Under the pieces are notes generated by a model. The model did not search any database and was not told the origin of the DNA. It saw only the letters and a program-made list of their open reading frames with translations. Source: Phaeobacter porticola (GTDB lineage Bacteria; Pseudomonadota; Alphaproteobacteria; Rhodobacterales; Rhodobacteraceae). From it: a DNA stretch of 64,000 bases. A program made the translations under genes and the position numbers. This document shows positions 1 to 64,000 of this stretch, piece by piece (the first letter of the stretch is position 1; every line of letters begins with the position of its first letter). The stretch covers positions 3,162,001 through 3,226,000 of the forward strand of contig NZ_CP016364.1 of NCBI RefSeq assembly GCF_001888185.1, written 5' to 3'.

Positions 1-1
1 G

Positions 2-1036
2 ATCGCTGCGCTAGCAGAATTGGGCACCGGATCGGTGACGTTGGCCAATGCCGACATGACCCTGGTTGCCGCAGAAGGCATCTCACCATCGCTGTTTGAT
101 CATGTGGTGGGCGAACTAGAAAGCGCCCTGCCGCAGGTTTTTGCCCTTCATGCGGTTCTGCCGGTCCCGGCAAGCAATGCAGCTTCCGGCCCACCGGAAT
201 TCACCGCCACGCTCAGCCCAGAAGGACAGGTGCAACTGCGTGGCCGGATTTCGGATGAGGCATTGCGCCAGATCAGCAGCAGCTATGCCAAGGCGCGGTT
301 CGGGTCAGAGAATGTGCACAGCGCCACGCGTGTCGTCGAGGATTTGCCGGCAGATTGGCCCGTGCGGGTTCTGGCAGGGTTGGAAGCACTGTCCTATTTG
401 CAACGTGGGGCCGTCTCTGTGACGCCCGATAGCCTTGCCCTCAGCGGTATGAGTCACCGCGAGGACGCGCCCGCCGAGATCGCGAAATTGCTCTCCGCCA
501 AATTGGGTGAAGCCGAGAGTTATGAGCTAAATATCACCTACGAAGAACCCCCAGAACCTGCGGACAAGCCCATGTCGCCTGACTTGTGCGAGGCAGAGCT
601 GGCAGCGGTGCAACAGATTTCAAAGATCACATTTGAGCCGGGATCGGCAACAGTGGCCGCGGACAGCCGCGATACGCTCGACCAGATCGCTGAAATCCTA
701 TCGCGCTGTGACGGGGTACGACTGGAAATTCAGGGCCACACCGACAGTCAAGGTCGCGAAGAAATGAACCAATCACTGAGTCAGTCCCGGGCACAATCGG
801 TTCTGAACGAGCTGCGCGGCCGTCGTGTCGTGACCAGCAGCTTTACCGCCAAGGGTTATGGCGAAAGCAACCCGATTGCCAGCAACGATACAGGCGACGG
901 TCGTGAGGCCAATCGCCGGATCGAGTTCCGCCTGATCCGCCCCACCAATGACGCGACCAACGAAACCACTCTTGATGAGGCGGCCTCTGATCCCCAAGTG
1001 GCCCCCGACAGCGAACAGGAGACGTCCGGACAATGA
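2..1036 (+). CDS. OmpA-family outer-membrane/peptidoglycan-binding protein, 5'-truncated by window edge
   Basis: The reading frame is open from base 2, so the true start lies left of the window; TTG at 20 is only the first internal start-like codon. The C-terminal part (about residues 195-305 of the visible 338) is an OmpA peptidoglycan-binding domain: it has the F-x-P-G-S stretch, the GHTDSQG motif, and the R-A-x-S-V and EANRRIEF blocks that bind diaminopimelate. The N-terminal part looks like divergent BON-like repeats, common in rhodobacterial OmpA proteins of about 600 residues. The tail is acidic and low-complexity. It overlaps the next gene by 4 bases, suggesting co-translation. Probable role: anchoring the envelope to peptidoglycan. 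The family is clear; the precise role is not. Confidence 0.85.
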   Translation: MAALAELGTGSVTLANADMTLVAAEGISPSLFDHVVGELESALPQVFALHAVLPVPASNAASGPPEFTATLSPEGQVQLRGRISDEALRQISSSYAKARFGSENVHSATRVVEDLPADWPVRVLAGLEALSYLQRGAVSVTPDSLALSGMSHREDAPAEIAKLLSAKLGEAESYELNITYEEPPEPADKPMSPDLCEAELAAVQQISKITFEPGSATVAADSRDTLDQIAEILSRCDGVRLEIQGHTDSQGREEMNQSLSQSRAQSVLNELRGRRVVTSSFTAKGYGESNPIASNDTGDGREANRRIEFRLIRPTNDATNETTLDEAASDPQVAPDSEQETSGQ

Positions 1037-1347
1037 ACAGGACAGAGTTCATCATCACCACAGCCATTATCCTGTTTGTCGCCTTTGCGATGGGGTGGTT
1101 TGCCAATTGGCTGGTGCATCGCTTTACCCGCGTAAAGCAAAGCGATGTCGCGGATCTGGACCGGATGAGCCAAGAGTTGCACGAAGCCGAGGAAACCCGA
1201 GATCAGGCGATCACCTACCTGCAACAGCGCGAAGCCGAGCTGACCAATCAGTTAAGCCAGAGCGAAGCGGAACTACGGGCGACGATGGACGGGCTGCGTG
1301 ATGCGCGCCGCGAAGCTGAGGAGCTGCGCGGACAGCTGCATAGTTAA
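1033..1347 (+). CDS. Small membrane-anchored coiled-coil protein
   Basis: 104 residues. One hydrophobic segment (about residues 8-28) is followed by a basic turn and then a long, charged, heptad-rich helix (about 38-102) rich in E, Q, R and L. The likely topology is a single N-terminal anchor with a coiled coil on one side of the inner membrane. It overlaps the OmpA-family gene (ATGA), so the two probably act together, for example in envelope structure. No enzymatic motif is seen and no specific function can be assigned. Confidence 0.7.
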   Translation: MNRTEFIITTAIILFVAFAMGWFANWLVHRFTRVKQSDVADLDRMSQELHEAEETRDQAITYLQQREAELTNQLSQSEAELRATMDGLRDARREAEELRGQLHS

Positions 1348-1402
1348 ACTTCTGCGGTAGCAATCTTGGTGGATGGGCGGCTCATCGCTCACCCGTGATG
1401 GC

Positions 1403-1864
1403 TTAGTCCCAGCGGGCCAGCGCATCTTCGTCGCTGTCTTTGGCCTCAACCCAGGCCCCCTCGCCGTCCTGGCGCATTTCCTTCTTCCAGAAGGGTGCGC
1501 GAGATTTGAGGTAATCCATCAAATATTCGGCGGCTTCAAAAGCATCTGATCTATGGCGCGCAGCGGTGGCCACCATCATAATCTGCTCGCCCGGTGTCAG
1601 GCGGCCATGACGATGAATAACCAAAACATCGGCCAGCGACCAGCGCTGCACTGCCTCTTGTGTGATTTGCTCTATCGCGCGTTCGGTCATGCCAGGATAA
1701 TGCTCAATCTCCATTGCGACCATATCGCCACTGTCAGATCCGCGCACCACGCCGGTAAAAGTCACAATAGCCCCCGAGTTGGCCCCCACGGCAACAATAT
1801 CCGCCATGAAGCGCTGGCTTTCCTCGCCCAGATCAAACCTGTCGTCTTGCACCGCGATCCGCAT
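1403..1864 (-). CDS. moaE: Molybdopterin synthase catalytic (large) subunit MoaE
   Basis: 153 residues, the usual MoaE length. It transfers sulfur from the MoaD C-terminal thiocarboxylate onto cyclic pyranopterin monophosphate to make molybdopterin in the cytoplasm. Recognisable MoaE features are the GAIVTFTGVVRG stretch, the H-Y-P-G-M-T segment, the H-R-x-G dyad after the VLVIHR strand, and the K-x-x-x-P-F-W-K-K-E block near residues 120-130 that holds the catalytic lysines. It lies 3 bases downstream of moaD, in an apparent pgsA-moaD-moaE operon. Confidence 0.95.
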   Translation of the reverse strand: MRIAVQDDRFDLGEESQRFMADIVAVGANSGAIVTFTGVVRGSDSGDMVAMEIEHYPGMTERAIEQITQEAVQRWSLADVLVIHRHGRLTPGEQIMMVATAARHRSDAFEAAEYLMDYLKSRAPFWKKEMRQDGEGAWVEAKDSDEDALARWD

Positions 1865-1867
1865 GAA

Positions 1868-2113
1868 TTACCCCCCGGTCATCGGCGGAAAGAATGCCAC
1901 CTCGCGCACGCCGTCCAGCGATGCGTCAAAATCCGACAGGTCCTGATCAAGCGCGACCCTAAGCGCCGACAAGTCAGCAAATGCTGCGGCATAGCGCAGG
2001 TCACGGGCGCTGAGTTCAGCAACCAGATCGCGCACATTTTCCGCGTCAGTCTCTATTCTTTCCTTGGGCAGGCCGATACGTTCGCGCACCCAGGCAAAAT
2101 AAAGCACATCCAT
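1868..2113 (-). CDS. moaD: Molybdopterin synthase sulfur-carrier subunit MoaD
   Basis: 81 residues with a ubiquitin-like fold signature, ending in the diagnostic Gly-Gly (PPMTGG) that is adenylated and thiocarboxylated for sulfur transfer to MoaE. The start at 2113 (MDVLYFAWVRERIG) is preferred over upstream start-like codons because MoaD proteins begin at this strand and because it abuts the pgsA stop (1-base overlap). It works as the small subunit of molybdopterin synthase. Confidence 0.93.
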   Translation of the reverse strand: MDVLYFAWVRERIGLPKERIETDAENVRDLVAELSARDLRYAAAFADLSALRVALDQDLSDFDASLDGVREVAFFPPMTGG

Positions 2114-2784
2114 CAGCGCGTCTCCTTCAGATATGGCAATGCCTTTCGCAGATAGTCCGCGCCCGTAATCAGAGTCAGCGCCGCGGCGATCCACAACAGC
2201 CACAGCCCGAGCCGGCTGGTCCAAATCATGCCTTCGAATTTCCAGCGCAGGCCAAAGTTGTCACTGACCTCGCCCAACATAATCTGATCGACCAATGTTT
2301 GGTCCATCCCAAAGGATGACATCACCAGATAGTGTTCAAAGATCCCTTGAGAGAACAGCGTAGCGATTGCAATCATCTGGGCCGTGGTTTTCCACTTGGC
2401 AAGTTTGGTGACCTTCAGCGTGCCCGCCGTATCGCCAAGGAACTCTCGCAGGCCAGAAACAAACACCTCGCGAAACAGGATCACGGTGGCGGGCAGCACA
2501 AGCCAGGGCGTCCAATGCTCTGTCGCATAGCCGACTAGGATCATCAGCGCGATCACCACCATCGCCTTGTCGGCGATCGGATCAAGCATCGCGCCCATTT
2601 TGGTCTCCTGTCCCCAGGAACGGGCCAGATAGCCGTCAAACCAATCCGTGATTGCCGCACTGACAAACAAGATCAGCGCGAACCAATCAGCATAGGGTCG
2701 CGAAAAATAGAGAAACATAATCGCGAGGCCTGGCGCTGCCATCAGGCGCAACAGGGTGAGGATATTGGGCACAGTCCATTTCAT
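2113..2784 (-). CDS. pgsA: CDP-diacylglycerol-glycerol-3-phosphate 3-phosphatidyltransferase
   Basis: 223 residues, integral membrane protein. It makes phosphatidylglycerol phosphate from CDP-diacylglycerol and glycerol 3-phosphate. The CDP-alcohol phosphotransferase signature (D-G-x2-A-R-x8-G-x3-D-x3-D) is present as DGYLARSWGQ followed by GAMLDPIADK, near residues 48-75. Several hydrophobic helices flank it (MKWTVPNILTLLRL at the start). It is the first gene of a run with moaD and moaE. The product could in principle be another CDP-alcohol phosphotransferase, but the N-terminus is typical of PgsA. Confidence 0.93.
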   Translation of the reverse strand: MKWTVPNILTLLRLMAAPGLAIMFLYFSRPYADWFALILFVSAAITDWFDGYLARSWGQETKMGAMLDPIADKAMVVIALMILVGYATEHWTPWLVLPATVILFREVFVSGLREFLGDTAGTLKVTKLAKWKTTAQMIAIATLFSQGIFEHYLVMSSFGMDQTLVDQIMLGEVSDNFGLRWKFEGMIWTSRLGLWLLWIAAALTLITGADYLRKALPYLKETR

Positions 2785-2923
2785 GGCTGCACACTAGCCC
2801 GCAGTTTCACGAGTGGAAAGCAGAACCACTCATATTCTGGCGTGTAAGCCCTATATCCCATGCACAGTTTTTTGACCAGAAAGTCAGGACGTTGCAGCAT
2901 GTGCGGCGCTAGGCAACGCAACC

Positions 2924-4813
2924 CTAGCCCTGCGCATGGAAGAAATCGTAGATCCGTTGGGCCAGTGCCGCCGAAACGCCCTCCACTGCCGTCAGATCAG
3001 AGAGGTTTGCGCGGCTGACTGCCTTGGCGCTGCCGAAATGTGCCAACAGCGCACGTTTACGGGCCGCGCCGACGCCGGGCACCTCGTCCAACGGGGTGGC
3101 GCCCATTGCCTTGGCCCGTTTCGCACGGTGCGTGCCAATGGCAAAACGATGCGCCTCGTCCCGCATCCGCTGCACAAAATAAAGAACCGGATCATTGCGT
3201 TGCAGCGCAAAAACAGGAGAGCCAAGACGGTGGAACTCTTCCTTGCCATGATCACGATCGACACCTTTGGCTACACCGATCATCGGAATGTCCTGTACGC
3301 CATGTTCAGCCATGATTTCCGCGACGGCGCTCACCTGACCTGCCCCGCCATCAATGAGCAACAGATCCGGCCAGAGACCCTTTTCCCGATCAGGATCTTC
3401 TTTTAACAGACGCGAAAAGCGGCGGTTCAGCACCTCCTTCATCATGCCGAAGTCATCGCCGGGGGTCAGATCGTCTCCCTTGATATTAAACTTGCGATAG
3501 GCATTTTTCATGAAACCATCTGGACCGGCCACGATCATGCCACCTACGGCGTGACTGCCCTGAATATGTGAGTTGTCGTAAACCTCAATCCGCTGGGGAG
3601 GGGCCTTGAGCCCAAACGCTTCGGCAACGCCGCGCAGCAATCTGGCCTGTGTAGCGCTTTCGGCCATCCGCCGCGCGAGGGATTCACGGGCGTTGCGCAC
3701 AGCGCCAGCAATCAACTCCGACTTTTCGCCGCGCTGGGGCACAAGAATTTCCACCCGCCGACCAGCCTTGTCGCTAAGTGCCTGTTCCATCAGGTCGGTG
3801 TTCTCAATCTCATCCGACAGTATCAGCTGCCGAGGCGGTTCCTTGTTGTCATAGAACTGGCCCAGAAATGCCTCCATCACCTCGGCCGGGGCAACATCCC
3901 CGTTCAGGCGAGGATAGAAATCCTGATTGCCCCAATTCTGATTGGCGCGAATAAAAAACACCTGCACACAAGCCTGGCCGCTGTCGATATGCAGGCCAAT
4001 CACATCCGCTTCGGCAACACCGCGTGGGTTGATCCCCTGCGAGGTCTGAACCTGTGTCAGCGCCTTGATCCGGTCGCGTAGCGCTGCCGCGCGTTCAAAT
4101 TCCATCGCCTCTGATGCGATAGCCATCTGCCCGGCCAACTCTTCCTGGATCTTGGTTGAGCGGCCTGACAAAAACCGCTCCGCGTCGCGTACCGATGCCG
4201 CATAATCCTCGGCCGAGATCTCGCCGGTACAGGGCGCAGTGCAGCGTTTAATCTGATATTGCAGACAGGGGCGCGTGCGGCTCTCAAACATCGCATTGCT
4301 GCAATTGCGCAGCAGAAAAGCCTTCTGCAATTGGTTCAGCGTGCGGTTGACCGCACCAGCGCTGGCGAAGGGTCCGAAATAGCTGCCCTTCTCGCGCCTT
4401 GTACCACGGTGTTTCTTAATCTGTGGAAAAGCGTGGTCTTTGGCGACCAGAATATTGGGGAAGCTTTTGTCATCCCGCAGCAGCACATTGTATTTCGGCT
4501 TGAGCTGCTTGATCAAATTCTGCTCGAGCAGCAGCGCCTCGGTTTCCGTGCGTGTGGTCAGGAACATCATTGATGCCGTGCCTGCGATCATGCGCTCGAT
4601 CCGGGGCGCATGACCGGGGCGGGCGTAACTCGACACCCGTGCGCGCAGATTACGCGCTTTGCCCACGTAGAGCACCCGGCTCTCGCTATCCAGCATCCGG
4701 TAGACGCCTGGTGAACTGTCCAGCGTCTTCAGATAATCCTGGACCACGACATAGCCAGTGCGCGGCGCCGTCTGGTCCGTTTGCGGTGAGCTGTCAGTCT
4801 GATGATCGGTCAT
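2924..4813 (-). CDS. uvrC: Excinuclease ABC subunit C
   Basis: 629 residues, full length for UvrC, the nuclease that makes both incisions in nucleotide excision repair. N-terminal GIY-YIG domain: the PGVYRML and [17 protein letters not shown] blocks (about residues 34-63). A UVR motif for UvrB binding lies around residues 205-245 ([15 protein letters not shown]). The RNase H-like endonuclease core follows ([19 protein letters not shown], then LLIDGGAGQ), and a helix-hairpin-helix pair closes the C-terminus ([14 protein letters not shown]). Transcribed alone from an AT-rich upstream gap. Confidence 0.97.
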
Positions 4814-5125
4814 ATGAGTGATCTATGATTCCCCGGTCCGGTCTGCAATGTTAGCGCACCGGGATCAACATGGAACAAATCCACCGATGCTGTGGATAAG
4901 TCTGGTAGTATCTTATGGCTATCCGCGATTTTCCCTTATTTTCGGCTACTTTCCAGCGTTTGCCTAAAAAATAGGCGATCATTCAAGCTATTGATTTCAT
5001 TGAAAAGAATTCCCATTACCAGACAAGTTTATGATTCCAAAAGAAAATTTGTAACGAATTTACGACTGGATAACGCTACGTGCACAACTTGGGAGTACCA
5101 CTTTTGAACCGTGCCCGTATTTCAG
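4814..5125. other. AT-rich intergenic region upstream of uvrC
   Basis: 312 bases between the uvrC start and the end of the SDR gene. It is clearly more AT-rich than its surroundings between about 4900 and 5060. An open frame of 71 codons at 4892-5107 on the plus strand has no coding character (rich in Ile, Lys, Ser and Arg from AT-rich sequence) and was not called. It probably holds the uvrC promoter; no well-matched -35/-10 pair or terminator could be pinned down by eye. Confidence 0.4.
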
Positions 5126-5902
5126 TCATTCCAGCCCCACAACGTCCGGGGTTTCCCAGCTGAGATGCTGCCCGCTATCGATGCAAATCAACTGTCCGGT
5201 GACCGAAGGCGCACCCAAGAGGTAGCTTAGCGCAGCAGTAATATCAGCCGGCTCTGCGCCCCTCTGTAGTGGAGTATTTGCGCATTGGCGGGCGAACTGG
5301 CTTGTGCTCTGGCGGGGGCCTTTCAACGTGGGGCCAGGACCGATGCCGTTGACCCGGATGCGCGGTGCGAGCGCCTGCGCGCTGGTTCGCGTCAGGGTCC
5401 AAAGTGCGGATTTAGCCAATGTGTAGGTCATAAACTCCGGTGTCAGCTTGCGCACGCGCTGATCAATCATATTGATCACCAGTCCTGCCGCCACTGCTCG
5501 CCCCTGATCGTCCACCTGCTGTGGCAGAGCTTGAGCCGCCAGGCGCTGCGTCAGGATGAACGGTGCGCGCAGATTGCTGTCCATATGACGGTCCCAGCTG
5601 GTCCGGGTCGCCGTGTCTATACTGTCGTGTTCAAAGATGGATGCGTTGTTCACTAAGCAAGTGATCGGACCGCCCAAGGCCTCAGCTGCGGTCGGCAAGA
5701 GGGTTTCGGTCTGCGACTCTTGAAGCAGGTCCGCTTTTAACGTGATAGCAGTCCGGCCCAGGCCCCGGATATCGGCAGCGGTCTGCTCTGCCGCATCTGC
5801 AGAGCTGGCGTAGTGAACGGCCACATCATAGCCGCGCTCTGCCAGTTTCAGTGCCATTGCGCGCCCAAGCCGTTTGCTTGCGCCGGTTACCAATGCCCGC
5901 AT
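5126..5902 (-). CDS. Short-chain dehydrogenase/reductase, FolM/pteridine-reductase-like
   Basis: 258 residues with the classical SDR arrangement: TGASKRLGRA cofactor loop at residues 7-16, NNAS at about 87-90, a catalytic Tyr-x3-Lys (YTLAKSALW, about residue 160) and the G-P-G-P-T segment after it. The R after the glycine motif suggests NADP(H). SDRs of this type next to molybdopterin or UvrC genes are often annotated as dihydropteridine/dihydrofolate reductase-like (FolM), but the substrate cannot be read from sequence. It ends 312 bases upstream of uvrC on the same strand. Confidence 0.8.
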   Translation of the reverse strand: MRALVTGASKRLGRAMALKLAERGYDVAVHYASSADAAEQTAADIRGLGRTAITLKADLLQESQTETLLPTAAEALGGPITCLVNNASIFEHDSIDTATRTSWDRHMDSNLRAPFILTQRLAAQALPQQVDDQGRAVAAGLVINMIDQRVRKLTPEFMTYTLAKSALWTLTRTSAQALAPRIRVNGIGPGPTLKGPRQSTSQFARQCANTPLQRGAEPADITAALSYLLGAPSVTGQLICIDSGQHLSWETPDVVGLE

Positions 5903-5937
5903 TCTGCTCTCTCCTCATGTGCCAATCTGGCTATGAA

Positions 5938-6882
5938 TTAGAACAGCTGCACCACATAGACCACATAAATGGCAGATAAAATAATGCCCCAGGTGCGGGT
6001 GATATCCATTTTGAAGAAAACAAACGGCACCAACAGCAGCGAGGCGGCCAACATCACCCACAAATCCATCCGCAGGAAGGAAGGATCAACGCTGATCGGG
6101 CCAACAAAAGTTGCGATGCCGATGATCGCAAGCAAGTTGAACATGTTTGAACCGATCACATTGCCTAGGGCCACATCCGCCTGACGGCGCAGTGCCGCCA
6201 TCACCGTGGTCGCCAGTTCTGGCAGGGAGGTGCCAATGGCCACCAATGTCAAACCGATCACGGTTTCTGTCATGCCATAGGTGCGTGCAATGATTGATGC
6301 GTTGTCGACCAGCAAATCCGCGCCAAGTGGCAGGCCGATCAGGCCAAGCAACAGATAGATGCCGATGCGCCAAAAGGGCATATCCGGGTCGGCCTCTTCG
6401 ATCTCTTCGAGATCGCTGTCCTTGCCATTGCGGCGGTGAGCGCGTGCCTCACGAAATGCCACACCCAGCACAGCAGACAAGGCGGCCAGCAGGATCACAC
6501 CCGACCACATTGTAAAGGTTCCGCAAAATGCCAGACCGATAAAGAGCACCGTCGCAATCAACATGAACACATAGTTTTTGCGCGTATTGCATTCACTGGT
6601 GTGCAAAGAGCGCATCAACGCGGGAATTCCCAACACCATTAGGATATTTGCAGTGTTGGAGCCCACCACGTTACCCAACGCTATCCCATCAGCGTTTTCG
6701 CCCACCGCGCGTATGGCAATCAGCAGCTCAGGCGCTGAGGTACCAAAGGCCACAATCGTCAAGCTGACGATGAGCGCGGGAACCCCCAGTCGCAGGCTGA
6801 GGTTCACAGCGCCACGCACCAACGCATCCCCTGCCAGAAGCAGGATCACCAATCCAAGCCCCGAAAACAGCCATGGCGTCAT
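5938..6882 (-). CDS. Calcium/sodium:cation antiporter of the CaCA (YrbG) family
   Basis: 314 residues, about ten hydrophobic segments in two homologous halves. Each half carries an alpha-repeat motif: AFGTSAPELLIAI with GNVVGSNTANI, and AIGTSLPELATTV with GNVIGSNMFNL, which line the ion pathway. The start at 6882 (MTPWLFSGLG) is chosen over an upstream in-frame codon because of a GGGAGGG Shine-Dalgarno 8 bases before it, and because the first helix begins there. Its ATG overlaps the TGA of the upstream small zinc-ribbon gene (ATGA). Inner membrane; exchanges Ca2+ or related cations for Na+ or H+. Confidence 0.9.
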   Translation of the reverse strand: MTPWLFSGLGLVILLLAGDALVRGAVNLSLRLGVPALIVSLTIVAFGTSAPELLIAIRAVGENADGIALGNVVGSNTANILMVLGIPALMRSLHTSECNTRKNYVFMLIATVLFIGLAFCGTFTMWSGVILLAALSAVLGVAFREARAHRRNGKDSDLEEIEEADPDMPFWRIGIYLLLGLIGLPLGADLLVDNASIIARTYGMTETVIGLTLVAIGTSLPELATTVMAALRRQADVALGNVIGSNMFNLLAIIGIATFVGPISVDPSFLRMDLWVMLAASLLLVPFVFFKMDITRTWGIILSAIYVVYVVQLF

Positions 6883-7055
6883 TGTCGAGGCCCTCCCTTT
6901 TTTTTGCAGGCGCAGGGGCCTTTTCCGATCTTGAAACGACCACAACTGTTGCAGCGCCGCGAAGCCAGATGCCTGTGTCCAGGCATCCGCAGCTTGCCGA
7001 ACATTGCCAGCACGGCCATGACGACCAGAAACAGGGAAACAATCTTAAATATCAC
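6879..7055 (-). CDS. Small membrane protein with C-terminal zinc ribbon
   Basis: About 58 residues from a GTG at 7055, one base after the stop of the S49 peptidase gene; an ATG at 7094 would add 13 residues inside that gene. It has one transmembrane helix (IVSLFLVVMAVLAMFGKL), then a Cys4 zinc-ribbon-like tail (C-x2-C ... C-x-C: CNSCGRF, then PCAC) and a Lys-rich end. It is tightly coupled to both neighbours (ATGA overlap with the antiporter gene), so a peptidase-ribbon-antiporter operon is likely. Function unknown. Confidence 0.7.
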   Translation of the reverse strand: MIFKIVSLFLVVMAVLAMFGKLRMPGHRHLASRRCNSCGRFKIGKGPCACKKKGGPRQ

Positions 7056-7056
7056 G

Positions 7057-7854
7057 TCAAAGGCCAAACCGCGCGTATTCGGCGCGTTCTTCAATACCGC
7101 TCAGCGCATCTTGCGCGATCTGCACACCGATCCGACCCAGAAGCGGCTTCTTGATGCCATAGCGGCGGAACCGCACCTTCGGCCCAAACCGGGCCTGCAT
7201 CTTGGGGCGCAGATGGCCGATGCCATCAATCAGACCAAGGGACACGGCGCGTCGCCCGAGCCAGATCTCACCGGTGTAGAGATCCTCACTGGTGTCCAGT
7301 TTGTCGCCACGGCGGTCTTTGACATGGGCGATGAAATTGTCGTGGATATCGCCCAGCAGCTGCTTAAGGCGCTTCACGTCCTCGGCATTTTCCGGGCGGA
7401 ACGGGTCCAGCATCGATTTGCTGCGACCGGCCGTATAGACCCGCCGCTCGACACCTTGGCGCGCCAGCAGTACATGGGCGCCGAACCCCGCCGAGATGAC
7501 ACCGATAGAGCCCAGGATTGAGCTTTCGTCTGCCCAGATTTCATCTGCTGACGCCGCAAGCCAATAGCCGCCCGAAGCCGCTACATCTTCGACAAAGGCC
7601 ACGGTGGGCACTTTCAATTCTTCTGACAGGCGGCGAATACGCGCACCGATCAGCGCGCTTTGCACCGGTGATCCACCAGGCGAATTGATTTCAAATGCAA
7701 CGGCTGAGGGTTTACCTTTGCGAAAGGCTCGTTCCAGCACCGGGCCAAGCGCGGCATCATTCAGCGCACCGCGACCGGCCATGCCAATGGCGCCATTGAG
7801 GCGCACAACAGCAACCAGCGGTGGCTTGTTCAAGAAGGGCAATTTCAGGTTCAT
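7057..7854 (-). CDS. S49-family serine peptidase (SppA/SohB-like)
   Basis: 265 residues from the ATG at 7854 (MNLKLPFL). The upstream in-frame stretch to 8013 is rich in Cys and Arg, with no coding look. The catalytic dyad is visible: Ser94 in VAASGGYW and Lys146 in GRSKSML, with the oxyanion segment INSPGGSP at about 57-64. It is a single-domain S49 peptidase of the short type, expected to cleave signal-peptide remnants or membrane proteins. It has no evident N-terminal membrane anchor, so a soluble or peripheral form is possible. Confidence 0.88.
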   Translation of the reverse strand: MNLKLPFLNKPPLVAVVRLNGAIGMAGRGALNDAALGPVLERAFRKGKPSAVAFEINSPGGSPVQSALIGARIRRLSEELKVPTVAFVEDVAASGGYWLAASADEIWADESSILGSIGVISAGFGAHVLLARQGVERRVYTAGRSKSMLDPFRPENAEDVKRLKQLLGDIHDNFIAHVKDRRGDKLDTSEDLYTGEIWLGRRAVSLGLIDGIGHLRPKMQARFGPKVRFRRYGIKKPLLGRIGVQIAQDALSGIEERAEYARFGL

Positions 7855-8090
7855 GTCGCCGATGTAGAATGCCGACTGACCTGAAACAAGGGATGGCGCC
7901 GGAACGAAGCAAGCGCAGCGGCAAAAAAGCCGCGCAGCTTGGGTAAAATTGCAACGTTCCCTCAATACGTGCGACGTCCGCACAGATTGCCTGCCGTTAG
8001 GGCAGCCCGGCAAGGCCTACCCCGATATCATGTGTTAGATGATCAAACCTCACCGCAGAGCTGCGACGGTCTGACCATATTGACGGGTCA

Positions 8091-8852
8091 TTAGGACCGA
8101 ATGCGCCATCCGGTTTTAAAGATCCACCATATCACGGCAAGGCAAAGTGCCGTAAATCCGCCAATCGCCAAGAGACTGAGACCGACAGACACGTCAGAGG
8201 TGCCAAAGAACGACCAGCGAAACCCTGAGATCAGATAAACAACCGGGTTGAACAGGGTGATCTTTTGCCAGATCGGCGGCAGCATCGAGATCGAGTAGAA
8301 AGATCCGCCCAGAAACACCAACGGTGTCACGATCAACAGCGGCACCAATTGCAGCTGTTCAAAGTTCTTGGCCCAGACGCCGATGATGAATCCAAGCAAT
8401 GCAAAGCTGACGCAGGTCAGCACCATAAACAGCACCATGGCCAGTGGGTGTGCAATTGTCAGGTCCACAAACAGTGATGCGGTCACCAGGATCACAATTC
8501 CGATGAACAGGGCCTTGGTCGCCGCAGCGCCCACATAGCCGATCACAATCTCCAGAAAATTCACCGGCGCTGACAGCAATTCATAGATGGTGCCGATGAA
8601 CTTGGGGAAATAGATCCCGAAGGAGGCGTTGGACGTTGCTTGTGTCATCACACTGAGCATGATCAGCCCCGGTACGATGAAGGCGCCGTAGGGCACGCCT
8701 TCGACCTGATCAATCCGGCTGCCGATCGCGGCGCCAAACACAACGAAATAGAGCGAGGTCGACAGCACCGGTGATAGAAAGCTCTGCATCAGCGTTCGGA
8801 AAAACCTTGCCATTTCAAAGCGGTAAATAGAAGCGATTGCTGCCCAGTTCAT
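8091..8852 (-). CDS. ABC-2 type transporter permease
   Basis: 253 residues with six hydrophobic segments and the ABC-2 signature region ([12 protein letters not shown] early, then the [11 protein letters not shown] segment and [14 protein letters not shown]). It overlaps the ATPase gene by 4 bases, so the two form an exporter. Substrate not determined; ABC-2 systems export drugs, polysaccharides or lipids. Confidence 0.9.
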
Positions 8853-9778
8853 TTTTGCTCTCCTGAAACCAGCCCGACAAAAATATCTTCAAGGCTGGAC
8901 TGTCGGGTCTGCACATCGGCCAGCGTCAGCCCAGCACGCGCCACATCGTTCAGCAGGGCCGTAATGCCCGTGCGTTCAGCGTTGGTGTCATAGGAATAGA
9001 TCAGACCGGAGCCGTTTTCAGATAGGGTCAGCCCATAGGACTTTAGGCTATCGGGAACAGCTGCCAGTGGTTCGTTCAGCTGGACTTCCAGTTGTTTCTT
9101 ACCGAGCTGCGCCATCAGCTGATCTTTGCCCTGCACCAGAAGGATTTCCCCGTTGGTGATAACTCCGACGCGATCCGCAATTGCCTCGGCCTCTTCAATA
9201 TAATGTGTCGTCAAAATTATAGTAACGCCGTCACGCTTCAGCTCAGCCACGACATCCCACATGTCTTTGCGCAGCTCCACATCGACCCCCGCAGTCGGTT
9301 CATCCAGAAACAGAACCCGCGGTTCGTGGCTTAGTGCCTTGGCGATCAACACACGGCGCTTCATCCCGCCTGACAGTTCCTTGATCTGGCTCTTACGCTT
9401 ATCCCAAAGTGACAGCTTGCGCAGGATGTCCTCCAGCAGCGCGTCGTTGCGCGGCTTGCCGAACAACCCTCTGGAAAATCGGATTGAGTTCCAGATCGTT
9501 TCAAACGGTTCCAAATTAATTTCTTGTGGCACGAGGCCTATCAAGCAGCGCGCTGCACGAAAGTCATCAATGATATCATGCCCACCTACGGAAACACGAC
9601 CTGAGCTGGGCGTTGTAATGCCACAGATGGTCGAAATCAGTGTGGTTTTCCCGGCCCCATTGGGCCCAAGAAGGGCAAGGATCTCGCCCTGTTCGATATC
9701 AAGTGAGACACCTTTGAGAGCCTGGAACCCGCCCTCATATGTTTTTTCCAAATCACGGATGGATAGGATGGCTGACAT
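8849..9778 (-). CDS. ABC transporter ATP-binding protein (ABC-2 exporter type)
   Basis: 309 residues. Walker [10 protein letters not shown] (about residues 38-46), signature [10 protein letters not shown], Walker [13 protein letters not shown], and the switch histidine in TTHYIEEAE. The C-terminal 80 residues form the regulatory extension common in DrrA/CcmA-type ATPases. Partner of the overlapping permease gene. Confidence 0.93.
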
Positions 9779-9911
9779 TGCTGCCTCCCTTCAAAAGTAA
9801 ACTCATCAGTTCAGCGTACGGTAGCGCCAACACCGCACAACCACCAGCGGGGAATGCCAAGTGTTTGTTTACCTGCGCGCATCGCATTGTGCATTTGTGC
9901 AGAGCGCAATT

Positions 9912-9929
9912 TATCTTGACGCCAAGATA
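9912..9929. promoter_or_regulatory. Palindromic operator 1
   Basis: TATCTTGACGCCAAGATA, a perfect 7+7 dyad around a 4-base centre, in the divergent gap between the ABC-2 ATPase gene and the NAD(P)-binding protein gene. A near copy lies 34 bases downstream. Size and symmetry fit a MarR-, TetR- or HxlR-type dimer site; no matching regulator gene is adjacent. Confidence 0.6.
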
Positions 9930-9945
9930 TGCTTACCCTATCCAC

Positions 9946-9963
9946 TATCTCGACATCAAGATA
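9946..9963. promoter_or_regulatory. Palindromic operator 2
   Basis: TATCTCGACATCAAGATA, matching operator 1 at 15 of 18 positions. It ends 10 bases before the ATG at 9974, so a bound regulator would block transcription or initiation of that gene. The 34-base centre spacing places the two sites roughly on one helix face (about 3.2 turns). Confidence 0.6.
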
Positions 9964-9973
9964 TGAGGGTGAA

Positions 9974-11868
<1,895 letters not shown>

Positions 11869-11898
11869 CTAGGCGCCGAATTCTTGTATATTTCGTAC

Positions 11899-12777
11899 AT
11901 GACGAGTCAAAACTCCATTAACACTTATTCTCTGTTTGGTGAATTTTCCGAGCTGGCTGGCCTCATACATGTCGAGAGTATTAAAGCGCGATCCGCTCTT
12001 TATGACTGGTCATTGAAACCCCATCGACACGCGCGGTTGCATCAACTTCTGATCCTGACACACGGCGAAGGGGAGGCCACACTAGATGGAATAGATCTGG
12101 CACTCAGCCCGCCCTGCACCGTTAATATCCCCCCTGGCACCGTACATGGGTTTCGTTTTGCGATCGAAACCGAGGGCTGGGTGCTGACCCTAACCTCTGA
12201 CCTTATGGATCAAATACTTAGCGACGGAGCTGATGTGAAAACCGTGCTGGATCGCGCCACCATCGCACCGCTGAACAATCATCTTCTGCAGCTTGTCGGG
12301 AGTATTCGAGAAGCAAACGATCTACAGGGTTTTGCGCGTGCGCAGATCCTCAGAGGGCTGGCTGGTGCGATTACGGGCTTGGTCGCGCAATCCATTGATG
12401 CCCAGCAAAACCGCCATGCAAGTCCAAAAACGCATCAATTGTTCGCGGGGTTTCAGTCTCTGGTCGACCGAGATTTCCGGCAACGTCGTCAGGTGAGAGA
12501 CTATGCGGCAGAACTTGCCGTTTCGACAACTCACCTCAATCGCATCAGCCATCAGGCGACCGGGCAGTCTGCTTCTCGGTTGATCAACGAACGCATGCTG
12601 AGGGAGGCGAGGCGATTGCTGATTTACACCACACTTAGCGCGGCCCAGATCGCATATGAGCTTGGGTACTCTGATCCGGCCCATTTCAGCCGGGTCTTTG
12701 CCCGCAGTACTGGATTGCCACCGCACAAGTTCCGGCGGCGTGTCACCGAAGGTGTGTCTGGTGCGGGCAGCATGTAG
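11899..12777 (+). CDS. pobR: AraC-family regulator, PobR-like
   Basis: 292 residues from ATG 11899 (MTSQNSINTYSLFGEF). A longer open frame runs upstream across the complement of pobA and is not used. The N-terminal cupin-like effector domain (HRHARLHQLL, then PPGTVHGF) is followed by a C-terminal pair of helix-turn-helix motifs (RDYAAELAVSTTHLNRI, then AAQIAYELGYSDPAHFSRVF). It is divergent from pobA with a 90-base gap, so it is very likely the 4-hydroxybenzoate-responsive activator of pobA. Confidence 0.88.
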   Translation: MTSQNSINTYSLFGEFSELAGLIHVESIKARSALYDWSLKPHRHARLHQLLILTHGEGEATLDGIDLALSPPCTVNIPPGTVHGFRFAIETEGWVLTLTSDLMDQILSDGADVKTVLDRATIAPLNNHLLQLVGSIREANDLQGFARAQILRGLAGAITGLVAQSIDAQQNRHASPKTHQLFAGFQSLVDRDFRQRRQVRDYAAELAVSTTHLNRISHQATGQSASRLINERMLREARRLLIYTTLSAAQIAYELGYSDPAHFSRVFARSTGLPPHKFRRRVTEGVSGAGSM

Positions 12778-12815
12778 GCATCATCCTGACGACAATCGAT
12801 TAAGTCATGCCCACA

Positions 12816-12854
12816 GAAAAAATGCCGCCCCGGGTTAGGGGGCGGCGTTTTGTT
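12816..12854. terminator. Bidirectional rho-independent terminator
   Basis: GC-rich inverted repeat GCCGCCCC (12824-12831) / GGGGCGGC (12839-12846), with an A-run on the left and TTTTGTTT on the right. It serves the convergent pobR and ctpA-like genes. Confidence 0.8.
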
Positions 12855-12876
12855 TCACAGTCTAGGACAGTAGGCG

Positions 12877-14220
12877 TTACTGCCCTGGCCCCAGCTTTGA
12901 CAGGCCTTTGAGGATATCGATGGCGTAGGCAAGCTGGTAGTCCTCTTCCCGGCGCTCAGCCGCGGCCTCAGCCTTGGCCCGATCTTCCTCGATCTGGCGG
13001 ATCTCATCTTCGGAAAGGCTGTCATTGTTCAGACGCCCACGTAGATCGGCCTCAGACCGGGTACGGCGCGCGGCAGAGGTATCTTCCTCTTCCTGCTCCG
13101 CATTCGGATCACGGCGAGGCTGTTCGACCACGATGTCAGGTGACACGCCCAGCGCCTGAATCGAGCGACCCGACGGTGTGTAATAGCGTGCCGTGGTCAG
13201 GCGCATGGCACCATCACCTTTTAGCGGCATAACGGTCTGCACCGACCCTTTGCCGAAGGATTTCGTGCCGACAACAATCGCGCGACGATGGTCCTGCAAG
13301 GCGCCGGCAACAATTTCCGACGCAGAGGCCGAACCGCCATTTATCAGCACCACAATGGGTTTTCCGTCAACAAGATCACCCGGCGTTGCGTTGAACCGTT
13401 CACCGTCCTCGGGGTTGCGCCCACGGGTGGAAACGATCTCGCCACTGTCAAGGAAGCTGTCCGCCACCTTGATCGCCTGTGTCAGCAGGCCGCCAGGATT
13501 GTTGCGCAGATCCAGCACGATACCGTTGACATTGTCCATGCCACCGGCCTCTTCAAGCTGCTTTTTAAGCCCCGATTCAAGGTTTGGCGTGGTCTGATCG
13601 TTGAAGGTGGTCAGTCGCAGCACCACGGTATCGTCTTCGGTGCGGGCACGAACTGCTGTCAATTTGATTGTGTCACGAATGATCGAGACATCGAACGGTT
13701 CCGCCTCCCCTTCACGCACAACAGTGATAATGATCTCAGAGCCGACTGGCCCGCGCATCAGATCCACCGCTTCGTCAAGCGCGAGGCCCAAAACACTTTC
13801 GCCATCCACATGGGTGATGAAATCGCCAGACTCCATCCCTGCCTCATCCGCCGGGGTGCCGTCGATAGGCGAGACCACTTTGACAAAGCCTTCTTCCTGC
13901 GTGACCTCGATCCCCAGACCGCCAAACTCACCACGGGTTTGCACGCGCATGTTCATCGCGTCATCCGGGGACAGATAGCTGGAATGCGGGTCCAACGACG
14001 CCAACATGCCACCGATGGCTGCCTCAATCAGCTCTGTCTCGTCAACGTCTTCGACATATTGCACGCGGATGCGTTCAAAGATGTCGCCAAAGAGGTCCAG
14101 CTGTTCGTAAATGCTGGCCTCTTGGCTGCCTTCCTGGGCCAGAAGCGGCTCAGCTACATAGGTTGTGGCAATGAGACCTGCCAGCGTGCCGCCTATTGCG
14201 GCCATCGCAAATTTTCTCAT
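12877..14220 (-). CDS. ctpA: Carboxyl-terminal processing protease (S41 peptidase)
   Basis: 447 residues. N-terminal signal or anchor (MRKFAMAAIGGTLAGLIATTYVA), then a PDZ domain (about residues 85-165; GLGIEV, then DFITHVDGESV), then the S41 catalytic core with the serine in GGSASASEIVAGAL and the lysine in VGTKSFGKGSVQ. The C-terminal tail is acidic and rich in R, E and A (about residues 365-430). It lies 3 bases after the EnvC-like gene, and such neighbours commonly act together in peptidoglycan remodelling: CtpA degrades hydrolases while EnvC activates amidases. Confidence 0.95.
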   Translation of the reverse strand: MRKFAMAAIGGTLAGLIATTYVAEPLLAQEGSQEASIYEQLDLFGDIFERIRVQYVEDVDETELIEAAIGGMLASLDPHSSYLSPDDAMNMRVQTRGEFGGLGIEVTQEEGFVKVVSPIDGTPADEAGMESGDFITHVDGESVLGLALDEAVDLMRGPVGSEIIITVVREGEAEPFDVSIIRDTIKLTAVRARTEDDTVVLRLTTFNDQTTPNLESGLKKQLEEAGGMDNVNGIVLDLRNNPGGLLTQAIKVADSFLDSGEIVSTRGRNPEDGERFNATPGDLVDGKPIVVLINGGSASASEIVAGALQDHRRAIVVGTKSFGKGSVQTVMPLKGDGAMRLTTARYYTPSGRSIQALGVSPDIVVEQPRRDPNAEQEEEDTSAARRTRSEADLRGRLNNDSLSEDEIRQIEEDRAKAEAAAERREEDYQLAYAIDILKGLSKLGPGQ

Positions 14221-14223
14221 GAA

Positions 14224-15393
14224 CTAATTTCCATCCTTGTCGGTGCGGAACCAAGTTTCCGGGTCCACCGGACTGTTGTCCATTCTCACTTCTATATAGA
14301 GCGTTTCTGTGCGGTCAGTTCCAGCCCCTTCACCGCTTAGTGACAAAATGGTGCCGATTTCCGGGTTTTTTCCTCCCATGAGGCCAACCGGGGTACCTGC
14401 CGGGATAACCTCACCTGCTGCACCGTACACTTCTGCCAGTCCAGACAGTACAAACAACGTATCGGATTGTGGCTCCAGGATCACCACATTGCCCAGATCC
14501 AACAGCGGGCCCTGATAGCGAATGGTCGCCGCCGTTGGAGACGCGACCAGAGCACGCGGGCGTGCCGCTACCAACCAGCCGGGCCGGGCGATGCCAGCAG
14601 CGTCCTTGTCTCCGTACCCACGTAGGACGAGGCCTTCGACGGGCAATGGCAGCGCCCCGCGCAAGGTGCTGACGTCTGCATCGGTGGTTGCGATCTCGCC
14701 TTCGGCGATTTCGGCCAACCCGCTGGCAAACCCACTGAGGGTTTCAGTGGAAGAGATCAAAATAGCGGTCCGCACCGGATCCTGTGTGAAACGGCGCGGC
14801 AGATCGGTTCTGTCAGCAATCGCAGCCGAAAGCTGTACCCGCGCGTCCTGCACACCGTTTAAGCCGTCCTGAAGCGTATTGGCCGCACTCTGTTGCAACA
14901 GGCGCAGTGTCTGCACCTCCTCCAGATCACGGCGCAATGCTGTCGCACGGGATTGCAGCGCTGGTGTGACCTCCGCCAAGGTCATCGCCGAGCGCGCCGC
15001 GCCAAGAGGGCCTGCCGGATGCAACATCAGCACAGGTGGTGGTGAAGTTTCTATCGTCTGCAAGACGCCCAACAGGTCCGCCACATCGTTTTCGCGCGCC
15101 TTCAGCTGTGCGGCCAGCTGGCTTTCACGCTGCGCCACGCGACGCAGCCCGTCGCGCATAGCTGCAAGACCGGCCTCGTAGGCGCGTATGGTTTCGGTCA
15201 GGGCCGCCACCCGGTCGCGGGCGCCTTCCGCCTGTTGCAGGGCAATCGTCGCGGTCTCTAGCTGGCTTGCCGCTGCCTGTGCCGCGCGCGCAGGATCTCC
15301 GGACGCCTGAACGCCTTTGACCACCAGGGCACAGGCAAGCACAAGCAACACCAGATGCCCCCCCCCGCCAAAGATCGCTAAACGGGATCTCAT
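14224..15393 (-). CDS. Murein hydrolase activator, EnvC-like (LytM-domain) protein
   Basis: 389 residues: N-terminal hydrophobic signal or anchor (residues 10-30), long coiled coil (about 35-125 and 165-215), then a C-terminal degenerate LytM/M23 domain (about 255-380; GLVLRGYGDKD, then GNVVILEPQSDTLFVLSGL). The zinc-binding His residues of active M23 enzymes are absent, as in EnvC, so it should activate amidases rather than cut peptidoglycan. It overlaps gpmI by 4 bases and precedes the S41 protease gene. Confidence 0.88.
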   Translation of the reverse strand: MRSRLAIFGGGGHLVLLVLACALVVKGVQASGDPARAAQAAASQLETATIALQQAEGARDRVAALTETIRAYEAGLAAMRDGLRRVAQRESQLAAQLKARENDVADLLGVLQTIETSPPPVLMLHPAGPLGAARSAMTLAEVTPALQSRATALRRDLEEVQTLRLLQQSAANTLQDGLNGVQDARVQLSAAIADRTDLPRRFTQDPVRTAILISSTETLSGFASGLAEIAEGEIATTDADVSTLRGALPLPVEGLVLRGYGDKDAAGIARPGWLVAARPRALVASPTAATIRYQGPLLDLGNVVILEPQSDTLFVLSGLAEVYGAAGEVIPAGTPVGLMGGKNPEIGTILSLSGEGAGTDRTETLYIEVRMDNSPVDPETWFRTDKDGN

Positions 15394-16910
15394 ACCAGCA
15401 AGCTCTGCCCGGTCATCTCATCCGGTTTGGGCAGGCCCATCAGATCCAGCAAAGTTGGTGCAAGATCAGCCAGACGGCCATCACGCAGATTGACCCCTTC
15501 AGCCCCCCCAACCAGCACAACGGGAACCAGATTGGTTGTATGCGCCGTATGCACCCCCCCCGTTACTGGATCAATCATCACTTCGCAATTGCCGTGATCC
15601 GCTGTGACAAGCATCACACCGCCAGCGGCACGCACGGCAGCTACAACCTCAGCCAGCCCTTGGTCCACTGCTTCGCAGGCCTTGATCGCCGCACCAAGAT
15701 CGCCGGTATGACCAACCATATCCGGGTTGGCATAATTAGTGACAATCAGGTCATATCCCGCCTCGATGGCCTCAACAAACTTTGCGGTCACTTCGGGGGC
15801 CGACATCTCGGGTTGCAAATCATAAGTCGCCACCTTCGGCGATTTAGGCATGTAGCGGTCTTCGCCTTCTTCAGGATCTTCCTTGCCACCGTTAAGGAAA
15901 AAGGTGACGTGCGGGTATTTCTCGGTCTCGGCTAGGCGAAACTGTCGTTTGCCCTGTTTGGAGACCCATGCCCCCAGCGTGTTCACAATCGGCGCCTTCG
16001 GATAGGTAGTCTCCATGTAGGCATTATGCGCGTCTGAATATTCTACCATCCCTAATAGTGCCGCCAGGTCAGGTCGGTTTCCGGTCTCAAATTCTGCAAA
16101 GGTCGGCTCGCCTATGGCGCGCAGGATCTCGCGGGCGCGGTCAGCACGAAAGTTCAGGCAGAAAACCCCATCGCCATCTTGCACACCTGTGTAGCCCTCT
16201 ATCACAGTCGCCTTGACGAATTCGTCCAGTTCATCACGGCCATAGCTTGCTTCAATCGCAGAGGATGCAGTCGCAGCAGTATACTGGCCCTTGCCGTTGA
16301 TTATCGCGTCATAAGCCTGGCTAACCCGCTCCCAACGATTGTCCCGGTCCATCGCATAGTAGCGCCCGCTAACAGTCGCGATCCGCGTCCCACCAGCCAT
16401 CTGGGATTGAAGTTGTTTCACGTAGTCGAGCGCGGATTTGGGTGCAACATCACGCCCATCGGTCATTGCGTGCAGCCAGACAGGTACACCCGCATCCCGG
16501 ATCGCTTTGATTGCCGCAAGAATATGGGTGATGTGACCATGCACACCCCCGTCAGAGACCAGTCCCATAAGATGCGCCGCACCGCCTGATGTCTTCAGCT
16601 TGGTGATGAAGCCCTGTAACGCGGCATTGTCATAAAAGCTGCCATTCTCGATCGCAAGGTCGATCTGACCAAGATCCATGGCCACCACCCGGCCCGCACC
16701 TATATTGGTATGGCCCACTTCGGAATTGCCCATCTGACCTCTGGGAAGCCCGACATCCGGCCCATGCGTGATAAGCCGCGCCTTCGGCCCCTCTGCCATG
16801 ATAGCATCAAATGTCGGGGTCTTCGCCTGCGCTGGCGCATTGGCTTCGCCGCTGTCGCTGCTGCCCCATCCATCAAGGATACACAGAACAACTGGTTTAG
16901 GGATCGACAT
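15390..16910 (-). CDS. gpmI: 2,3-bisphosphoglycerate-independent phosphoglycerate mutase
   Basis: 506 residues. Alkaline-phosphatase-superfamily metalloenzyme of glycolysis and gluconeogenesis. Visible metal and catalytic blocks: LCILDGWG at residues 9-16, the phospho-serine in MGNSEVGHTNIGAG (about 61-74), the GRDVAP segment, YANPDMVGHTGD and TADHGNCE. First gene of the gpmI-envC-ctpA run, a gene order seen in many Alphaproteobacteria. Confidence 0.97.
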   Translation of the reverse strand: MSIPKPVVLCILDGWGSSDSGEANAPAQAKTPTFDAIMAEGPKARLITHGPDVGLPRGQMGNSEVGHTNIGAGRVVAMDLGQIDLAIENGSFYDNAALQGFITKLKTSGGAAHLMGLVSDGGVHGHITHILAAIKAIRDAGVPVWLHAMTDGRDVAPKSALDYVKQLQSQMAGGTRIATVSGRYYAMDRDNRWERVSQAYDAIINGKGQYTAATASSAIEASYGRDELDEFVKATVIEGYTGVQDGDGVFCLNFRADRAREILRAIGEPTFAEFETGNRPDLAALLGMVEYSDAHNAYMETTYPKAPIVNTLGAWVSKQGKRQFRLAETEKYPHVTFFLNGGKEDPEEGEDRYMPKSPKVATYDLQPEMSAPEVTAKFVEAIEAGYDLIVTNYANPDMVGHTGDLGAAIKACEAVDQGLAEVVAAVRAAGGVMLVTADHGNCEVMIDPVTGGVHTAHTTNLVPVVLVGGAEGVNLRDGRLADLAPTLLDLMGLPKPDEMTGQSLLV

Positions 16911-17024
16911 GGTTTCAGGCTCCGGCTCTGACTGGTGTTACAGCCTTCTACAGTTTTGCCGAGGTGTGGGAAACCGTCGATCCGGTGCACAGGTCACGCA
17001 TCGGCATGCAAGATGGCATCGCGC

Positions 17025-18095
17025 TCAGTCGAGCTGGTTTGCCGAGGTGAGATACTGACGCTCGATATCCAGCAATCGCTGTTTGCGCCACAGCCCGCCA
17101 CCATAGCCGGTAAGAGAGCCATCCGCGCCGATCACCCGGTGGCAAGGAACAACGAGCGCGATTTGGTTGGCACCATTGGCACGGGCAACTGCGCGGGTGG
17201 CGTCTGGGCGTCCGATTTCACGGGCGATATCAGAATAGCTGCGCGTCACCCCTGGTGGAATTTGACGCAAGGCATCCCAGACCTGCTGCGTGAACGGGGT
17301 CCCGTGATAGGCCAGTGGGGTATCAAATCGGGCGGACGTACCGGCAAAAAACGCGTCCAACTCACACCGGATCTGCTCACTTGGGGGCGCACTACCGATA
17401 CCCAGGTCACCTTTCACCGCCTTTTGCAACCTTGCCAGTTCGCTCTTCAGTGCTTTACGCTCCACAAACTCCAGCAGGTGCAGTTCTGTCCGGCTGCTAA
17501 CTGCGATCATATCGCCTAGCGGCGTGGTGATCCAATCCGCCAGCAACAAGCTATCCCGGCCCAAGCTGCCGGGTGCCTGCCCAAGCAATCTCGCAAAGGC
17601 GGCGCGAAACGCGCTGGGGGAGTCAAACTGCGCATCCAACTGCGCGTCTATGACCTTACCGCCGTCAGACAGCACAGTGAACCCTTCGCGCAGGCGGCGT
17701 TGCCGCGCCATTTCGAGAAAGGTCATACCGAACTGCCGCTTGAAACTGCGCCGAACAGTCGACAGGTCAAATCCCATGCGCGTAATGTCGCCCTCGCTCC
17801 ATCGATATTCCGGGCGTTGATCCAACGCGGCCAACAAGGTGGCCACCGCAGGATCCGCGTCCGCCATAGGCTGCAAGGGATGGCAGCGTTTGCAGGCACG
17901 AAATCCCGCCTCAATACACTCGCCAACACTGCCAAAAAATTGGCAATTCTCGCGTTTCGGTTTGCGCGCAGGACAGGTCAGGCGGCAGAAGATACCAGTG
18001 GTGGCAACGCAGACGTAGGCCTGTCCGTCATAGCGGTCGTCGCGGTGCAGAAGCGCCTGATAAAGCGCATCGTGGTCAGGAAGGTCAAACAACAT
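17025..18095 (-). CDS. ada: Bifunctional Ada: methyl-phosphotriester sensor/AraC regulator and O6-methylguanine-DNA methyltransferase
   Basis: 356 residues. N-Ada zinc cysteines at 37, 41, 68 and 71 line up with Cys38/42/69/72 of E. coli Ada. A central AraC-type helix-turn-helix region (about 95-170) follows. The C-terminal methyltransferase domain has the alkyl-acceptor Cys318 in PCHRVIGADGSLTGYGGG. The enzyme repairs O6-methylguanine and phosphotriesters and, once methylated, activates the adaptive response. No separate alkB or alkA is adjacent. Confidence 0.95.
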   Translation of the reverse strand: MLFDLPDHDALYQALLHRDDRYDGQAYVCVATTGIFCRLTCPARKPKRENCQFFGSVGECIEAGFRACKRCHPLQPMADADPAVATLLAALDQRPEYRWSEGDITRMGFDLSTVRRSFKRQFGMTFLEMARQRRLREGFTVLSDGGKVIDAQLDAQFDSPSAFRAAFARLLGQAPGSLGRDSLLLADWITTPLGDMIAVSSRTELHLLEFVERKALKSELARLQKAVKGDLGIGSAPPSEQIRCELDAFFAGTSARFDTPLAYHGTPFTQQVWDALRQIPPGVTRSYSDIAREIGRPDATRAVARANGANQIALVVPCHRVIGADGSLTGYGGGLWRKQRLLDIERQYLTSANQLD

Positions 18096-18170
18096 GAGTT
18101 CTGTTTAACATGACCACATCGGTGTGCCGCCGATAATCGGGCGTGTATTTGAAACTGATGAATTCAGTGC

Positions 18171-18211
18171 ATCCCTTGACCGGCCCGCCAGTTATCGCCC
18201 GGTCAAGGGAT
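18171..18211. terminator. Perfect 13-bp inverted repeat, probable terminator of the ugp operon
   Basis: ATCCCTTGACCGG (18171-18183) and its exact complement (18199-18211) enclose a 15-base loop, just beyond the 3' end of the EEP phosphatase gene and upstream of ada. There is no T-run, so it may stabilise the mRNA 3' end or act with Rho instead of being a classical intrinsic terminator. Confidence 0.6.
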
Positions 18212-18228
18212 CATGGAGCGGCTAGGCC

Positions 18229-19230
18229 TCAGCCCACTGCCACACGACACCAGACGGCATCATGGTCAGACAGCGGTCGACCATTCTCATCAATAGACGA
18301 CACCAGAAGGTTCTCAGTCGAGCGCATGCCGCGGGTACAGAACCAATCCAGCTTCATCTCCCGATCCGGATGTGGCGTGATGAGGCTGGGGCGGGTGGTG
18401 ATACCGTCGGGCGTGGCGCTCCAGTCATACCCATGAGAACGTGCCAGATCGAACAGCGTTTCGCGCTGCCAATCATAATCGGGCGGCAGGTGGTTGCCGG
18501 TGTTCAGATCCCCACCAATCAGGACCGGCATATCCGGCGCAAAGGCATCAATCGCGTGCAGCAGACGGTCGAACTGCGCATGACGATGGGCTGCGTCGGC
18601 GTTGCTCTCCAGATGGGTGGACACCACGCAGATCGGTCCCGTCTCAGTTGGCAGAACCGCAGCAATGGCCATACGTCCGCCAAGCCGCGGTTGTTCTGGG
18701 TCGGCAGGCACCTCATCGGAGGAAAACCAATGACCGTGATCGTCGAGCCGGATCAGCGTCACCCGTTCGAATGGAACCGTCGACAGAATGGCGTTGCCAT
18801 GCCATCCAAACAAATTGAAATCATCTGTGCAAAAAGCTTGTTCGGTTGCCCCCCCGAGGTCCAATTCGTGAAATTCCACGCCAAAGACGTATGCCATATC
18901 CAGCGCCGTCGCCATCGCTTCGGTGGTGTGGCGCTGACTGGTGCGGGCCATGCCGTGATCAACCTCTGACAGCAGGACAACCTGCGGAGCGAGAGGTTGA
19001 ATATGGCGCGCCGTGTCCTCCGGGAACAGGCAGCGTTCGACATTCCAGGCCACAACGGAAACCGACGAGGCCAACGTCTCCAAACTGCCCTGCCCGCCCG
19101 ACTGAAGCGCCGACATCGCCGGAACCTCAGCCATTAAGGCGCGATGCGTCACCGCATTGCGCGGCGCATCCCTGATCCTCGCCTGCATGTCCGGGGTGAC
19201 CGAGGGCAGTTTGTCCAGAACCCGTGTCAT
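18229..19230 (-). CDS. Endonuclease/exonuclease/phosphatase (EEP) family phosphodiesterase in the ugp operon
   Basis: 333 residues. EEP metal-site motifs: the Asn in WNVER, the Glu in [18 protein letters not shown], the Asp-x-Asn in GGDLNTGNH, and a terminal LSDHDAVW (Asp-His pair). It overlaps ugpC by 4 bases, so it is the last gene of the transporter operon, where E. coli has the glycerophosphodiesterase ugpQ. It is reasonable to infer a role in hydrolysing a glycerophospho- or phospholipid-derived substrate. EEP members also include nucleases and sphingomyelinases. No signal peptide, so cytoplasmic. Confidence 0.8.
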
Positions 19231-20273
19231 CTTCGTTGGCCGCTTTCGGCGTCAAACAGACAGATTGTTGCCGGATCAACTGTGATCTGATGGTGACCAG
19301 GTTGCACCGGAATGTCCTTCAACACATGAATGGTGAAGGGTTGGCCGCCCAGACGCCCATGCAGAAGACGGTGTGCGCCAAGCTCTTCGATCAGCTCCAC
19401 TTCGATGGCGAGACCGCCTTCACTGACCAATTGAACATCCTCAGGACGGATACCCAGCTTGACGGCACCCGGTGCGGCGCCATCCAATGCCCCCATCGAC
19501 ACACCATCCGACAGGGTGACCTGACCATCCGCAATGGTGGCGTCAATCAGGTTCATCGGCGGCGCCCCCATAAAGGAAGCCACAAAAACTGACGCCGGGT
19601 TGTGGTAAATCTCGGACGGGGTGCCGATCTGCTCAATGCGGCCGCCGTTCAGAACAATAATCCGGTCCGCCATAGTCATTGCTTCGACCTGATCATGGGT
19701 CACGTAGATTGACGTCACGCCGAGGCGGCGCTGCAACGCCTTGATCTCGATCCGCATCTGATTACGCAGTTTAGCATCGAGGTTCGACAGAGGCTCGTCG
19801 AACAGGAACAATGCAGGATCGCGCACAATGGCGCGGCCCATGGCAACACGCTGGCGCTGTCCCCCGGACAATTGCGAGGGTTTGCGGTCCAGATATTCTT
19901 CGAGGTTCAGCATCTTGGCGGCTTCGGCCACCTTGCGCTTGATCTCATCCTCCGGGGTTTTGCGGTTTTTCAAACCGTAGGCAATGTTCTTGCGCACCGT
20001 CATATGCGGATAAAGGGCGTAGTTCTGGAACACCATCGCGATATCGCGATCCGCCGGGTCGACGTTGTTCACCACCCGGTCGCCGATTTCCAGCGTGCCT
20101 TCGGTAATGTCTTCCAAGCCCGCGATCATGCGCAACAGGGTGGATTTGCCGCAACCTGACGGGCCGACCAGAACGACGAATTCGCCGTCCTCGATCTTGA
20201 AGCTGGAGGATGTAACGGCCTCAACCCCGTTGGGGTAGACCTTGCGTACAGAATTCAGGGAAACCTGAGCCAT
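19227..20273 (-). CDS. ugpC: sn-Glycerol-3-phosphate ABC transporter ATPase (UgpC/MalK type)
   Basis: 348 residues. Walker [10 protein letters not shown] (about 38-46), Q-loop [13 protein letters not shown], signature [14 protein letters not shown], Walker [14 protein letters not shown]-loop VTHDQVEAM, and a C-terminal OB-fold (TOBE) regulatory domain (residues about 240-340). It energises the UgpAE permease. The start overlaps nothing upstream; the stop overlaps the EEP gene. Confidence 0.93.
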
Positions 20274-20285
20274 AGTGTGAAGTCC

Positions 20286-21167
20286 TTACTTGTCGGATTC
20301 CGTCAGGCCCTTGACGAACCAGCTTTGGAAGAAAATGACGACTGCCACCGGGGGCAGGATGGCAATCACTGCCAGAAGATTTGCACGACCGAACTCTGGC
20401 ACATTGGTGCCTTCGAGGGTCTGGGTGATCTGTTTGATCCCCCGCACAAGCGTGTACATGTCTTCATCCGTGGTGATCATCGTGGGCCAGAGATACTGGT
20501 TCCAGCCAAAGACGAACATAATGATGAACATCGCCGCGATCATGGTCTTGGACAGCGGTACAAGAATGTCGATGAAAAATTTCACCGGCCCTGCGCCATC
20601 AATGCGCGCAGCCTCAACCAGCTCTTCGGGGATCGAGCGGAAATACTGGCGAAAGAAGAAGGTCGCCGTGGCCGATGCGATCAAAGGAATGATCAGGCCC
20701 TGATAGGTATTCAGCATTCCCAGCTGCTGTACGACCTCGTAGGAGGGCAGAATGCGCACCTCCAACGGCAGCAGCAGTGTGGTGAAGATCACCCAGAACG
20801 CCAACGAGGCAAACCGCAAGCGGAAGTAGACGATAGCATAGGCCGCCATCATCCCGATCAGGATCTTGCCAAGGGCAAAACCGATACCCAAGACAAAGGA
20901 ATTGAACAGCATGCGCGTGCCGGTGTTGGCCCCGGAAAAGCCCGATGCCTCAAACATCGCTTTTTCGAAGTTCTCGTCAAACTGATCGCCGATCTTGAGC
21001 TGCGGACCGTATTTGATGATCTCGACATCTGGGATTGTCGTGCTCAGTACTACCAACAACAGTGGCACCAGCATGAACAGCGAGCCAAGGATCAGCACTG
21101 TGTGATCCCCAATCACCCCCCAATCGAAAGAGCGGCGCGGTGCGGCGGGTTGTGTTGTATCTGCCAT
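20286..21167 (-). CDS. ugpE: sn-Glycerol-3-phosphate ABC transporter permease UgpE
   Basis: 293 residues, six transmembrane helices. The binding-protein-dependent permease EAA loop is EELVEAARIDGAGPVKFFIDILVPL (about residues 178-202). The order ugpB-A-E-C and the sequence style identify it as UgpE. 11 bases downstream of ugpA. Confidence 0.92.
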   Translation of the reverse strand: MADTTQPAAPRRSFDWGVIGDHTVLILGSLFMLVPLLLVVLSTTIPDVEIIKYGPQLKIGDQFDENFEKAMFEASGFSGANTGTRMLFNSFVLGIGFALGKILIGMMAAYAIVYFRLRFASLAFWVIFTTLLLPLEVRILPSYEVVQQLGMLNTYQGLIIPLIASATATFFFRQYFRSIPEELVEAARIDGAGPVKFFIDILVPLSKTMIAAMFIIMFVFGWNQYLWPTMITTDEDMYTLVRGIKQITQTLEGTNVPEFGRANLLAVIAILPPVAVVIFFQSWFVKGLTESDK

Positions 21168-21178
21168 ATCAGCCCCCT

Positions 21179-22060
21179 TCAGGTATAATGGATGCGGCGG
21201 TCGATCATGCGGAACTGAAAGACCGTAAGCGCGAGAACAAGAACCATCAGGATCACGGACTGGGCGGACGATCCGCCCATATCATTGCCGCGGAAACCGT
21301 CGACATAGACCTTGTAGACAAGGGTCATTGGGTTGTTACCCGGTTCGCCCTTCACCAGCGTATCGATGATGCCAAAAGTATCAAACAGCGCGTAAGTGAT
21401 ATTGATGATCAGCAGAAAGAACCCTGTAGGGGCCAACAGCGGGAAGGTAACATCCCAGAAACGGCCTGTGGCAGAGCGGTTGTCGATCAGGGCCGCCTCG
21501 CGCACTGCGCGCGGGATGGATTGCAGCCCAGACAGAAAGAAGATGAAGTTGACCGGGATCTGTTTCCACACCGACACGATGACCATTGCAGTGGCGGTGT
21601 CGTTGAAATTCACACCTAGGACAAAGTCCCAGCCAAGATAGCCGGCAAAGCGTGTCAGCGGCCCCCAGCTCTGGTCAAACATGATGAGGCCGATAAAGCC
21701 CGCCACTGGCGGCGCCACCGCATATACCCACATCAAAAGTGTACGATAGGTACGTGCCCCCCGCAGAACGTTGTCGGCTTTGACGGCCAGCAGCAGGGCC
21801 AGCGCAAGCGAGAAGAAGGTCACGAGAACTGTGAATACAACGGTGAACCTGGCCACTCGACGGTATTCAGAGCTACCCAGAAGATCCGTGTAATTGTCGA
21901 TACCGACATAGGTCGAACCAAAACCGAAGGGATCCTGTAAGAAAAAGGACGAGTGGATCGCATGGGCTGCGGGCCAGTAGAAAAAGACTGCGATAATGAC
22001 GAGCTGCGGCAAGAGCAGCAGGATCGGCATCCACTTGGTTGAGAATCCGGCGCGTTTCAC
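21179..22060 (-). CDS. ugpA: sn-Glycerol-3-phosphate ABC transporter permease UgpA
   Basis: 293 residues, six transmembrane helices (first at about 11-31). EAA loop: VREAALIDNRSATGRFWDVTFPLL (about 190-213). Partner of UgpE in the inner membrane. It is separated from ugpB by a strong hairpin (22084-22112). Confidence 0.92.
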   Translation of the reverse strand: MKRAGFSTKWMPILLLLPQLVIIAVFFYWPAAHAIHSSFFLQDPFGFGSTYVGIDNYTDLLGSSEYRRVARFTVVFTVLVTFFSLALALLLAVKADNVLRGARTYRTLLMWVYAVAPPVAGFIGLIMFDQSWGPLTRFAGYLGWDFVLGVNFNDTATAMVIVSVWKQIPVNFIFFLSGLQSIPRAVREAALIDNRSATGRFWDVTFPLLAPTGFFLLIINITYALFDTFGIIDTLVKGEPGNNPMTLVYKVYVDGFRGNDMGGSSAQSVILMVLVLALTVFQFRMIDRRIHYT

Positions 22061-22083
22061 GGTGTGCCTCTTCGTTGGAATGC

Positions 22084-22112
22084 GTGACGGCCGCAGGGGC
22101 TGCGGCCGTCAC
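22084..22112 (-). terminator. Intercistronic hairpin between ugpB and ugpA
   Basis: Perfect 12-bp stem GTGACGGCCGCA / TGCGGCCGTCAC with a 5-base loop in the 75-base gap. No T-run follows. Hairpins at this position in binding-protein operons usually protect the upstream message, so the periplasmic protein is made in excess over the membrane subunits. Confidence 0.7.
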
Positions 22113-22135
22113 AAATTAGGGGAATCTCCCCGCGA

Positions 22136-23437
22136 TTAACCTTGGGTCTTGGCAAAACGTGCCAGCAGCGCGTTGGCTTCGGACTCGATCGCCTTGAAGG
22201 CGTCCTCGACCGATGTCTCACCCGTCAGGATACGACCGTATTCGCGGTTCATAACGTCGCGGATCTGAACATAAAAGCCCATGCGATAGCCCTTGGTGTT
22301 GTCACCCGCGGGCAGCGAAAGCTGTTGGATACCAACTTCGGCGGCAGGCGCACGGTCATAGTGGCCGTCAGCCTTTGCCATTTCATAAGCAGCTTCCGTG
22401 ATCGGAACGTAACCGGTTTCCTTGTGCCAGAAATACTGCACTTCAGCCGAGGTCAGGAAGTCGAAGAACGCAGCAGTTGCTTTGTTTTCTTCAGCATCGT
22501 GGCCGGCCATTGCGAAGAGCGACGCACCACCGATGAATGTCTGTGTCGGTTCAGTGGTTACAGTTTCCCAGTAGGGCAACATGGTGGCAGAAAAATCAAA
22601 CGGTAGGTCTTTCTTGCTCAGCCCACCAAAGGAGCCGGAAGACCCCAACCACATGGCAACCTTGCCTTCTTCAAACGGCGTCTGGTTATCGCCCCAACCG
22701 GTGCCGAACCACTCGAAGTGACCGTTCTTTTGCCAGTCGGTAACAGCGGTGAAATGCGCTTTGATGGCGTCGTTATTCACCAGGATCTGGGTATCGACAC
22801 TGTCATAGCCGTTATTGTTTGTCGCAAACGGCAGGTTGTGGCGCGAATGGAAGTTCTCAGTGAAGATCCAAGGCAGGTGCGATTGCGACAGGGCGGTGTA
22901 CCCAGCCTCTTTCAGCGCAGGCGCGGTCACGGTCTGGAACTCTTCCCAGGTTTTGGGAGCCGTCACACCGGCTTTTTCCAGCGCCTGAATATTGTAGTAC
23001 ATGATGGGTGTGGAGGAGTTGAACGGCATGCCGATCATCTTGCCATCGCTATCTGCGTAGAAGTAACGAACACCGGCAATATAGTCATTGATGTCGAAAT
23101 CAACGCCATTGTCGGCCAGCAGATCCTGAACAGGAATGGTTGCGCCCTTAGCGCCAATCACGGTCGCTGCTCCAGCATCAAACACCTGCATAACGTTGGG
23201 CTGTTCGCCCGCACGGAAGGCCGCGATACCTGCGGTCAGGGTCTCTTCATAAGTGCCTTTGAAAACCGGGGTGATCTTGTACTCATCTTGGCTGGCGTTG
23301 AAGTCGGATGCGATCTGGTTGACGGTATCCCCAAGGGCGCCGCCCATTGCATGCCACCAGGTAATTTCAGTTTCAGCAAAGGCAGCATTTGCAACAAATG
23401 CCAGCGTCGCAGCGGTCGTGAACGTAATACGTTTCAT
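22136..23437 (-). CDS. ugpB: sn-Glycerol-3-phosphate-binding periplasmic protein UgpB
   Basis: 433 residues from the second ATG of an ATGATG pair at 23440-23435; GGAG lies 7 bases before it. The open frame extends 62 codons upstream without coding character. Signal peptide MKRITFTTAATLAFVANAAFA, then mature ETEITWWHAMGG. UgpB-typical blocks include the NVMQVFDAGAATVIGAKGA segment and GMPFNSSTPIMYYN. It captures sn-glycerol 3-phosphate (or glycerophosphodiesters) for UgpAEC. First gene of the operon, divergent from the LacI regulator. Confidence 0.94.
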   Translation of the reverse strand: MKRITFTTAATLAFVANAAFAETEITWWHAMGGALGDTVNQIASDFNASQDEYKITPVFKGTYEETLTAGIAAFRAGEQPNVMQVFDAGAATVIGAKGATIPVQDLLADNGVDFDINDYIAGVRYFYADSDGKMIGMPFNSSTPIMYYNIQALEKAGVTAPKTWEEFQTVTAPALKEAGYTALSQSHLPWIFTENFHSRHNLPFATNNNGYDSVDTQILVNNDAIKAHFTAVTDWQKNGHFEWFGTGWGDNQTPFEEGKVAMWLGSSGSFGGLSKKDLPFDFSATMLPYWETVTTEPTQTFIGGASLFAMAGHDAEENKATAAFFDFLTSAEVQYFWHKETGYVPITEAAYEMAKADGHYDRAPAAEVGIQQLSLPAGDNTKGYRMGFYVQIRDVMNREYGRILTGETSVEDAFKAIESEANALLARFAKTQG

Positions 23438-23700
23438 CATCAGTCTCCGGTCTGCCGTTGCCCGGTCAGGCGAACGGTCACTATTTTCCACGGCAGCCGA
23501 CACAGCCATCCATGGTGTTTTTTCGGGTGGCCCCCCCTGGGCCTGTGCGCTCCGCTGCGGCAGCCTGCCCTGTCGTTTTTGCCAGGACCTTGTCCGTTGC
23601 ACCAGAACTGCACACGTGTTCATATAGGGGCGTTATGTAACGGTTGTGTCAAGGGTTTCGGTGTTTAAGAAAAAAACATCGCGCCTGAAAGGGGCGACAG
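23438..23700. promoter_or_regulatory. Divergent ugpB / lacI-type regulator control region, with LacI-like operator
   Basis: Contains the dyad TGCACACGTGTTCA (23609-23622), an uninterrupted ACACGTGT core flanked by TG and CA. Its central CG pair is typical of LacI/GalR-family operators. A second weaker dyad CGTTATGTAACG lies at 23631-23642. The adjacent LacI-type gene is the obvious candidate binder. Promoter elements were not resolved. Confidence 0.5.
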
Positions 23701-24714
23701 ATGAAACGGCAAGGGCCAACTGGCGGCAAACGCCAAACCCGCGTGACAGCAGCGGATGTTGCTGAAATTGCGGGCGTTTCGAGATCCGCTGTTTCACGGG
23801 CCTTCACCGAAGGCGCGTATCTGGATCATGAAAAACGTGAACGTATCCTGCTGGCGGCCCACGAACTGGGCTACCAACCCAATGCCCTCGCGGCCACATT
23901 ACAAGGGGCGCGCTCTAATCTGGTTGCGGTCTTTGCAGGTGAAATGCGCAACGAATATGACAAGGAGGCCACCGCCGCACTGATCGCGGGTCTGAATGCG
24001 GTTGGCAAATGGCCGGTAGTAATTGCCGGTGGCGGCGACCGGGCGCGCGACGCGGTCACACAGGTGCTGCGCTACCCGCTGGACGCCATGATCTTGCGCA
24101 GCGGGAGCCTAGCCTCCGAAATTGTGGACCTGTGCAGCAAGCTGCATATCCCGGTCATCGCATCGGGTCGAATCATTGATGCCAATGGCGTCGATAACAT
24201 CTGTCTACGCAACGACGAAGCCGCACGACTGGCTGCTGACCTCTTTTCCAAGCGCAACCGGTGCCGTGTCGCTTTGGTCGGCGGACCGGGTGAGTTTGGA
24301 GCAACTGCAGAACGCCGCAACGGGTTGCTTTCGGGACTGGAGGATCACGGGATCACACTAGCAGGTGAGATCGCCGGAAATTACACCACCGAAAGCGGCT
24401 ATTTCGCCACTCAAAGATTGCTGGAACTTACCAGCTTCGACGGTATCTTCTGCGCGAATGATGCGATGGCCATCGGCGCACTTGGTGCATTGCAAAACGC
24501 CGGGTGTGTCGTGTCCCGAGATGTCTCTGTTGTCGGCTTTGATGATATTGAAATGGCGCGATGGCCAACCATCCGCCTGACCACATTGCGCAATCCGATC
24601 AACGACATGGTCTCTGCCGTACTTCGCTGCTTAGATCGCCGATTGGATCACCCGCAAGCGGTTGAAGAAACAGTGCGATTGGATGCCGAACTGATCTTGC
24701 GCGATACGCACTAG
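23701..24714 (+). CDS. LacI-family transcriptional regulator, probable repressor of the ugp operon
   Basis: 337 residues. N-terminal LacI helix-turn-helix and hinge (VTAADVAEIAGVSRSAVSRAF at about 15-35, then GYQPNALAATL), followed by a periplasmic-binding-protein-like effector domain (FCANDAMAIGALGAL, VSVVGFDDIEMARWP). Divergent position implies control of ugpBAEC and the EEP gene, differing from the PhoB-controlled E. coli ugp operon. Confidence 0.9.
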   Translation: MKRQGPTGGKRQTRVTAADVAEIAGVSRSAVSRAFTEGAYLDHEKRERILLAAHELGYQPNALAATLQGARSNLVAVFAGEMRNEYDKEATAALIAGLNAVGKWPVVIAGGGDRARDAVTQVLRYPLDAMILRSGSLASEIVDLCSKLHIPVIASGRIIDANGVDNICLRNDEAARLAADLFSKRNRCRVALVGGPGEFGATAERRNGLLSGLEDHGITLAGEIAGNYTTESGYFATQRLLELTSFDGIFCANDAMAIGALGALQNAGCVVSRDVSVVGFDDIEMARWPTIRLTTLRNPINDMVSAVLRCLDRRLDHPQAVEETVRLDAELILRDTH

Positions 24715-24897
24715 GGTCACCGTCCGCATATCGCCGCCCTGTCCGTTTTCGCCTCACAGCTTGATCCCTACAAACTGGAACTTGAAAAGGCCTACGTGCG
24801 GTTTGAGCGTAAGTCTGGCGTACAGGATGACTACCGCCCAATCGTCAGCTTTGGCATTCACCATGCCGCCGTGACATGCAGGCGCAAAGCCCTTTAG
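24715..24897 (+). pseudogene. 60-codon open fragment directly after the LacI gene, unrecognised
   Basis: Directly after the TAG of the regulator the same frame stays open for 60 codons to another TAG at 24895, with high-GC third positions and plausible coding content, but without an ATG or ribosome site. It may be the 3' remnant of a gene deleted when the neighbouring insertion-sequence material arrived. The product could not be recognised. Confidence 0.3.
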
Positions 24898-24950
24898 CTA
24901 ATGTAGTGTTTGCTAGTGAGCGGCCCCACTTGAGTGGTCCAATTTGAAAG

Positions 24951-25067
24951 TTAGTGCATGGTTGGCCTCTGGTCCACCGGGATGACGGCCTCGGGCGCAG
25001 GTGGGCGGTAGCGCACGGTCTTGATATCGACCAAGCGTTCAGCGATGGGGGTAATTTGGGGTTTCAT
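24951..25067 (-). pseudogene. 3' remnant of an insertion-sequence transposase
   Basis: A 38-codon minus-strand frame whose end (YRPPAPEAVIPVDQRP) resembles the C-terminus of IS3-family OrfB integrase-type transposases, which often finish with Y-R-P-P-A-P-E. The flanking TGAGCGGCCCCACTTGAGTG at 24917-24936 looks like an IS terminal end. The 5' part of the transposase is missing. It marks past IS activity beside the reverse-transcriptase gene. Confidence 0.5.
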
Positions 25068-25253
25068 ATAGCGTTCCTTGCAATGTCAGGCGGAAGCTAT
25101 ATTTTCCGTTTCCGTGAAATCCGAAGCTCGAAATCCAATTTTTTTTCAAACAGTCTGACATGCGAGCACATTGCATCGTATCCGGAAACGCTGGATTTGG
25201 CATGTAAGCGCAAACGCCCGGCATTCAAGCCATGAAGTCGATCCCATTTCAGT

Positions 25254-26762
25254 TCATGATGGTTCCTGGCCGTTCCAAAACGCATCGAACTCTTCGTTCT
25301 GAATATCTGGCGGCAAATCTACTAAGATCGATCGATCGATGATGGAATACTTGTCGAGAGCTTGACGGAGGGGTTCATTTTCAATCCACTGGTTGGCCCA
25401 TAGGGACTGAGACACTCCATCTTCAAGAAGGCCGCACATTGGCTCCGCGCTGGAAAAATTGATGTAGTTGGGGGCGGCGATCCGCTGCAGCCAAATCTCC
25501 ATGTAGCCATTATTCGGGATGCGCTTCGTCCGCTGCACGACCAAGGAAAACAACCGCTCCCTTTCATCAGTTTCCAGATACTTCATGATCTTACTGATAG
25601 TCGTCGCTACGGCGGGAAAAACCGCTGGAGTCTTCGCTGCAATATCAAGAAGGATAGCGGAAAGCACTATTGGATTTTCAATTTTCCACGCGTTCTTGGG
25701 AAGTCGTCGTTCAAGTCGGTCTAAGAATTCTTTGATGAGGAACTTGGTAGCCCCGGAGCCGGGAGATCTGCAGCAAAACCGATGAATGATCAGCAGTTCT
25801 TTCTGAAGTGTGGTCTGACGACGAGTAAGTGAAAGAGCGTCGATCTTGTCCTGTTTCACGGCGCCCAGCACGACATTAGATGTTCGCTCAGTTTTCGAGG
25901 CCCCCAGCTTCATGCCAAACATATGGAGACATTCCGAAACCGCCTTCAAGCCACCCGCGCAATCCGCATCAGAATTGGCGAATATCCTAAAGTCATCCCT
26001 ATACCTCAAAATGACGATACCCTTTTTGTCTTTGAGCTTTTCGTCAATATAAGTGTCACAATAGCCAAGGATCAGTTCGGCGAGCAGGTGCGAGAGCAAC
26101 GATGCTTGAGGGATGCCATTGGTCTGACCCTCTCTTGAACTTCTAATGAGCTCGTCAATCTGGTTCCCAAGTTTCTTCTTCTCGAATCGCCACTTCTTGG
26201 CATCACTTCTACCGTAAACCGCCCATGCAATCGCGTGCGTGTAGATCGAGGGGTAACAGTTCGAGACATCAGTCAAACTTACATGGCTATACTGAAGCGA
26301 CAGCTCGAGTGAGCGCTGTTCAATAGATTTCCACCATTTCAGAATCTGCTGCTTCTTCGGGTTTTCACCTCGGTCTGGAACAACAACCGGCATGGAACAG
26401 CATTCCACGATTCCGTTCGAAAAACGGGAGAATCTATCTCGGATTATTTTCCAATTTTCTTCCTGGGTGATAAGATCAATGCACTTGGCGTAAATTACGG
26501 GGTGCATTAGCTCGAATGGACGCCAACCGAAATCCCCGTCCTTATTGAACATTAAGGTGTAGTTCAGCCCTTCGTGTTTCATGGGCTTCCAATCGCATAT
26601 GTCTTTGACCGACATCTCTTCCACCTTAGAAAACGCAAACTCCAGAAGTGGTTGGAGATTGAAGTATGGCGGCAACTCCATGTCGAAGTATGCATCGGTC
26701 CGACAAAAATACGATCTGGCCTCATCGGCGGCCATGTCGTTAATGAATATGTTCTCTTCCAT
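25254..26762 (-). CDS. Stand-alone reverse transcriptase, defence-associated (DRT/UG-like)
   Basis: 502 residues. Reverse-transcriptase core: motif A with Asp165 in TDVSNCYPSIYTH, NGIPQAS (about 215-221) as motif B, and YRDD at 254-257 as the catalytic box instead of YADD, followed by the primer-grip-side helix and K-L-G-A-S-K-T. The IYTH-x-I-x-W-A and ILRYRDDFRIF blocks resemble the unknown-group/Abi-type enzymes that provide phage defence, not group II intron or retron enzymes. No maturase, X or HNH domain is seen. The C-terminal 200 residues are helical and unassigned. Base composition is more AT-rich than the core. The subtype was not determined. Confidence 0.75.
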   Translation of the reverse strand: MEENIFINDMAADEARSYFCRTDAYFDMELPPYFNLQPLLEFAFSKVEEMSVKDICDWKPMKHEGLNYTLMFNKDGDFGWRPFELMHPVIYAKCIDLITQEENWKIIRDRFSRFSNGIVECCSMPVVVPDRGENPKKQQILKWWKSIEQRSLELSLQYSHVSLTDVSNCYPSIYTHAIAWAVYGRSDAKKWRFEKKKLGNQIDELIRSSREGQTNGIPQASLLSHLLAELILGYCDTYIDEKLKDKKGIVILRYRDDFRIFANSDADCAGGLKAVSECLHMFGMKLGASKTERTSNVVLGAVKQDKIDALSLTRRQTTLQKELLIIHRFCCRSPGSGATKFLIKEFLDRLERRLPKNAWKIENPIVLSAILLDIAAKTPAVFPAVATTISKIMKYLETDERERLFSLVVQRTKRIPNNGYMEIWLQRIAAPNYINFSSAEPMCGLLEDGVSQSLWANQWIENEPLRQALDKYSIIDRSILVDLPPDIQNEEFDAFWNGQEPS

Positions 26763-27136
26763 TTACTAAGCGTGTCCCGGCGGGCTGCGGTGGCTATCAA
26801 TCATGCCGCCTCAATTTCAAACCTCATGACTATCAACTAATGAGTGTATGTTTGTCTATTCTTGATGGAAACAGGACGATAGGCCTCATCGGCAACCAAA
26901 GACGGTGCGAGCAGATACAGGAAGCAGTAGTGCGCAGTGCGTTCCATCAGCAGCAGCGCCATGAATAGCCGGCATCGCGAGCGATCGACCTTCCGTTCAA
27001 CCAACCCCCGCGGCCCTTGCACCGCCATGGATGAACCGTAGAATATTACTACGCAGTCCCGGCGCAGTCCTGGACAACAAACCAACGAGGTGCAATCCCG
27101 GCCAAACCGCCATCTCATTGTTTTCATTTCAGAAAA
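26763..27136. other. 374-base leader between the reverse transcriptase and attL; candidate ncRNA locus
   Basis: No convincing gene. A 96-codon minus-strand frame (26837-27127) is Cys- and Arg-rich and looks spurious. Some DRT systems (DRT2, DRT9) need a structured non-coding RNA encoded just upstream of the reverse transcriptase, which would be this stretch read on the minus strand. By eye only short hairpins are seen, such as CTCAT...ATGAG at about 26823-26844. Confidence 0.3.
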
Positions 27137-27153
27137 ATGGTGCCCGGGGGCGG
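27137..27153. repeat. attL core (17-bp copy of tRNA-Phe 3' end)
   Basis: ATGGTGCCCGGGGGCGG, identical to 39593-39609. It contains the complement of the tRNA-Phe CCA end and the 3' acceptor/T-stem. The surrounding sequence is not a tRNA, so this is the displaced copy. Confidence 0.9.
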
Positions 27154-27187
27154 GATGCGGAAAGTTTCCTAAATCAATAACTTAGTG

Positions 27188-27261
27188 AAAAGTGGGACAC
27201 TCTAACTTCCCATAGTTTCATTATGTTTTTTGGGAAAACTGTCCCACCTTTATTGGTGGGA
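27188..27261. repeat. GTGGGAC repeats near attL, candidate integrase arm sites
   Basis: AAAAGTGGGACACT at 27188-27201 is the exact complement of 39510-39523 at the other end. GTCCCAC at 27241-27247 and GGTGGGA at 27255-27261 form a 6-bp hairpin stem (CCCACC/GGTGGG). Matching motifs occur only near the two element ends, as expected for integrase or excisionase arm-type binding sites. Confidence 0.5.
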
Positions 27262-27369
27262 TTCCGACTTAGCAGGCTCCGGCACATCCTTTCAAAACTG
27301 CAAAACGAAATCACCCCCCGGCGGCGACCGAGGGGCGATTGAATTGGCGCACCGAAAGGATGAATAACG

Positions 27370-29343
27370 ATGCCCAACAAAATTACTATCATGAGCGACA
27401 CGGTGCAAGAGGCCAACCATCTGGCTGCATTAGCGCTGGTCAAGGCGGGCTTTTTTGTTTTCCCCGCTGGCCCGAACAAGCGGCCACTGGTCAAAGATTG
27501 GCAGACTAAGGCCACCTCTGCAAAGGCTCAGATTGACCGTTGGTGGTCCAAATGGCCTGACGCAATGCCAGCGCTACCAACAGGCAAGCGCAATGGTCTG
27601 GCAGTGTTGGACGTGGACCTAAAAGACGGCAAGGACGGTGGCGCGGCCCTTCGCGACCTTGGCCACGATCCAGATACACTGTCCACGATCCGCGCTCAAA
27701 CGCCGTCCAATGGCCAGCACGTCTATTTCCGTTGGCCCGAGGGCATGGGCAACAGCGCGTCGGGTTTGCCCGATGGTGTGGACGTGCGGGGCGAAGGTGG
27801 TTTTGTGATCGCACCGGGCGCAATCAATGACAAAGGCGCATACGCGCTCACTAGCGGCTCACTGAGCGACGATCTGACCGACTGGCCCGAAGCCCTGTTG
27901 CCCCGCCCCAAGGTCGTAGACCACGGCGACGTGCAACCTACAGGCCTGCCATTTGAGACGATCCGCGACGCGCTCATGGCTTTGCCTAATGACGGTGACG
28001 AATTTTCGCAGCGTGACGACTGGCTGCGAATTGGCATGGCATTGCACGCCGAAACAGGTGGCGGTGACGAAGGCCGCGACGCTTGGCACGACTGGTCCGG
28101 CCAATGGCCCGGGTATGATGACACCGCAACAGACGCAGCTTGGGACTCGTTCAAGTCCGAAGGCGGCGTGACGGGCTTCACCATAATGGCCGAGGCGGAG
28201 CAACGTGGTTGGCACGACCTGTCTGCTTTCGATAATCTGGCCGCCGAAGACAAGCTGGCCGAGCTGGACGCGATCCTATTGGGCGAGCCGCAACCCAAGG
28301 CCAAGGGAAAGTCCAAACTAACGTTCCTGAGCCCGTCTGACTGTGAGCGTTTGCCAGCCCGGCGCTACGTTGTGAAGGGCCTACTTGCCGAAGGTGACGT
28401 GGCCGCCATTGTGGGCGCACCGGGGGCAGGCAAATCGCTACTGGCTCCATATCTCGGCTATGCGGTTGCGCGGGGCGCGGATGCCTTCGGACGGCGCACC
28501 CGGCAAGGTGGCGTCTTGTATGTCGCGGCTGAAGATTCCCACGGTATGCGTGCCCGCCTCAAGGCGCTGAAAGACCAATATGGCGACGCGGACAACTTCA
28601 CACTAGTGGAGGGCGCATCGGACTTATTGAACGTGACCAGCGGCCAGCTCAAGGCGCTTGGCACGGCGGTAAAAGAGAGGCGGCCTGCGCTGATTGTCGT
28701 TGATACCATTGCGGCGGGATTCAGCGGCCTAGAAGAGAACGACGCCAAGAGCATGGGTGTCGTGGTGGGGGCAGCCCGTAGCCTGACCCGTTGGGGTGCA
28801 GCCGTTGTCTTGGTCCATCACGATACCAAGGCGGGCGACGGCTTGCCCCGTGGCCACTCAATCCTAAACGGCGCACTTGATATGTCGCTACACCTCAAAC
28901 GTGACGGTACGGTGGTACGCGGCAAGCCAACCAAGAACCGCAACGGCAGCACCGACCAAGAGCTTGCCTTTAGCGTGGGTGTTGTTCGGCAGGGCGTGGA
29001 TGAAGACGGCGATCCGATCAGCGCGGCGATCTGCGATGAAGAGGACGTTTCCGAATTGCCTGCGAGCAGCAAGCGATTGCCTGCCAGTGCGAAGGCGGCA
29101 TTGGACATTTTGGGCGACCTCTTAGTGGGGCGTGAATCCATCATCAAATCCGATTGGCGGGCAGCTTGTCTTGATAGCGACGCAGTGTCGGCAGCGGAGA
29201 AACCTGACGACCGGGGCAAGGCATTCCGTAGAGCCTTGGAGGAACTGGCCCGCCGTAACCTATACCTTTCCAATGGGGACGAAATCCGTTTGGCCGTGTC
29301 CCCCGATAACCGGGCAGAGGGGTTCACCGATGATGACGTTTGA
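27370..29343 (+). CDS. Primase-polymerase/helicase replication protein of the satellite
   Basis: 657 residues. Prim-pol domain at about 15-185: VLDVDLKDG with metal-binding Asp81 and Asp83, NGQHVYF, and DGVDVRGEGGFVIAPG. A PriCT-2-like linker lies at about 198-285. A RecA/RepA-like ATPase follows, with Walker A GAPGAGKS (349-356), a Walker B-like LIVVDTIAAGF, and a VHHDTKAG sensor segment. Such fusions start replication at a cognate origin. The start at 27370 is supported by AAAGGA 9 bases upstream. It is the first gene of the element, and a dense repeat cluster follows its stop codon. Confidence 0.88.
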   Translation: MPNKITIMSDTVQEANHLAALALVKAGFFVFPAGPNKRPLVKDWQTKATSAKAQIDRWWSKWPDAMPALPTGKRNGLAVLDVDLKDGKDGGAALRDLGHDPDTLSTIRAQTPSNGQHVYFRWPEGMGNSASGLPDGVDVRGEGGFVIAPGAINDKGAYALTSGSLSDDLTDWPEALLPRPKVVDHGDVQPTGLPFETIRDALMALPNDGDEFSQRDDWLRIGMALHAETGGGDEGRDAWHDWSGQWPGYDDTATDAAWDSFKSEGGVTGFTIMAEAEQRGWHDLSAFDNLAAEDKLAELDAILLGEPQPKAKGKSKLTFLSPSDCERLPARRYVVKGLLAEGDVAAIVGAPGAGKSLLAPYLGYAVARGADAFGRRTRQGGVLYVAAEDSHGMRARLKALKDQYGDADNFTLVEGASDLLNVTSGQLKALGTAVKERRPALIVVDTIAAGFSGLEENDAKSMGVVVGAARSLTRWGAAVVLVHHDTKAGDGLPRGHSILNGALDMSLHLKRDGTVVRGKPTKNRNGSTDQELAFSVGVVRQGVDEDGDPISAAICDEEDVSELPASSKRLPASAKAALDILGDLLVGRESIIKSDWRAACLDSDAVSAAEKPDDRGKAFRRALEELARRNLYLSNGDEIRLAVSPDNRAEGFTDDDV

Positions 29344-29470
29344 GCATCGGACGGACATCGGACAAGGCCGGACATGTCCGGGACCCGTCCGCTGGCAAGA
29401 GGGGGAACACAATCGGACGGACACGGACACACCCCTTAAAGGGTGTCCGGTGTCCGATGTTCCCATGCCC
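29344..29470. repeat. CGGACA/TGTCCG iteron cluster, candidate replication origin
   Basis: About eight copies of CGGAC(A/G) or its complement occur in 127 bases after the primase gene. They include a CGGACATGTCCG palindrome and a hairpin CGGACA...TGTCCG around a TTAA centre (about 29422-29450). Satellite origins commonly consist of such iterons near the replication gene. The rest of the gap to 29661 (about 190 bases) has no gene and holds the ribosome site for the small terminase. Confidence 0.5.
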
Positions 29471-29661
29471 GGGCAATTAGAGAATACCAACAGTGCTGTG
29501 AGGGACACGGGTGTGGGGGATACCCGTGGGTCCTCCGTGGGCAATGGCGTCTGCGGGGGTCGCGGAGCCCCGGGCTATCAGCGCGTGAGGGTATTTTTGA
29601 ATCGAGAAAACAAACCCCCGTGTGGGTTGGCTACCCCCGGTAGTCTACTGAGGACAAGAGC

Positions 29662-30159
29662 ATGAAACTGGAAGACATCGACGCAATGCTACTGGCAGAT
29701 GAGCCGGACGCCCCCACGGGGGAAACCCTGACAGCGGCGCAGCTCGCCCCATGGCTCGGGCTGACCGTTGGCCGCGTTCACGCTCTTGGCCGCGACGGCG
29801 TTCTGCCTCGGACCCCTGACAAGCGCTATCCGCTGCAAGCCAGCGTGGCCGCCTATTGTGAGTTCTGCCGTGGGTTGGCCAAGGGCAAGGCGGCGGACAA
29901 TGAGCTGGCCGCCGAGAAAGTTCGGCTGGCCCGAGAACAAGCCGACAAGATCGCGCTGCAAAATGCGTCAGCCCGTGGTGAGCTTTTGGACTCCCGTACC
30001 GTGGCACAGGAATGGCGTGGCGTTGTCACCGATCTGCGGGCAGCCGTGTTGGCCGTGCCGTCACGGGTGGCCAGCACCTTGGGCTTTGATCGCAAACAGA
30101 CAGCCGTGCTCGACTCTGAAATCCGCGAAGCTATGGAGGCAATCTCAAATGACCGTTGA
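29662..30159 (+). CDS. Terminase small subunit (Nu1-like)
   Basis: 165 residues. N-terminal winged-helix DNA-binding region (TAAQLAPWLGLTVGRVHALGRDG, about 23-46) and a C-terminal helix pair. This is the layout of lambda Nu1-type packaging proteins (phage DNA packaging protein family). It recognises the packaging site. The stop overlaps the start of the large subunit. Confidence 0.85.
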   Translation: MKLEDIDAMLLADEPDAPTGETLTAAQLAPWLGLTVGRVHALGRDGVLPRTPDKRYPLQASVAAYCEFCRGLAKGKAADNELAAEKVRLAREQADKIALQNASARGELLDSRTVAQEWRGVVTDLRAAVLAVPSRVASTLGFDRKQTAVLDSEIREAMEAISNDR

Positions 30160-31915
30160 TCCCCGTTTTGGCCAGCTCCGCCGCGACGCGCTGGCAGCCT
30201 TTCGTCCACCTGCAAAACTGGCGCTGAGCGAGTGGATACAATCTGCCGTTTTCCTGCCGTCCAGCTTGGCAGCTCAACCCGGGCGGATGCGGCTCTGGCG
30301 GCCTCAAATCGAGATCGCAGACTCCATCGGTGACGATACCGTGGAGCGCGTCACGATCCTTAAATCGGCCCGTGTAGGCGCGACGCAGTTGATGGTCGGG
30401 GCCTTGGGTCACTTTGTGCAGAATGATCCTTCCCCGGTCCTGTGTGTCGTGCCCGTGGACGCAGATGCCCGTCACCTTGTCACCACCGTGATTGAACCGA
30501 CCTTTGGAGAAAGTCCCGAGCTGCGCGCCGCGCTCACCACCGACAAGGGCGGACGCGATACGATGCTGCATCGCCAATTTGCCGGGGGCAGCCTGTCGGT
30601 GATCGCCGCACGTTCCCCCCGGGCACTGCGTGCCCGCACCGCCCGCATTCTGTTTGCTGATGAGCTGGACGGCTGGGAAACGACCCAAGAAGGCGACCCG
30701 CTGGAATTAGCGATCATGCGGACACACACCTTTGGCAATCGCAAGATCGTACTGGCGTCCACTCCGATTGATGCGGAGACCAGCCGGATTCTCCGGTCCT
30801 ATGAGCAATCGGATATGCGCGTCTTTGAGGTCCCATGCCCGGGCTGCCATGATCCGCACGAAATCCTCTGGAAAGACATTCGCTGGCCAGCCGACAAACC
30901 CGATGAGGCCTATTGGTGCTGCCCGTCCTGTGGCAGCGTGGTAGAGGATCGCCAAAAGCCCATGATGGTGGCAGAGGGTCGCTGGCGTGCCACACGCCCC
31001 GAAATGGAGGGGCACCGGGGCTATAAGCTGACAAGCCTGACCAGCACCTTGCCCAACGCAGCATGGCCCCGACTAGCAGCCGAGTTCTTGCACGCTAAGC
31101 GCAGCCCGGCCACCCTCAAGCCGTTTCTCAATACCGTGCTGGGCGAGCCTTGGCGGGGTGAAGGCGACGACCTAGACGCCGCCAACCTGCAAGCGCTGGG
31201 GCGGCCATTCTAGCTAGACGCCATTCCAGCCGATGTGCTTGTCCTGACCGCTGGAGCCGATGTGCAGCAAGATCGCGTGGAGATCACGTTCACAGGCTGG
31301 ACCAAAGACGACGACATGCGCGTGCTGGCCCATGAGGTCATCTGGGGCAGTCCAACTGAAAATGAGACGTGGGCCGAGGTAGACGACGCCTTAAAGCGGC
31401 AATTCATGCATCCGCTGGGCGGCGTGTTGATGGTGGACGCCGCGATCATCGACTCCGGGAACTGGGCGGATCAGGTCTATGCGTTCTGCCGTCCACGGGC
31501 AGCACGTCGCATATTGCCGGGGAAAGGCATGGCCGGGTTCGGTCGCGCATCTCTGGCCTTCTCTGCCAGCCGGAAAGTCCGCCTTGGCCTAATCGGTGTG
31601 GACGGAATCAAGCAACTACTGCACCAGCGCCTTTCCCACGATGAAACGATCCTCTTTTCGGATCATCTCGGCGGGGATTACTTCGACCAAATCCGCGCCG
31701 AGCGGCTTGTCACTAAGTATTCGCGCGGGCACCCGGTGAAACGCTGGGAAATCACCAGCGGGCGGCGGAATGAAGCCTTAGACACGCTCACTTATAGCTA
31801 CGCTGCCCGTGGGTTAGTTGGGACGGATTTGGTCCGCCGCGAAGCCGACCTCGCGCGAGTGACAGGTTTCTTAAAACCCGCTATGGTCGCAAGATCAAAG
31901 TGGCTGGAGAATTAA
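30149..31915 (+). pseudogene. Terminase large subunit (GpA family), interrupted by an in-frame amber codon
   Basis: The ATG at 30149 overlaps the small-subunit gene. The frame gives 354 residues with the packaging ATPase (ILKSARVGATQ, FADELDGWETT, and the zinc-finger-like CPGC...CPSC block), then TAG at 31211-31213. The same frame continues as LDAIPADVLVLTAGADVQQDR and the rest of the nuclease domain to 31915. No frameshift is needed: one base substitution from GAG, CAG, AAG or similar explains it. Re-initiation at GTG 31235 could make a separate nuclease fragment. Unless amber codons are suppressed, packaging by this copy should fail. Confidence 0.88.
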
Positions 31916-31947
31916 CTCGCATTCAATTTAAACGAAGAGGTTAGTAA

Positions 31948-33387
31948 GTGGCAAAAATTGTAAACCCTATTCTATTTTCAAATTACTTTGGAATTGATCC
32001 TAACGAAGTCGATAAAGCTGGCTTGATTGATCCTTTTTTGAATGTGGATTTAGAACTGTTCATAGACCCAATTTTGTTAGAGCAATGTAGTAATAGTGAA
32101 ATTTCGAAATCAGGGTTGAACGATTTTCGCAAGCATTTTTCGAACATAATTCGTCTGCTTGCAATTTCGAAATCTGAAAACGACGCGGCGTGGAATGCCG
32201 CCAAAAAGCTTCTAGATTTGGATGAGCCGTCGGAAAATGGTTTAGGTTATGGAGGTGCATCTCGCTCAGGTAGCTCTAGACCAGACGAAATTCAGACGAT
32301 GATTCTAAAAACTTCCAAAGAGGTAGTTGATCTTGGGTCAAACGACCCTGAAATGATTTCGCTCATGGGCTTTTTTGAAGAAGGTGTTGGGCCTGATACA
32401 ATTAGTGATTTCACAACCCGAGTGATCTACGGGAGTTTGTCGAAGATCACTTCGGACTTTTGCAAATCTCAGGGCATCAAAACTAAGGTTATTGATGTGG
32501 AAAATCCGGGGATCAGTTTACCGATATTCGTCGACACAAAAGGAAATGAAAAACCATTTTTGTTGGTTCCAAAGGATATAGTGCGAAATCTCCCGATTGC
32601 CAACGATTGGTCTGACGTTCGCGAAGCGGCTATGAAAAACGCTCAAATCCGCGACAAAGTAAATCAAATGCTTGCTGGCATTGCGCAACCGACGGTTACT
32701 GATACCAAGCACGCGCTGCGCGGAGCAGCACTTTCATCTGCTCAAGCATTCGAGCATTTTCTTACTTCGGTTAAGGACAATGCAAGTAGTTATGATCCTG
32801 CGGAGGATGCTCTGGGTTATTTCAGTTTTATAAAGATGCTGTCATCTGACATGACAGGTTACGTGGACACATCGAAAGTCGATCTAAGCATTGGTCCAGA
32901 AGCAATTAAGCAGGTTGTTCTCGATGCGATTGCTCTATTTGCAAGACATGTTGAAGTGGGGGACTTGTGGCGCGAACTCTGGGCGGACGGAAAACCAAAG
33001 AAAGAACGCGCGGCACAACTCATCTTCCAAGCAATTGCGGATGCATATTGCAAAGCCAACGACATTGATATGTCTCCAGAAGCGAACATGGGAGGTGGGC
33101 CAGTGGATTTTAAGTTCTCTACTGGCTACGAAGCGCGGGTTCTCGTTGAAATAAAAAGAGACACGGGTACGGTAAAGCATGGCTACGAAACACAGCTAGA
33201 GCACTACAAGAAGGCTTCGGAAACGTTTTTTGGGATATTCGTTGTTATTGACTATGGCAAGATGGGCAACAAGCTTGACACTATAAATCAGATTCGAAAC
33301 CGTCGGGTGGCCGCTGGTGAGCGTGCCTCAGATATTATTGTCATCGACGCTACTCCGAAAGAATCGGCGAGCAAACGTAAGCACTGA
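31948..33387 (+). CDS. Cargo protein with C-terminal PD-(D/E)xK nuclease-like domain
   Basis: 479 residues from a GTG at 31948, with a GAGG site 8 bases before. The gene is clearly richer in A and T than the structural genes on both sides, a sign of separate acquisition. The C-terminus carries a PD-(D/E)xK-like site: PVD387, then VLVE401IK403, then a Q416-x3-Y420 helix, the usual D-ExK-Q layout. The N-terminal 350 residues are helical with no recognised motif. Its position between terminase and portal, a place where satellites carry antiviral cargo, suggests a defence nuclease against competing phages. Family name unknown. Confidence 0.65.
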   Translation: MAKIVNPILFSNYFGIDPNEVDKAGLIDPFLNVDLELFIDPILLEQCSNSEISKSGLNDFRKHFSNIIRLLAISKSENDAAWNAAKKLLDLDEPSENGLGYGGASRSGSSRPDEIQTMILKTSKEVVDLGSNDPEMISLMGFFEEGVGPDTISDFTTRVIYGSLSKITSDFCKSQGIKTKVIDVENPGISLPIFVDTKGNEKPFLLVPKDIVRNLPIANDWSDVREAAMKNAQIRDKVNQMLAGIAQPTVTDTKHALRGAALSSAQAFEHFLTSVKDNASSYDPAEDALGYFSFIKMLSSDMTGYVDTSKVDLSIGPEAIKQVVLDAIALFARHVEVGDLWRELWADGKPKKERAAQLIFQAIADAYCKANDIDMSPEANMGGGPVDFKFSTGYEARVLVEIKRDTGTVKHGYETQLEHYKKASETFFGIFVVIDYGKMGNKLDTINQIRNRRVAAGERASDIIVIDATPKESASKRKH

Positions 33388-33707
33388 AATACGTAAGAAA
33401 ACGCCCCGGGATTGTTGGGACCAACCAAAACCTCGGGGCGCTTCACAAAGGCGTTCATCGTTCTGACCCGATGAGGCCTATTCCGGTTGTCGTGGGCTTG
33501 TGGAACCGGAAAGCACTCACAAACCCACGACGGTTCACCAACAGGGCTGACACTCCCCGCGAATCAATCAATATCCGATTTATCAAATCGGAGTCAACAT
33601 ATTGAATATATGTGACTTTTGGTTGTCGGTGACTTTTAGTTGACCTTGTGAATTATTCCCGAATCGGTAGATTTCTCGCCAACAGAACCTGACAAGGGAG
33701 TGGCGAG
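33388..33707. ncRNA. Hairpin-rich non-coding stretch after the cargo gene; candidate structured RNA or terminator array
   Basis: 320 bases without a gene. CGCCCCG/CGGGGCG (about 33402-33437) flanks a 29-base loop. A 14-bp stem lies at 33489-33502 with 33518-33531 (one mismatch, GTCGTGGG...CCCACGAC). A perfect 8-bp stem TCCGATTT/AAATCGGA lies at 33574-33592. A direct repeat TGACTTTTGGTTG / TGACTTTTAGTTG lies at about 33611-33640. This could be the cargo terminator plus the promoter of the next gene, or a functional RNA. Confidence 0.4.
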
Positions 33708-34298
33708 ATGTGCGATTCAGAAAGTACATATGGCGGGGCGCAGATGGTCCCCGAGATTGATGGTGAAACCAAAGGACTGACCACGGGCCAAATAGCCCGA
33801 GCGCTGGCAGAACCCGGTTTCCCAGTGAGAAACGCAACCGCGATCTTTCGTGCGCACGCCCAAAAGGGGCTCGTGCATCCATACGGCAAAGAGCGCTCAG
33901 GCACGAAAAGCTACCTCTACCGCGCGGACCAAGCTGTGATCGCAGCGGTATTGCACCGTGTTGCCGAGGCAGCCATTGGCGACAACCGATTGCGCCACAA
34001 AATCTCTAACACCCTGCACATGTGGGACGCCAGCGAGTTGACCCCAGATGCACCGCGCAGTCCCGCAATGTGGGCACTGGTGGAATATTTGAATGGCAAA
34101 CGCGGTTTTGCTTTTGAGATCAGGACAACACGCAATGAGCGCGGCACGGTTGATTACGATTGCCGCTTGCGTCATGCGAAATCAGCCACGGGCACCAACT
34201 TCCGGTTGGCTGACAATTGGCACGTTCGCTCGGCCTTTGTCCTGCATATGGACGATGTGCTGGCACACCTGACCCGCGCACGCGAATTGGCAAACTAA
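33708..34298 (+). CDS. Winged-helix (MerR-like HTH) protein of the satellite
   Basis: 196 residues. Residues about 24-75 (LTTGQIARALAEPGFPVRNATAIFRAHAQ, then a basic wing with YGKERSG) look like a MerR/AlpA-type winged helix. The remainder is unassigned. TAATG overlap with the portal gene ties it to the head operon, so it could be a regulator of the late genes or a morphogenesis protein. The start at 33708 has a GGGAGTGGCGAG site just before it. Confidence 0.55.
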   Translation: MCDSESTYGGAQMVPEIDGETKGLTTGQIARALAEPGFPVRNATAIFRAHAQKGLVHPYGKERSGTKSYLYRADQAVIAAVLHRVAEAAIGDNRLRHKISNTLHMWDASELTPDAPRSPAMWALVEYLNGKRGFAFEIRTTRNERGTVDYDCRLRHAKSATGTNFRLADNWHVRSAFVLHMDDVLAHLTRARELAN

Positions 34299-35671
34299 TG
34301 TCTATTCTCGCCCGCCTCTTTAATCGCACCGACGCCAAGCCCCGGGTCCGCCAGCTTGATGCAGCAACAGGTGGCCGCCGTGGTGGTGGTCTCGGCTCAT
34401 TCGGGCCTATCAATCCCGAGATTGGCGCGGGTGCGGCGGTTACACGGTCGCGGGCGCGGTATCTGGCCCACAATAACCCATTTTTGAATAATGGCGTGTC
34501 TAACTGGGCCGCCGCTCTTGTCGGCACTGGAATCCGCCCAACGGCGCGATCTGACGACGCCGGGACGCGGGCGCTTGCGGGTGGTCAGTTTGAGACATGG
34601 GCGGATGACGCAGACCATGCGGGCCGCACCGACTTTTGGGGAATCCAGAGAGACATAGCCCGGCACCTTGTCATTGATGGCGAGGCGCTGGTCATTATGC
34701 ACGACACCGACGCAGGCTTGCGCTTGCAAGTGGTCCCACCTGAGCAACTGGACGAGTCCAAGTCAGGCGTATTGAGCGATGGCCGCGAGATCGTGTCTGG
34801 TGTGGAGTTTGACGTCCAAGGTCGCCGCGTGGCTTATTGGATTTTGCCACAAAAACCCTCTTCGATTTATGCAGAATATGCGCCCCCGGTTCGGGTAGAC
34901 GCGGCGGACGTATTGCACGTCATGCAGCCCTTAGCCGTTGGACAGGTGCGCGGGCTTTCATGGCTTGCGCCTGCCGTGCTGTCTGCATCCGAACTGGACC
35001 AGCTTACAGACGCGCTCTTGGTATCGGCCAAAGTGGCCGCGATGCACGCCGGATTCGTTAAGGATCAAACCTCTATGGGTGGCGCGGGTTCTGCCTTTCC
35101 CGAAGCTGACGGCCTGTCAGATATTAGTTTGGAGCCCGGGGTGGTTCGCGTGCTGCCCGGCGGCACTGACATCTCATTTAACAACCCCGAACAACTAAAA
35201 GACGCGCCTGCCTTTGTGCGGATGAACCTGCAAGCCTTGGCCGCTGCTCTTGGGTTGCCAGAGCATTTGTTGAGCGGCGATCTGACCAATGCCAATTTCA
35301 GTTCCCTCCGCGCTGGCCTGATCCCGTTCCGTGCCCGCGTGGAGCAATCCCAATATGGCACGTTGACCCCCCAATTCTTGCGCCCGATCTGGCGGCGTTG
35401 GCTGGCCCTTGAGGTCTTGTCCGGTCGCGTTGAGCTGAGCCCCGAGATTGGGGCCGAGTGGATCATGCCACGACCTTTGCAGGGCCTTGACCCAATCAAG
35501 GAATACGGCGCGATCAAAGAAGCCTTGGCGCTTGGTCTTATGAGCCGCACGCAAGCAATCAATGAGTTCGGCTGGAACGCAGACGATATGGACCGCGCTA
35601 TTGCGGCGGATCGTGCCCGGGAAGCTGACTTTGGCCTCAACTTCTCAGCTGGGGAGTCGTCCAATGAGTGA
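34298..35671 (+). CDS. Portal protein (lambda GpB-type)
   Basis: 457 residues from ATG 34298, which overlaps the TAA of the previous gene. Phage portal (lambda family) signatures: the R-x-L-x-x-N-N-P-F-L-N-N-G-V segment near the start, DGEALVIMHD, and the ALAAALGLPEHLLSGDLTNANFSSLRAG block (about 315-345). It forms the dodecameric DNA gateway at the capsid vertex. It is followed by an 8-base overlap with a 64-residue protein. Confidence 0.92.
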   Translation: MSILARLFNRTDAKPRVRQLDAATGGRRGGGLGSFGPINPEIGAGAAVTRSRARYLAHNNPFLNNGVSNWAAALVGTGIRPTARSDDAGTRALAGGQFETWADDADHAGRTDFWGIQRDIARHLVIDGEALVIMHDTDAGLRLQVVPPEQLDESKSGVLSDGREIVSGVEFDVQGRRVAYWILPQKPSSIYAEYAPPVRVDAADVLHVMQPLAVGQVRGLSWLAPAVLSASELDQLTDALLVSAKVAAMHAGFVKDQTSMGGAGSAFPEADGLSDISLEPGVVRVLPGGTDISFNNPEQLKDAPAFVRMNLQALAAALGLPEHLLSGDLTNANFSSLRAGLIPFRARVEQSQYGTLTPQFLRPIWRRWLALEVLSGRVELSPEIGAEWIMPRPLQGLDPIKEYGAIKEALALGLMSRTQAINEFGWNADDMDRAIAADRAREADFGLNFSAGESSNE

Positions 35672-35858
35672 GCAAGGCAAATTTCACGACAAGTACGTGC
35701 AGCAGTTAATCAAGGGTGCCTCTGACAAGATCACCGGCCCGCGTGTGACCGCTAATATCCGCAACGCCAACTGCGTCCGCTGCCCGCAATCTGGCGAGCT
35801 GGCAGGGCGCAACTCCGATCAATTCAGACGCATGGAGGTGCGCTTTGCCCCTAGATGA
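35664..35858 (+). CDS. Small phage-head-operon protein, function unknown
   Basis: 64 residues (MSEQGKFHDKYVQQLIKG). The start at 35664 sits in the 3' end of the portal gene, and the 3' end overlaps the protease-capsid gene by 14 bases. It is basic, with two cysteines (NCVRCPQ). The tight overlaps support a real gene; possibly a head-completion or scaffold-related factor. Confidence 0.5.
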   Translation: MSEQGKFHDKYVQQLIKGASDKITGPRVTANIRNANCVRCPQSGELAGRNSDQFRRMEVRFAPR

Positions 35859-37635
35859 GACGCTGATCCGCGCAGCCACAACGCGGCCCAACTCATACGA
35901 TCCCGAAACGCGCAGGGTATCCGCCGTGATCGCAACTGCAAACCCGGTCCAGCGCCGGGATGCCCGTGGAACGTATCTCGAAATTCTTACCGCTGACACG
36001 CTTGATATGTCGGCAGTTCAAGGCTTGCCCGTCCTTGATAGTCACCGCACGGCGTCCGTGCGGGACCAAATTGGGCGGGTCAGGTCCATCACTCTGGAAG
36101 GCGATCAAGTGATCGCAGTTTTGGAGCTTACCTCTGCCGAAGATGCCGCACCAGTGGTGCAGCGGATCGCAGACGGGACCGTTAGCGGGGTGTCCATCGG
36201 ATACCACGTTGCGGGGTGGACCGAAAAACAAACCGCGCAAGGCCGGGTCAGAACCCCGACTGCATGGCGGATTACCGAAACGACCCTGACAAGCAACCCG
36301 GCGGACCCCGCCGCACGTCTAAGGCAACAAGAGGAGTCCCCTATGCCTGATCCTGTAATTGATCCCCCCGTAACCCCAAGTGCTGAAGAGCTGGAAACGC
36401 AGCGCCGTTCCGACATTCGCGGGCTTGTACGCAGTGCGCAGCTCGGCGATGATCTGGCCGACCAGCTCATTGACCAGAATACGGACATGAACGCAGCCAA
36501 GGCCGCGATCTTTGACGCAATGCAGACGCGGCAACGCTCTGCCCCAGTGATCCGTGTCCATGGTGCAAATGACGACCCGGCCACGATCACACAACGGCAA
36601 GCCGACGCTCTGCACATCCGCATGGCGGGTGGCGAACCTGCCCCCGCGGTCCGGCAGTACATGGGCGAAAGCCTCTTGGACATGGCCCGTGGCAGCCTTG
36701 CCCGCTCTGGTGTGTCCACCCGAGGCATGAGCCCCGATGAGACGTTCACCCGGGCCGCTGAGCATACCACCAGCGACTTCCCCAATCTGGTATCCAACGC
36801 CATGAACAAGACGGCGTTGCAGTCCTATCAGGCAGCCGCGTCACCGCTCAAAACGCTTGGCCGCCAACGGTCTTTGTCCAACTTCAAAACGGCGTCTTCG
36901 ATCCGTCTGGGCGAAATGGGCCGCTTGGAAGAGCTGAGCGAATCTGGCGAAATCACGGCCACCAGTCGCGCCGAAAACGGTGAGTCCATGAGCCTGACCA
37001 CCTACGCCCGGGGCCTTACGGTTTCCCGTCAGCTCTTGATTGATGATGACCTTGGGATACTTGGCGACATGACGGCTGCCTTTGGTGAAGCCGCCGCACA
37101 AACCGAAGCGGATATTCTGGTGGACCTCATCACCAGCAACCCAAACCTGAGCGATGGCACGGCGGTCTTTGACGCAAGCCGGGGCAACCTGTCCGGCACG
37201 GCAACCGCCATTGGTGACGCTGGCGATCAGGCGGCGGTGGAAGAGGCTCGCAAGGCTATGCGTGGCTACAAAGGGTTGGACGGCAAGACGCTTATCAATG
37301 TTGCGCCCAAATACCTTTTGGTGGGTCCTGAGACAGAGTCGGCAGCCGAAAAGCTCTTGGCTCAAATCTACCCGGCCACCGTTGGCAACGTGAACGCCTT
37401 CGCATCCAAGCTCAGCTTGCTTGTGGAGCCACGTATCACCGACTCACGTTGGATGGTCTTTGCCGATCCGGCCCGATTGGCCGCAATCCAGTATGGTTAT
37501 CTCAGCTCGGCGCAGGGTGTTCAAATCCAGCGCAGTGAATCGTGGTCCACCCTTGGCATGAAGTTCCGGGCGTTCTTGGACTTCGGCGCAGGCTGGCTGG
37601 AAAGCCGTGCCGCTTATCTGAACGAGGGCAGCTAA
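35845..37635 (+). CDS. Prohead protease fused to major capsid protein
   Basis: 596 residues from TTG 35845. Residues 1-165 match the HK97-type prohead protease fold (GLPVLDSHR with the catalytic His, then VSGVSIGYHV with the catalytic Ser). A linker with Pro-rich start and helices (about 168-300) looks like a scaffold or delta domain. Residues about 310-596 are an HK97-fold major capsid protein (FKTASSIRLGEMGRLEELSESGEI, KYLLVGPETES, WMVFADPARL). Single-chain protease-scaffold-capsid fusions exist in phages and satellites; the protease must cut itself free. No frameshift or stop lies between the parts. Confidence 0.88.
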   Translation: MPLDETLIRAATTRPNSYDPETRRVSAVIATANPVQRRDARGTYLEILTADTLDMSAVQGLPVLDSHRTASVRDQIGRVRSITLEGDQVIAVLELTSAEDAAPVVQRIADGTVSGVSIGYHVAGWTEKQTAQGRVRTPTAWRITETTLTSNPADPAARLRQQEESPMPDPVIDPPVTPSAEELETQRRSDIRGLVRSAQLGDDLADQLIDQNTDMNAAKAAIFDAMQTRQRSAPVIRVHGANDDPATITQRQADALHIRMAGGEPAPAVRQYMGESLLDMARGSLARSGVSTRGMSPDETFTRAAEHTTSDFPNLVSNAMNKTALQSYQAAASPLKTLGRQRSLSNFKTASSIRLGEMGRLEELSESGEITATSRAENGESMSLTTYARGLTVSRQLLIDDDLGILGDMTAAFGEAAAQTEADILVDLITSNPNLSDGTAVFDASRGNLSGTATAIGDAGDQAAVEEARKAMRGYKGLDGKTLINVAPKYLLVGPETESAAEKLLAQIYPATVGNVNAFASKLSLLVEPRITDSRWMVFADPARLAAIQYGYLSSAQGVQIQRSESWSTLGMKFRAFLDFGAGWLESRAAYLNEGS

Positions 37636-37859
37636 TGGCCCTGACGGTCGCAAAACTGACCCAAGCACGGGACGCCTTGATGGAGTCCCGTGCAAACGGT
37701 GCCCGGTCTTTCACAGACCAGAATGGCGAGCGGGTGGAGTTCAAATCGGACTCCGAAATGGCCAAAGCTCTTGCCGCCCTTGATCGTGAAATCGCGGCGC
37801 TGTCCGGACGAGCCGCGCCCACAACCCTGCACTTCGCAACCTCGAAAGGAACAACCTAA
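37635..37859 (+). CDS. gpW-like head-tail connector
   Basis: 74 residues. The pattern LTQARDALMESRANGARSF then ERVEFKS and a C-terminal helix with LDREIAAL follows the short alpha-beta-alpha layout of lambda gpW, which sits under the portal and lets tails attach. TAATG-type coupling to both neighbours. This is the only tail-facing gene in the element, as expected if helper-phage tails are used. Confidence 0.7.
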   Translation: MALTVAKLTQARDALMESRANGARSFTDQNGERVEFKSDSEMAKALAALDREIAALSGRAAPTTLHFATSKGTT

Positions 37860-38185
37860 TGCGCAATTATATCCAACCCGGCGATTCCATCACCGTGACC
37901 GCAACAGCCGCTGCCAGCTCTGGCGACGGCGTGCTTATGGGCTCGCTCTTTGGCATTGCCTCTGGCGACGCCGCAATCGGCGACAATCTGGTGCTCACAA
38001 CTACGGGTGTCTTTGAAATGCCAAAGCCCTCTACTGATGACCTTGCCGTGGGCGATGACCTCTACTGGGATGATGCCAACGGGCTGGTCACGAATGACGA
38101 CGACACCGGAAGCAACCCGTTTATCGGACTCGCAGTATCGGTGGCGAGTAATCCGTCCGGCACCGTCAACGTAAAGCTGGGCTAA
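37859..38185 (+). CDS. Capsid decoration protein (DUF2190-like)
   Basis: 108 residues, beta-rich: MRNYIQPGDSITVTA, the G-D-G-V-L-M-G-S-L-F-G-I-A block, TTGVFEMPK, and a Gly/Asp-rich finish. This matches the DUF2190 (capsid cement/decoration) family pattern. It probably stabilises the mature capsid. Confidence 0.75.
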   Translation: MRNYIQPGDSITVTATAAASSGDGVLMGSLFGIASGDAAIGDNLVLTTTGVFEMPKPSTDDLAVGDDLYWDDANGLVTNDDDTGSNPFIGLAVSVASNPSGTVNVKLG

Positions 38186-38186
38186 G

Positions 38187-38438
38187 ATGATGTCCGCCGT
38201 CTCCATACATACGCGCACTGCACTACCGCTGCCCACACGGCGGGGGCTGTCGCGCGTGGAGGCGGCGGAATACATCGGAGTCGGAGCGTCTAAATTTGAC
38301 GCTATGGTGACGGATGGACGGATGCCAAAGCCCAAGAAAATAGACGGGCGGCGGGTCTGGGATGTGCGTTTGCTGGACCAATTTTTTGACACCTTGCCGG
38401 GTGGGGACGATTCGGACCACAATCCTTGGGATAATTAG
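38187..38438 (+). CDS. AlpA/excisionase-like DNA-binding protein
   Basis: 83 residues. LSRVEAAEYIGVGASKFDAMVTDGRMPKPKKIDGRRVWDV is a MerR/AlpA-type winged helix. It lies 0 bases upstream of the integrase gene, where satellites encode the excisionase or directionality factor. It could also act as an activator of the element. Confidence 0.75.
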   Translation: MMSAVSIHTRTALPLPTRRGLSRVEAAEYIGVGASKFDAMVTDGRMPKPKKIDGRRVWDVRLLDQFFDTLPGGDDSDHNPWDN

Positions 38439-39557
38439 ATGTCCGAGGATTCTATGCAATTCCGTTTGAAATATGTTGTGGAGGATGTGGACAGGCACGG
38501 AAACGTGCGTCTCTATTTCCGCCGCAATGGCCGGAAGGTCCGCTTGCGCGGCCCTGCCGGATCACCCGACTTCCTTACCGACTATCGCCGCGCGGCGAAC
38601 CCGCCCAAAGAGGCTGAGGCCCAAACTGCAAAGGTGGGCCGTGTTGTGCCTCGCAGTATTCGCTGGCTTTGCGTCCAATACTACAAAAGCGCAATGTTCA
38701 CCGAACTGGACCCCCGGACTCAGAAGGTCCGCCGCTCGATTATGGAACGCTTTTGCCAGAATAAGAACGATGGCGACAAGCCTTTCGCGCTTTTGCTGCC
38801 CCGTCATATCCGCGTTCGCCGCGATGAAATGGCCGACCGCCCCGAGGCGGCCAACAGCATGGTGAAAGCCTTGCGCCAGCTTTACCGCTTCGCACTCCGC
38901 TATGACCTTCACGATGACAACCCGGCGGATAAGGTGGAATACCTGAAGGGCAATCCCGACGGCTTTCATTCGTGGTCTCTAGCCGAAATTGAGAAATTTG
39001 AGGATGCCCATGCGATTGGGACACCAGCCCGCCTTGCGCTCGCTCTGGCACTCTACACGGGGCAACGTCGCGCCGATTTGGTGATGCTAGGCAAGCAACA
39101 CGTCCGCGACGGCTGGCTGATCTTCACTCAGCACAAGGGCCGGAACAGTAAGCCAGTGCGGATGGAAATCCCGGTCATTCCTGCATTGCAGCGAGTTATC
39201 GACGCCACGCCCACAGGCGATCTGACGTTCCTTGTGACTGCCTTTAATCGCCCGTTCACGTCCAACGGCTTTGGCAATCGCTTCCGCAAGTGGTGCGGCG
39301 AAGCCGGGCTTAAGAATTGTTCCGTTCACGGATTGCGCAAGGCCGCCGCTGCACGACTGGCCGAACTTGGCTGCACGGAACAGGAGATCATGGCAATCAC
39401 TGGTCACACCACCAGCAAGGAGGTCACCAGATACACCCGAGCAGCGAGTCAAAAAGCACGAGCGGAAAGCGCTCTTCGCCGTTTCTCAGGAGAACAAAAC
39501 TCGGACAAAAGTGTCCCACTTTTAGCGGGGATAATATCTGGTGGGACAAAAACGTAA
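38439..39557 (+). CDS. int: Tyrosine recombinase (integrase)
   Basis: 372 residues. Catalytic set visible: Arg210 in TGQRRADL, Lys233 in the beta-turn, His297 and Arg300 in HGLRKA, His323 in ITGHTT and nucleophile Tyr332 in VTRYTRA. N-terminal SAM-like core-binding region at about 65-160. It ends 36 bases from attR; the 3' coding end contains one of the GTCCCAC arm-like sites. Integrates the element into the 3' end of tRNA-Phe. Confidence 0.93.
   Translation: MSEDSMQFRLKYVVEDVDRHGNVRLYFRRNGRKVRLRGPAGSPDFLTDYRRAANPPKEAEAQTAKVGRVVPRSIRWLCVQYYKSAMFTELDPRTQKVRRSIMERFCQNKNDGDKPFALLLPRHIRVRRDEMADRPEAANSMVKALRQLYRFALRYDLHDDNPADKVEYLKGNPDGFHSWSLAEIEKFEDAHAIGTPARLALALALYTGQRRADLVMLGKQHVRDGWLIFTQHKGRNSKPVRMEIPVIPALQRVIDATPTGDLTFLVTAFNRPFTSNGFGNRFRKWCGEAGLKNCSVHGLRKAAAARLAELGCTEQEIMAITGHTTSKEVTRYTRAASQKARAESALRRFSGEQNSDKSVPLLAGIISGGTKT
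39510..39548. repeat. GTCCCAC/GTGGGAC pair near attR, candidate integrase arm sites
   Basis: TGTCCCAC (39512-39519) and GTGGGACA (39541-39548) form an inverted pair overlapping the integrase 3' end. The sequence 39510-39523 is the exact complement of 27188-27201 at the left end. Confidence 0.5.
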
Positions 39558-39592
39558 CCTAACTATCTGATAAGAAATACCAAAAAGAAAGG

Positions 39593-39609
39593 ATGGTGCC
39601 CGGGGGCGG
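39593..39609. repeat. attR core within tRNA-Phe 3' end
   Basis: Identical to 27137-27153. It covers the CCA end and part of the acceptor and T arms, so integration keeps an intact tRNA. Confidence 0.9.
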
Positions 39610-39668
39610 AATCGAACCACCGACACGAGGATTTTCAATCCACTGCTCTACCCCTGAGCTACCCGGGC
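39594..39668 (-). tRNA. tRNA-Phe (anticodon GAA)
   Basis: 75 nucleotides with encoded CCA. Acceptor stem GCCCGGG/CCCGGGC with discriminator A, D arm GCTC...GAGC, anticodon loop TTGAAAA, T arm with GGTTCGATTCC. It is the integration target of the satellite, and its 3' end forms attR. Confidence 0.97.
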
Positions 39669-39749
39669 ACGGGAAGGCTGTTCGCCTTGGGTGTGGGCCT
39701 TCTATGACGTGCACATGACCGTGTCCAGAGGCTTTTTCAAAGAAAATAG

Positions 39750-39932
39750 CTAATGTTTGATTTCAGGCGATTTTTGGAACTCTTCCAGAGCGTTTTCAAT
39801 ATCTTCCGGGTCAGTGCTAGGGGTTGCGTATGCGCCGGTAAACCATTTCGCGAGGTCGATGTCTGCGCAACGGCGCGAACAAAAGGGACGATAGTCGACC
39901 CGTGTATTCTCGCCACATATCGGGCAACTCAC
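39750..39932 (-). CDS. yacG: DNA gyrase inhibitor/zinc-finger protein YacG
   Basis: 60 residues. Cys4 zinc site: Cys3, Cys6, Cys18 and Cys22 (CPIC...CSRRC), then the ADIDLAKW segment and an acidic tail, all typical of YacG. It overlaps the RNase E/G gene by 4 bases; last gene of infA-maf-RNase-yacG. Confidence 0.93.
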   Translation of the reverse strand: MSCPICGENTRVDYRPFCSRRCADIDLAKWFTGAYATPSTDPEDIENALEEFQKSPEIKH

Positions 39933-40951
39933 GCGAACACCTCGGACAAGGGAATACGGCCGCGTTTGCGTTGCAGTTCAAAATGCCCAAGCGTAGTCCA
40001 GCCGACCAGAACTGTATCCTCGCTGTCGGTGCGAAAGCTGGCGCGCAGCGCCGTTTCAAACGCACGGCGGTCCTTTTTGGGCATTGGAGCGGGGTCTATC
40101 ACAATTTGGCCGCCAAGACCACGCACCCGCAGCGCGCGGGCCAGTGATTTTGCGCAGGCCAAATTGGCCTTAACACCCGCTGCAAGCGAAGTATCCGCGC
40201 CAGTATTCACATCCACAGCAATCAGCGCACGGGTTTGCTCAATAAACAGAAAAGCGCCACTGGCCATAGGCTCACGAATACCCTGAGCGATCTCTAGCGC
40301 ATCCAACACACCCGACCTTTCAAAGCCCCCGGAATCGCGCTCTACGTCCGCAGGGCCGGTCCAGTCACGCCAAGCGAGCAAATGAGGCGTATCCCCTTCT
40401 GCGAGCACCTCAGGACCGCTGCCAGTATCCTCTATCACCTGTTTGGCCAAGGCGACCATGGCAAGGATGTCATCTTCGATCTCATCTCCATCCGCGCCTT
40501 CGCAAGCAGAGCGCAGGATCAAACCAAAGCCACAGTCACCCATACCTTCATGAGCAATTTCCAACAAACGATCACGTTCGCCCTCATCGCGGATGGACCG
40601 CGAGATATTTAGGCCAGGCGCCTCGGGTGTGACGATCGCATAACGGCTTTTGAAGAGAAGTTTTTGCGAGACTGGCAGCGCTTTGCCAGGTTCCGCGTAA
40701 CCGGTCAGCTGAACTAGCAAGTCCTGGCCCGGTGCCAACCCCTTGACCTGTCGCAAAAAAGCAGGGCCATCAGGGGTCGTCAGAAACATGCCCCCCTGCC
40801 CCTTGACGGGGCGGTCGGCACGGGCGCGATAAACAGTTCCCGGTGCAGGCGCATCGCTGTCGACCAGGAAATCCTCGAGCACACCATCCACCATCAGAGC
40901 CGCGGATTCGCGCCCCTCGATATGATCCAAAATGATCGTTTGGCCCTTCAT
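39929..40951 (-). CDS. Ribonuclease E/G family endoribonuclease (RNase G-like)
   Basis: 340 residues from ATG 40951, which overlaps the maf stop as ATGA; the upstream extension lies inside maf and is not used. RNase E/G core features: an RNA-binding N-terminal beta domain, [16 protein letters not shown], and the metal-binding [12 protein letters not shown] block with two Asp residues, followed by [14 protein letters not shown]. Shorter than RNase E and lacking its C-terminal degradosome scaffold, so it should process or decay short RNAs such as 16S rRNA precursors. Confidence 0.88.
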
Positions 40952-41529
40952 GCCGCGTTCTCCTTGTTCTGTACCCAGCCGGCCCCGTGTAGCAGGGTGG
41001 CGGTTTCGGCCAATGGCAGGCCAACAATTCCAGTAAACGACCCGCTGATCCAAGGAATAAGCGCGCCAGCTGGGCCTTGAATAGCATAGCCACCAGCCTT
41101 GCCACGCCAGTCATCAGTGGCCAGATAGGCATTCAATTCTTCGTCCGACAGCCGCTTCATCTTGACGGCGCTGATCACATCGCGCGTCCAGATCCGGTCA
41201 CCTCGACGAACCGCCACAGAGGTAATGACCCGATGACGGCGCCCTGAGAGTGCGAGCAGAAATTGCGCGGCCTCGGCGACATCCGCAGGTTTGCCCATGA
41301 TACGACGTCCAAGCGCCACTGTCGTATCAGCGCAAAGGATCAAATCGTCAGGGCCCGCAGTGATCGCTTCAGCCTTCTGACGCGCGATGCGAGCACAATA
41401 AACGCGGGGCAACTCACCCTTTTTGGGGGTTTCGTCTATATCCGGCGGACATACTGCATCTGGTGTGATTCCAAGCTGCGCCAGCAGATCGCGCCTGCGA
41501 GGGCTACCCGAACCCAAAATGAATGCCAT
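40948..41529 (-). CDS. maf: Maf-family nucleotide pyrophosphatase
   Basis: 193 residues from ATG 41529 ([16 protein letters not shown]), with AGAGGG 7 bases upstream; the first 16 codons of the longer frame are dropped. Maf motifs: SGSPRR at the start, [11 protein letters not shown] and K-A-G-G-Y-A-I-Q-G. Hydrolyses non-canonical or certain canonical NTPs. Overlaps the RNase gene. Confidence 0.92.
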
Positions 41530-41642
41530 ATCCGACCCTCTCATTTGCGCGCGGCGGATCTCAGCCGCTACCGTCATGCTTTGTCGCTGTCATACCGGCT
41601 TCACCCTGTCAGAAAAACCCTGACATCGTGATCGACAGAAAT

Positions 41643-41678
41643 TAACAAAACAAAAGCCCGGCAAAACGGCCGGGCTTT
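41643..41678 (-). terminator. Rho-independent terminator of infA
   Basis: Minus-strand stem AAAGCCCGGC / GCCGGGCTTT (41653-41662 with 41669-41678), a 6-base loop and a trailing TTTTG. It lies 22 bases after the infA stop codon. Some readthrough into maf is possible. Confidence 0.85.
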
Positions 41679-41700
41679 GGTCATTTGGTGGATACAGCGC

Positions 41701-41919
41701 TTACTTGAAGCGGTAGTTGATCCGCCCTTTGGTCAAATCATAGGGGGTCATCTCGACCTGCACCTTGTCGCCAGCCAGAACACGGATGCGGTTTTTGCGC
41801 ATCTTGCCTGCCGTATGTGCGATGATCTCATGGCCGTTTTCAAGCTCGACCCGAAACGTCGCATTCGGCAGGAGTTCCTTCACGACACCGGGAAATTCGA
41901 GCGTATCTTCCTTGGCCAT
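41701..41919 (-). CDS. infA: Translation initiation factor IF-1
   Basis: 72 residues from ATG 41919 ([20 protein letters not shown]), the canonical IF-1 start and length; GGAGA lies just upstream. S1/OB fold with the conserved [14 protein letters not shown] loop. Confidence 0.98.
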
Positions 41920-42003
41920 GTTGTCTCCATTTTTGCGTTTTCCCACCACTTTGCGGGACGTGCGCCTAAATGAGCGCTTTTTCCCTGATTTTCAAGGGCG
42001 CAA

Positions 42004-42882
42004 TCACCGCAAGGAGAACATTGTGATAGAATTCTGCGGCTCGGGGCGCTCATCCCAATGGGTTCGATTGCGCACAACGCCGTTGCGGCGAACTTCGGCG
42101 ATGGTCTGGATGTTCACGTCTGCATATGTCCAACCCGCCTGATTCAACACCCCTTCGGCCAACACACCAGTGGCTGGAAAACCGGTATCGGGCGGGCCAA
42201 AAACCCCACCCATTCCGGTGTTTTGGTCCACGGCCTCTGACCAATCTGCCGCCCCGACGAGAGAGGCCATAACGGAGACGCATTGGTTTTCAAGCGCCCG
42301 CGCCATCGCCCCGATCCGAACCCGCCAATAGCCGGCCAAAGCTTCGGTACAGGACGGAACCAGCAGGATATCTGCCTCGGCCAGTGCGCGGGCCAGTAAG
42401 GGGAATTCACTGTCATAACAGATCAGAATGCCGATCTTGCCCAAGTCAGTTTCAAACAAGGTCAGCGGCCCCCCCCCGGTGATGTTCCAGGGGGCGCGTT
42501 CAAACATAGTCATGATTTGCTTGTCTTGTGCACCCATCTTGCCATTCGGCGCATAGAGCACCGCGCGGTTGACCGGACGCAACCGACCCGCAAAGACTGG
42601 GGCCGAGGCACCTAAAATATGGACGCGATAGTCCGCAGCAAGACGCAGGTGCAGGGCGTCAACCTTTGGCATCAGGTCTGACACCGCGTATAGCGAGCGC
42701 TCGAGATCACCGGCCACTTCTCTCCCTGCCAATGTCGCCAATTCCATCGCGCCATATTCCGGAAAGACCAGCAAATCGGCGCCCTGCCCTGCCGCATGAC
42801 TAACCCAGCGGGTCAACTTGGCCTCATAGGCAGCCCAATCATCGAACCAATCCAGCGGATAGGCCGCCGTTGCAATTCTCAT
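42004..42882 (-). CDS. Carbon-nitrogen hydrolase (nitrilase superfamily)
   Basis: 292 residues. Catalytic triad in the usual order: Glu42 (FPEYG), Lys121 (AQDKQIMTMFE) and Cys155 (ILICYDSEFP). Cytoplasmic amidohydrolase acting on an unknown amide or nitrile. The neighbouring gene upstream encodes a GNAT acetyltransferase, and fused GNAT-nitrilase proteins exist elsewhere, so the two may act on the same molecule. Confidence 0.88.
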   Translation of the reverse strand: MRIATAAYPLDWFDDWAAYEAKLTRWVSHAAGQGADLLVFPEYGAMELATLAGREVAGDLERSLYAVSDLMPKVDALHLRLAADYRVHILGASAPVFAGRLRPVNRAVLYAPNGKMGAQDKQIMTMFERAPWNITGGGPLTLFETDLGKIGILICYDSEFPLLARALAEADILLVPSCTEALAGYWRVRIGAMARALENQCVSVMASLVGAADWSEAVDQNTGMGGVFGPPDTGFPATGVLAEGVLNQAGWTYADVNIQTIAEVRRNGVVRNRTHWDERPEPQNSITMFSLR

Positions 42883-42891
42883 CTCAAACCC

Positions 42892-43473
42892 TCACAGATC
42901 CCGCATCCAGAAACGTAGTTTTTTGCGGCTTTCACGTTCATCCCCTACATCCCTCCAGGAAAACTCAGCCTCAACATCCGGCATGGGCGCATAGCCGCGC
43001 TTGGTCCAGAACACATCATGGGAACGGTAGTCAGCGGGGCGCAGCGGATGGGTATCGGGGCGAATCACAGCGCAAAAAGCGCTTTTGGCAAAGCCTAAGG
43101 ATTGCGCGTGCGTTTCTCGATGATCGAAGAAAGCATGTCCCAAACCCTGACCACGATACTCAGGCAACAAGACACTCTCGGCGCAGTAAAACACCGCCCC
43201 CATGTCGCCAGCGAAGCCATGCAATTGGCTTGCATCACCGTGATCGACTAGTGGCATGCCCGTCGCCGCGCCGATGATCTTGTCGCCATCATATGCCGCG
43301 ACAAGAATCGCATCCGCTGTGTCACGGTAGGCGCGCAAATACTGCTGCTCATATTCCGCGTCCCCCTCATAGAGATAAGGAAAGGCACGAAATACCTCAA
43401 TCCGAAGCGCCGCGAGATCAGGCAGCGCCGTCTCTAACGCAGCACCGGTGAGAGAGCGGGCTTCCAGCATCAT
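42892..43473 (-). CDS. GNAT-family N-acetyltransferase
   Basis: 193 residues. Acetyl-CoA-binding motif LLPEYRGQGLGHAFFDHRE (about 112-130) and preceding beta-strand with the D-M-G-A-V-F-Y region. Starts on the last base of the SnoaL-like gene stop, so co-translated with it. Substrate unknown. Confidence 0.82.
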   Translation of the reverse strand: MMLEARSLTGAALETALPDLAALRIEVFRAFPYLYEGDAEYEQQYLRAYRDTADAILVAAYDGDKIIGAATGMPLVDHGDASQLHGFAGDMGAVFYCAESVLLPEYRGQGLGHAFFDHRETHAQSLGFAKSAFCAVIRPDTHPLRPADYRSHDVFWTKRGYAPMPDVEAEFSWRDVGDERESRKKLRFWMRDL

Positions 43474-43868
43474 CAGGCTGAGACCTGCGCCATCCAGTCA
43501 GCAAGATTATAGTAGGTCGTCACGCGGGTGATCTTGCCATCTTTGAGGTCAAAGAATGATCCGGCAGGCAGGCGATAGCTCTGTCCTGATGCTTTGGGCA
43601 GGCCCTCATCGCTTTGCAGATAGGTGCCGTTTACAATATATTCGGCCGCCGCACGGGTGCCGTCTTCGATCGAGAAAATCGCCATATCGGTCAGTGTTTC
43701 TCCGTAGCACAGGCTCATGTGTGCACAGAATTCAGCAAACAGCGCTTTGCCATTGCGGATTTTGCCTTCGTTCACATGATGCGCCACATCATCTGACAGA
43801 CAGGCCAACATGGCCTCGGTGTCATTGGCGTTGAACGCCTCAAAATAGCGGGTGACAGTGCTGTTCAT
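43473..43868 (-). CDS. Nuclear transport factor 2-like (SnoaL/ketosteroid-isomerase-related) protein
   Basis: 131 residues. N-terminal VTRYFEAFNANDTEAMLACLSDDVAHHVNEG is the characteristic NTF2-like opening. It ends with the strand-rich cone wall and FFDLKDGKITRVTTYYNL. A small-ligand-binding fold with no certain catalytic pair. Overlaps both neighbours. Confidence 0.8.
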   Translation of the reverse strand: MNSTVTRYFEAFNANDTEAMLACLSDDVAHHVNEGKIRNGKALFAEFCAHMSLCYGETLTDMAIFSIEDGTRAAAEYIVNGTYLQSDEGLPKASGQSYRLPAGSFFDLKDGKITRVTTYYNLADWMAQVSA

Positions 43869-44323
43869 TTTGTCTCCAACGGATTCCCCCAGCGCTCTGT
43901 GAGGCGCCGGATGATCTGGGTGCGGGTTTGCCTATAGCTGTCTAGCTTGGCCTCCCGCGTCTCGCCCAGTCCAGTTGGGTCCATAATTGGCCAATATTCG
44001 ACATCGAGGTGAAAAAAACGGGTCAGTTCCAGCGCTCGGCGCTGACTGGCGGGGGATAGCGCCACAACCAGATCAAAAGAGGACAGATCATCGCCCCATT
44101 GCTCCATCTCATCAAATGATCGCGAACGATGACGAGACAGCTCCACACTGATTTCCTGGCAAACGGCGATGCAGAATCCGTCGATCTCCATGTCATTCTT
44201 AACGCCGACCGACTGTACATATGTGCCAGAGCCGTAGAATTGCTTCATGATCCCCTCGGCCATGGGGGATCTGACCGCGTTGTGGTCACAGCAGAACAAG
44301 ATCGACTGTGGCAACTTGCTCAC
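43865..44323 (-). CDS. Low-molecular-weight protein-tyrosine phosphatase family protein
   Basis: 152 residues. P-loop CDHNAVRS with Cys12-x5-Arg18 near the N-terminus and the acid loop IMDPTG (general-acid Asp) near residue 114. Soluble. It could alternatively act like an arsenate reductase, but the lone P-loop cysteine and the Asp-Pro loop favour phosphatase activity. Part of a co-oriented run from UPF0262 to the nitrilase gene. Confidence 0.85.
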   Translation of the reverse strand: MSKLPQSILFCCDHNAVRSPMAEGIMKQFYGSGTYVQSVGVKNDMEIDGFCIAVCQEISVELSRHRSRSFDEMEQWGDDLSSFDLVVALSPASQRRALELTRFFHLDVEYWPIMDPTGLGETREAKLDSYRQTRTQIIRRLTERWGNPLETK

Positions 44324-44326
44324 GCT

Positions 44327-44806
44327 TCAGACCCCAAAATGCAGGACGCAAATCAGGGTAAAAAGGCGGCGGGCAGTGTCAGTATCGATTTCTGCCTTAC
44401 CCTCCAGCCGCTCTTGCAGCACACGGCTGCCCTCGTTGTGGATACCTCGACGGGCCATATCGATGGTTTCAATCTGGCTGGGGGGCAAGGTTTTGACAGC
44501 GGTAAAATAACTCTCGCAGATCTGGTAGTAATCCTTCACCACCTGACGAAACGGCGACAGGGACAGGTGAAATTCCGCGGCCTTCTCTCCGGCTTCGGAG
44601 GAAACATCAAAAACCAAACGTTTATCGCGGATCGCAAGACCCAGATGGTAAGGTCCCCCCGGCACATCACGTTCTGCATGTCCCGGCAGCGCAAAGCTGT
44701 TGTCTTCAATCAGGTCAAAGACCGCGACCCGGCGCTCTTGCTCGATCTCGGGGGTCGGCGGTGGCAGGTTACGGTCGTCGAGGTCGATTTGGCTGATGCG
44801 GCTCAT
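44327..44806 (-). CDS. UPF0262 family protein
   Basis: 159 residues. The sequence (I-Q-D-D-style N-terminus with IDLDDRNL, V-F-D-L-I-E-D-N-S-F, and the GIHNEGSRVLQERLEGK block) matches the alphaproteobacterial UPF0262 family. Function unknown. It is usually beside hisD and the phosphatase gene, as here. Confidence 0.88.
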   Translation of the reverse strand: MSRISQIDLDDRNLPPPTPEIEQERRVAVFDLIEDNSFALPGHAERDVPGGPYHLGLAIRDKRLVFDVSSEAGEKAAEFHLSLSPFRQVVKDYYQICESYFTAVKTLPPSQIETIDMARRGIHNEGSRVLQERLEGKAEIDTDTARRLFTLICVLHFGV

Positions 44807-44964
44807 GGGTCAGATCTCTGTGCGCGGGACATATTGATAACTGACTAGCCGATGGCAGATGCCACGGCAATCCAGCCGACACAGAACTGCCGTAACGATG
44901 GGACCTGTGCCACAGTCAAAGTCGCCCATCTTAGCGTAGCGAACACCAAGGCAGGCCATACGCA

Positions 44965-46266
44965 TTAGTGGTTCAGGCGATCAAGCCGCGCACGGATCGA
45001 CAGGCCATGGGCCTCCAGGCTCTCGCTTTTGGCCAAGGTCTCTGCCGCGGGGCCGATGGCGCGCAAGGCTTCGGGGGTGATTTCGCTCAACGTGGTACGT
45101 TTGAGAAAGTCCATGACTGACAACCCTGATGAGAACCGAGCAGATCGTGCAGTGGGCAACACGTGGTTTGGCCCACCAATATAGTCACCGATGGCTTCAG
45201 GCGTGTACTGTCCCAGGAAAATCGCGCCAGCATGCACTGTCTTTTCGCTCAAGGCGCGCGGATCCGCAACGCAGAGTTCAAGATGCTCGGGTGCTATCCT
45301 GTTAGAGAGGCGCGCGGCCTCGTCCATGTCCGCCACCGTGATCACCGCACCGTAGTCGCGCCAGCTAGGGCCCGCGATGGAGCGACGTTCCAATGTCTGC
45401 AACCGGACCTCAACCGCATCAGCAACCGCACGTCCAAATTCAGCATCATCGGTGATCAGGATCGACTGCGCGCTCTCGTCATGCTCCGCTTGGCTCAGCA
45501 GATCCAGCGCAATCCAGTCTGGATCATTGTCGGTGTCTGCAATCACCAAAATCTCGGAGGGGCCCGCGATCATATCAATGCCAACCTTGCCAAATACCCG
45601 CCGTTTTGCTGCGGCGACAAAGGCATTGCCGGGCCCGGTGATCTTATCCACGGGCGCGACGGTTTCGGTACCATAAGCAAGCGCAGCAATGGCCTGTGCT
45701 CCACCGACTCGGTAGATTTCATCGACTCCGGACAATTGTGCCGCCAGCAAAACCAGCGGATTGATCTGACCGTCTGGCGTCGGCACTACCATCGCCAAGC
45801 GTTCAACGCCGGCAACCTTGGCTGGCAGCGCATTCATCAGAACCGAAGATGGATAGCTTGCCAATCCGCCGGGCACATATAAGCCCGCTGCAGAAACCGC
45901 CGACCAGCGCCAGCCAAGCGAGGCGCCAACATCATCTGTCCAGGCGGAATTTTCGGGCATCTGGCGTTGATGATAGGCACGGATGCGCTCTACTGCCAAT
46001 TCCAATGCGACGCGTTCGTCGTCCGAGACCTGCTGTGCGGCAGCCTCAATCTCAGGGTCCGATATTTGCAACTCATCAGCCGTCAGCGTCAGACGGTCAA
46101 ATTTCGCGGTCAGGTCGATAAGGGCCGCATCGCCACGGGCGCGCACATCCGCAATGATATCAGCAACAACCGCATCCACATCAGGGCTGTCTTCACGCTT
46201 CGCTCCCAGAAGGGCTGCAAAGGCCTGGTCGAAATCCGCGTCGGACGCGTTCAGAAAAACGGGCAT
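44965..46266 (-). CDS. hisD: Histidinol dehydrogenase
   Basis: 433 residues from ATG 46266 (MPVFLNASDADFDQAF), with AGGAG 7 bases before; the eight extra codons upstream are not used. Catalyses the last two steps of histidine synthesis. HisD blocks: AGLYVPGGLASYPSSVLMNALPAKVAGV, KITGPGNAFVAAAKR, the DMIAGPSEILVIAD metal region and EHLEL. The 158-base gap after it has no gene. Confidence 0.97.
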   Translation of the reverse strand: MPVFLNASDADFDQAFAALLGAKREDSPDVDAVVADIIADVRARGDAALIDLTAKFDRLTLTADELQISDPEIEAAAQQVSDDERVALELAVERIRAYHQRQMPENSAWTDDVGASLGWRWSAVSAAGLYVPGGLASYPSSVLMNALPAKVAGVERLAMVVPTPDGQINPLVLLAAQLSGVDEIYRVGGAQAIAALAYGTETVAPVDKITGPGNAFVAAAKRRVFGKVGIDMIAGPSEILVIADTDNDPDWIALDLLSQAEHDESAQSILITDDAEFGRAVADAVEVRLQTLERRSIAGPSWRDYGAVITVADMDEAARLSNRIAPEHLELCVADPRALSEKTVHAGAIFLGQYTPEAIGDYIGGPNHVLPTARSARFSSGLSVMDFLKRTTLSEITPEALRAIGPAAETLAKSESLEAHGLSIRARLDRLNH

Positions 46267-46337
46267 TATGGCTCTCCTTTGAGCCTGCAATATAGCCCCC
46301 TGTCCGCAGTCTCAAGATGCTTGCTCGGTTCAAGTGA

Positions 46338-46892
46338 TCAGCCCAGCACCTGCTGCGCAAAGTTTGCCACGTCATCCGGCGCCAGCATGTCGTCCAGCGG
46401 GCAAAGCATCAGCACGTCATGGCGCGGCCTGCCATCGACCACAACCGAGCGGGGGCGCACACCAAACGGCCGAAAGCCAGCTTGTCGATAAAGCGCTTGA
46501 GCGGATGTGTTCTCCAGGTCAACGCAAAGCTCTACCTGCCGCAGCCCCTGCTCCGTTGCATGAACCAGCATGCGCCCCAGCAATGCCTTGGCCACCCCCT
46601 GTCGCTGAAAACCCTCTGCCACATAGAACGGCCCAAGATCCGCCGTATGGGACATCCGCATCAGTCCATTTTTTCGCAAGGCTGCAAAGGCCACCAGCTG
46701 CTCCCCCCAAAAGGCGCCCCAGTAATCTCCGCGCTCACAACCATTGATAAGGACCGCGTCCGGTATCCCGTCGGCCTCTTCCGCGGTCAACAGAAACGAC
46801 AGCGGAAAACGAGTCAGCCCCTCGCGCCAGAGGCTCCGAAGGGCTGCAATATCCGCAGCCGTCAGGCTGCGCAGTGTCGCGGTCCGGGTCAT
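46338..46892 (-). CDS. GNAT-family N-acetyltransferase
   Basis: 184 residues. Acetyl-CoA motif YVAEGFQRQGVAKALLGRMLVHA (about 90-112) and later V-D-L-E-N-T-S-A-Q-A-L-Y-R-Q-A-G-F-R. Overlaps the DUF2948 gene by 4 bases. Confidence 0.85.
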   Translation of the reverse strand: MTRTATLRSLTAADIAALRSLWREGLTRFPLSFLLTAEEADGIPDAVLINGCERGDYWGAFWGEQLVAFAALRKNGLMRMSHTADLGPFYVAEGFQRQGVAKALLGRMLVHATEQGLRQVELCVDLENTSAQALYRQAGFRPFGVRPRSVVVDGRPRHDVLMLCPLDDMLAPDDVANFAQQVLG

Positions 46893-47368
46893 ACACCGTG
46901 GTGGGGAGCACTGCCCGACGGGGCATGATAGGGGCGTGTCACATCGCGCAGTGTGACCTCCAGCGCCTCAACCGAAAGACGAATAGCCCCATCACCGGCA
47001 AGGGTCAGGACGATATGGCCGTCACCGTCAGCCCCCGGCTCAAACGTCAGCGACAGCAGCGACAGCACCAGATCCTTTTCTTTGCGGTCGATCCCTTGCG
47101 AGGCAACCGATAGAACCTGATCAATAACCAGAACGCTTTGCACCCGTTCATAAGGGCGGCCACGCTGTTCGGCTGCGGCCTTATCCTCCCAGCGGAACCG
47201 GTTCAGAAGCAAGGCAAAGCGCCGCTCGGCTGGACGCCAGGTTATTTCCGTCACCGGGAATACAGCATCTTGGGCCAGGCTGGCGATGATCTCCAGATCC
47301 TCAGCACTCAGCGCCCCGAGGTTCAGCGGCGCCTCCCGGCCGTCATGAAAGGTTGCATCTGCCATCAC
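46889..47368 (-). CDS. DUF2948 family protein
   Basis: 159 residues. The pattern [17 protein letters not shown], then [19 protein letters not shown] and a mid-segment VLVIDQV, is typical of the alphaproteobacterial DUF2948 family, found between murA and hisD. No catalytic motif. Overlaps murA by 4 bases. Confidence 0.85.
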
Positions 47369-48636
47369 TGATCCTTGATACGTTCGATCTTTGCGCCGAC
47401 TGCGGAAAGTTTGCCAACGACATGCTCATAGCCGCGATCCAGATGATAAACACGGCTGACCGTGGTTTCACCTTCGGCTGCAAGACCCGCCAGGATCAAT
47501 GAAACCGACGCACGCAAATCTGTCGCCATCACAGGTGCACCTTTTAGAGTTTCCACACCTGTGACCTTGGCGTGCCCGCCCTGGACATCAATCTGCGCAC
47601 CCATACGCATTAGCTCTGGCGCATGCATGAACCGGTTTTCGAAAATTTTCTCTTCCAGAACGCTAGTGCCTTCGGCGGTGCACATCAGCGCCATCATCTG
47701 CGCCTGAAGATCTGTAGGAAAGCCGGGGAAGGGCTCGGTCACCACATCAACTGCCTTAACGCGATTGCCGCCGCGGCGCACGGTCAGGCTGTTCTCATTT
47801 TCTGTGATCTCAACACCTGCAGCCTCCAGTTTGTCGCAGAAGGCTTCGATCAAAGAGCGTCTGCCGCCCAACAACTCGACCTCTCCCCCGCAGATCGCCG
47901 GGGCCAGCATATATGTGCCCAGCTCGATCCGGTCCGTCACAACCGGGTGCGTCGCGCCATGCAGGCGATCAACCCCCTGGATCACGATGGTCGAGCTGCC
48001 TTCACCTTCGATCTGTGCCCCCATTTTGCGCAGGCATTCGGCCAGATCGACGATCTCTGGTTCGCGTGCGGCATTGTTGATCACGGTGGTTCCCTTGGCC
48101 AGCGTTGCCGCCATAAGGGCATTTTCGGTCGCGCCAACAGACACCAGTGGGAAATCAATAGTGCCCCCTTTAAGCCCCCCTCGCGGAGCTTTAGCATGCA
48201 CATACCCATCCTTCAGCTCTAGCTCTGCACCAAGCGCCTCAAGCGCCTTCAGATGCAAATCCACAGGGCGCGCGCCAATAGCGCACCCGCCAGGCAACGA
48301 CACAACCGCATGACCATCCCGCGCCAGCATCGGCCCCAGCACAAGGATAGATGCGCGCATCTTGCGCACAATGTCATAGTCCGCTGTGTGGTTGTGAATA
48401 TCATGGCTGGACATGGCCAAAACCTGACCGTCCTGCAATGTCGAAACCTCAGCCCCGAGCGATTGCAGAAGGGTTGTCATAGTGCGAATGTCTGACAGAC
48501 GCGGTGCGTTTGTCAGCGTTAGGGGATCTTCGCTCAGCATGGTTGCCGGCATCAACGTCAGGCAGGCGTTCTTTGCCCCTGCGATGGGAATCTGCCCCTT
48601 TAGCGGGCCATTCCCCGTCACCAAAATCGAATCCAT
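47365..48636 (-). CDS. murA: UDP-N-acetylglucosamine 1-carboxyvinyltransferase
   Basis: 423 residues. First committed step of peptidoglycan synthesis. The catalytic cysteine lies in [15 protein letters not shown] (about residue 117), so the enzyme should be fosfomycin-sensitive. N-terminal [22 protein letters not shown] and later [12 protein letters not shown] are canonical. Confidence 0.97.
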
Positions 48637-48642
48637 CTGCCC

Positions 48643-48807
48643 TTACTCCTTGGGATTGCCTGCTGTGCCGTCGTCGCCGCCGTCTTGGTCCGCCCGCGCT
48701 TTTGCCTGAGCCTTGCGACGGCCCATATTCGCCTTAAGTGCGGCCTTCAACCGTTCTTCCCGCGTCGGCGCAGAACGGCTGCTTTTTGCTGTTTTCTTTT
48801 CTGCCAT
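48643..48807 (-). CDS. Small basic protein upstream of murA
   Basis: 54 residues from ATG 48807 (MAEKKTAKSSRSAPTREERLKAAL), Lys/Arg/Ala-rich with an acidic end. The longer upstream frame crosses the tRNA-Thr gene, so it is not used. A short gene of this kind precedes murA in related genomes. Possibly nucleic-acid-binding; function unknown. Confidence 0.65.
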   Translation of the reverse strand: MAEKKTAKSSRSAPTREERLKAALKANMGRRKAQAKARADQDGGDDGTAGNPKE

Positions 48808-48891
48808 ACCCCTTCTGTATCGGAGTGCGAAAAAACCGTCCAGAATGCTCTTGCACCCCCGAGAATTTAGTCCTAAAAGCCCCTCACCGGC

Positions 48892-48966
<75 letters not shown>

Positions 48967-49186
48967 GAAAATTCCCTCATAGATCAGCGCCTTAGGCCGA
49001 TACCTGACAAACGGTATATTGCCCGGCATACAGTTATTTGGGCGCGTTTTGCGCGCGCATGTCGTGCTGCAGGGTTAAACCGGATCAGCCCAAAAGCCCG
49101 CCGCCGAATAGCGCTTCTCGCCGCCTCTGATTCGCGGCCTCTCAGCCCTCGACCTTCTGCCGTCGGATCGGCGCTGTGAATCGGCA
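48967..49186. other. Gap between tRNA-Thr and the IS21-type element
   Basis: 220 bases with no gene seen on either strand. Contains GCGCGTTTTGCGCGC (49033-49047) and other GC-rich short dyads. It may include the attachment region of a former integrative element. Confidence 0.35.
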
Positions 49187-49280
49187 TGCGAAATTGACCC
49201 ACTTAGGTGGGTTATGAGCGAGTAAAATTGACCCACCTGTTTCGTTAACATCCGCGCTTCAAGTGCGGAGGAAAGAGCAG

Positions 49281-50789
49281 GTGTTATTGATGGAAAGTGT
49301 ATCGAAGATCCGTCTGTGGGTGCTGGTTGAAGGGCGCAGTATCCGGTCTGTTGCGCGGGCGACGGGATTATCGCGCAACACGATCAAGAAGTATTTGAAG
49401 GATGAGAGCCCGCCGAGCTACCAGCGCCAGGCTCCACCGGTTCGGCACAAACTGTGCAACGGGTTTGATCTCCGGCTTCAGGAACTGTTCGATCAGGACC
49501 AGAAGCGACCACGTCGGGAGCGGCGAACGGCCCAGAAGCTTTATGAGCAGCTCGTGGTGGAAGGCTACACCGGGTCCTATTCTCCAGTTCAGCGATTTGT
49601 CCGCGATCTGAAGCGGGCTGGCGCCGGTTCTGGCGATGCTTTTATCCCCCTGCATTTTGCTGCTGGTGACGCCCTTCAGTTTGACTGGAGCGAAGAACGG
49701 GTTGTCCTGGGCGGCGTTGAACAAAAGATCTAGGTTGCCCATTTCCGCCTGTGCCACAGCCGCAAGCCTTTGGTGATCGCCTATCCCGGCGAAGCCCAGG
49801 AGATGGTTCTGGATGCTTTTGTGCAGGCACTGTCTTTCTATGGCGGGGTTCCACGACGGGTGATCATTGATAACCCCAAGACCATGGTGACCTATGTGTC
49901 CCGCTCGAAGGACCGGATATTCCATCCCCGGTTCCTGGCTCTGATGAACCACTATGTGATGGAACCTGTTGCCTGCACGCCCGCAGCGGGTTGGGAGAAG
50001 GGGCAGGTCGAGAACCAGGTCCAGTTTTTGCGCGGCCGGTTGTTTGTGCCCAAGCCTGCCTTTGAAGATCTTGATGCGCTGAACAACTGGTTGCGCCTGC
50101 GCTGTGAAGAACTGGCCAATCGTCCCCATCCCGAACAGCAGGATCGCACGATTGCCGAGGTGTTCGAAGACGAACGCGCCGAGCTGCGCCCCTTGGGTCG
50201 GCCTTTTGACGGCTATGTTGAGAAGACGGTTCGTGTCCGATCCACTTGCCTGGTTCAATATGCCAGCAACCGCTACAGCGTCCCGTCCCACTTTGCCGGT
50301 CAACATGTGTCGCTGCGCGCTTATGCGGGCCGGATTATGCTGGTGTCGGGCCAGGATATCATCGCCGAGCATAAGCGCCGCTTCACCCGCAACGTCAGCT
50401 ACTTTGAACCCTGGCACTATGTTCCTCTGCTGGATCGCAAGCCCGGCGCCCTACGCAATGGCGCACCCTTCGTGGACTGGCAACTGCCTGAGGCCATGCA
50501 CCAGATCAGGGAACATTACATGGCAGACAAGGGCGGGGATCGGGAGTTCGTTGATCTGCTTCTGCTCGTCCAGGATCACGGGATCGAGGTTGTCGAGATG
50601 GCTTGTGAACTGGCCGTGGCACAAAACACCCTCCGCCTGCCCGCCATCATCAACCTGATTAACCAGTTGGTGGAGCCGGTCATCACGCCGCTCAGCGAAG
50701 CCTATGCCTATCCGCAACTGACCCTGCGACCCGAGGCCGACTGCAAGCGCTATGAGATCCTGTGCTCGACTGAGGAGGTTGCCGCATGA
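49281..50789 (+). pseudogene. istA: IstA transposase, interrupted by an in-frame amber codon
   Basis: GTG at 49281 has GGAGG 10 bases before it. HTH (VARATGLSRNTIKKYLKD) and the start of the DDE core (LQFDWSEERVVLGG) precede a TAG at 49731-49733. The same frame continues with VAHFRLCHSRKP, YGGVPRRVIIDNPK and EKGQVENQVQFLR to 50789. One substitution (for example AAG to TAG) explains the break. Without readthrough, no full transposase is made. Confidence 0.9.
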
Positions 50790-51517
50790 ACGCCCTGATC
50801 GACCAACTGACCGCCCTGAGGTTGCACGGAATGGCAGCTTGCGCACATGATTTGCTGTCCGCGCGCAAGCCACCAAGTCTGACCACAGCGATAAAGCAAC
50901 TGATCGACGCGGAGACTGTAGAGCGGCGGGCGCGCTCTATCCAGTATCAAATGAGGATCGCGAAGTTCCCCCATCATAAGGACTTCGCCACCTTCGATTA
51001 TGGTGCTGCCGCCATCACCCAGACCCAGATCGAACCGTTCTGCACAGGGCAGTTCACCCAAGAGGCGCACAACCTCATCCTGGTGGGCGGAACCGGCACC
51101 GGCAAAACCCATATCGCCATCGCTTTGGGCACCACCCTGATCACCAACGGCAAGAAGGCACGCTTCTTCAACGCCGTCGATCTGATCAACGCCCTGATCA
51201 AGGAACAGGCCGAGGGCAATGCCGGGAAGATCATCCGGCAACTCTCGGCTCTGGATTGCGTCATCATCGACGAGCTGGGCTACATCCCGTTCCCCAAGTC
51301 TGGCGGAGCATTGCTGTTCCATCTGATCAGCAAGCTCTACGAGAAAACCAGCGTCATCATCACCACCAACCTGGAGTTCGGAGAGTGGGTCTCGGTCTTT
51401 GGCGATGCCAAGATGACCACCGCGCTGCTGGATCGCGTCACCCACCATTGCGCAATCATCGAAACCGGCAACACGTCCTATCGCTTTGCTCAGAGCAAAA
51501 GCCGCAGAGAAAAGTAA
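50786..51517 (+). CDS. istB: IstB ATP-binding helper of IS21 transposition
   Basis: 243 residues. AAA+ Walker [10 protein letters not shown] (about 93-101), Walker [13 protein letters not shown], and the STNLEF-like sensor as [15 protein letters not shown] overlap with istA. Intact although istA is broken. Confidence 0.95.
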
Positions 51518-51638
51518 CCGTCCCGAAAGCAAAGCCCCCAGACGGACTCGCTATATGAGGGCGGCCCGCCTGGGGGCTTTGCGCCACATGGGGTGGGTCA
51601 ATTTTAAATGCTGAAACCGGGTCAACTTTGAACGCTCA

Positions 51639-52499
51639 TTGACACGCAATCCGCTCAACATGAGCCGCGAAGAATGGCAGCAATCCAAGCGAGCAAAGCA
51701 GGACCCGCGCTTGGTAAAAGCGATGTTTCGCGACTGCTGGCGGTCTTCCGATTCAGAGAAGGCTTTGAAGGAAGCTCTTGCAGAACGAGGTTACACATTG
51801 GCGCGCGGGGACCGAAGGGGCGTCGTTGCCGTTGATTTTCGTGGTGAAGTTTTTGCCTTGGCTCGTTATGCTGGCGTCAAATCCAAAGACGTCAAAGACC
51901 GCATCAAAGAGCCTGAAAAACTGCCCTCGGTTGATCAGGCGAAGGCCAAAATTGCTGCGCGGATGACGCAGCAATTGAAGCGGTATGTGAAAGAGGCCGA
52001 GTCTGGTCACAGGCGTCTTTCACCAAGTTTAGAAATGCGACGTCAAAAACTTGTCGAAGCGCAACGTGCTGAACGAAAAGAAATCGAGAAGAAACACGAA
52101 GCCCGTAACATCCAAGAAACAAATGATCGCGCAGCTCGGCTCCCCAAAGGTCTTGGTGGCCTGTGGAGCCGCATGACCGGTAAATACGGGAAGATAAAAA
52201 GGCAGAATGAGTATGAAGCGTGGGAATCCCACCTTCGCGACCGCGAAGAAAAAGACGCCCTCATCGCCAAGCAGTTGGACGAACGCCAAGCTTTGCAGAA
52301 ATCCATTCTTAACGTTCGCGCTGAACGCAGCGCGGAGTTGAACGAACTCAACACAGAGATTGCTGCCTATTTGAAAATGGATGGCAAAGCGCCCGGTTCA
52401 CGACGAGTGTTTGAGGGCGTCTCAAAAGGAGCACAGGTTCGAGAGGATATAAAAAAGAACAAGAATCGCGATAATCCCAGCAATGGACTTGAAAGGTAG
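51639..52499 (+). pseudogene. 3' remnant of a relaxase/mobilisation-protein gene
   Basis: The frame (286 residues visible) starts at the very edge of IS21 with no ribosome site. The sequence (MSREEWQQSKRAKQDPRLVKAMFRDCW, then GYTLARGDRRG, then a long Lys/Arg/Glu-rich coiled helix) resembles the C-terminal half of large relaxases of rhodobacterial plasmids and integrative elements. The catalytic N-terminal Tyr/His domain is absent. It shows that this region once was self-mobilisable DNA. Confidence 0.65.
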
Positions 52500-52516
52500 G
52501 CGATAGTTTGGACAGG

Positions 52517-55500
52517 TCAGTCGACTGAATGAATCCTTAAGTAAGGATCGCCATACAGCGTCATTGCCAAAGTTCGTTTCGGATCCCAGCTTGTGTTGTT
52601 AGCAATAGAGAGGTTCCCAGCGTGATAGGCATCGATTAAAAGAGAGCCACTGTTCCATTCTTTTAAAAATCCGTCGAGCCAGGGTCTTGCGATGAAGAAA
52701 GGGATTGGCCAAGCAGGAGCAATGACGGCAGAGCTCCCACGGATTAGAAACTGCCTTGCTAATCCGATTGCCATGCCTGTTTCAGGATGAGGGTCTACCC
52801 GCCCTCCAGAACAAATAAAGAGTATGGCTAAACGAGACGGTTTTATTGTGCTCGTTACTTCAGAAACATTCTTGAGCATATGTGAATCATCACTGATTGA
52901 CCGGAAATATTTATTTGATTCCGCTAGGCCTCCGTGCGCAGCGATGATTGCAACATCTGAGGTTCCAAATTGTTCCGACGGCTGGCCTGTTGTTTCTAAG
53001 GGTATCTGATTTTCCTTAAGAATATCGACCAGTTCGCCCTTCATCAGTGACAGAGGAGCTGTGTCATCTTGAATGTCAGAAGCTGGTATCCACATACGCG
53101 CGCCACCCGCGCCCTTGCGGTCCAGCGCCCGACTCGCGGTCAACCATTCCAACGAAGGAACTGTGGCAATAGCGTGTGAAAACCCAGCATACGACCCTTC
53201 AACTCGCAACAAGTTAGGAGGAAGTCGGCTTAACTTTGCGTCGGAAACAACAATGCACTTCTTTGGTAGCTTCGTAAGTCCTAGTCCTTCTAAGCTTGCC
53301 GCCATCATATCATGGCTAAACTCTTGATCGTCTAACATGTAATTTCTTGGAAAATCTTCGCTCCACTTACTCAAAGCATCTACTGAAAATGTTTTCTCTG
53401 GCTCTAAGCATACATCATCTACGTTACCATTATTGAATTCTATCGTTGTTATCTGGTTCTCCAGCAGCGCCATCCCAACAATCGCAAAACCTTCGCCACT
53501 TAATTTTTCAGCCGCCACTTTAGGTCGGTCTTCTTTATCTAACAGGCGTTCGACAACCAGCGGCGTTCCGTCCAACGACATAACTTTGATTGCACGATCA
53601 GCCGACGCTTCAACTGCATAGATCAATGACATCGGGTCAACATCGCTGACAGCCTGCTGAACAAGGCGACATGCCATGACTCGGATATGTCGCACGTCGT
53701 AGCCTGTATCTTCAACATAGCGTGCTGGACTAATTGAAGATGCCACAGCAGCAATATCTGCTAAAGTTGGATGCGGTCCAGCCGCATTTACCAACGACTT
53801 TTTTGAATCTGGTAATTTGGAAATCAAGCCTTCAATAAGCAGTTCAATTTCCTTTGTGTCAGTAACCCCTTTTTCAAAAGCTAAACCGAGCAAAGCACTT
53901 AAAATCATAGAAATCGGCAATGGGTCATCACTACGTTCAGTGACAGCCAGAGCGTTTTTCATCGCCTTGTCCATTAGCTGATCTAACTCATCCGTACTTC
54001 CTCCACGCGACTGAAATGTGCTTAAAGCTGCCTGAAGCTCAAACATGTCCACTCGGTATCCGTCCCTATCTAGTACGCCCATGGCCCCAAGTGCTTGGCG
54101 GGACAAATCGAGAAGAGAGGTGCCCAACTCTGACATGCCTGAATCGCGAAGGAGCCGAAATAATAGATTGGTTTCAAACCACACTTGGTCCCAGGTAGCA
54201 TCCCCCGAGGCTTCAAAAGCCGCTCCGAGCGCAACGAGCGCTTCCGACCTCATTCCAAGGCGGGCGTAGATATCTGCAAAAGTAAAAAGTGCCTGACGAC
54301 GCCTTTCAGGCCGCTCTCCCGCTAGTTTCAACGCCTGCTCCGCAATATCTCTGGCAGATTGCGTTCTTCCAGACGAAGCCAGTCGACTCCCGATAGTCCT
54401 TAGAACCGACAAGTCTTCGTCTGGTTCAGGAGAGAGTGGAGCCACTGCACACGCAACTAAGGCGTACATTTGAAGGACCTTCTCGTCGCCATCATCCTGC
54501 ATTATAGCACCATGATGATCCACTAACTTTACCAAAGCGGAGAGGAATTGATCTGCAGGAACATCCAGCTGCTCGGATGGCAGTATCTGTTCACCCACGA
54601 TTAAGCGTCCATACCCAGCGGTTTCCAACCACTGCATGACACCTTTGAAGTGCGGCATTACCTCATCAATCTCTATTGCAGGCTTTCGATCAGATATCTT
54701 TGGTCTCGGACGTATCGCTGATGGAACATTTGCCCGTTTGAGCACTGCAATCATGAGTGTGGCGTAACCTGTTCCACCCATAATATTAGGGGCAAAAAGG
54801 TCCGCGATTCTTACACGCAATCCACCATTACTTGCATTTTTTCCAAGGCTAGAAAGCGCAATATCAAGTAGCTTCTCAACAGCCTGATCATCTGGCAATA
54901 GCTCACCAGATTGCACCGCGCGCTCTGCTATGCGGATTAAGGAATTTACCTGGGGGATTGAAATATCTGCCCCACGTTGGAGCAAAAACTGAAATGCTTC
55001 GATGCGCCTTCCTGATCTTTCTAAAGCACGGGCGAGATCAACCACAACCACTTCGGCCTTTTCTTTCATTGCGTCCGAAATAGACACTAATGCCTCCGAC
55101 GGCGTCCAATTGGTACCATCAGTTTCCTGCGCCAAAAGTCCAAAATATTCTGACCTAACAGAGTCTGCTTTGCTGGGTAGCTTAGAAAAAATTTCAGAGG
55201 CCAAGCTAAAATCAGCGTTTTGAGAAGCCAAATCTGCCTCGTATCGGTGAAGCATTTCAGAATTGGGATACAGTCGACTGTACGGTATCCTTATCTTTTC
55301 AATAAGCCCGCTTCGTCCAATTCTCAAGGCCGTGTTAAACGCAATTACGAAGTCAGTCTCGCTACGGATTTGATCAACCACCTTGCTGATAAGACTTTCT
55401 GCAAAGTCATCCGCATCAGCCGCTTCAGCTATTCGAGCGACATGTAAGAGTCTATCGAAGGTTAGGTCATCTAAAAGACTTCGATTTTCTTTTAGTAGTG

Positions 55501-56329
55501 TTTGAATTTCCGTGAAATATTCGCCGATGTTAAGTAATTCAAGCTTGGTTAGGACACGAGTCAAGTCAGAGATGTCCTGATCTTCATCGACATCACGAAT
55601 TACTGCGCCAAGCTTTCCGGCTTTAGCGGCTTCATGCCATTTCTCCACCCTAGTGATTACTGCATCCACGTCCTCTGCGGGTACATCCAAAGCCAAAACG
55701 CCAGCGTCTTCAATTGAGAACAAAATATCTCTATTTTTTGGGCGGGATGGCAGATAGTCGCCAAGGTGAAGCAGTACATAAGAGTTGTTTTGCGCACATA
55801 ATTTATTAGTTTCTAGAAGCATTTGGTGAACATGCGCAGACCATTCATCTTCGGCGGTTTCGAATGCGGGATCTTTTCTTGTTTCGATAAAACGGTAATA
55901 TTTTGCGTCTACAACAATAATTCCCGTTCTTGGAGGGGCCTCAGCCAATAATGTGAGCAACGCATCGCCATCAAAACTAACCGTACTAACCAGTGTGAGA
56001 AAATCTAAGTTTTCAGCAACAATATCTTTTGTTGCTTCCCCACCCGACATTAAATCATACGCTTCTGCAAAGCCCTTGTTCAAACCCAATAAAATTGCGT
56101 CAGCAATATCGCCATGTTTGGGTGTTAAGACTACCCAAACTGCGTCGGCCTTCCGATTTCCGCTTTTGTCGCCTAAGGCTGCAAAGTATGCGCAAATTTT
56201 GCCCAGCAGGTTTTGCTCAGAGTCACGACCGACTGCGAGTATGTCTAACTTACCCCAATCCAAAGCGTTGGAACAGATGAGCTCCATGAAATTTTTCTGA
56301 TCAATATTCACGTCTTCATTGCTTTCCAA
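52517..56329 (-). CDS. Large CHAT-domain (caspase-like) protease with helical-repeat body
   Basis: 1270 residues from a TTG at 56329 with GAAGGA about 10 bases upstream. C-terminal CHAT domain (about 1000-1270) with catalytic His1132 (IIAAHGG) and Cys1173 (LFICSGG), then GSSAVIAPAWPIP and DPYLRIHS. The middle (about 220-800) is helical, TPR-like (ALERSGRRIEAFQFLLQRG, SEALVALGAAFEASGD). The N-terminal 200 residues have strand-helix alternation (LDILAVG, VWVVLTP, GIIVVDAKYYR) like a ligand-sensing Rossmann-type domain, without a P-loop. The gene follows hipBA on the same strand with 58 bases between. AT-rich against the core genome. Probable defence or suicide effector; the target is unknown. 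Confidence 0.75.
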   Translation of the reverse strand: MESNEDVNIDQKNFMELICSNALDWGKLDILAVGRDSEQNLLGKICAYFAALGDKSGNRKADAVWVVLTPKHGDIADAILLGLNKGFAEAYDLMSGGEATKDIVAENLDFLTLVSTVSFDGDALLTLLAEAPPRTGIIVVDAKYYRFIETRKDPAFETAEDEWSAHVHQMLLETNKLCAQNNSYVLLHLGDYLPSRPKNRDILFSIEDAGVLALDVPAEDVDAVITRVEKWHEAAKAGKLGAVIRDVDEDQDISDLTRVLTKLELLNIGEYFTEIQTLLKENRSLLDDLTFDRLLHVARIAEAADADDFAESLISKVVDQIRSETDFVIAFNTALRIGRSGLIEKIRIPYSRLYPNSEMLHRYEADLASQNADFSLASEIFSKLPSKADSVRSEYFGLLAQETDGTNWTPSEALVSISDAMKEKAEVVVVDLARALERSGRRIEAFQFLLQRGADISIPQVNSLIRIAERAVQSGELLPDDQAVEKLLDIALSSLGKNASNGGLRVRIADLFAPNIMGGTGYATLMIAVLKRANVPSAIRPRPKISDRKPAIEIDEVMPHFKGVMQWLETAGYGRLIVGEQILPSEQLDVPADQFLSALVKLVDHHGAIMQDDGDEKVLQMYALVACAVAPLSPEPDEDLSVLRTIGSRLASSGRTQSARDIAEQALKLAGERPERRRQALFTFADIYARLGMRSEALVALGAAFEASGDATWDQVWFETNLLFRLLRDSGMSELGTSLLDLSRQALGAMGVLDRDGYRVDMFELQAALSTFQSRGGSTDELDQLMDKAMKNALAVTERSDDPLPISMILSALLGLAFEKGVTDTKEIELLIEGLISKLPDSKKSLVNAAGPHPTLADIAAVASSISPARYVEDTGYDVRHIRVMACRLVQQAVSDVDPMSLIYAVEASADRAIKVMSLDGTPLVVERLLDKEDRPKVAAEKLSGEGFAIVGMALLENQITTIEFNNGNVDDVCLEPEKTFSVDALSKWSEDFPRNYMLDDQEFSHDMMAASLEGLGLTKLPKKCIVVSDAKLSRLPPNLLRVEGSYAGFSHAIATVPSLEWLTASRALDRKGAGGARMWIPASDIQDDTAPLSLMKGELVDILKENQIPLETTGQPSEQFGTSDVAIIAAHGGLAESNKYFRSISDDSHMLKNVSEVTSTIKPSRLAILFICSGGRVDPHPETGMAIGLARQFLIRGSSAVIAPAWPIPFFIARPWLDGFLKEWNSGSLLIDAYHAGNLSIANNTSWDPKRTLAMTLYGDPYLRIHSVD

Positions 56330-56387
56330 TTTTAATATTCATCCTTCAGAAAATCCAGTTTCGCATTTGGCGCTAGCCGCAGGTTTT

Positions 56388-57620
56388 CTAATTTTTTTCT
56401 TTCAATAATGGGAGGGTTGGAAGCAGAGCATCAATCGCCACTCTAACGTCGGCGAGCATCGGCAATGCCTCTTTTTCACGCTTCCAAAGCGATGCAAAAT
56501 CGCTTGCGGTTTCTCGCGCGACATCAAGAACCATTTTCTTGGGCAGCGCGGCTTTCGCGGCAAGATGGGAAATTTCATCTTCATCAAAGGCCGCAAAATC
56601 CCGAACGCGGCTATAATTCAGTGCGAAGCTGTCACCCTTAATGTAGGGAACTGTTGATACAAAATCATAGGCTGGCGAAAGAGCGGCGGTGCGTCGATCA
56701 GGATAGATCAGCGACCAGTTTTTGAGATGCATGTCCCCGTTGCCAATCAACGTGCTGAAAGTCAGGCGACGTATGAACTCTCGGATGTCTTCGTCCGATC
56801 CCTCCGCCGCGATGACAGCAGCAATATTGCGCATGCTCGCTTTTTTATATTTGTCTTCGCCATAGACGCCAAAGACTTGCGCGAAGTCCTCTATATGCAC
56901 ACGCTCTCCGCTAGGATGCCGGTCAAAGCGCTCGATCACGAAGGCCTTAGTTCCAAAGCGATCAGTGCCGTCAGGCAGATTTGCGATACTATCGATATCG
57001 ACCAGATCAATACGAGGCACGTCCATGCCGAGCATGCTGGCCAGCCGCATCATCGAGAATTCGTTTTCAGGGACACCCATGTATTCCCGTGACGGCAGCT
57101 TGACGATCCAGTCACCGCCGATGCCCGACGCGGGAATAGTCAGCCCACCACTCGCGCCCTCAACGGCTGAGAATTTCAGTTGAACACCCGCAAGAGAGAA
57201 CCGAAGCATGTTGTCTTTGGACTTTGGCGCGTCTTCGCCTTCGATATTCGCAGCCTCTGGTGGCCAGATTTCGCCGTCCGCCGGTTTGATTGTTATCGCA
57301 CCGGGAAGGTCGCGCCCTAACGCCCAAAGCAAAAAGAATTCACGCTCGGCATTAACCCCTGCTTGCTCTGCGAGGTATTTACGCAAGTGCCCCTCCGGCA
57401 AGAGATTTGAAAAGAATGGCATGACCTGTTTTTGGACAGGCTTAAATTCGGTGCGCAACTCGCCAAACTCATCCTTGAAGAACAGGCCAAGTGTCGGGCG
57501 GTCAGAGTTCTCAATATATTCTTCATTGAACGCGAAAAGGCTGCGATCCCCCGCGACGCGTGTCAGCGTTCCGATGGTCTCTCCATAAAGCTCAACATTT
57601 AGAACAGATACATCAGCCAT
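56388..57620 (-). CDS. hipA: HipA-family serine/threonine kinase toxin
   Basis: 410 residues from ATG 57620, overlapping the antitoxin gene by 8 bases, with GAGGA about 8 bases upstream. HipA N-terminal domain (couple_hipA) at about 5-100, then the kinase: phosphate-loop SLAGVQLKFS (142-151), Lys174 in IVKLPS, catalytic Asp296 in GNGDMHLKN and Asp319 in SPAYDFV. These match E. coli HipA D309/N314/D332 spacing. All key residues are present. Such kinases phosphorylate a translation component (GltX in E. coli) and cause growth arrest. Confidence 0.92.
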   Translation of the reverse strand: MADVSVLNVELYGETIGTLTRVAGDRSLFAFNEEYIENSDRPTLGLFFKDEFGELRTEFKPVQKQVMPFFSNLLPEGHLRKYLAEQAGVNAEREFFLLWALGRDLPGAITIKPADGEIWPPEAANIEGEDAPKSKDNMLRFSLAGVQLKFSAVEGASGGLTIPASGIGGDWIVKLPSREYMGVPENEFSMMRLASMLGMDVPRIDLVDIDSIANLPDGTDRFGTKAFVIERFDRHPSGERVHIEDFAQVFGVYGEDKYKKASMRNIAAVIAAEGSDEDIREFIRRLTFSTLIGNGDMHLKNWSLIYPDRRTAALSPAYDFVSTVPYIKGDSFALNYSRVRDFAAFDEDEISHLAAKAALPKKMVLDVARETASDFASLWKREKEALPMLADVRVAIDALLPTLPLLKEKN

Positions 57621-58212
57621 CACTATCATCCTCGTCCAGACTATAGGCTGGTCTACTGGTTGGCTCATCAATCATGTATGACAGGACGCCGTGTGCTAAC
57701 ATATTTCGAAGACGCTGAGCGTCTTTGGCAATTCTTTCGAGGCTCTTTGGGCCTCCTGAATTCTCGACAGCTTCAAGTGCAGTTCGAATACCTTTGATCG
57801 CATCAGCATCTTTCAACATATCGCGAAATTCGTTCATTTCTTGAAATTGCTTTTGCAGCGTTTCCACCGCAGAGCTCTCATGCAAAGCCTTGGGTAATGT
57901 ATCAAGAGCGCGTTGCGCGCGCGCAAGCTCGCGCAGAGCATCATTGTTGCTTTGCGGTTTATGACTGCCCGTACTGCGCACAATCGACCTGACTGCCGGT
58001 GCCGATTTTCTTGGTATCATCGTCAGTTCAAGGTCAAGCGCATGAGCCAGTGACGCAAGGCTTGAGAGTCGCAGGTCAACCGCGTTGCTCTCGATCTTTG
58101 AGATATGCGATTGCGGCACGCCTGAGCGGGCGCTAAGCTCTCTTTGACTTAACCCCTTGTTTTCGCGTGCCGACTTCAGGGAAGCGGCGATGTTTTCGCT
58201 AGCGTAACTCAT
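57613..58212 (-). CDS. hipB: HipB-like Xre-family antitoxin/repressor
   Basis: 199 residues from ATG 58212 (MSYASENIAASLK); a GTG six codons earlier (58230) is possible. Xre helix-turn-helix at about 22-50 (LSQRELSARSGVPQSHISKIESN). The C-terminal half (about 85-185) is a long helical, coiled-coil-like extension, so the protein is about twice the length of E. coli HipB (88 residues). Expected to neutralise HipA and repress the operon at the dyads just upstream. Confidence 0.85.
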   Translation of the reverse strand: MSYASENIAASLKSARENKGLSQRELSARSGVPQSHISKIESNAVDLRLSSLASLAHALDLELTMIPRKSAPAVRSIVRSTGSHKPQSNNDALRELARAQRALDTLPKALHESSAVETLQKQFQEMNEFRDMLKDADAIKGIRTALEAVENSGGPKSLERIAKDAQRLRNMLAHGVLSYMIDEPTSRPAYSLDEDDSDG

Positions 58213-58230
58213 TTTCTGATCTACTTTCAC

Positions 58231-58346
58231 ATATCAAGAACTACTCTTGATGTATAATAATGTATCATATCTTCAACACGCCAGGCAAGTTATGATCTAC
58301 AAATATAGATCAGGATAAAGCCTTGATATATAATAATAGATCAAAT
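58231..58346. promoter_or_regulatory. hipBA control region with repeated operator dyads
   Basis: Dyad ATCAAGA-ACTAC-TCTTGAT at 58233-58251 adjoins the hipB start. Two 25-base near-identical direct repeats (CTTGAT...TATAATAAT...) lie at 58246-58270 and 58322-58346, 76 bases apart. A third dyad TGATCTA/TAGATCA lies at 58293-58312. All share TTGAT...ATCA ends, a pattern expected for cooperative binding by an Xre repressor. TATAAT-like cores within the repeats may be promoter -10 boxes. Confidence 0.6.
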
Positions 58347-58370
58347 TTCTGCACCTATAATGCAAAAGGT

Positions 58371-58394
58371 GTCCCGTGTCCGAGGACACGGGAC
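58371..58394. terminator. Perfect 11-bp-stem hairpin
   Basis: GTCCCGTGTCC-GA-GGACACGGGAC, between the hip control region and the 3' end of the small-gene pair at 58419. On the minus strand it is followed by ACACCTTTTGC, a weak T-run. It probably ends the small-gene transcript before hipBA. Confidence 0.6.
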
Positions 58395-58418
58395 GAAACC
58401 CCGCTGGCAGGATGCGCT

Positions 58419-58706
58419 CTAAAAGAGCGACATCTGACGCGAGGCCTCTTCTCGTTTTTTCCATGCCGCGCTGTCGGCTTTATGGTCGAGCCAAGCGAGA
58501 ACATAAGCTTCAGGCCCGCCATGCTCTTCAACGTTTCCATCAGGCAAGAAATGTGAGCGGTAGCCGGTTTCTGTGATGGGGATTTGCGCGTCGTTCATGG
58601 CGGTGATCTCCAAATGATCAAAGTCTGAATTCCAGCGACGCCTCCGAAAAACGATGCGTATCGTTACGCCGCGCCAGTCAATCTGGCAGGTGATGGGGGC
58701 GCTCAT
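58419..58706 (-). CDS. Small mobile-element protein, unknown function
   Basis: 95 residues (MSAPITCQIDWRGVTIRIVFRRRRW...). A beta-strand-rich start (WRGVTIRIVF) and a helical C-terminus ending K-K-R-E-E-A-S-R-Q-M-S-L-F. Its start overlaps the stop of the next small gene as ATGA. Pairs of such genes near ArdC are probably typical of alphaproteobacterial integrative elements and plasmids (recollection, unverified). No motif to suggest an activity. Confidence 0.65.
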   Translation of the reverse strand: MSAPITCQIDWRGVTIRIVFRRRRWNSDFDHLEITAMNDAQIPITETGYRSHFLPDGNVEEHGGPEAYVLAWLDHKADSAAWKKREEASRQMSLF

Positions 58707-58933
58707 GCGCGCCCCGCATCGTCAGAAGGTTCGGACGTGTCTTCAAGCGGCAGGCGCAGAACGATACGGCCATTAATCGGCATAGTTTCAAGCTGAAGCG
58801 TATAGCCCTTAGCGTCTTTGTGCGACCATGCAGCTCCGACTTTGTTCCAAAAAGATTTGTCGCCTTTTTGGACGACATGCCAGGCCAGATAGTCAGGTGC
58901 CTTATGCTCTTGGTTTTGGTTTTCGCGTGCCAT
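58703..58933 (-). CDS. Small conserved mobile-element protein
   Basis: 76 residues from ATG 58933 (MARENQNQEHKAPDYLAWHV), with GGAGAAAC upstream. The core pattern Q-K-G-D-K-S-F-W-N-K-V-G-A-A-W-S-H-K-D-A-K-G-Y resembles a widespread small protein of plasmids and integrative elements, predicted beta-rich. The 27 upstream codons in the longer frame are not used. Function unknown. Confidence 0.7.
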   Translation of the reverse strand: MARENQNQEHKAPDYLAWHVVQKGDKSFWNKVGAAWSHKDAKGYTLQLETMPINGRIVLRLPLEDTSEPSDDAGRA

Positions 58934-59438
58934 GATGTTTCTCCTTTGTTTCGGTTGGCTTGCTAACGCGCTCCCAAAGACCGGATGCAAAAGATCAGAT
59001 GTCATTTCCAACACGGGTGAGCGGCACGCGAACTGGTGCGGGCAGGATATTGAAAGCTGATCTGCGTCCGGTCAGGGATACAAAGCGTCTCTATGCAAGC
59101 CACCTCAGACAAAGGCGTCAGAACAGCCAGCGGCAGAAAACCAGCCCAAAGCACTGCATCGCCAGCAAGGCCATACAGTCAAGAACGTCCAAATTTTCCA
59201 AAGGATAGAACCAAGCACGCAGTCGCACAGCGTCAACAGCAAACAGCATCAAAACGCCCTGATCAGGCCGACCAACGCCAGCCCTGCCGCCAGACACCGC
59301 ATCAATAATGCGCCGCGTTTTTGAGCGATCCACCAACAGCCAAGCAAGACAGACCAACCGAACCATCAAGCGCCTTTGATGTGTGTGGGCCGAAAGGCCC
59401 TGAGTGGTTCGGGGCCTCCTTTTTGAGTGGAGGATCAC
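58934..59438. other. Non-coding stretch between small mobile-element genes
   Basis: About 500 bases. Two overlapping frames (59093-59308 plus, 59118-59438 minus) are Gln/Pro/Arg- or Arg/Leu-biased and look spurious. It contains the tetraloop hairpin GGGCC-GAAA-GGCCC (59387-59400) 39 bases before the next gene, probably part of its leader. Promoters for both flanking genes are expected here. Confidence 0.4.
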
Positions 59439-59618
59439 ATGAAACTCGTCTCACGATTTGAAGCAGCATCACGCAGTACAGCGGAATTGCATGGCCTTTT
59501 CAAAGAAGCGTTCAACGCTTTTGCTGCCGCGCCACGCGGCTCAGAAGATCGCCAAGCAGCTTTAAGTTCTTTGGAAAACATTGAGGCCGAACTGGCGTCA
59601 CGCACGCTAGGGCTCTAA
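59439..59618 (+). CDS. Small conserved mobile-element protein
   Basis: 59 residues from ATG 59439 with a strong GGAGG 5 bases upstream. Helical, Ala-rich: MKLVSRFEAASRSTAELHGL, then F-K-E-A-F-N-A-F and S-L-E-N-I-E-A-E-L. It has its own leader hairpin and a good terminator, which supports an expressed gene. Function unknown; similar short proteins accompany ArdC in rhodobacterial elements. Confidence 0.7.
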   Translation: MKLVSRFEAASRSTAELHGLFKEAFNAFAAAPRGSEDRQAALSSLENIEAELASRTLGL

Positions 59619-59621
59619 AAT

Positions 59622-59656
59622 AATTTTGGTGGGCCGGAAGGCCTGCCAAAATTTTT
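59622..59656 (+). terminator. Rho-independent terminator
   Basis: AATTTTGG-T-GGGCC-GGAA-GGCC-TG-CCAAAATT followed by TTTA: a long stem with a small bulge, 3 bases past the stop of the 59-residue gene. The AT-rich base of the stem also gives a T-run in the opposite direction. Confidence 0.85.
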
Positions 59657-59658
59657 AC

Positions 59659-59958
59659 TTATTGATCATTGCCAGGAATGCACAGTTTCAAAAGCTCCTG
59701 AGCTTGGAGCAATGAAGAAACTGTCACCAAGTCTCTCGTTTGGCTAATCGGTATTTGAAGGTCGTCAACGGCACGGTTCAAATCTGCCGCCGAAACTGCG
59801 TCGAGCCCCAATCTGAAATCCAACACGAGTTTTTTCTTCTGTACGGCAATTTCAACATCAAGTGTAAGATCATTCAGCGCGCCGGAAACATGTGGGTCTG
59901 GGGTTGAATCGATCTTGGCTTGTGCTGCTCTAATGAACTCGCTGTAAACTGTAGGCAC
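59659..59958 (-). CDS. Hypothetical protein
   Basis: 99 residues. MPTVYSEFIRAAQAKIDSTPDPHVSG..., mixed helix/strand, no motif recognised. Preceded on the minus strand by AAGGAGTT at a good distance (about 6 bases), so it is likely translated. Lower GC than its neighbours. No functional clue beyond its place in the mobile region. Confidence 0.6.
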   Translation of the reverse strand: MPTVYSEFIRAAQAKIDSTPDPHVSGALNDLTLDVEIAVQKKKLVLDFRLGLDAVSAADLNRAVDDLQIPISQTRDLVTVSSLLQAQELLKLCIPGNDQ

Positions 59959-60099
59959 TCATAACTCCTTAAGAAGAAACATTTTTACCGAATTAATTGA
60001 TGTTACGTCAAGAAAATTCATAGCAGTTCGCTTGAAGCGTAACTGTAAGCGGCCAAGCCACTCGGCTTGGCCGCAGATTTTGGAGCCCCCATGGAGCGG

Positions 60100-60999
60100 C
60101 TATGCCGCCGCTCCTGCTCTTTCCTCTTCACTCTGAAACCCGTTCAAGAAATCAGCCGCGCGCTGTGCATGCGCTGCTGCGCTAAAGATCGCGCGCTTGT
60201 CATCTTTCAAAACTTTGAGCCAGCTCTGAATATAGGCCGCATGATCGGTGCCAGGTTCCGGCGTCAATGCCAGATCGGCGCAAAGAAACGCTGCGCCAAG
60301 CTCGGCAACCAGTTCCTCGCGTGCATAACCTTCATCACCCCATTTCTTACGCCCAAATTCACGATCAAGACGGCTTTTGTGCTTTGTCCAGTGGGTCAGC
60401 TCATGCGCTAAAGTGGCATAGTAGGCTTCAGGGCTGCGGAAGCTCTCAAAAAACGGCATCTGCACATGATCGCTGCCGCCAGAATAAAAAGCGCGGTTTC
60501 CGCCGTGGCGAACATCTGCGCCCGTCTTGGCAAAAAAGCCGTCCGCATGATCAATCCGCAAAACAGGATCAATGACCTTTGGGGGCTCGGCGTAGTAATG
60601 ATCGGGCAAGCCTTCGATCTGCTCCACGTTGAACACTGAATAGCCCTTCATGAAGGGAATCTTGCGTTCTGCCTCGCCGCCGTCGCTGGTCTCTTCGGTC
60701 TTTGTGATCGTGTTGGCATATACGACCAGATTGCCGCGCTCGCCTTTTTTGACGTGGGCCTCAAACTCCTGGGCTTGCTTGAATGTCATCCAGTAGGGCG
60801 ATGCATAGCCGCCTTCCATCGCTGCACCCCACAGCATCAGAATGTTTATCCCGCTATAGGGCAAACCGTTATGAGGTAGCGGCTTGATGATCCGCCCATC
60901 TGTGTTTGCAGAGCTCCAAGGCTTCAGCCAAGTGAGCTCGCCTTGCTCCAAATCTTTAATGATCTTGTCAGTTACTTTCTGATAAATGTCTTTTTTCAT
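60100..60999 (-). CDS. ardC: ArdC-family antirestriction protein (zincin-like metallopeptidase)
   Basis: 299 residues. N-terminal ssDNA-binding ArdC_N domain (about 1-130; KVTDKIIKDLEQGELTWLKPW, NILMLW, MTFKQAQEFEAHVKKGE). C-terminal zincin with His199-Glu200-x2-His203 (LAHELTHW) and Glu234 in VAELGAAFL. Such proteins protect incoming plasmid or element DNA from host restriction during conjugation, which supports a conjugative origin of the region. AGGAAAAG precedes the start. Confidence 0.9.
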   Translation of the reverse strand: MKKDIYQKVTDKIIKDLEQGELTWLKPWSSANTDGRIIKPLPHNGLPYSGINILMLWGAAMEGGYASPYWMTFKQAQEFEAHVKKGERGNLVVYANTITKTEETSDGGEAERKIPFMKGYSVFNVEQIEGLPDHYYAEPPKVIDPVLRIDHADGFFAKTGADVRHGGNRAFYSGGSDHVQMPFFESFRSPEAYYATLAHELTHWTKHKSRLDREFGRKKWGDEGYAREELVAELGAAFLCADLALTPEPGTDHAAYIQSWLKVLKDDKRAIFSAAAHAQRAADFLNGFQSEEERAGAAA

Positions 61000-61429
61000 T
61001 GGCTTTTCCTTTCCTAGATAGCCGGTTGCGCATGCAACTGGACTAGGCCCGCGCCAATGAGCGGGGGATGGCGGTCAAGACCCGCACGGCGTGAGGGGGA
61101 TCACCCGCCCTGCACAAACGACGAAGGAGTGCGGAAGGACGGGGATACACGCTGTGCGCGCCCTAAAGGGCGTTCAGGTCTTGATGGCCTGGGGGTCGCA
61201 GGCCCCACTTCAACGAAGAAAAAAATCAGCTTCTCAGGGCTGACCAAATAAGCGTAAGGGATCGAAGCCGGATGGCTGAAACGGCGCAGCGGGTTCGGTT
61301 CACGAGAGCCCGATCCGAAGGATACGTGCAGAAAACACAAAATATTGACTGTAGTGGGAAGAAAATCGCAAGATGAGCTCTTATTTTACCGGTACAGTCG
61401 TTAGCCGGTCAACGGTGAGTAGGGTCCAA
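61000..61429. other. Structured intergenic region upstream of ardC and the DUF4238 gene
   Basis: About 370-430 bases with no gene. Hairpins: GTTGC/GCAAC near 61024-61037, CGCCCT-AA-AGGGCG (61159-61172), and GGCCTG/CAGGCC (61186-61204). The CGCGCCCTAA run beside the second hairpin is loosely like nic regions of MOBQ-type transfer origins, so an oriT is possible. Divergent promoters for both flanking genes must lie here. Confidence 0.4.
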
Positions 61430-63856
61430 ATGGGCAAGAAGGAAATCACGAGAGATAATCATTACGTACCGATCTGGTACCAAAAAGGGTTTATCACAGG
61501 CAGCCGTAAGAAGCTTCACTATCTAAATCTCGCTCCGGACGAAATCCAGTTGCCAGACGGGCGCACGAAACATCACCGTAATTTGTTCGAGAGCCATCCC
61601 TCACAGTGCTTTTACCAAACAGATCTGTACAGTACGTTCTTTGGCAGTAACATTAATGACGAAATCGAAAAGAAGCTTTTCGGGGATATCGACCGTCTCG
61701 GCGCACCTGCGATTTCAGCTTTCTCAAACGATGATGTTTCTACCTGGCACCGACACTTTCAGGATTTGTTTCTGTACTTAGATGCACAGAAAATTAGGAC
61801 GCCAAAGGGGCTGGACTGGATACGCTCACGCTATCCCAAGCTCGATCAAAATGCGCTGATGATGGAAATGCAGGGTGTTCGCACGATCAACTGCACTATC
61901 TGGAGCGAAAGCGTGCGAGAAATCGTATCGGCTCGAAATTCAGGTGTGAAATTCATTGTCACCGATCATCCAGTGACAATCTACAACCCAGCCTGTCCAC
62001 CCGAACACGATCTCTGTCGCTATCCAGCAGAACCTTCTATTACCCTAAAAGCATCGCAGACCTTGTTCCCGCTGGATCAGGATCATTGCCTGATCCTTAC
62101 GAATCTGGAGTACGCTCAGGAACCGGAGGCGACCGAACCGTTGGAGAAACGTACCTTCGCTCGGCAAATTCGTGAGTCACTCGTTCGCACAGATAAATTC
62201 ATCAAAACCCGCGAGCTGAGCGATCAAGACGTCATATCCATCAATCATGTGCTGAAGTCACGTGCTCGCCGCTATGTTGCCGCCAGTCAGAAGGAATGGT
62301 TGTGGCCAGAACGTGATTTTGAAGGGAGCTGGAAGGATGTTGGTGAGTTGCTGCTGCCTCCAGCAGATGGCCTTTGGCAATTTGGCGGTGAAACCTTCGT
62401 GGGCTATGAAGATGGTAGTGTGCACTATCAAGATGCATTTGGCCGAACCAAGCCAAAATCAGATACTCTGATCAAAAACATCAAGGAGTCTAAAATTGGT
62501 GCGAACGACTCCTGCGGCTGTGGGTCAGGACGAAAGTACAAAAAATGCTGCCGTGGAAAGCCTGAGAAGCAACGGACATCTTGGAAAAGCCTTAGCATAC
62601 GCGAACGCAATCTTGGATTTTTCAGGGGGGTAAACGCAATCCTCGGTACGGATTCAGGAAAGGACTGGCAAGATGTTCGCAAAGAATTGGATGAGGAAAA
62701 GGTAAAGGAAATTCACGAACTTCATGGGTATCTTTGGCCAGTTGACACGGACATTTTCGAACTTCTGCCCAAGCCAGATGGAATGACACGAGCTGTCTAT
62801 TCGGGATTTATCGACCCGCGCACAGCTCCTTTTACTGTATCCAACGCCTGCCTATATTTCGGCGAAGTGTTGATGCAGAATCCGTTCGTAAATCCTAATC
62901 AAATGAAAAAAGAATTCAGTCCAGTAGAGAACCCGCATAGCTACCTGACACAGACACTCAAGCACTTGATGATATTTTTTCAACTCGCGCCGCTTATCGA
63001 AAGCGGACACGTCAATCTATTTCCGGACCCATCTTCCTTGGACCCGTCCTTACAAAACTATGCTATGGGTTTAGCCGAAAGGCGGTCAAAAGAAATCCCG
63101 CTATCTGAACGCGACTTAGATATCTACAGGCGCATACAAGAGGAGGATTTTCATCACACGCTTTGCATGCTGCGCAAAGGCAGTCAGGAGAATATGCTAC
63201 GGCAAGCAGACCCTGATGCATCAGAGGAACACATAGGGTATTTCATCAACCATCTTGATCGAATGCGTCAAGACGACCCGCTCGTCCTCTTACGTGACGG
63301 CGTCTACGATGCGAGTCAGGAAGCCGGGCAGCTTTCAATGTTCCAAACTGTGCCGAACTTCGAGCTGCTCCTTTTCATCGCGCAAGCCACTGGTGCGTTC
63401 GTTGTCACAGACAGTCACCATCGCTGGACAGAGATGTGCGCTGCAAGCCACCGCGACGCAGGAATCGTGTTACCACGTATTCCCAATACATCTAATTTTG
63501 CAGCCACAACCAACATGCCGCTCTGTGAGGATGTGCAGGCGGTCAGCGTTATGCTTGATGGTGGAAAGTTGGGTGCCCACCGGAAATGGATCGATGAGCT
63601 CTACCGACAACTCCGGGATCAAAAGACTAAACCTTCCGACACAGAGCTGTTGGCGGGTTTGAAGGATGCAACGGTGGCGGTGCAGCGCGATTTTACAGAC
63701 AATCACACCAAAGGAATAAGTGTTAGAATGAGATATGCCGCCCCTGCCGGTGGTATGTACCACAACCACGTCCAACGCCTGATGGTTCGCTGCGGGATTG
63801 AAGATCGTCCCGACCGCGCGCCTCTCGCAGTTCTTATGGATTTTGGTGAAGAATAG
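61430..63856 (+). CDS. Large DUF4238/SEC-C protein of the accessory region
   Basis: 808 residues from ATG 61430 (MGKKEITRDNHYVPIWYQKGF); an ATG at 61373 would add 19 residues. DUF4238-like N-terminal domain: NHYVPIWYQKGF at about 10-21, then FIVTDHPVTIYNP near 175-187. A SEC-C zinc motif CGCGSGRKYKKCC lies at about 362-374. The C-terminal 400 residues contain FELLLFIAQATGAFVVTDSHHRW, reminiscent of a PIN-like or nuclease-fold core, but the match is weak. Probably a defence or stress protein; the function is unknown. Confidence 0.7.
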   Translation: MGKKEITRDNHYVPIWYQKGFITGSRKKLHYLNLAPDEIQLPDGRTKHHRNLFESHPSQCFYQTDLYSTFFGSNINDEIEKKLFGDIDRLGAPAISAFSNDDVSTWHRHFQDLFLYLDAQKIRTPKGLDWIRSRYPKLDQNALMMEMQGVRTINCTIWSESVREIVSARNSGVKFIVTDHPVTIYNPACPPEHDLCRYPAEPSITLKASQTLFPLDQDHCLILTNLEYAQEPEATEPLEKRTFARQIRESLVRTDKFIKTRELSDQDVISINHVLKSRARRYVAASQKEWLWPERDFEGSWKDVGELLLPPADGLWQFGGETFVGYEDGSVHYQDAFGRTKPKSDTLIKNIKESKIGANDSCGCGSGRKYKKCCRGKPEKQRTSWKSLSIRERNLGFFRGVNAILGTDSGKDWQDVRKELDEEKVKEIHELHGYLWPVDTDIFELLPKPDGMTRAVYSGFIDPRTAPFTVSNACLYFGEVLMQNPFVNPNQMKKEFSPVENPHSYLTQTLKHLMIFFQLAPLIESGHVNLFPDPSSLDPSLQNYAMGLAERRSKEIPLSERDLDIYRRIQEEDFHHTLCMLRKGSQENMLRQADPDASEEHIGYFINHLDRMRQDDPLVLLRDGVYDASQEAGQLSMFQTVPNFELLLFIAQATGAFVVTDSHHRWTEMCAASHRDAGIVLPRIPNTSNFAATTNMPLCEDVQAVSVMLDGGKLGAHRKWIDELYRQLRDQKTKPSDTELLAGLKDATVAVQRDFTDNHTKGISVRMRYAAPAGGMYHNHVQRLMVRCGIEDRPDRAPLAVLMDFGEE

Positions 63857-63880
63857 AAAAACCGAGGTGGTGTGGCTTAC

Positions 63881-64000
63881 TTAGCCAGCCTCATCATTCC
63901 CAAGTTGGCGCTCAAGGGACTGACGAACAAGTCCGATTACGTAGGGTATTTCTTCATGCTTGCTCATCCGAAACTCTACATCCCCGTTTCCCCAGCGTCC
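63881..64000 (-). CDS. 3' end of a minus-strand gene cut by the window edge
   Basis: 40 codons open from the right edge to TAA at 63881-63883, ending V-R-Q-S-L-E-R-Q-L-G-N-D-E-A-G. Good coding composition. It is convergent with the DUF4238 gene, 24 bases apart. The product cannot be recognised from this part. Confidence 0.55.
   Translation of the reverse strand, partial: GRWGNGDVEFRMSKHEEIPYVIGLVRQSLERQLGNDEAG

Follow-up and report, generated by a model that had tools for sequence, protein, structure and literature searches.

In the tRNA-Phe gene of Phaeobacter porticola, a short island combines phage head and packaging genes with an integrase. Is it a prophage that has lost its tail, or a satellite that makes its own capsids and relies on another phage for the rest? 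The window analysed is the whole stretch of 64,000 nucleotides (contig NZ_CP016364.1, positions 3,162,001 to 3,226,000). The preferred answer, with a probability of roughly four in five, is that the island represents one copy of a satellite family that would build and fill its own small heads, with a helper phage giving the tail and lysis. Dependence on a helper is suggested because tail and lysis genes are missing.

Boundaries and gene content of the island

The island is bounded by att copies and spans positions 27137-39612 of the window, with 12,456 bp between the two copies. Its features are:

27137..27156, + strand: attL, copy of the tRNA-Phe 3' end (19 of 20 bases)
27189..27250: arm-type integrase-site candidates, AAAGTGGGACA at 27189 and an inverted one-mismatch copy at 27240
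27370..29343, + strand: replication protein, 657 aa; Prim-Pol (3e-32), PriCT-2 (3e-17), AAA_25 (8e-35)
29527..29582, + strand: candidate cos (packaging start), conserved, TerS-proximal
29662..30159, + strand: small terminase TerS, 165 aa; phrog_57
30155..31915, + strand: large terminase TerL, GpA type; an in-frame TAG splits its ATPase and nuclease parts
31948..33387, + strand: cargo gene, 479 aa; phrog_30194 family
33708..34298, + strand: MerR-like DNA-binding protein, 196 aa; identity from predicted fold
34217..35671, + strand: portal, lambda family (8e-81); start codon uncertain, reading frame overlaps the MerR-like gene
35845..37635, + strand: prohead protease-major capsid fusion, 596 aa
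37632..37859, + strand: gpW-like head-tail adaptor Ad1, 75 aa; phrog_2545
37859..38185, + strand: cement protein; PF09956, Phage_cement_2 (2e-27)
38187..38438, + strand: small HTH gene, excisionase-like
38439..39557, + strand: tyrosine integrase, 372 aa; Phage_integrase (4e-19)
39512..39522, - strand: arm-type site candidate, AAAGTGGGACA, adjoining attR within the integrase gene 3' end
39593..39612, + strand: attR, inside the tRNA-Phe gene
39594-39668, - strand: tRNA-Phe

The att repeats that the first-pass annotation had placed in tRNA-Phe are borne out: the first 17 bases are identical in both copies, the right copy forms the 3' end of the tRNA gene, and the window holds just two occurrences of the 16-base core. 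The unoccupied junction is present in a genome of the same genus (G676), as expected of site-specific integration at the tRNA, which was also the sole match of an Rfam scan. The arm-like sites near both ends are a new observation and candidate integrase sites. Every named gene lies on the + strand, in agreement with the single-strand arrangement within 12.5 kb described earlier, and together these genes total about 11.4 kb. Promoter-like sites are no commoner than by chance (5 observed, 5.4 expected); terminator-like sites number 22, against 13.9 by chance.

The capsid, maturation protease, portal, connector, TerS and TerL (the last interrupted) are all present. Pfam assigns the capsid fusion to Phage_capsid_4, Mu-like_gpT and Peptidase_S78, and the head set named from the sequence was recovered in full, its DUF2190 protein presumably being the Phage_cement_2 match. 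The phrog_5 profile had no match in the genome of the island. The set stops at gpW, the first connector. Run on the named genes alone, Pfam and PHROGs gave no match to any tail, lysis or CI-type family, in line with what had been claimed. At the end far from the tRNA, the predicted prim-pol/helicase is supported by the three domain matches listed. At the tRNA itself, the integrase stands and the label of its neighbour is doubtful. The AlpA regulator is a mark of PICIs, and the gene at 38187-38438 had been called AlpA-like; it has no Pfam match to AlpA at E 0.01, matching instead Tn916-Xis (below cut-off) and regulator and excisionase families of PHROGs, and the label was not kept as written.

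The conserved cos-like site before TerS is new here and is a candidate packaging start. In a leave-one-out analysis, the best match of its profile was the site itself in 34 of 35 cases, with E <=0.01 in 32 of the 35. A tailed prophage in the Phaeobacter porticola genome has the site too. The profile had no match in loci L189-L194 or L060, nor at the ends of the records for four linear tailed phages, and exact k-mers shared upstream of TerS did not exceed in frequency those of a control taken from portal coding sequence.

A family of att-bounded relatives and its tailed kin

Loci were gathered by similarity to the island capsid, and 40 elements bounded by direct repeats, including the island, were chosen by eye. 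They measure 9,851-13,673 bp (median 12,128), and 35 have a tRNA at one att. Similarity to the island genes extends to TerS, TerL, portal and capsid in all 40, to the integrase in 38, the cement protein in 36, the prim-pol in 31 and the small HTH gene in 18. In every element, gpW comes after the capsid gene. The head-and-packaging set recurs, with no tail family matched, in 39 further elements of 9.9-13.7 kb, a recurrence that the first-pass annotation had proposed to look for. Genes outside the common head-and-packaging plan differ from element to element: 143 accessory reading frames of at least 100 aa, the size range covered by the lysis-gene scan, yielded 20 Pfam families, one of them Phage_attach (in L094) and none a tail or lysis family. 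Among PHROG families, the tail-less reading is limited to the 25 of 58 listed. Median dN/dS is low (capsid 0.14, portal 0.12, TerL 0.09). On the satellite reading, such elements occur in 31 of 294 sampled genomes of the Rhodobacteraceae, about one in ten. No description of such a family was found in the open-access literature searched (subscription papers and bioRxiv being outside it), including passages of PMC8224337, PMC10386132, PMC8682789 and PMC13386836.

The same data bear on whether the island might be a minimal virus independent of any helper, its head delivering DNA alone or with unrecognised proteins. It does encode a head, a motor and a first connector, and it has a replication gene of its own. 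However, the named genes fill most of the available length, no lysis family is matched and the remaining genes vary between elements, so this reading is very improbable.

The Rhodobacter phage RcMeacham, the Paracoccus phage Psul1 and tailed phages like them have a protease-capsid fusion, portal, TerL, gpW and cement protein homologous to those of the island, but they carry tail and lysis modules and have gpW before the portal; RcMeacham and Psul1 are 38-41 kb long. The latter arrangement of gpW, between TerL and portal, is found in each of 11 tailed phages (6 with gpW named, 5 recognised by size) and in all 5 prophages showing that stretch. In the capsid tree, built from 45 satellite and 15 tailed rows, the satellites fall on one branch (SH-aLRT 100), and in the portal tree (33 satellites and 15 tailed rows) the separating branch has a support of 98. 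The satellite capsid precursors are also shorter by about 90 residues (581-621 aa in 24 satellites versus 655-699 aa in 14 tailed forms), a difference that is new here.

A decayed prophage from which tail and lysis genes were deleted would account for the homology of the head genes to those of tailed phages, for the interruption of TerL and for locus L192, which has tail-like genes and groups with the satellites in the tree. Against it stand the plan common to 40 att-bounded elements of narrow size range, the low dN/dS, the displaced gpW and the separate capsid and portal branches; the deletion reading is contradicted by these observations and was rejected, retaining at most a slight probability. 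Had the closest relatives all been full prophages at the same junctions, a deletion would have been indicated; this outcome was checked for and not seen. The earlier proposal of a tail-less, capsid-forming satellite is supported.

The link of tail loss and gpW order to a single clade is imperfect, because two loci deviate. L192, a distant locus that groups with the satellites in the capsid tree and is not one of the 40 elements, carries tape-measure and minor-tail genes; L193 lies on the tailed side, yet has gpW after the capsid gene and no tail seen. The gpW order was therefore rejected as a strict satellite mark. At another locus, L194, an HNH_2 protein adjoins methylase genes.

State of this copy and a proposed cycle

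The packaging set noted earlier is present, with a matched TerS and GpA-type TerL, but TerL is interrupted by the TAG at 31211-31213. The first-pass annotation had not noted this stop. An internal stop is seen in none of the 69 loci whose TerL match is full-length, so the Phaeobacter porticola copy may not package itself; the TAG probably blocks self-packaging, barring readthrough or a terminase acting in trans. Close relatives whose TerL is intact include records of Primorskyibacter and Wenxinia. The stop is either recent or an assembly error, since identity to the TerL of L034 is 82% before it and 79% after it, with no further break. Whether the island is a dead member of the satellite family, in which packaging has ended and which amounts to no more than a resident cargo locus, is a nearly balanced matter that leans slightly against. 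The unique stop and the weak resemblance of the cargo gene to a defence candidate favour such a fate; the well-preserved sequence beyond the stop and the intact integrase, att copies, cos-like site and head genes speak against it.

The cargo gene lies between TerL and portal, an interval that is a variable gene slot across the family, which is new here and makes the slot a source of uncharacterised cargo genes. The gene, which like the MerR-like gene beside it is missing from the first-pass annotation, sits in a low G+C stretch and weakly matches the candidate defence model PDC-M36A. A homologue scan of its product returned L036 only, and the structure model built from two sequences has a pLDDT of 33. 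The idea of a hotspot enriched for known defence genes was withdrawn, as most PADLOC families came from a single protein, L132:5833-7524 (34 families).

As a capsid-forming satellite, the island would excise as a circle and, after a helper or stress signal, replicate by its own means. Its terminase would cut at the cos-like site, about 12 kb would be packaged into a small head, and the helper would supply the attachment protein, tail and lysis; the cargo gene may protect the host. The family, which is widespread, probably owes its spread to tails borrowed from ordinary phages. A fuller account of its origin is tentative and rather doubtful: capsid-forming satellites might have arisen separately in Alphaproteobacteria from a GpA/lambda-type head, the module being cut after gpW, gpW moving behind the capsid gene, and the capsid precursor becoming shorter between its protease and shell domains, to give heads that hold about 12 kb. 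A cos-like site that tailed phages of the host also have could allow the terminases of satellite and helper to work on one another's DNA, giving even a copy whose TerL is interrupted a means to travel.

If the satellite reading is true, about one in ten sampled genomes of the bacterial family carries a satellite class that resembles a short prophage, and tail-borrowing satellites have a further origin, from a different head lineage. The genomes, att sites, candidate cos site and size-linked change in the capsid precursor would then allow study of how a head module becomes a satellite.

Comparison with known satellites

The Streptomyces phage satellites MulchRoom and MiniFlayer resemble the island in having their own head and packaging genes, the tail being taken as the helper's. 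They differ in their actinobacterial hosts, virulent helpers and direct terminal repeats, in the loss of the integration module in one of them and in having no obvious replicase (PMC10690885). VEIMEs and tycheposons, elements of marine bacteria proposed as satellites in PMC10803314 and PMC10690885, are likened to the island by description only.

The closest functional parallel is found in the cf-PICIs, which encode their own capsid, protease, portal, connectors, TerS and TerL and receive the tail from a helper (PMC10690885). Their average size is 14 kb (PMC10803314). They are described as widely distributed (PMC10690885), and the main hosts listed in PMC10803314 do not include Alphaproteobacteria. 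The island follows the same logic, with its own head and packaging genes, an integrase, a small HTH gene, a primase and no tail family matched. However, 900 published cf-PICI capsids belong to PF05065 (PMC13230959), to which the Phage_capsid_4-type island capsid has no match at E 0.001, and cf-PICIs have an HNH endonuclease with the terminases (PMC10690885), whereas no HNH gene was found among the island genes of the window or the 20 Pfam families of the accessory reading frames. The GpA-type TerL, the lambda-family portal and the small HTH gene, which looks Xis-like rather than AlpA-like, differ as well. Membership of the cf-PICIs proper, as the first-pass annotation had proposed for an alphaproteobacterial representative, is accordingly improbable in the light of those published descriptions (PMC10690885, PMC13230959). 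Because two cf-PICI marks, the PF05065 capsid and the HNH gene, fail when tested, the island, which by its genes would function in the manner of a cf-PICI, seems to belong to a distinct family of capsid-forming satellites.

The island and its tRNA-Phe site

The window (G000:C1:3162001-3226000, from a genome of 4.2 Mb in 6 contigs) carries an island between two copies of a 20-bp repeat, identical at 19/20 positions, the first 17 of them consecutive. The right copy coincides with the 3′ end of tRNA-Phe, bearing out the att repeats read there in the first-pass annotation, and the core has no further occurrence in the window beyond both island ends. All recognised genes lie on the + strand, in the order replication protein, TerS, GpA-type TerL, 479-aa cargo gene, 196-aa gene, lambda-family portal, protease-capsid fusion, gpW-like Ad1, cement, small HTH gene and integrase, in agreement with the single-strand set of integrase, replication, head and packaging genes proposed earlier. 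The "AlpA-like" label did not survive, as no AlpA model matched; by sequence resemblance the small HTH gene looks like an excisionase or a small regulator.

Features in the window
25254-26762, - strand: AbiP2-type defence reverse transcriptase
27137-39612, genes on + strand: island, flanked by the 20-bp repeat
27189, 27240 and 39512: AAAGTGGGACA sites (up to one mismatch), the first 53 bp in from the left end, the last about 80 bp ahead of attR
29527-29582: cos-like block, family consensus nncGGGTCCtTCccggnggtgnccngncGcGGGgggCGcgGAGCcCc
31211-31213: in-frame TAG interrupting TerL

In G676, a genome of the same genus, the left flank (27053-27156, 82% over 104 bp) is followed by tRNA-Phe and the right flank (79%) without a gap, with a single att core (locus L184). 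A second copy of the tRNA end lies about 9.4 kb leftward and marks a different element, so the junction is empty of this island only. Extra tRNA-Phe-end copies with integrase-like ORFs lie 9-13 kb off in G676 and G675 (L184 8900-18343; L186 from 1939), and the site seems contested within the genus. The AbiP2-type gene (PADLOC E 2e-166) is immediately left of attL. Because the strip adjoining attL shares homology with the terminal part of another tRNA-Phe element in G676, the gene may be part of an older element next to the island. Beyond tRNA-Thr, on its right, G+C is lower over 48892-63856; judged by eye from translations, this stretch encodes IS21-like genes (49770-51517), a large CHAT-like protein, and HipA/HipB-like and ArdC-like genes.

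A family of att-bounded elements

The island capsid protein matched 31 viral-contig loci and 38 named genome loci, mostly Rhodobacterales by title, alongside Aureimonas (two), Corticibacterium (two) and Acuticoccus (one). Within the same family 69/295 genomes match (own genome counted), and in 31 of the 294 others the match reaches the first 13 residues (hand count of rows); in the tailed prophages examined it begins only at about residue 135. In a draw from the same class, 13/385 genomes (own counted) match at 1e-30. Complete loci share a single head-and-packaging order when the window proteins are mapped onto them.

Forty elements were compared, namely the window and 39 of 105 loci (L032-L136) with a clear direct repeat, chosen by eye; the remaining loci are cut by contig ends, duplicated or without a clear repeat. 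They measure 9,851-13,673 bp (median 12,128), and 35/40 have a tRNA at one att (Phe, Ser, Met, Cys, Glu, Thr, Pro, Lys, Trp, Tyr or Arg). Two repeats could serve as the left att of L099, the inner agreeing better with its arm sites. TerS, TerL, portal and capsid similar to those of the window occur in 40/40, integrase in 38/40, cement in 36/40, prim-pol in 31/40 and the small HTH gene in 18/40. Two additional ORFs match Phage_integrase, probably those of L110 and L090. Accessory ORFs include HTH_36 and replication-initiator genes, with which some prim-pol-less elements probably replicate. No tail or lysis family is among the 20 Pfam families matched by 143 accessory ORFs of at least 100 aa, one of which, in L094, matches Phage_attach, and no tail family is among the best 25 of 58 PHROGs families matched. 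The head-and-packaging set with no tail family matched, which the first reading had proposed to seek in several genomes, is present in 40 att-bounded elements.

The closest relative of the window changes from gene to gene (capsid, L032, 82%; portal, L057, 77%; TerL, L034 at 80% and L035 at 89% for part of the gene), which suggests recombination within the family. Median dN/dS is 0.14 for capsid, 0.12 for portal and 0.09 for TerL (163, 130 and 113 non-independent pairs). No internal TerL stop occurs in 69 loci (some contigs represented twice) with a one-piece match covering >85%; because identity to L034 is similar before (82%) and after (79%) the window's TAG, the break is either recent or an assembly error. 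L067/L106 is a decaying member, with a shortened TerL match and stops within the TerS, portal and integrase matches. In L111 (Salipiger) a second prim-pol match from 13822, directly past integrase and right att, suggests a second island in tandem.

The TerL-portal gap spans 1.1-2.7 kb and differs in gene content between elements. PADLOC matched 3/11 gap proteins, scanned one by one: PDC-M36A in the window (2.5e-11), an Orf5/HEC-06/SspE-type protein in L132 (3e-160) and a TIR effector model in L032 (2e-9). The model of the 196-aa protein (pLDDT 88) best matches the solved MerR-type regulator CvkR (7xn2; probability 1.00, with a modest E of 8e-3), and this protein may switch the head genes.

AAAGTGGGACA, allowing at most 1 mismatch, occurs near both ends in 11/40 elements; 25 of its 30 sites lie near an element end, and shuffles gave 4.3 sites in all. 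Sites so placed fit integrase arm sites flanking attP, which would serve integration and, presumably, excision.

Separation from tailed relatives

The best-matching phages listed, at about 25-35% identity, carry their genes in the order TerL, gpW, portal, capsid, cement, tail. TerL and portal are separated by a gpW-type gene in 11/11 phage records (named in 6, by size in 5) and in 5/5 prophages showing that stretch, whereas a profile from the elements' own gpW proteins places it after the capsid gene in 40/40 (33 by a strict rule, 7 with a stop-to-stop ORF starting inside the capsid gene and ending past it). One branch splits 45 satellites from 15 tailed rows in the capsid tree (SH-aLRT 100), and 33 from 15 in the portal tree (support 98). 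Of five loci from other families, L189, L190 and L191 group with the satellites. So does L192 (G618) in the capsid tree, yet within about 18 kb it has tape-measure and minor-tail genes besides an integrase, and it may be an intermediate. L193 falls on the tailed side, although its gpW follows the capsid gene and no tail was seen. The clade is therefore mostly, not purely, tail-less.

Capsid precursors, with approximate starts, measure 581-621 aa (median 590) in 24 satellites and 655-699 aa (median 678) in 14 tailed forms. The clearest tailed-only columns, 20 in total, lie near residues 164-175, between the protease and shell domains; the remainder is scattered over the alignment. A deleted prophage was rejected as the origin of the island: 40 repeat-bounded elements share the plan, capsid and portal stand apart from tailed kin, and gpW has moved.

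L191 (G359) has a permuted order, with TerL after the cement gene and tRNA-Arg at the left repeat. L194 (G065) represents a second branch, in tRNA-Met, of about 18 kb with methylase genes in the TerL-portal gap; six large ORFs scanned in PHROGs gave no tail match.

Packaging, a candidate helper and known satellites

In 35/40 elements a cos-like block some 57 bp long (consensus nncGGGTCCtTCccggnggtgnccngncGcGGGgggCGcgGAGCcCc) lies before or at the TerS start. Leave-one-out profiles return it as top match in 34/35, the top match in L112 being a second copy 41 bp on; E per element is ≤0.01 in 32/35, L112 among them, and not significant in L127. Exact k-mers shared before TerS are not more frequent than those shared in portal coding sequence. 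Over the window and 33 loci, the profile finds L091:10299-10352 (E 4.8e-4), just ahead of TerS in a Psul1-like prophage that the same genome carries (L091 from 10299 to L092 about 11941; C1, about 250-272 kb) and in which terminase, head, tail and lysin were all matched. No other tailed locus scanned gives more than a weak match (L142, E 0.05), and there is none in L189-L194 or L060. The TerS of this prophage shows no similarity to that of the satellite. The prophage is a candidate helper; the island would replicate, be packaged in small heads and borrow tails.

According to excerpts of the published accounts, cf-PICIs encode capsid, protease, portal, connectors, terminases and HNH endonuclease (PMC10690885), their capsids fall into three clades (PMC11389934) and have been treed as PF05065 with 900 published members (PMC13230959), and Alphaproteobacteria are absent from the main hosts as named in PMC10803314. 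HNH and AlpA were not found in the island, and its capsid belongs to another Pfam family than PF05065; for these reasons it is not filed as a cf-PICI. What stands of the initial cf-PICI-like assignment is the likeness in function: judged by its genes, the island matches capsid-forming satellites.
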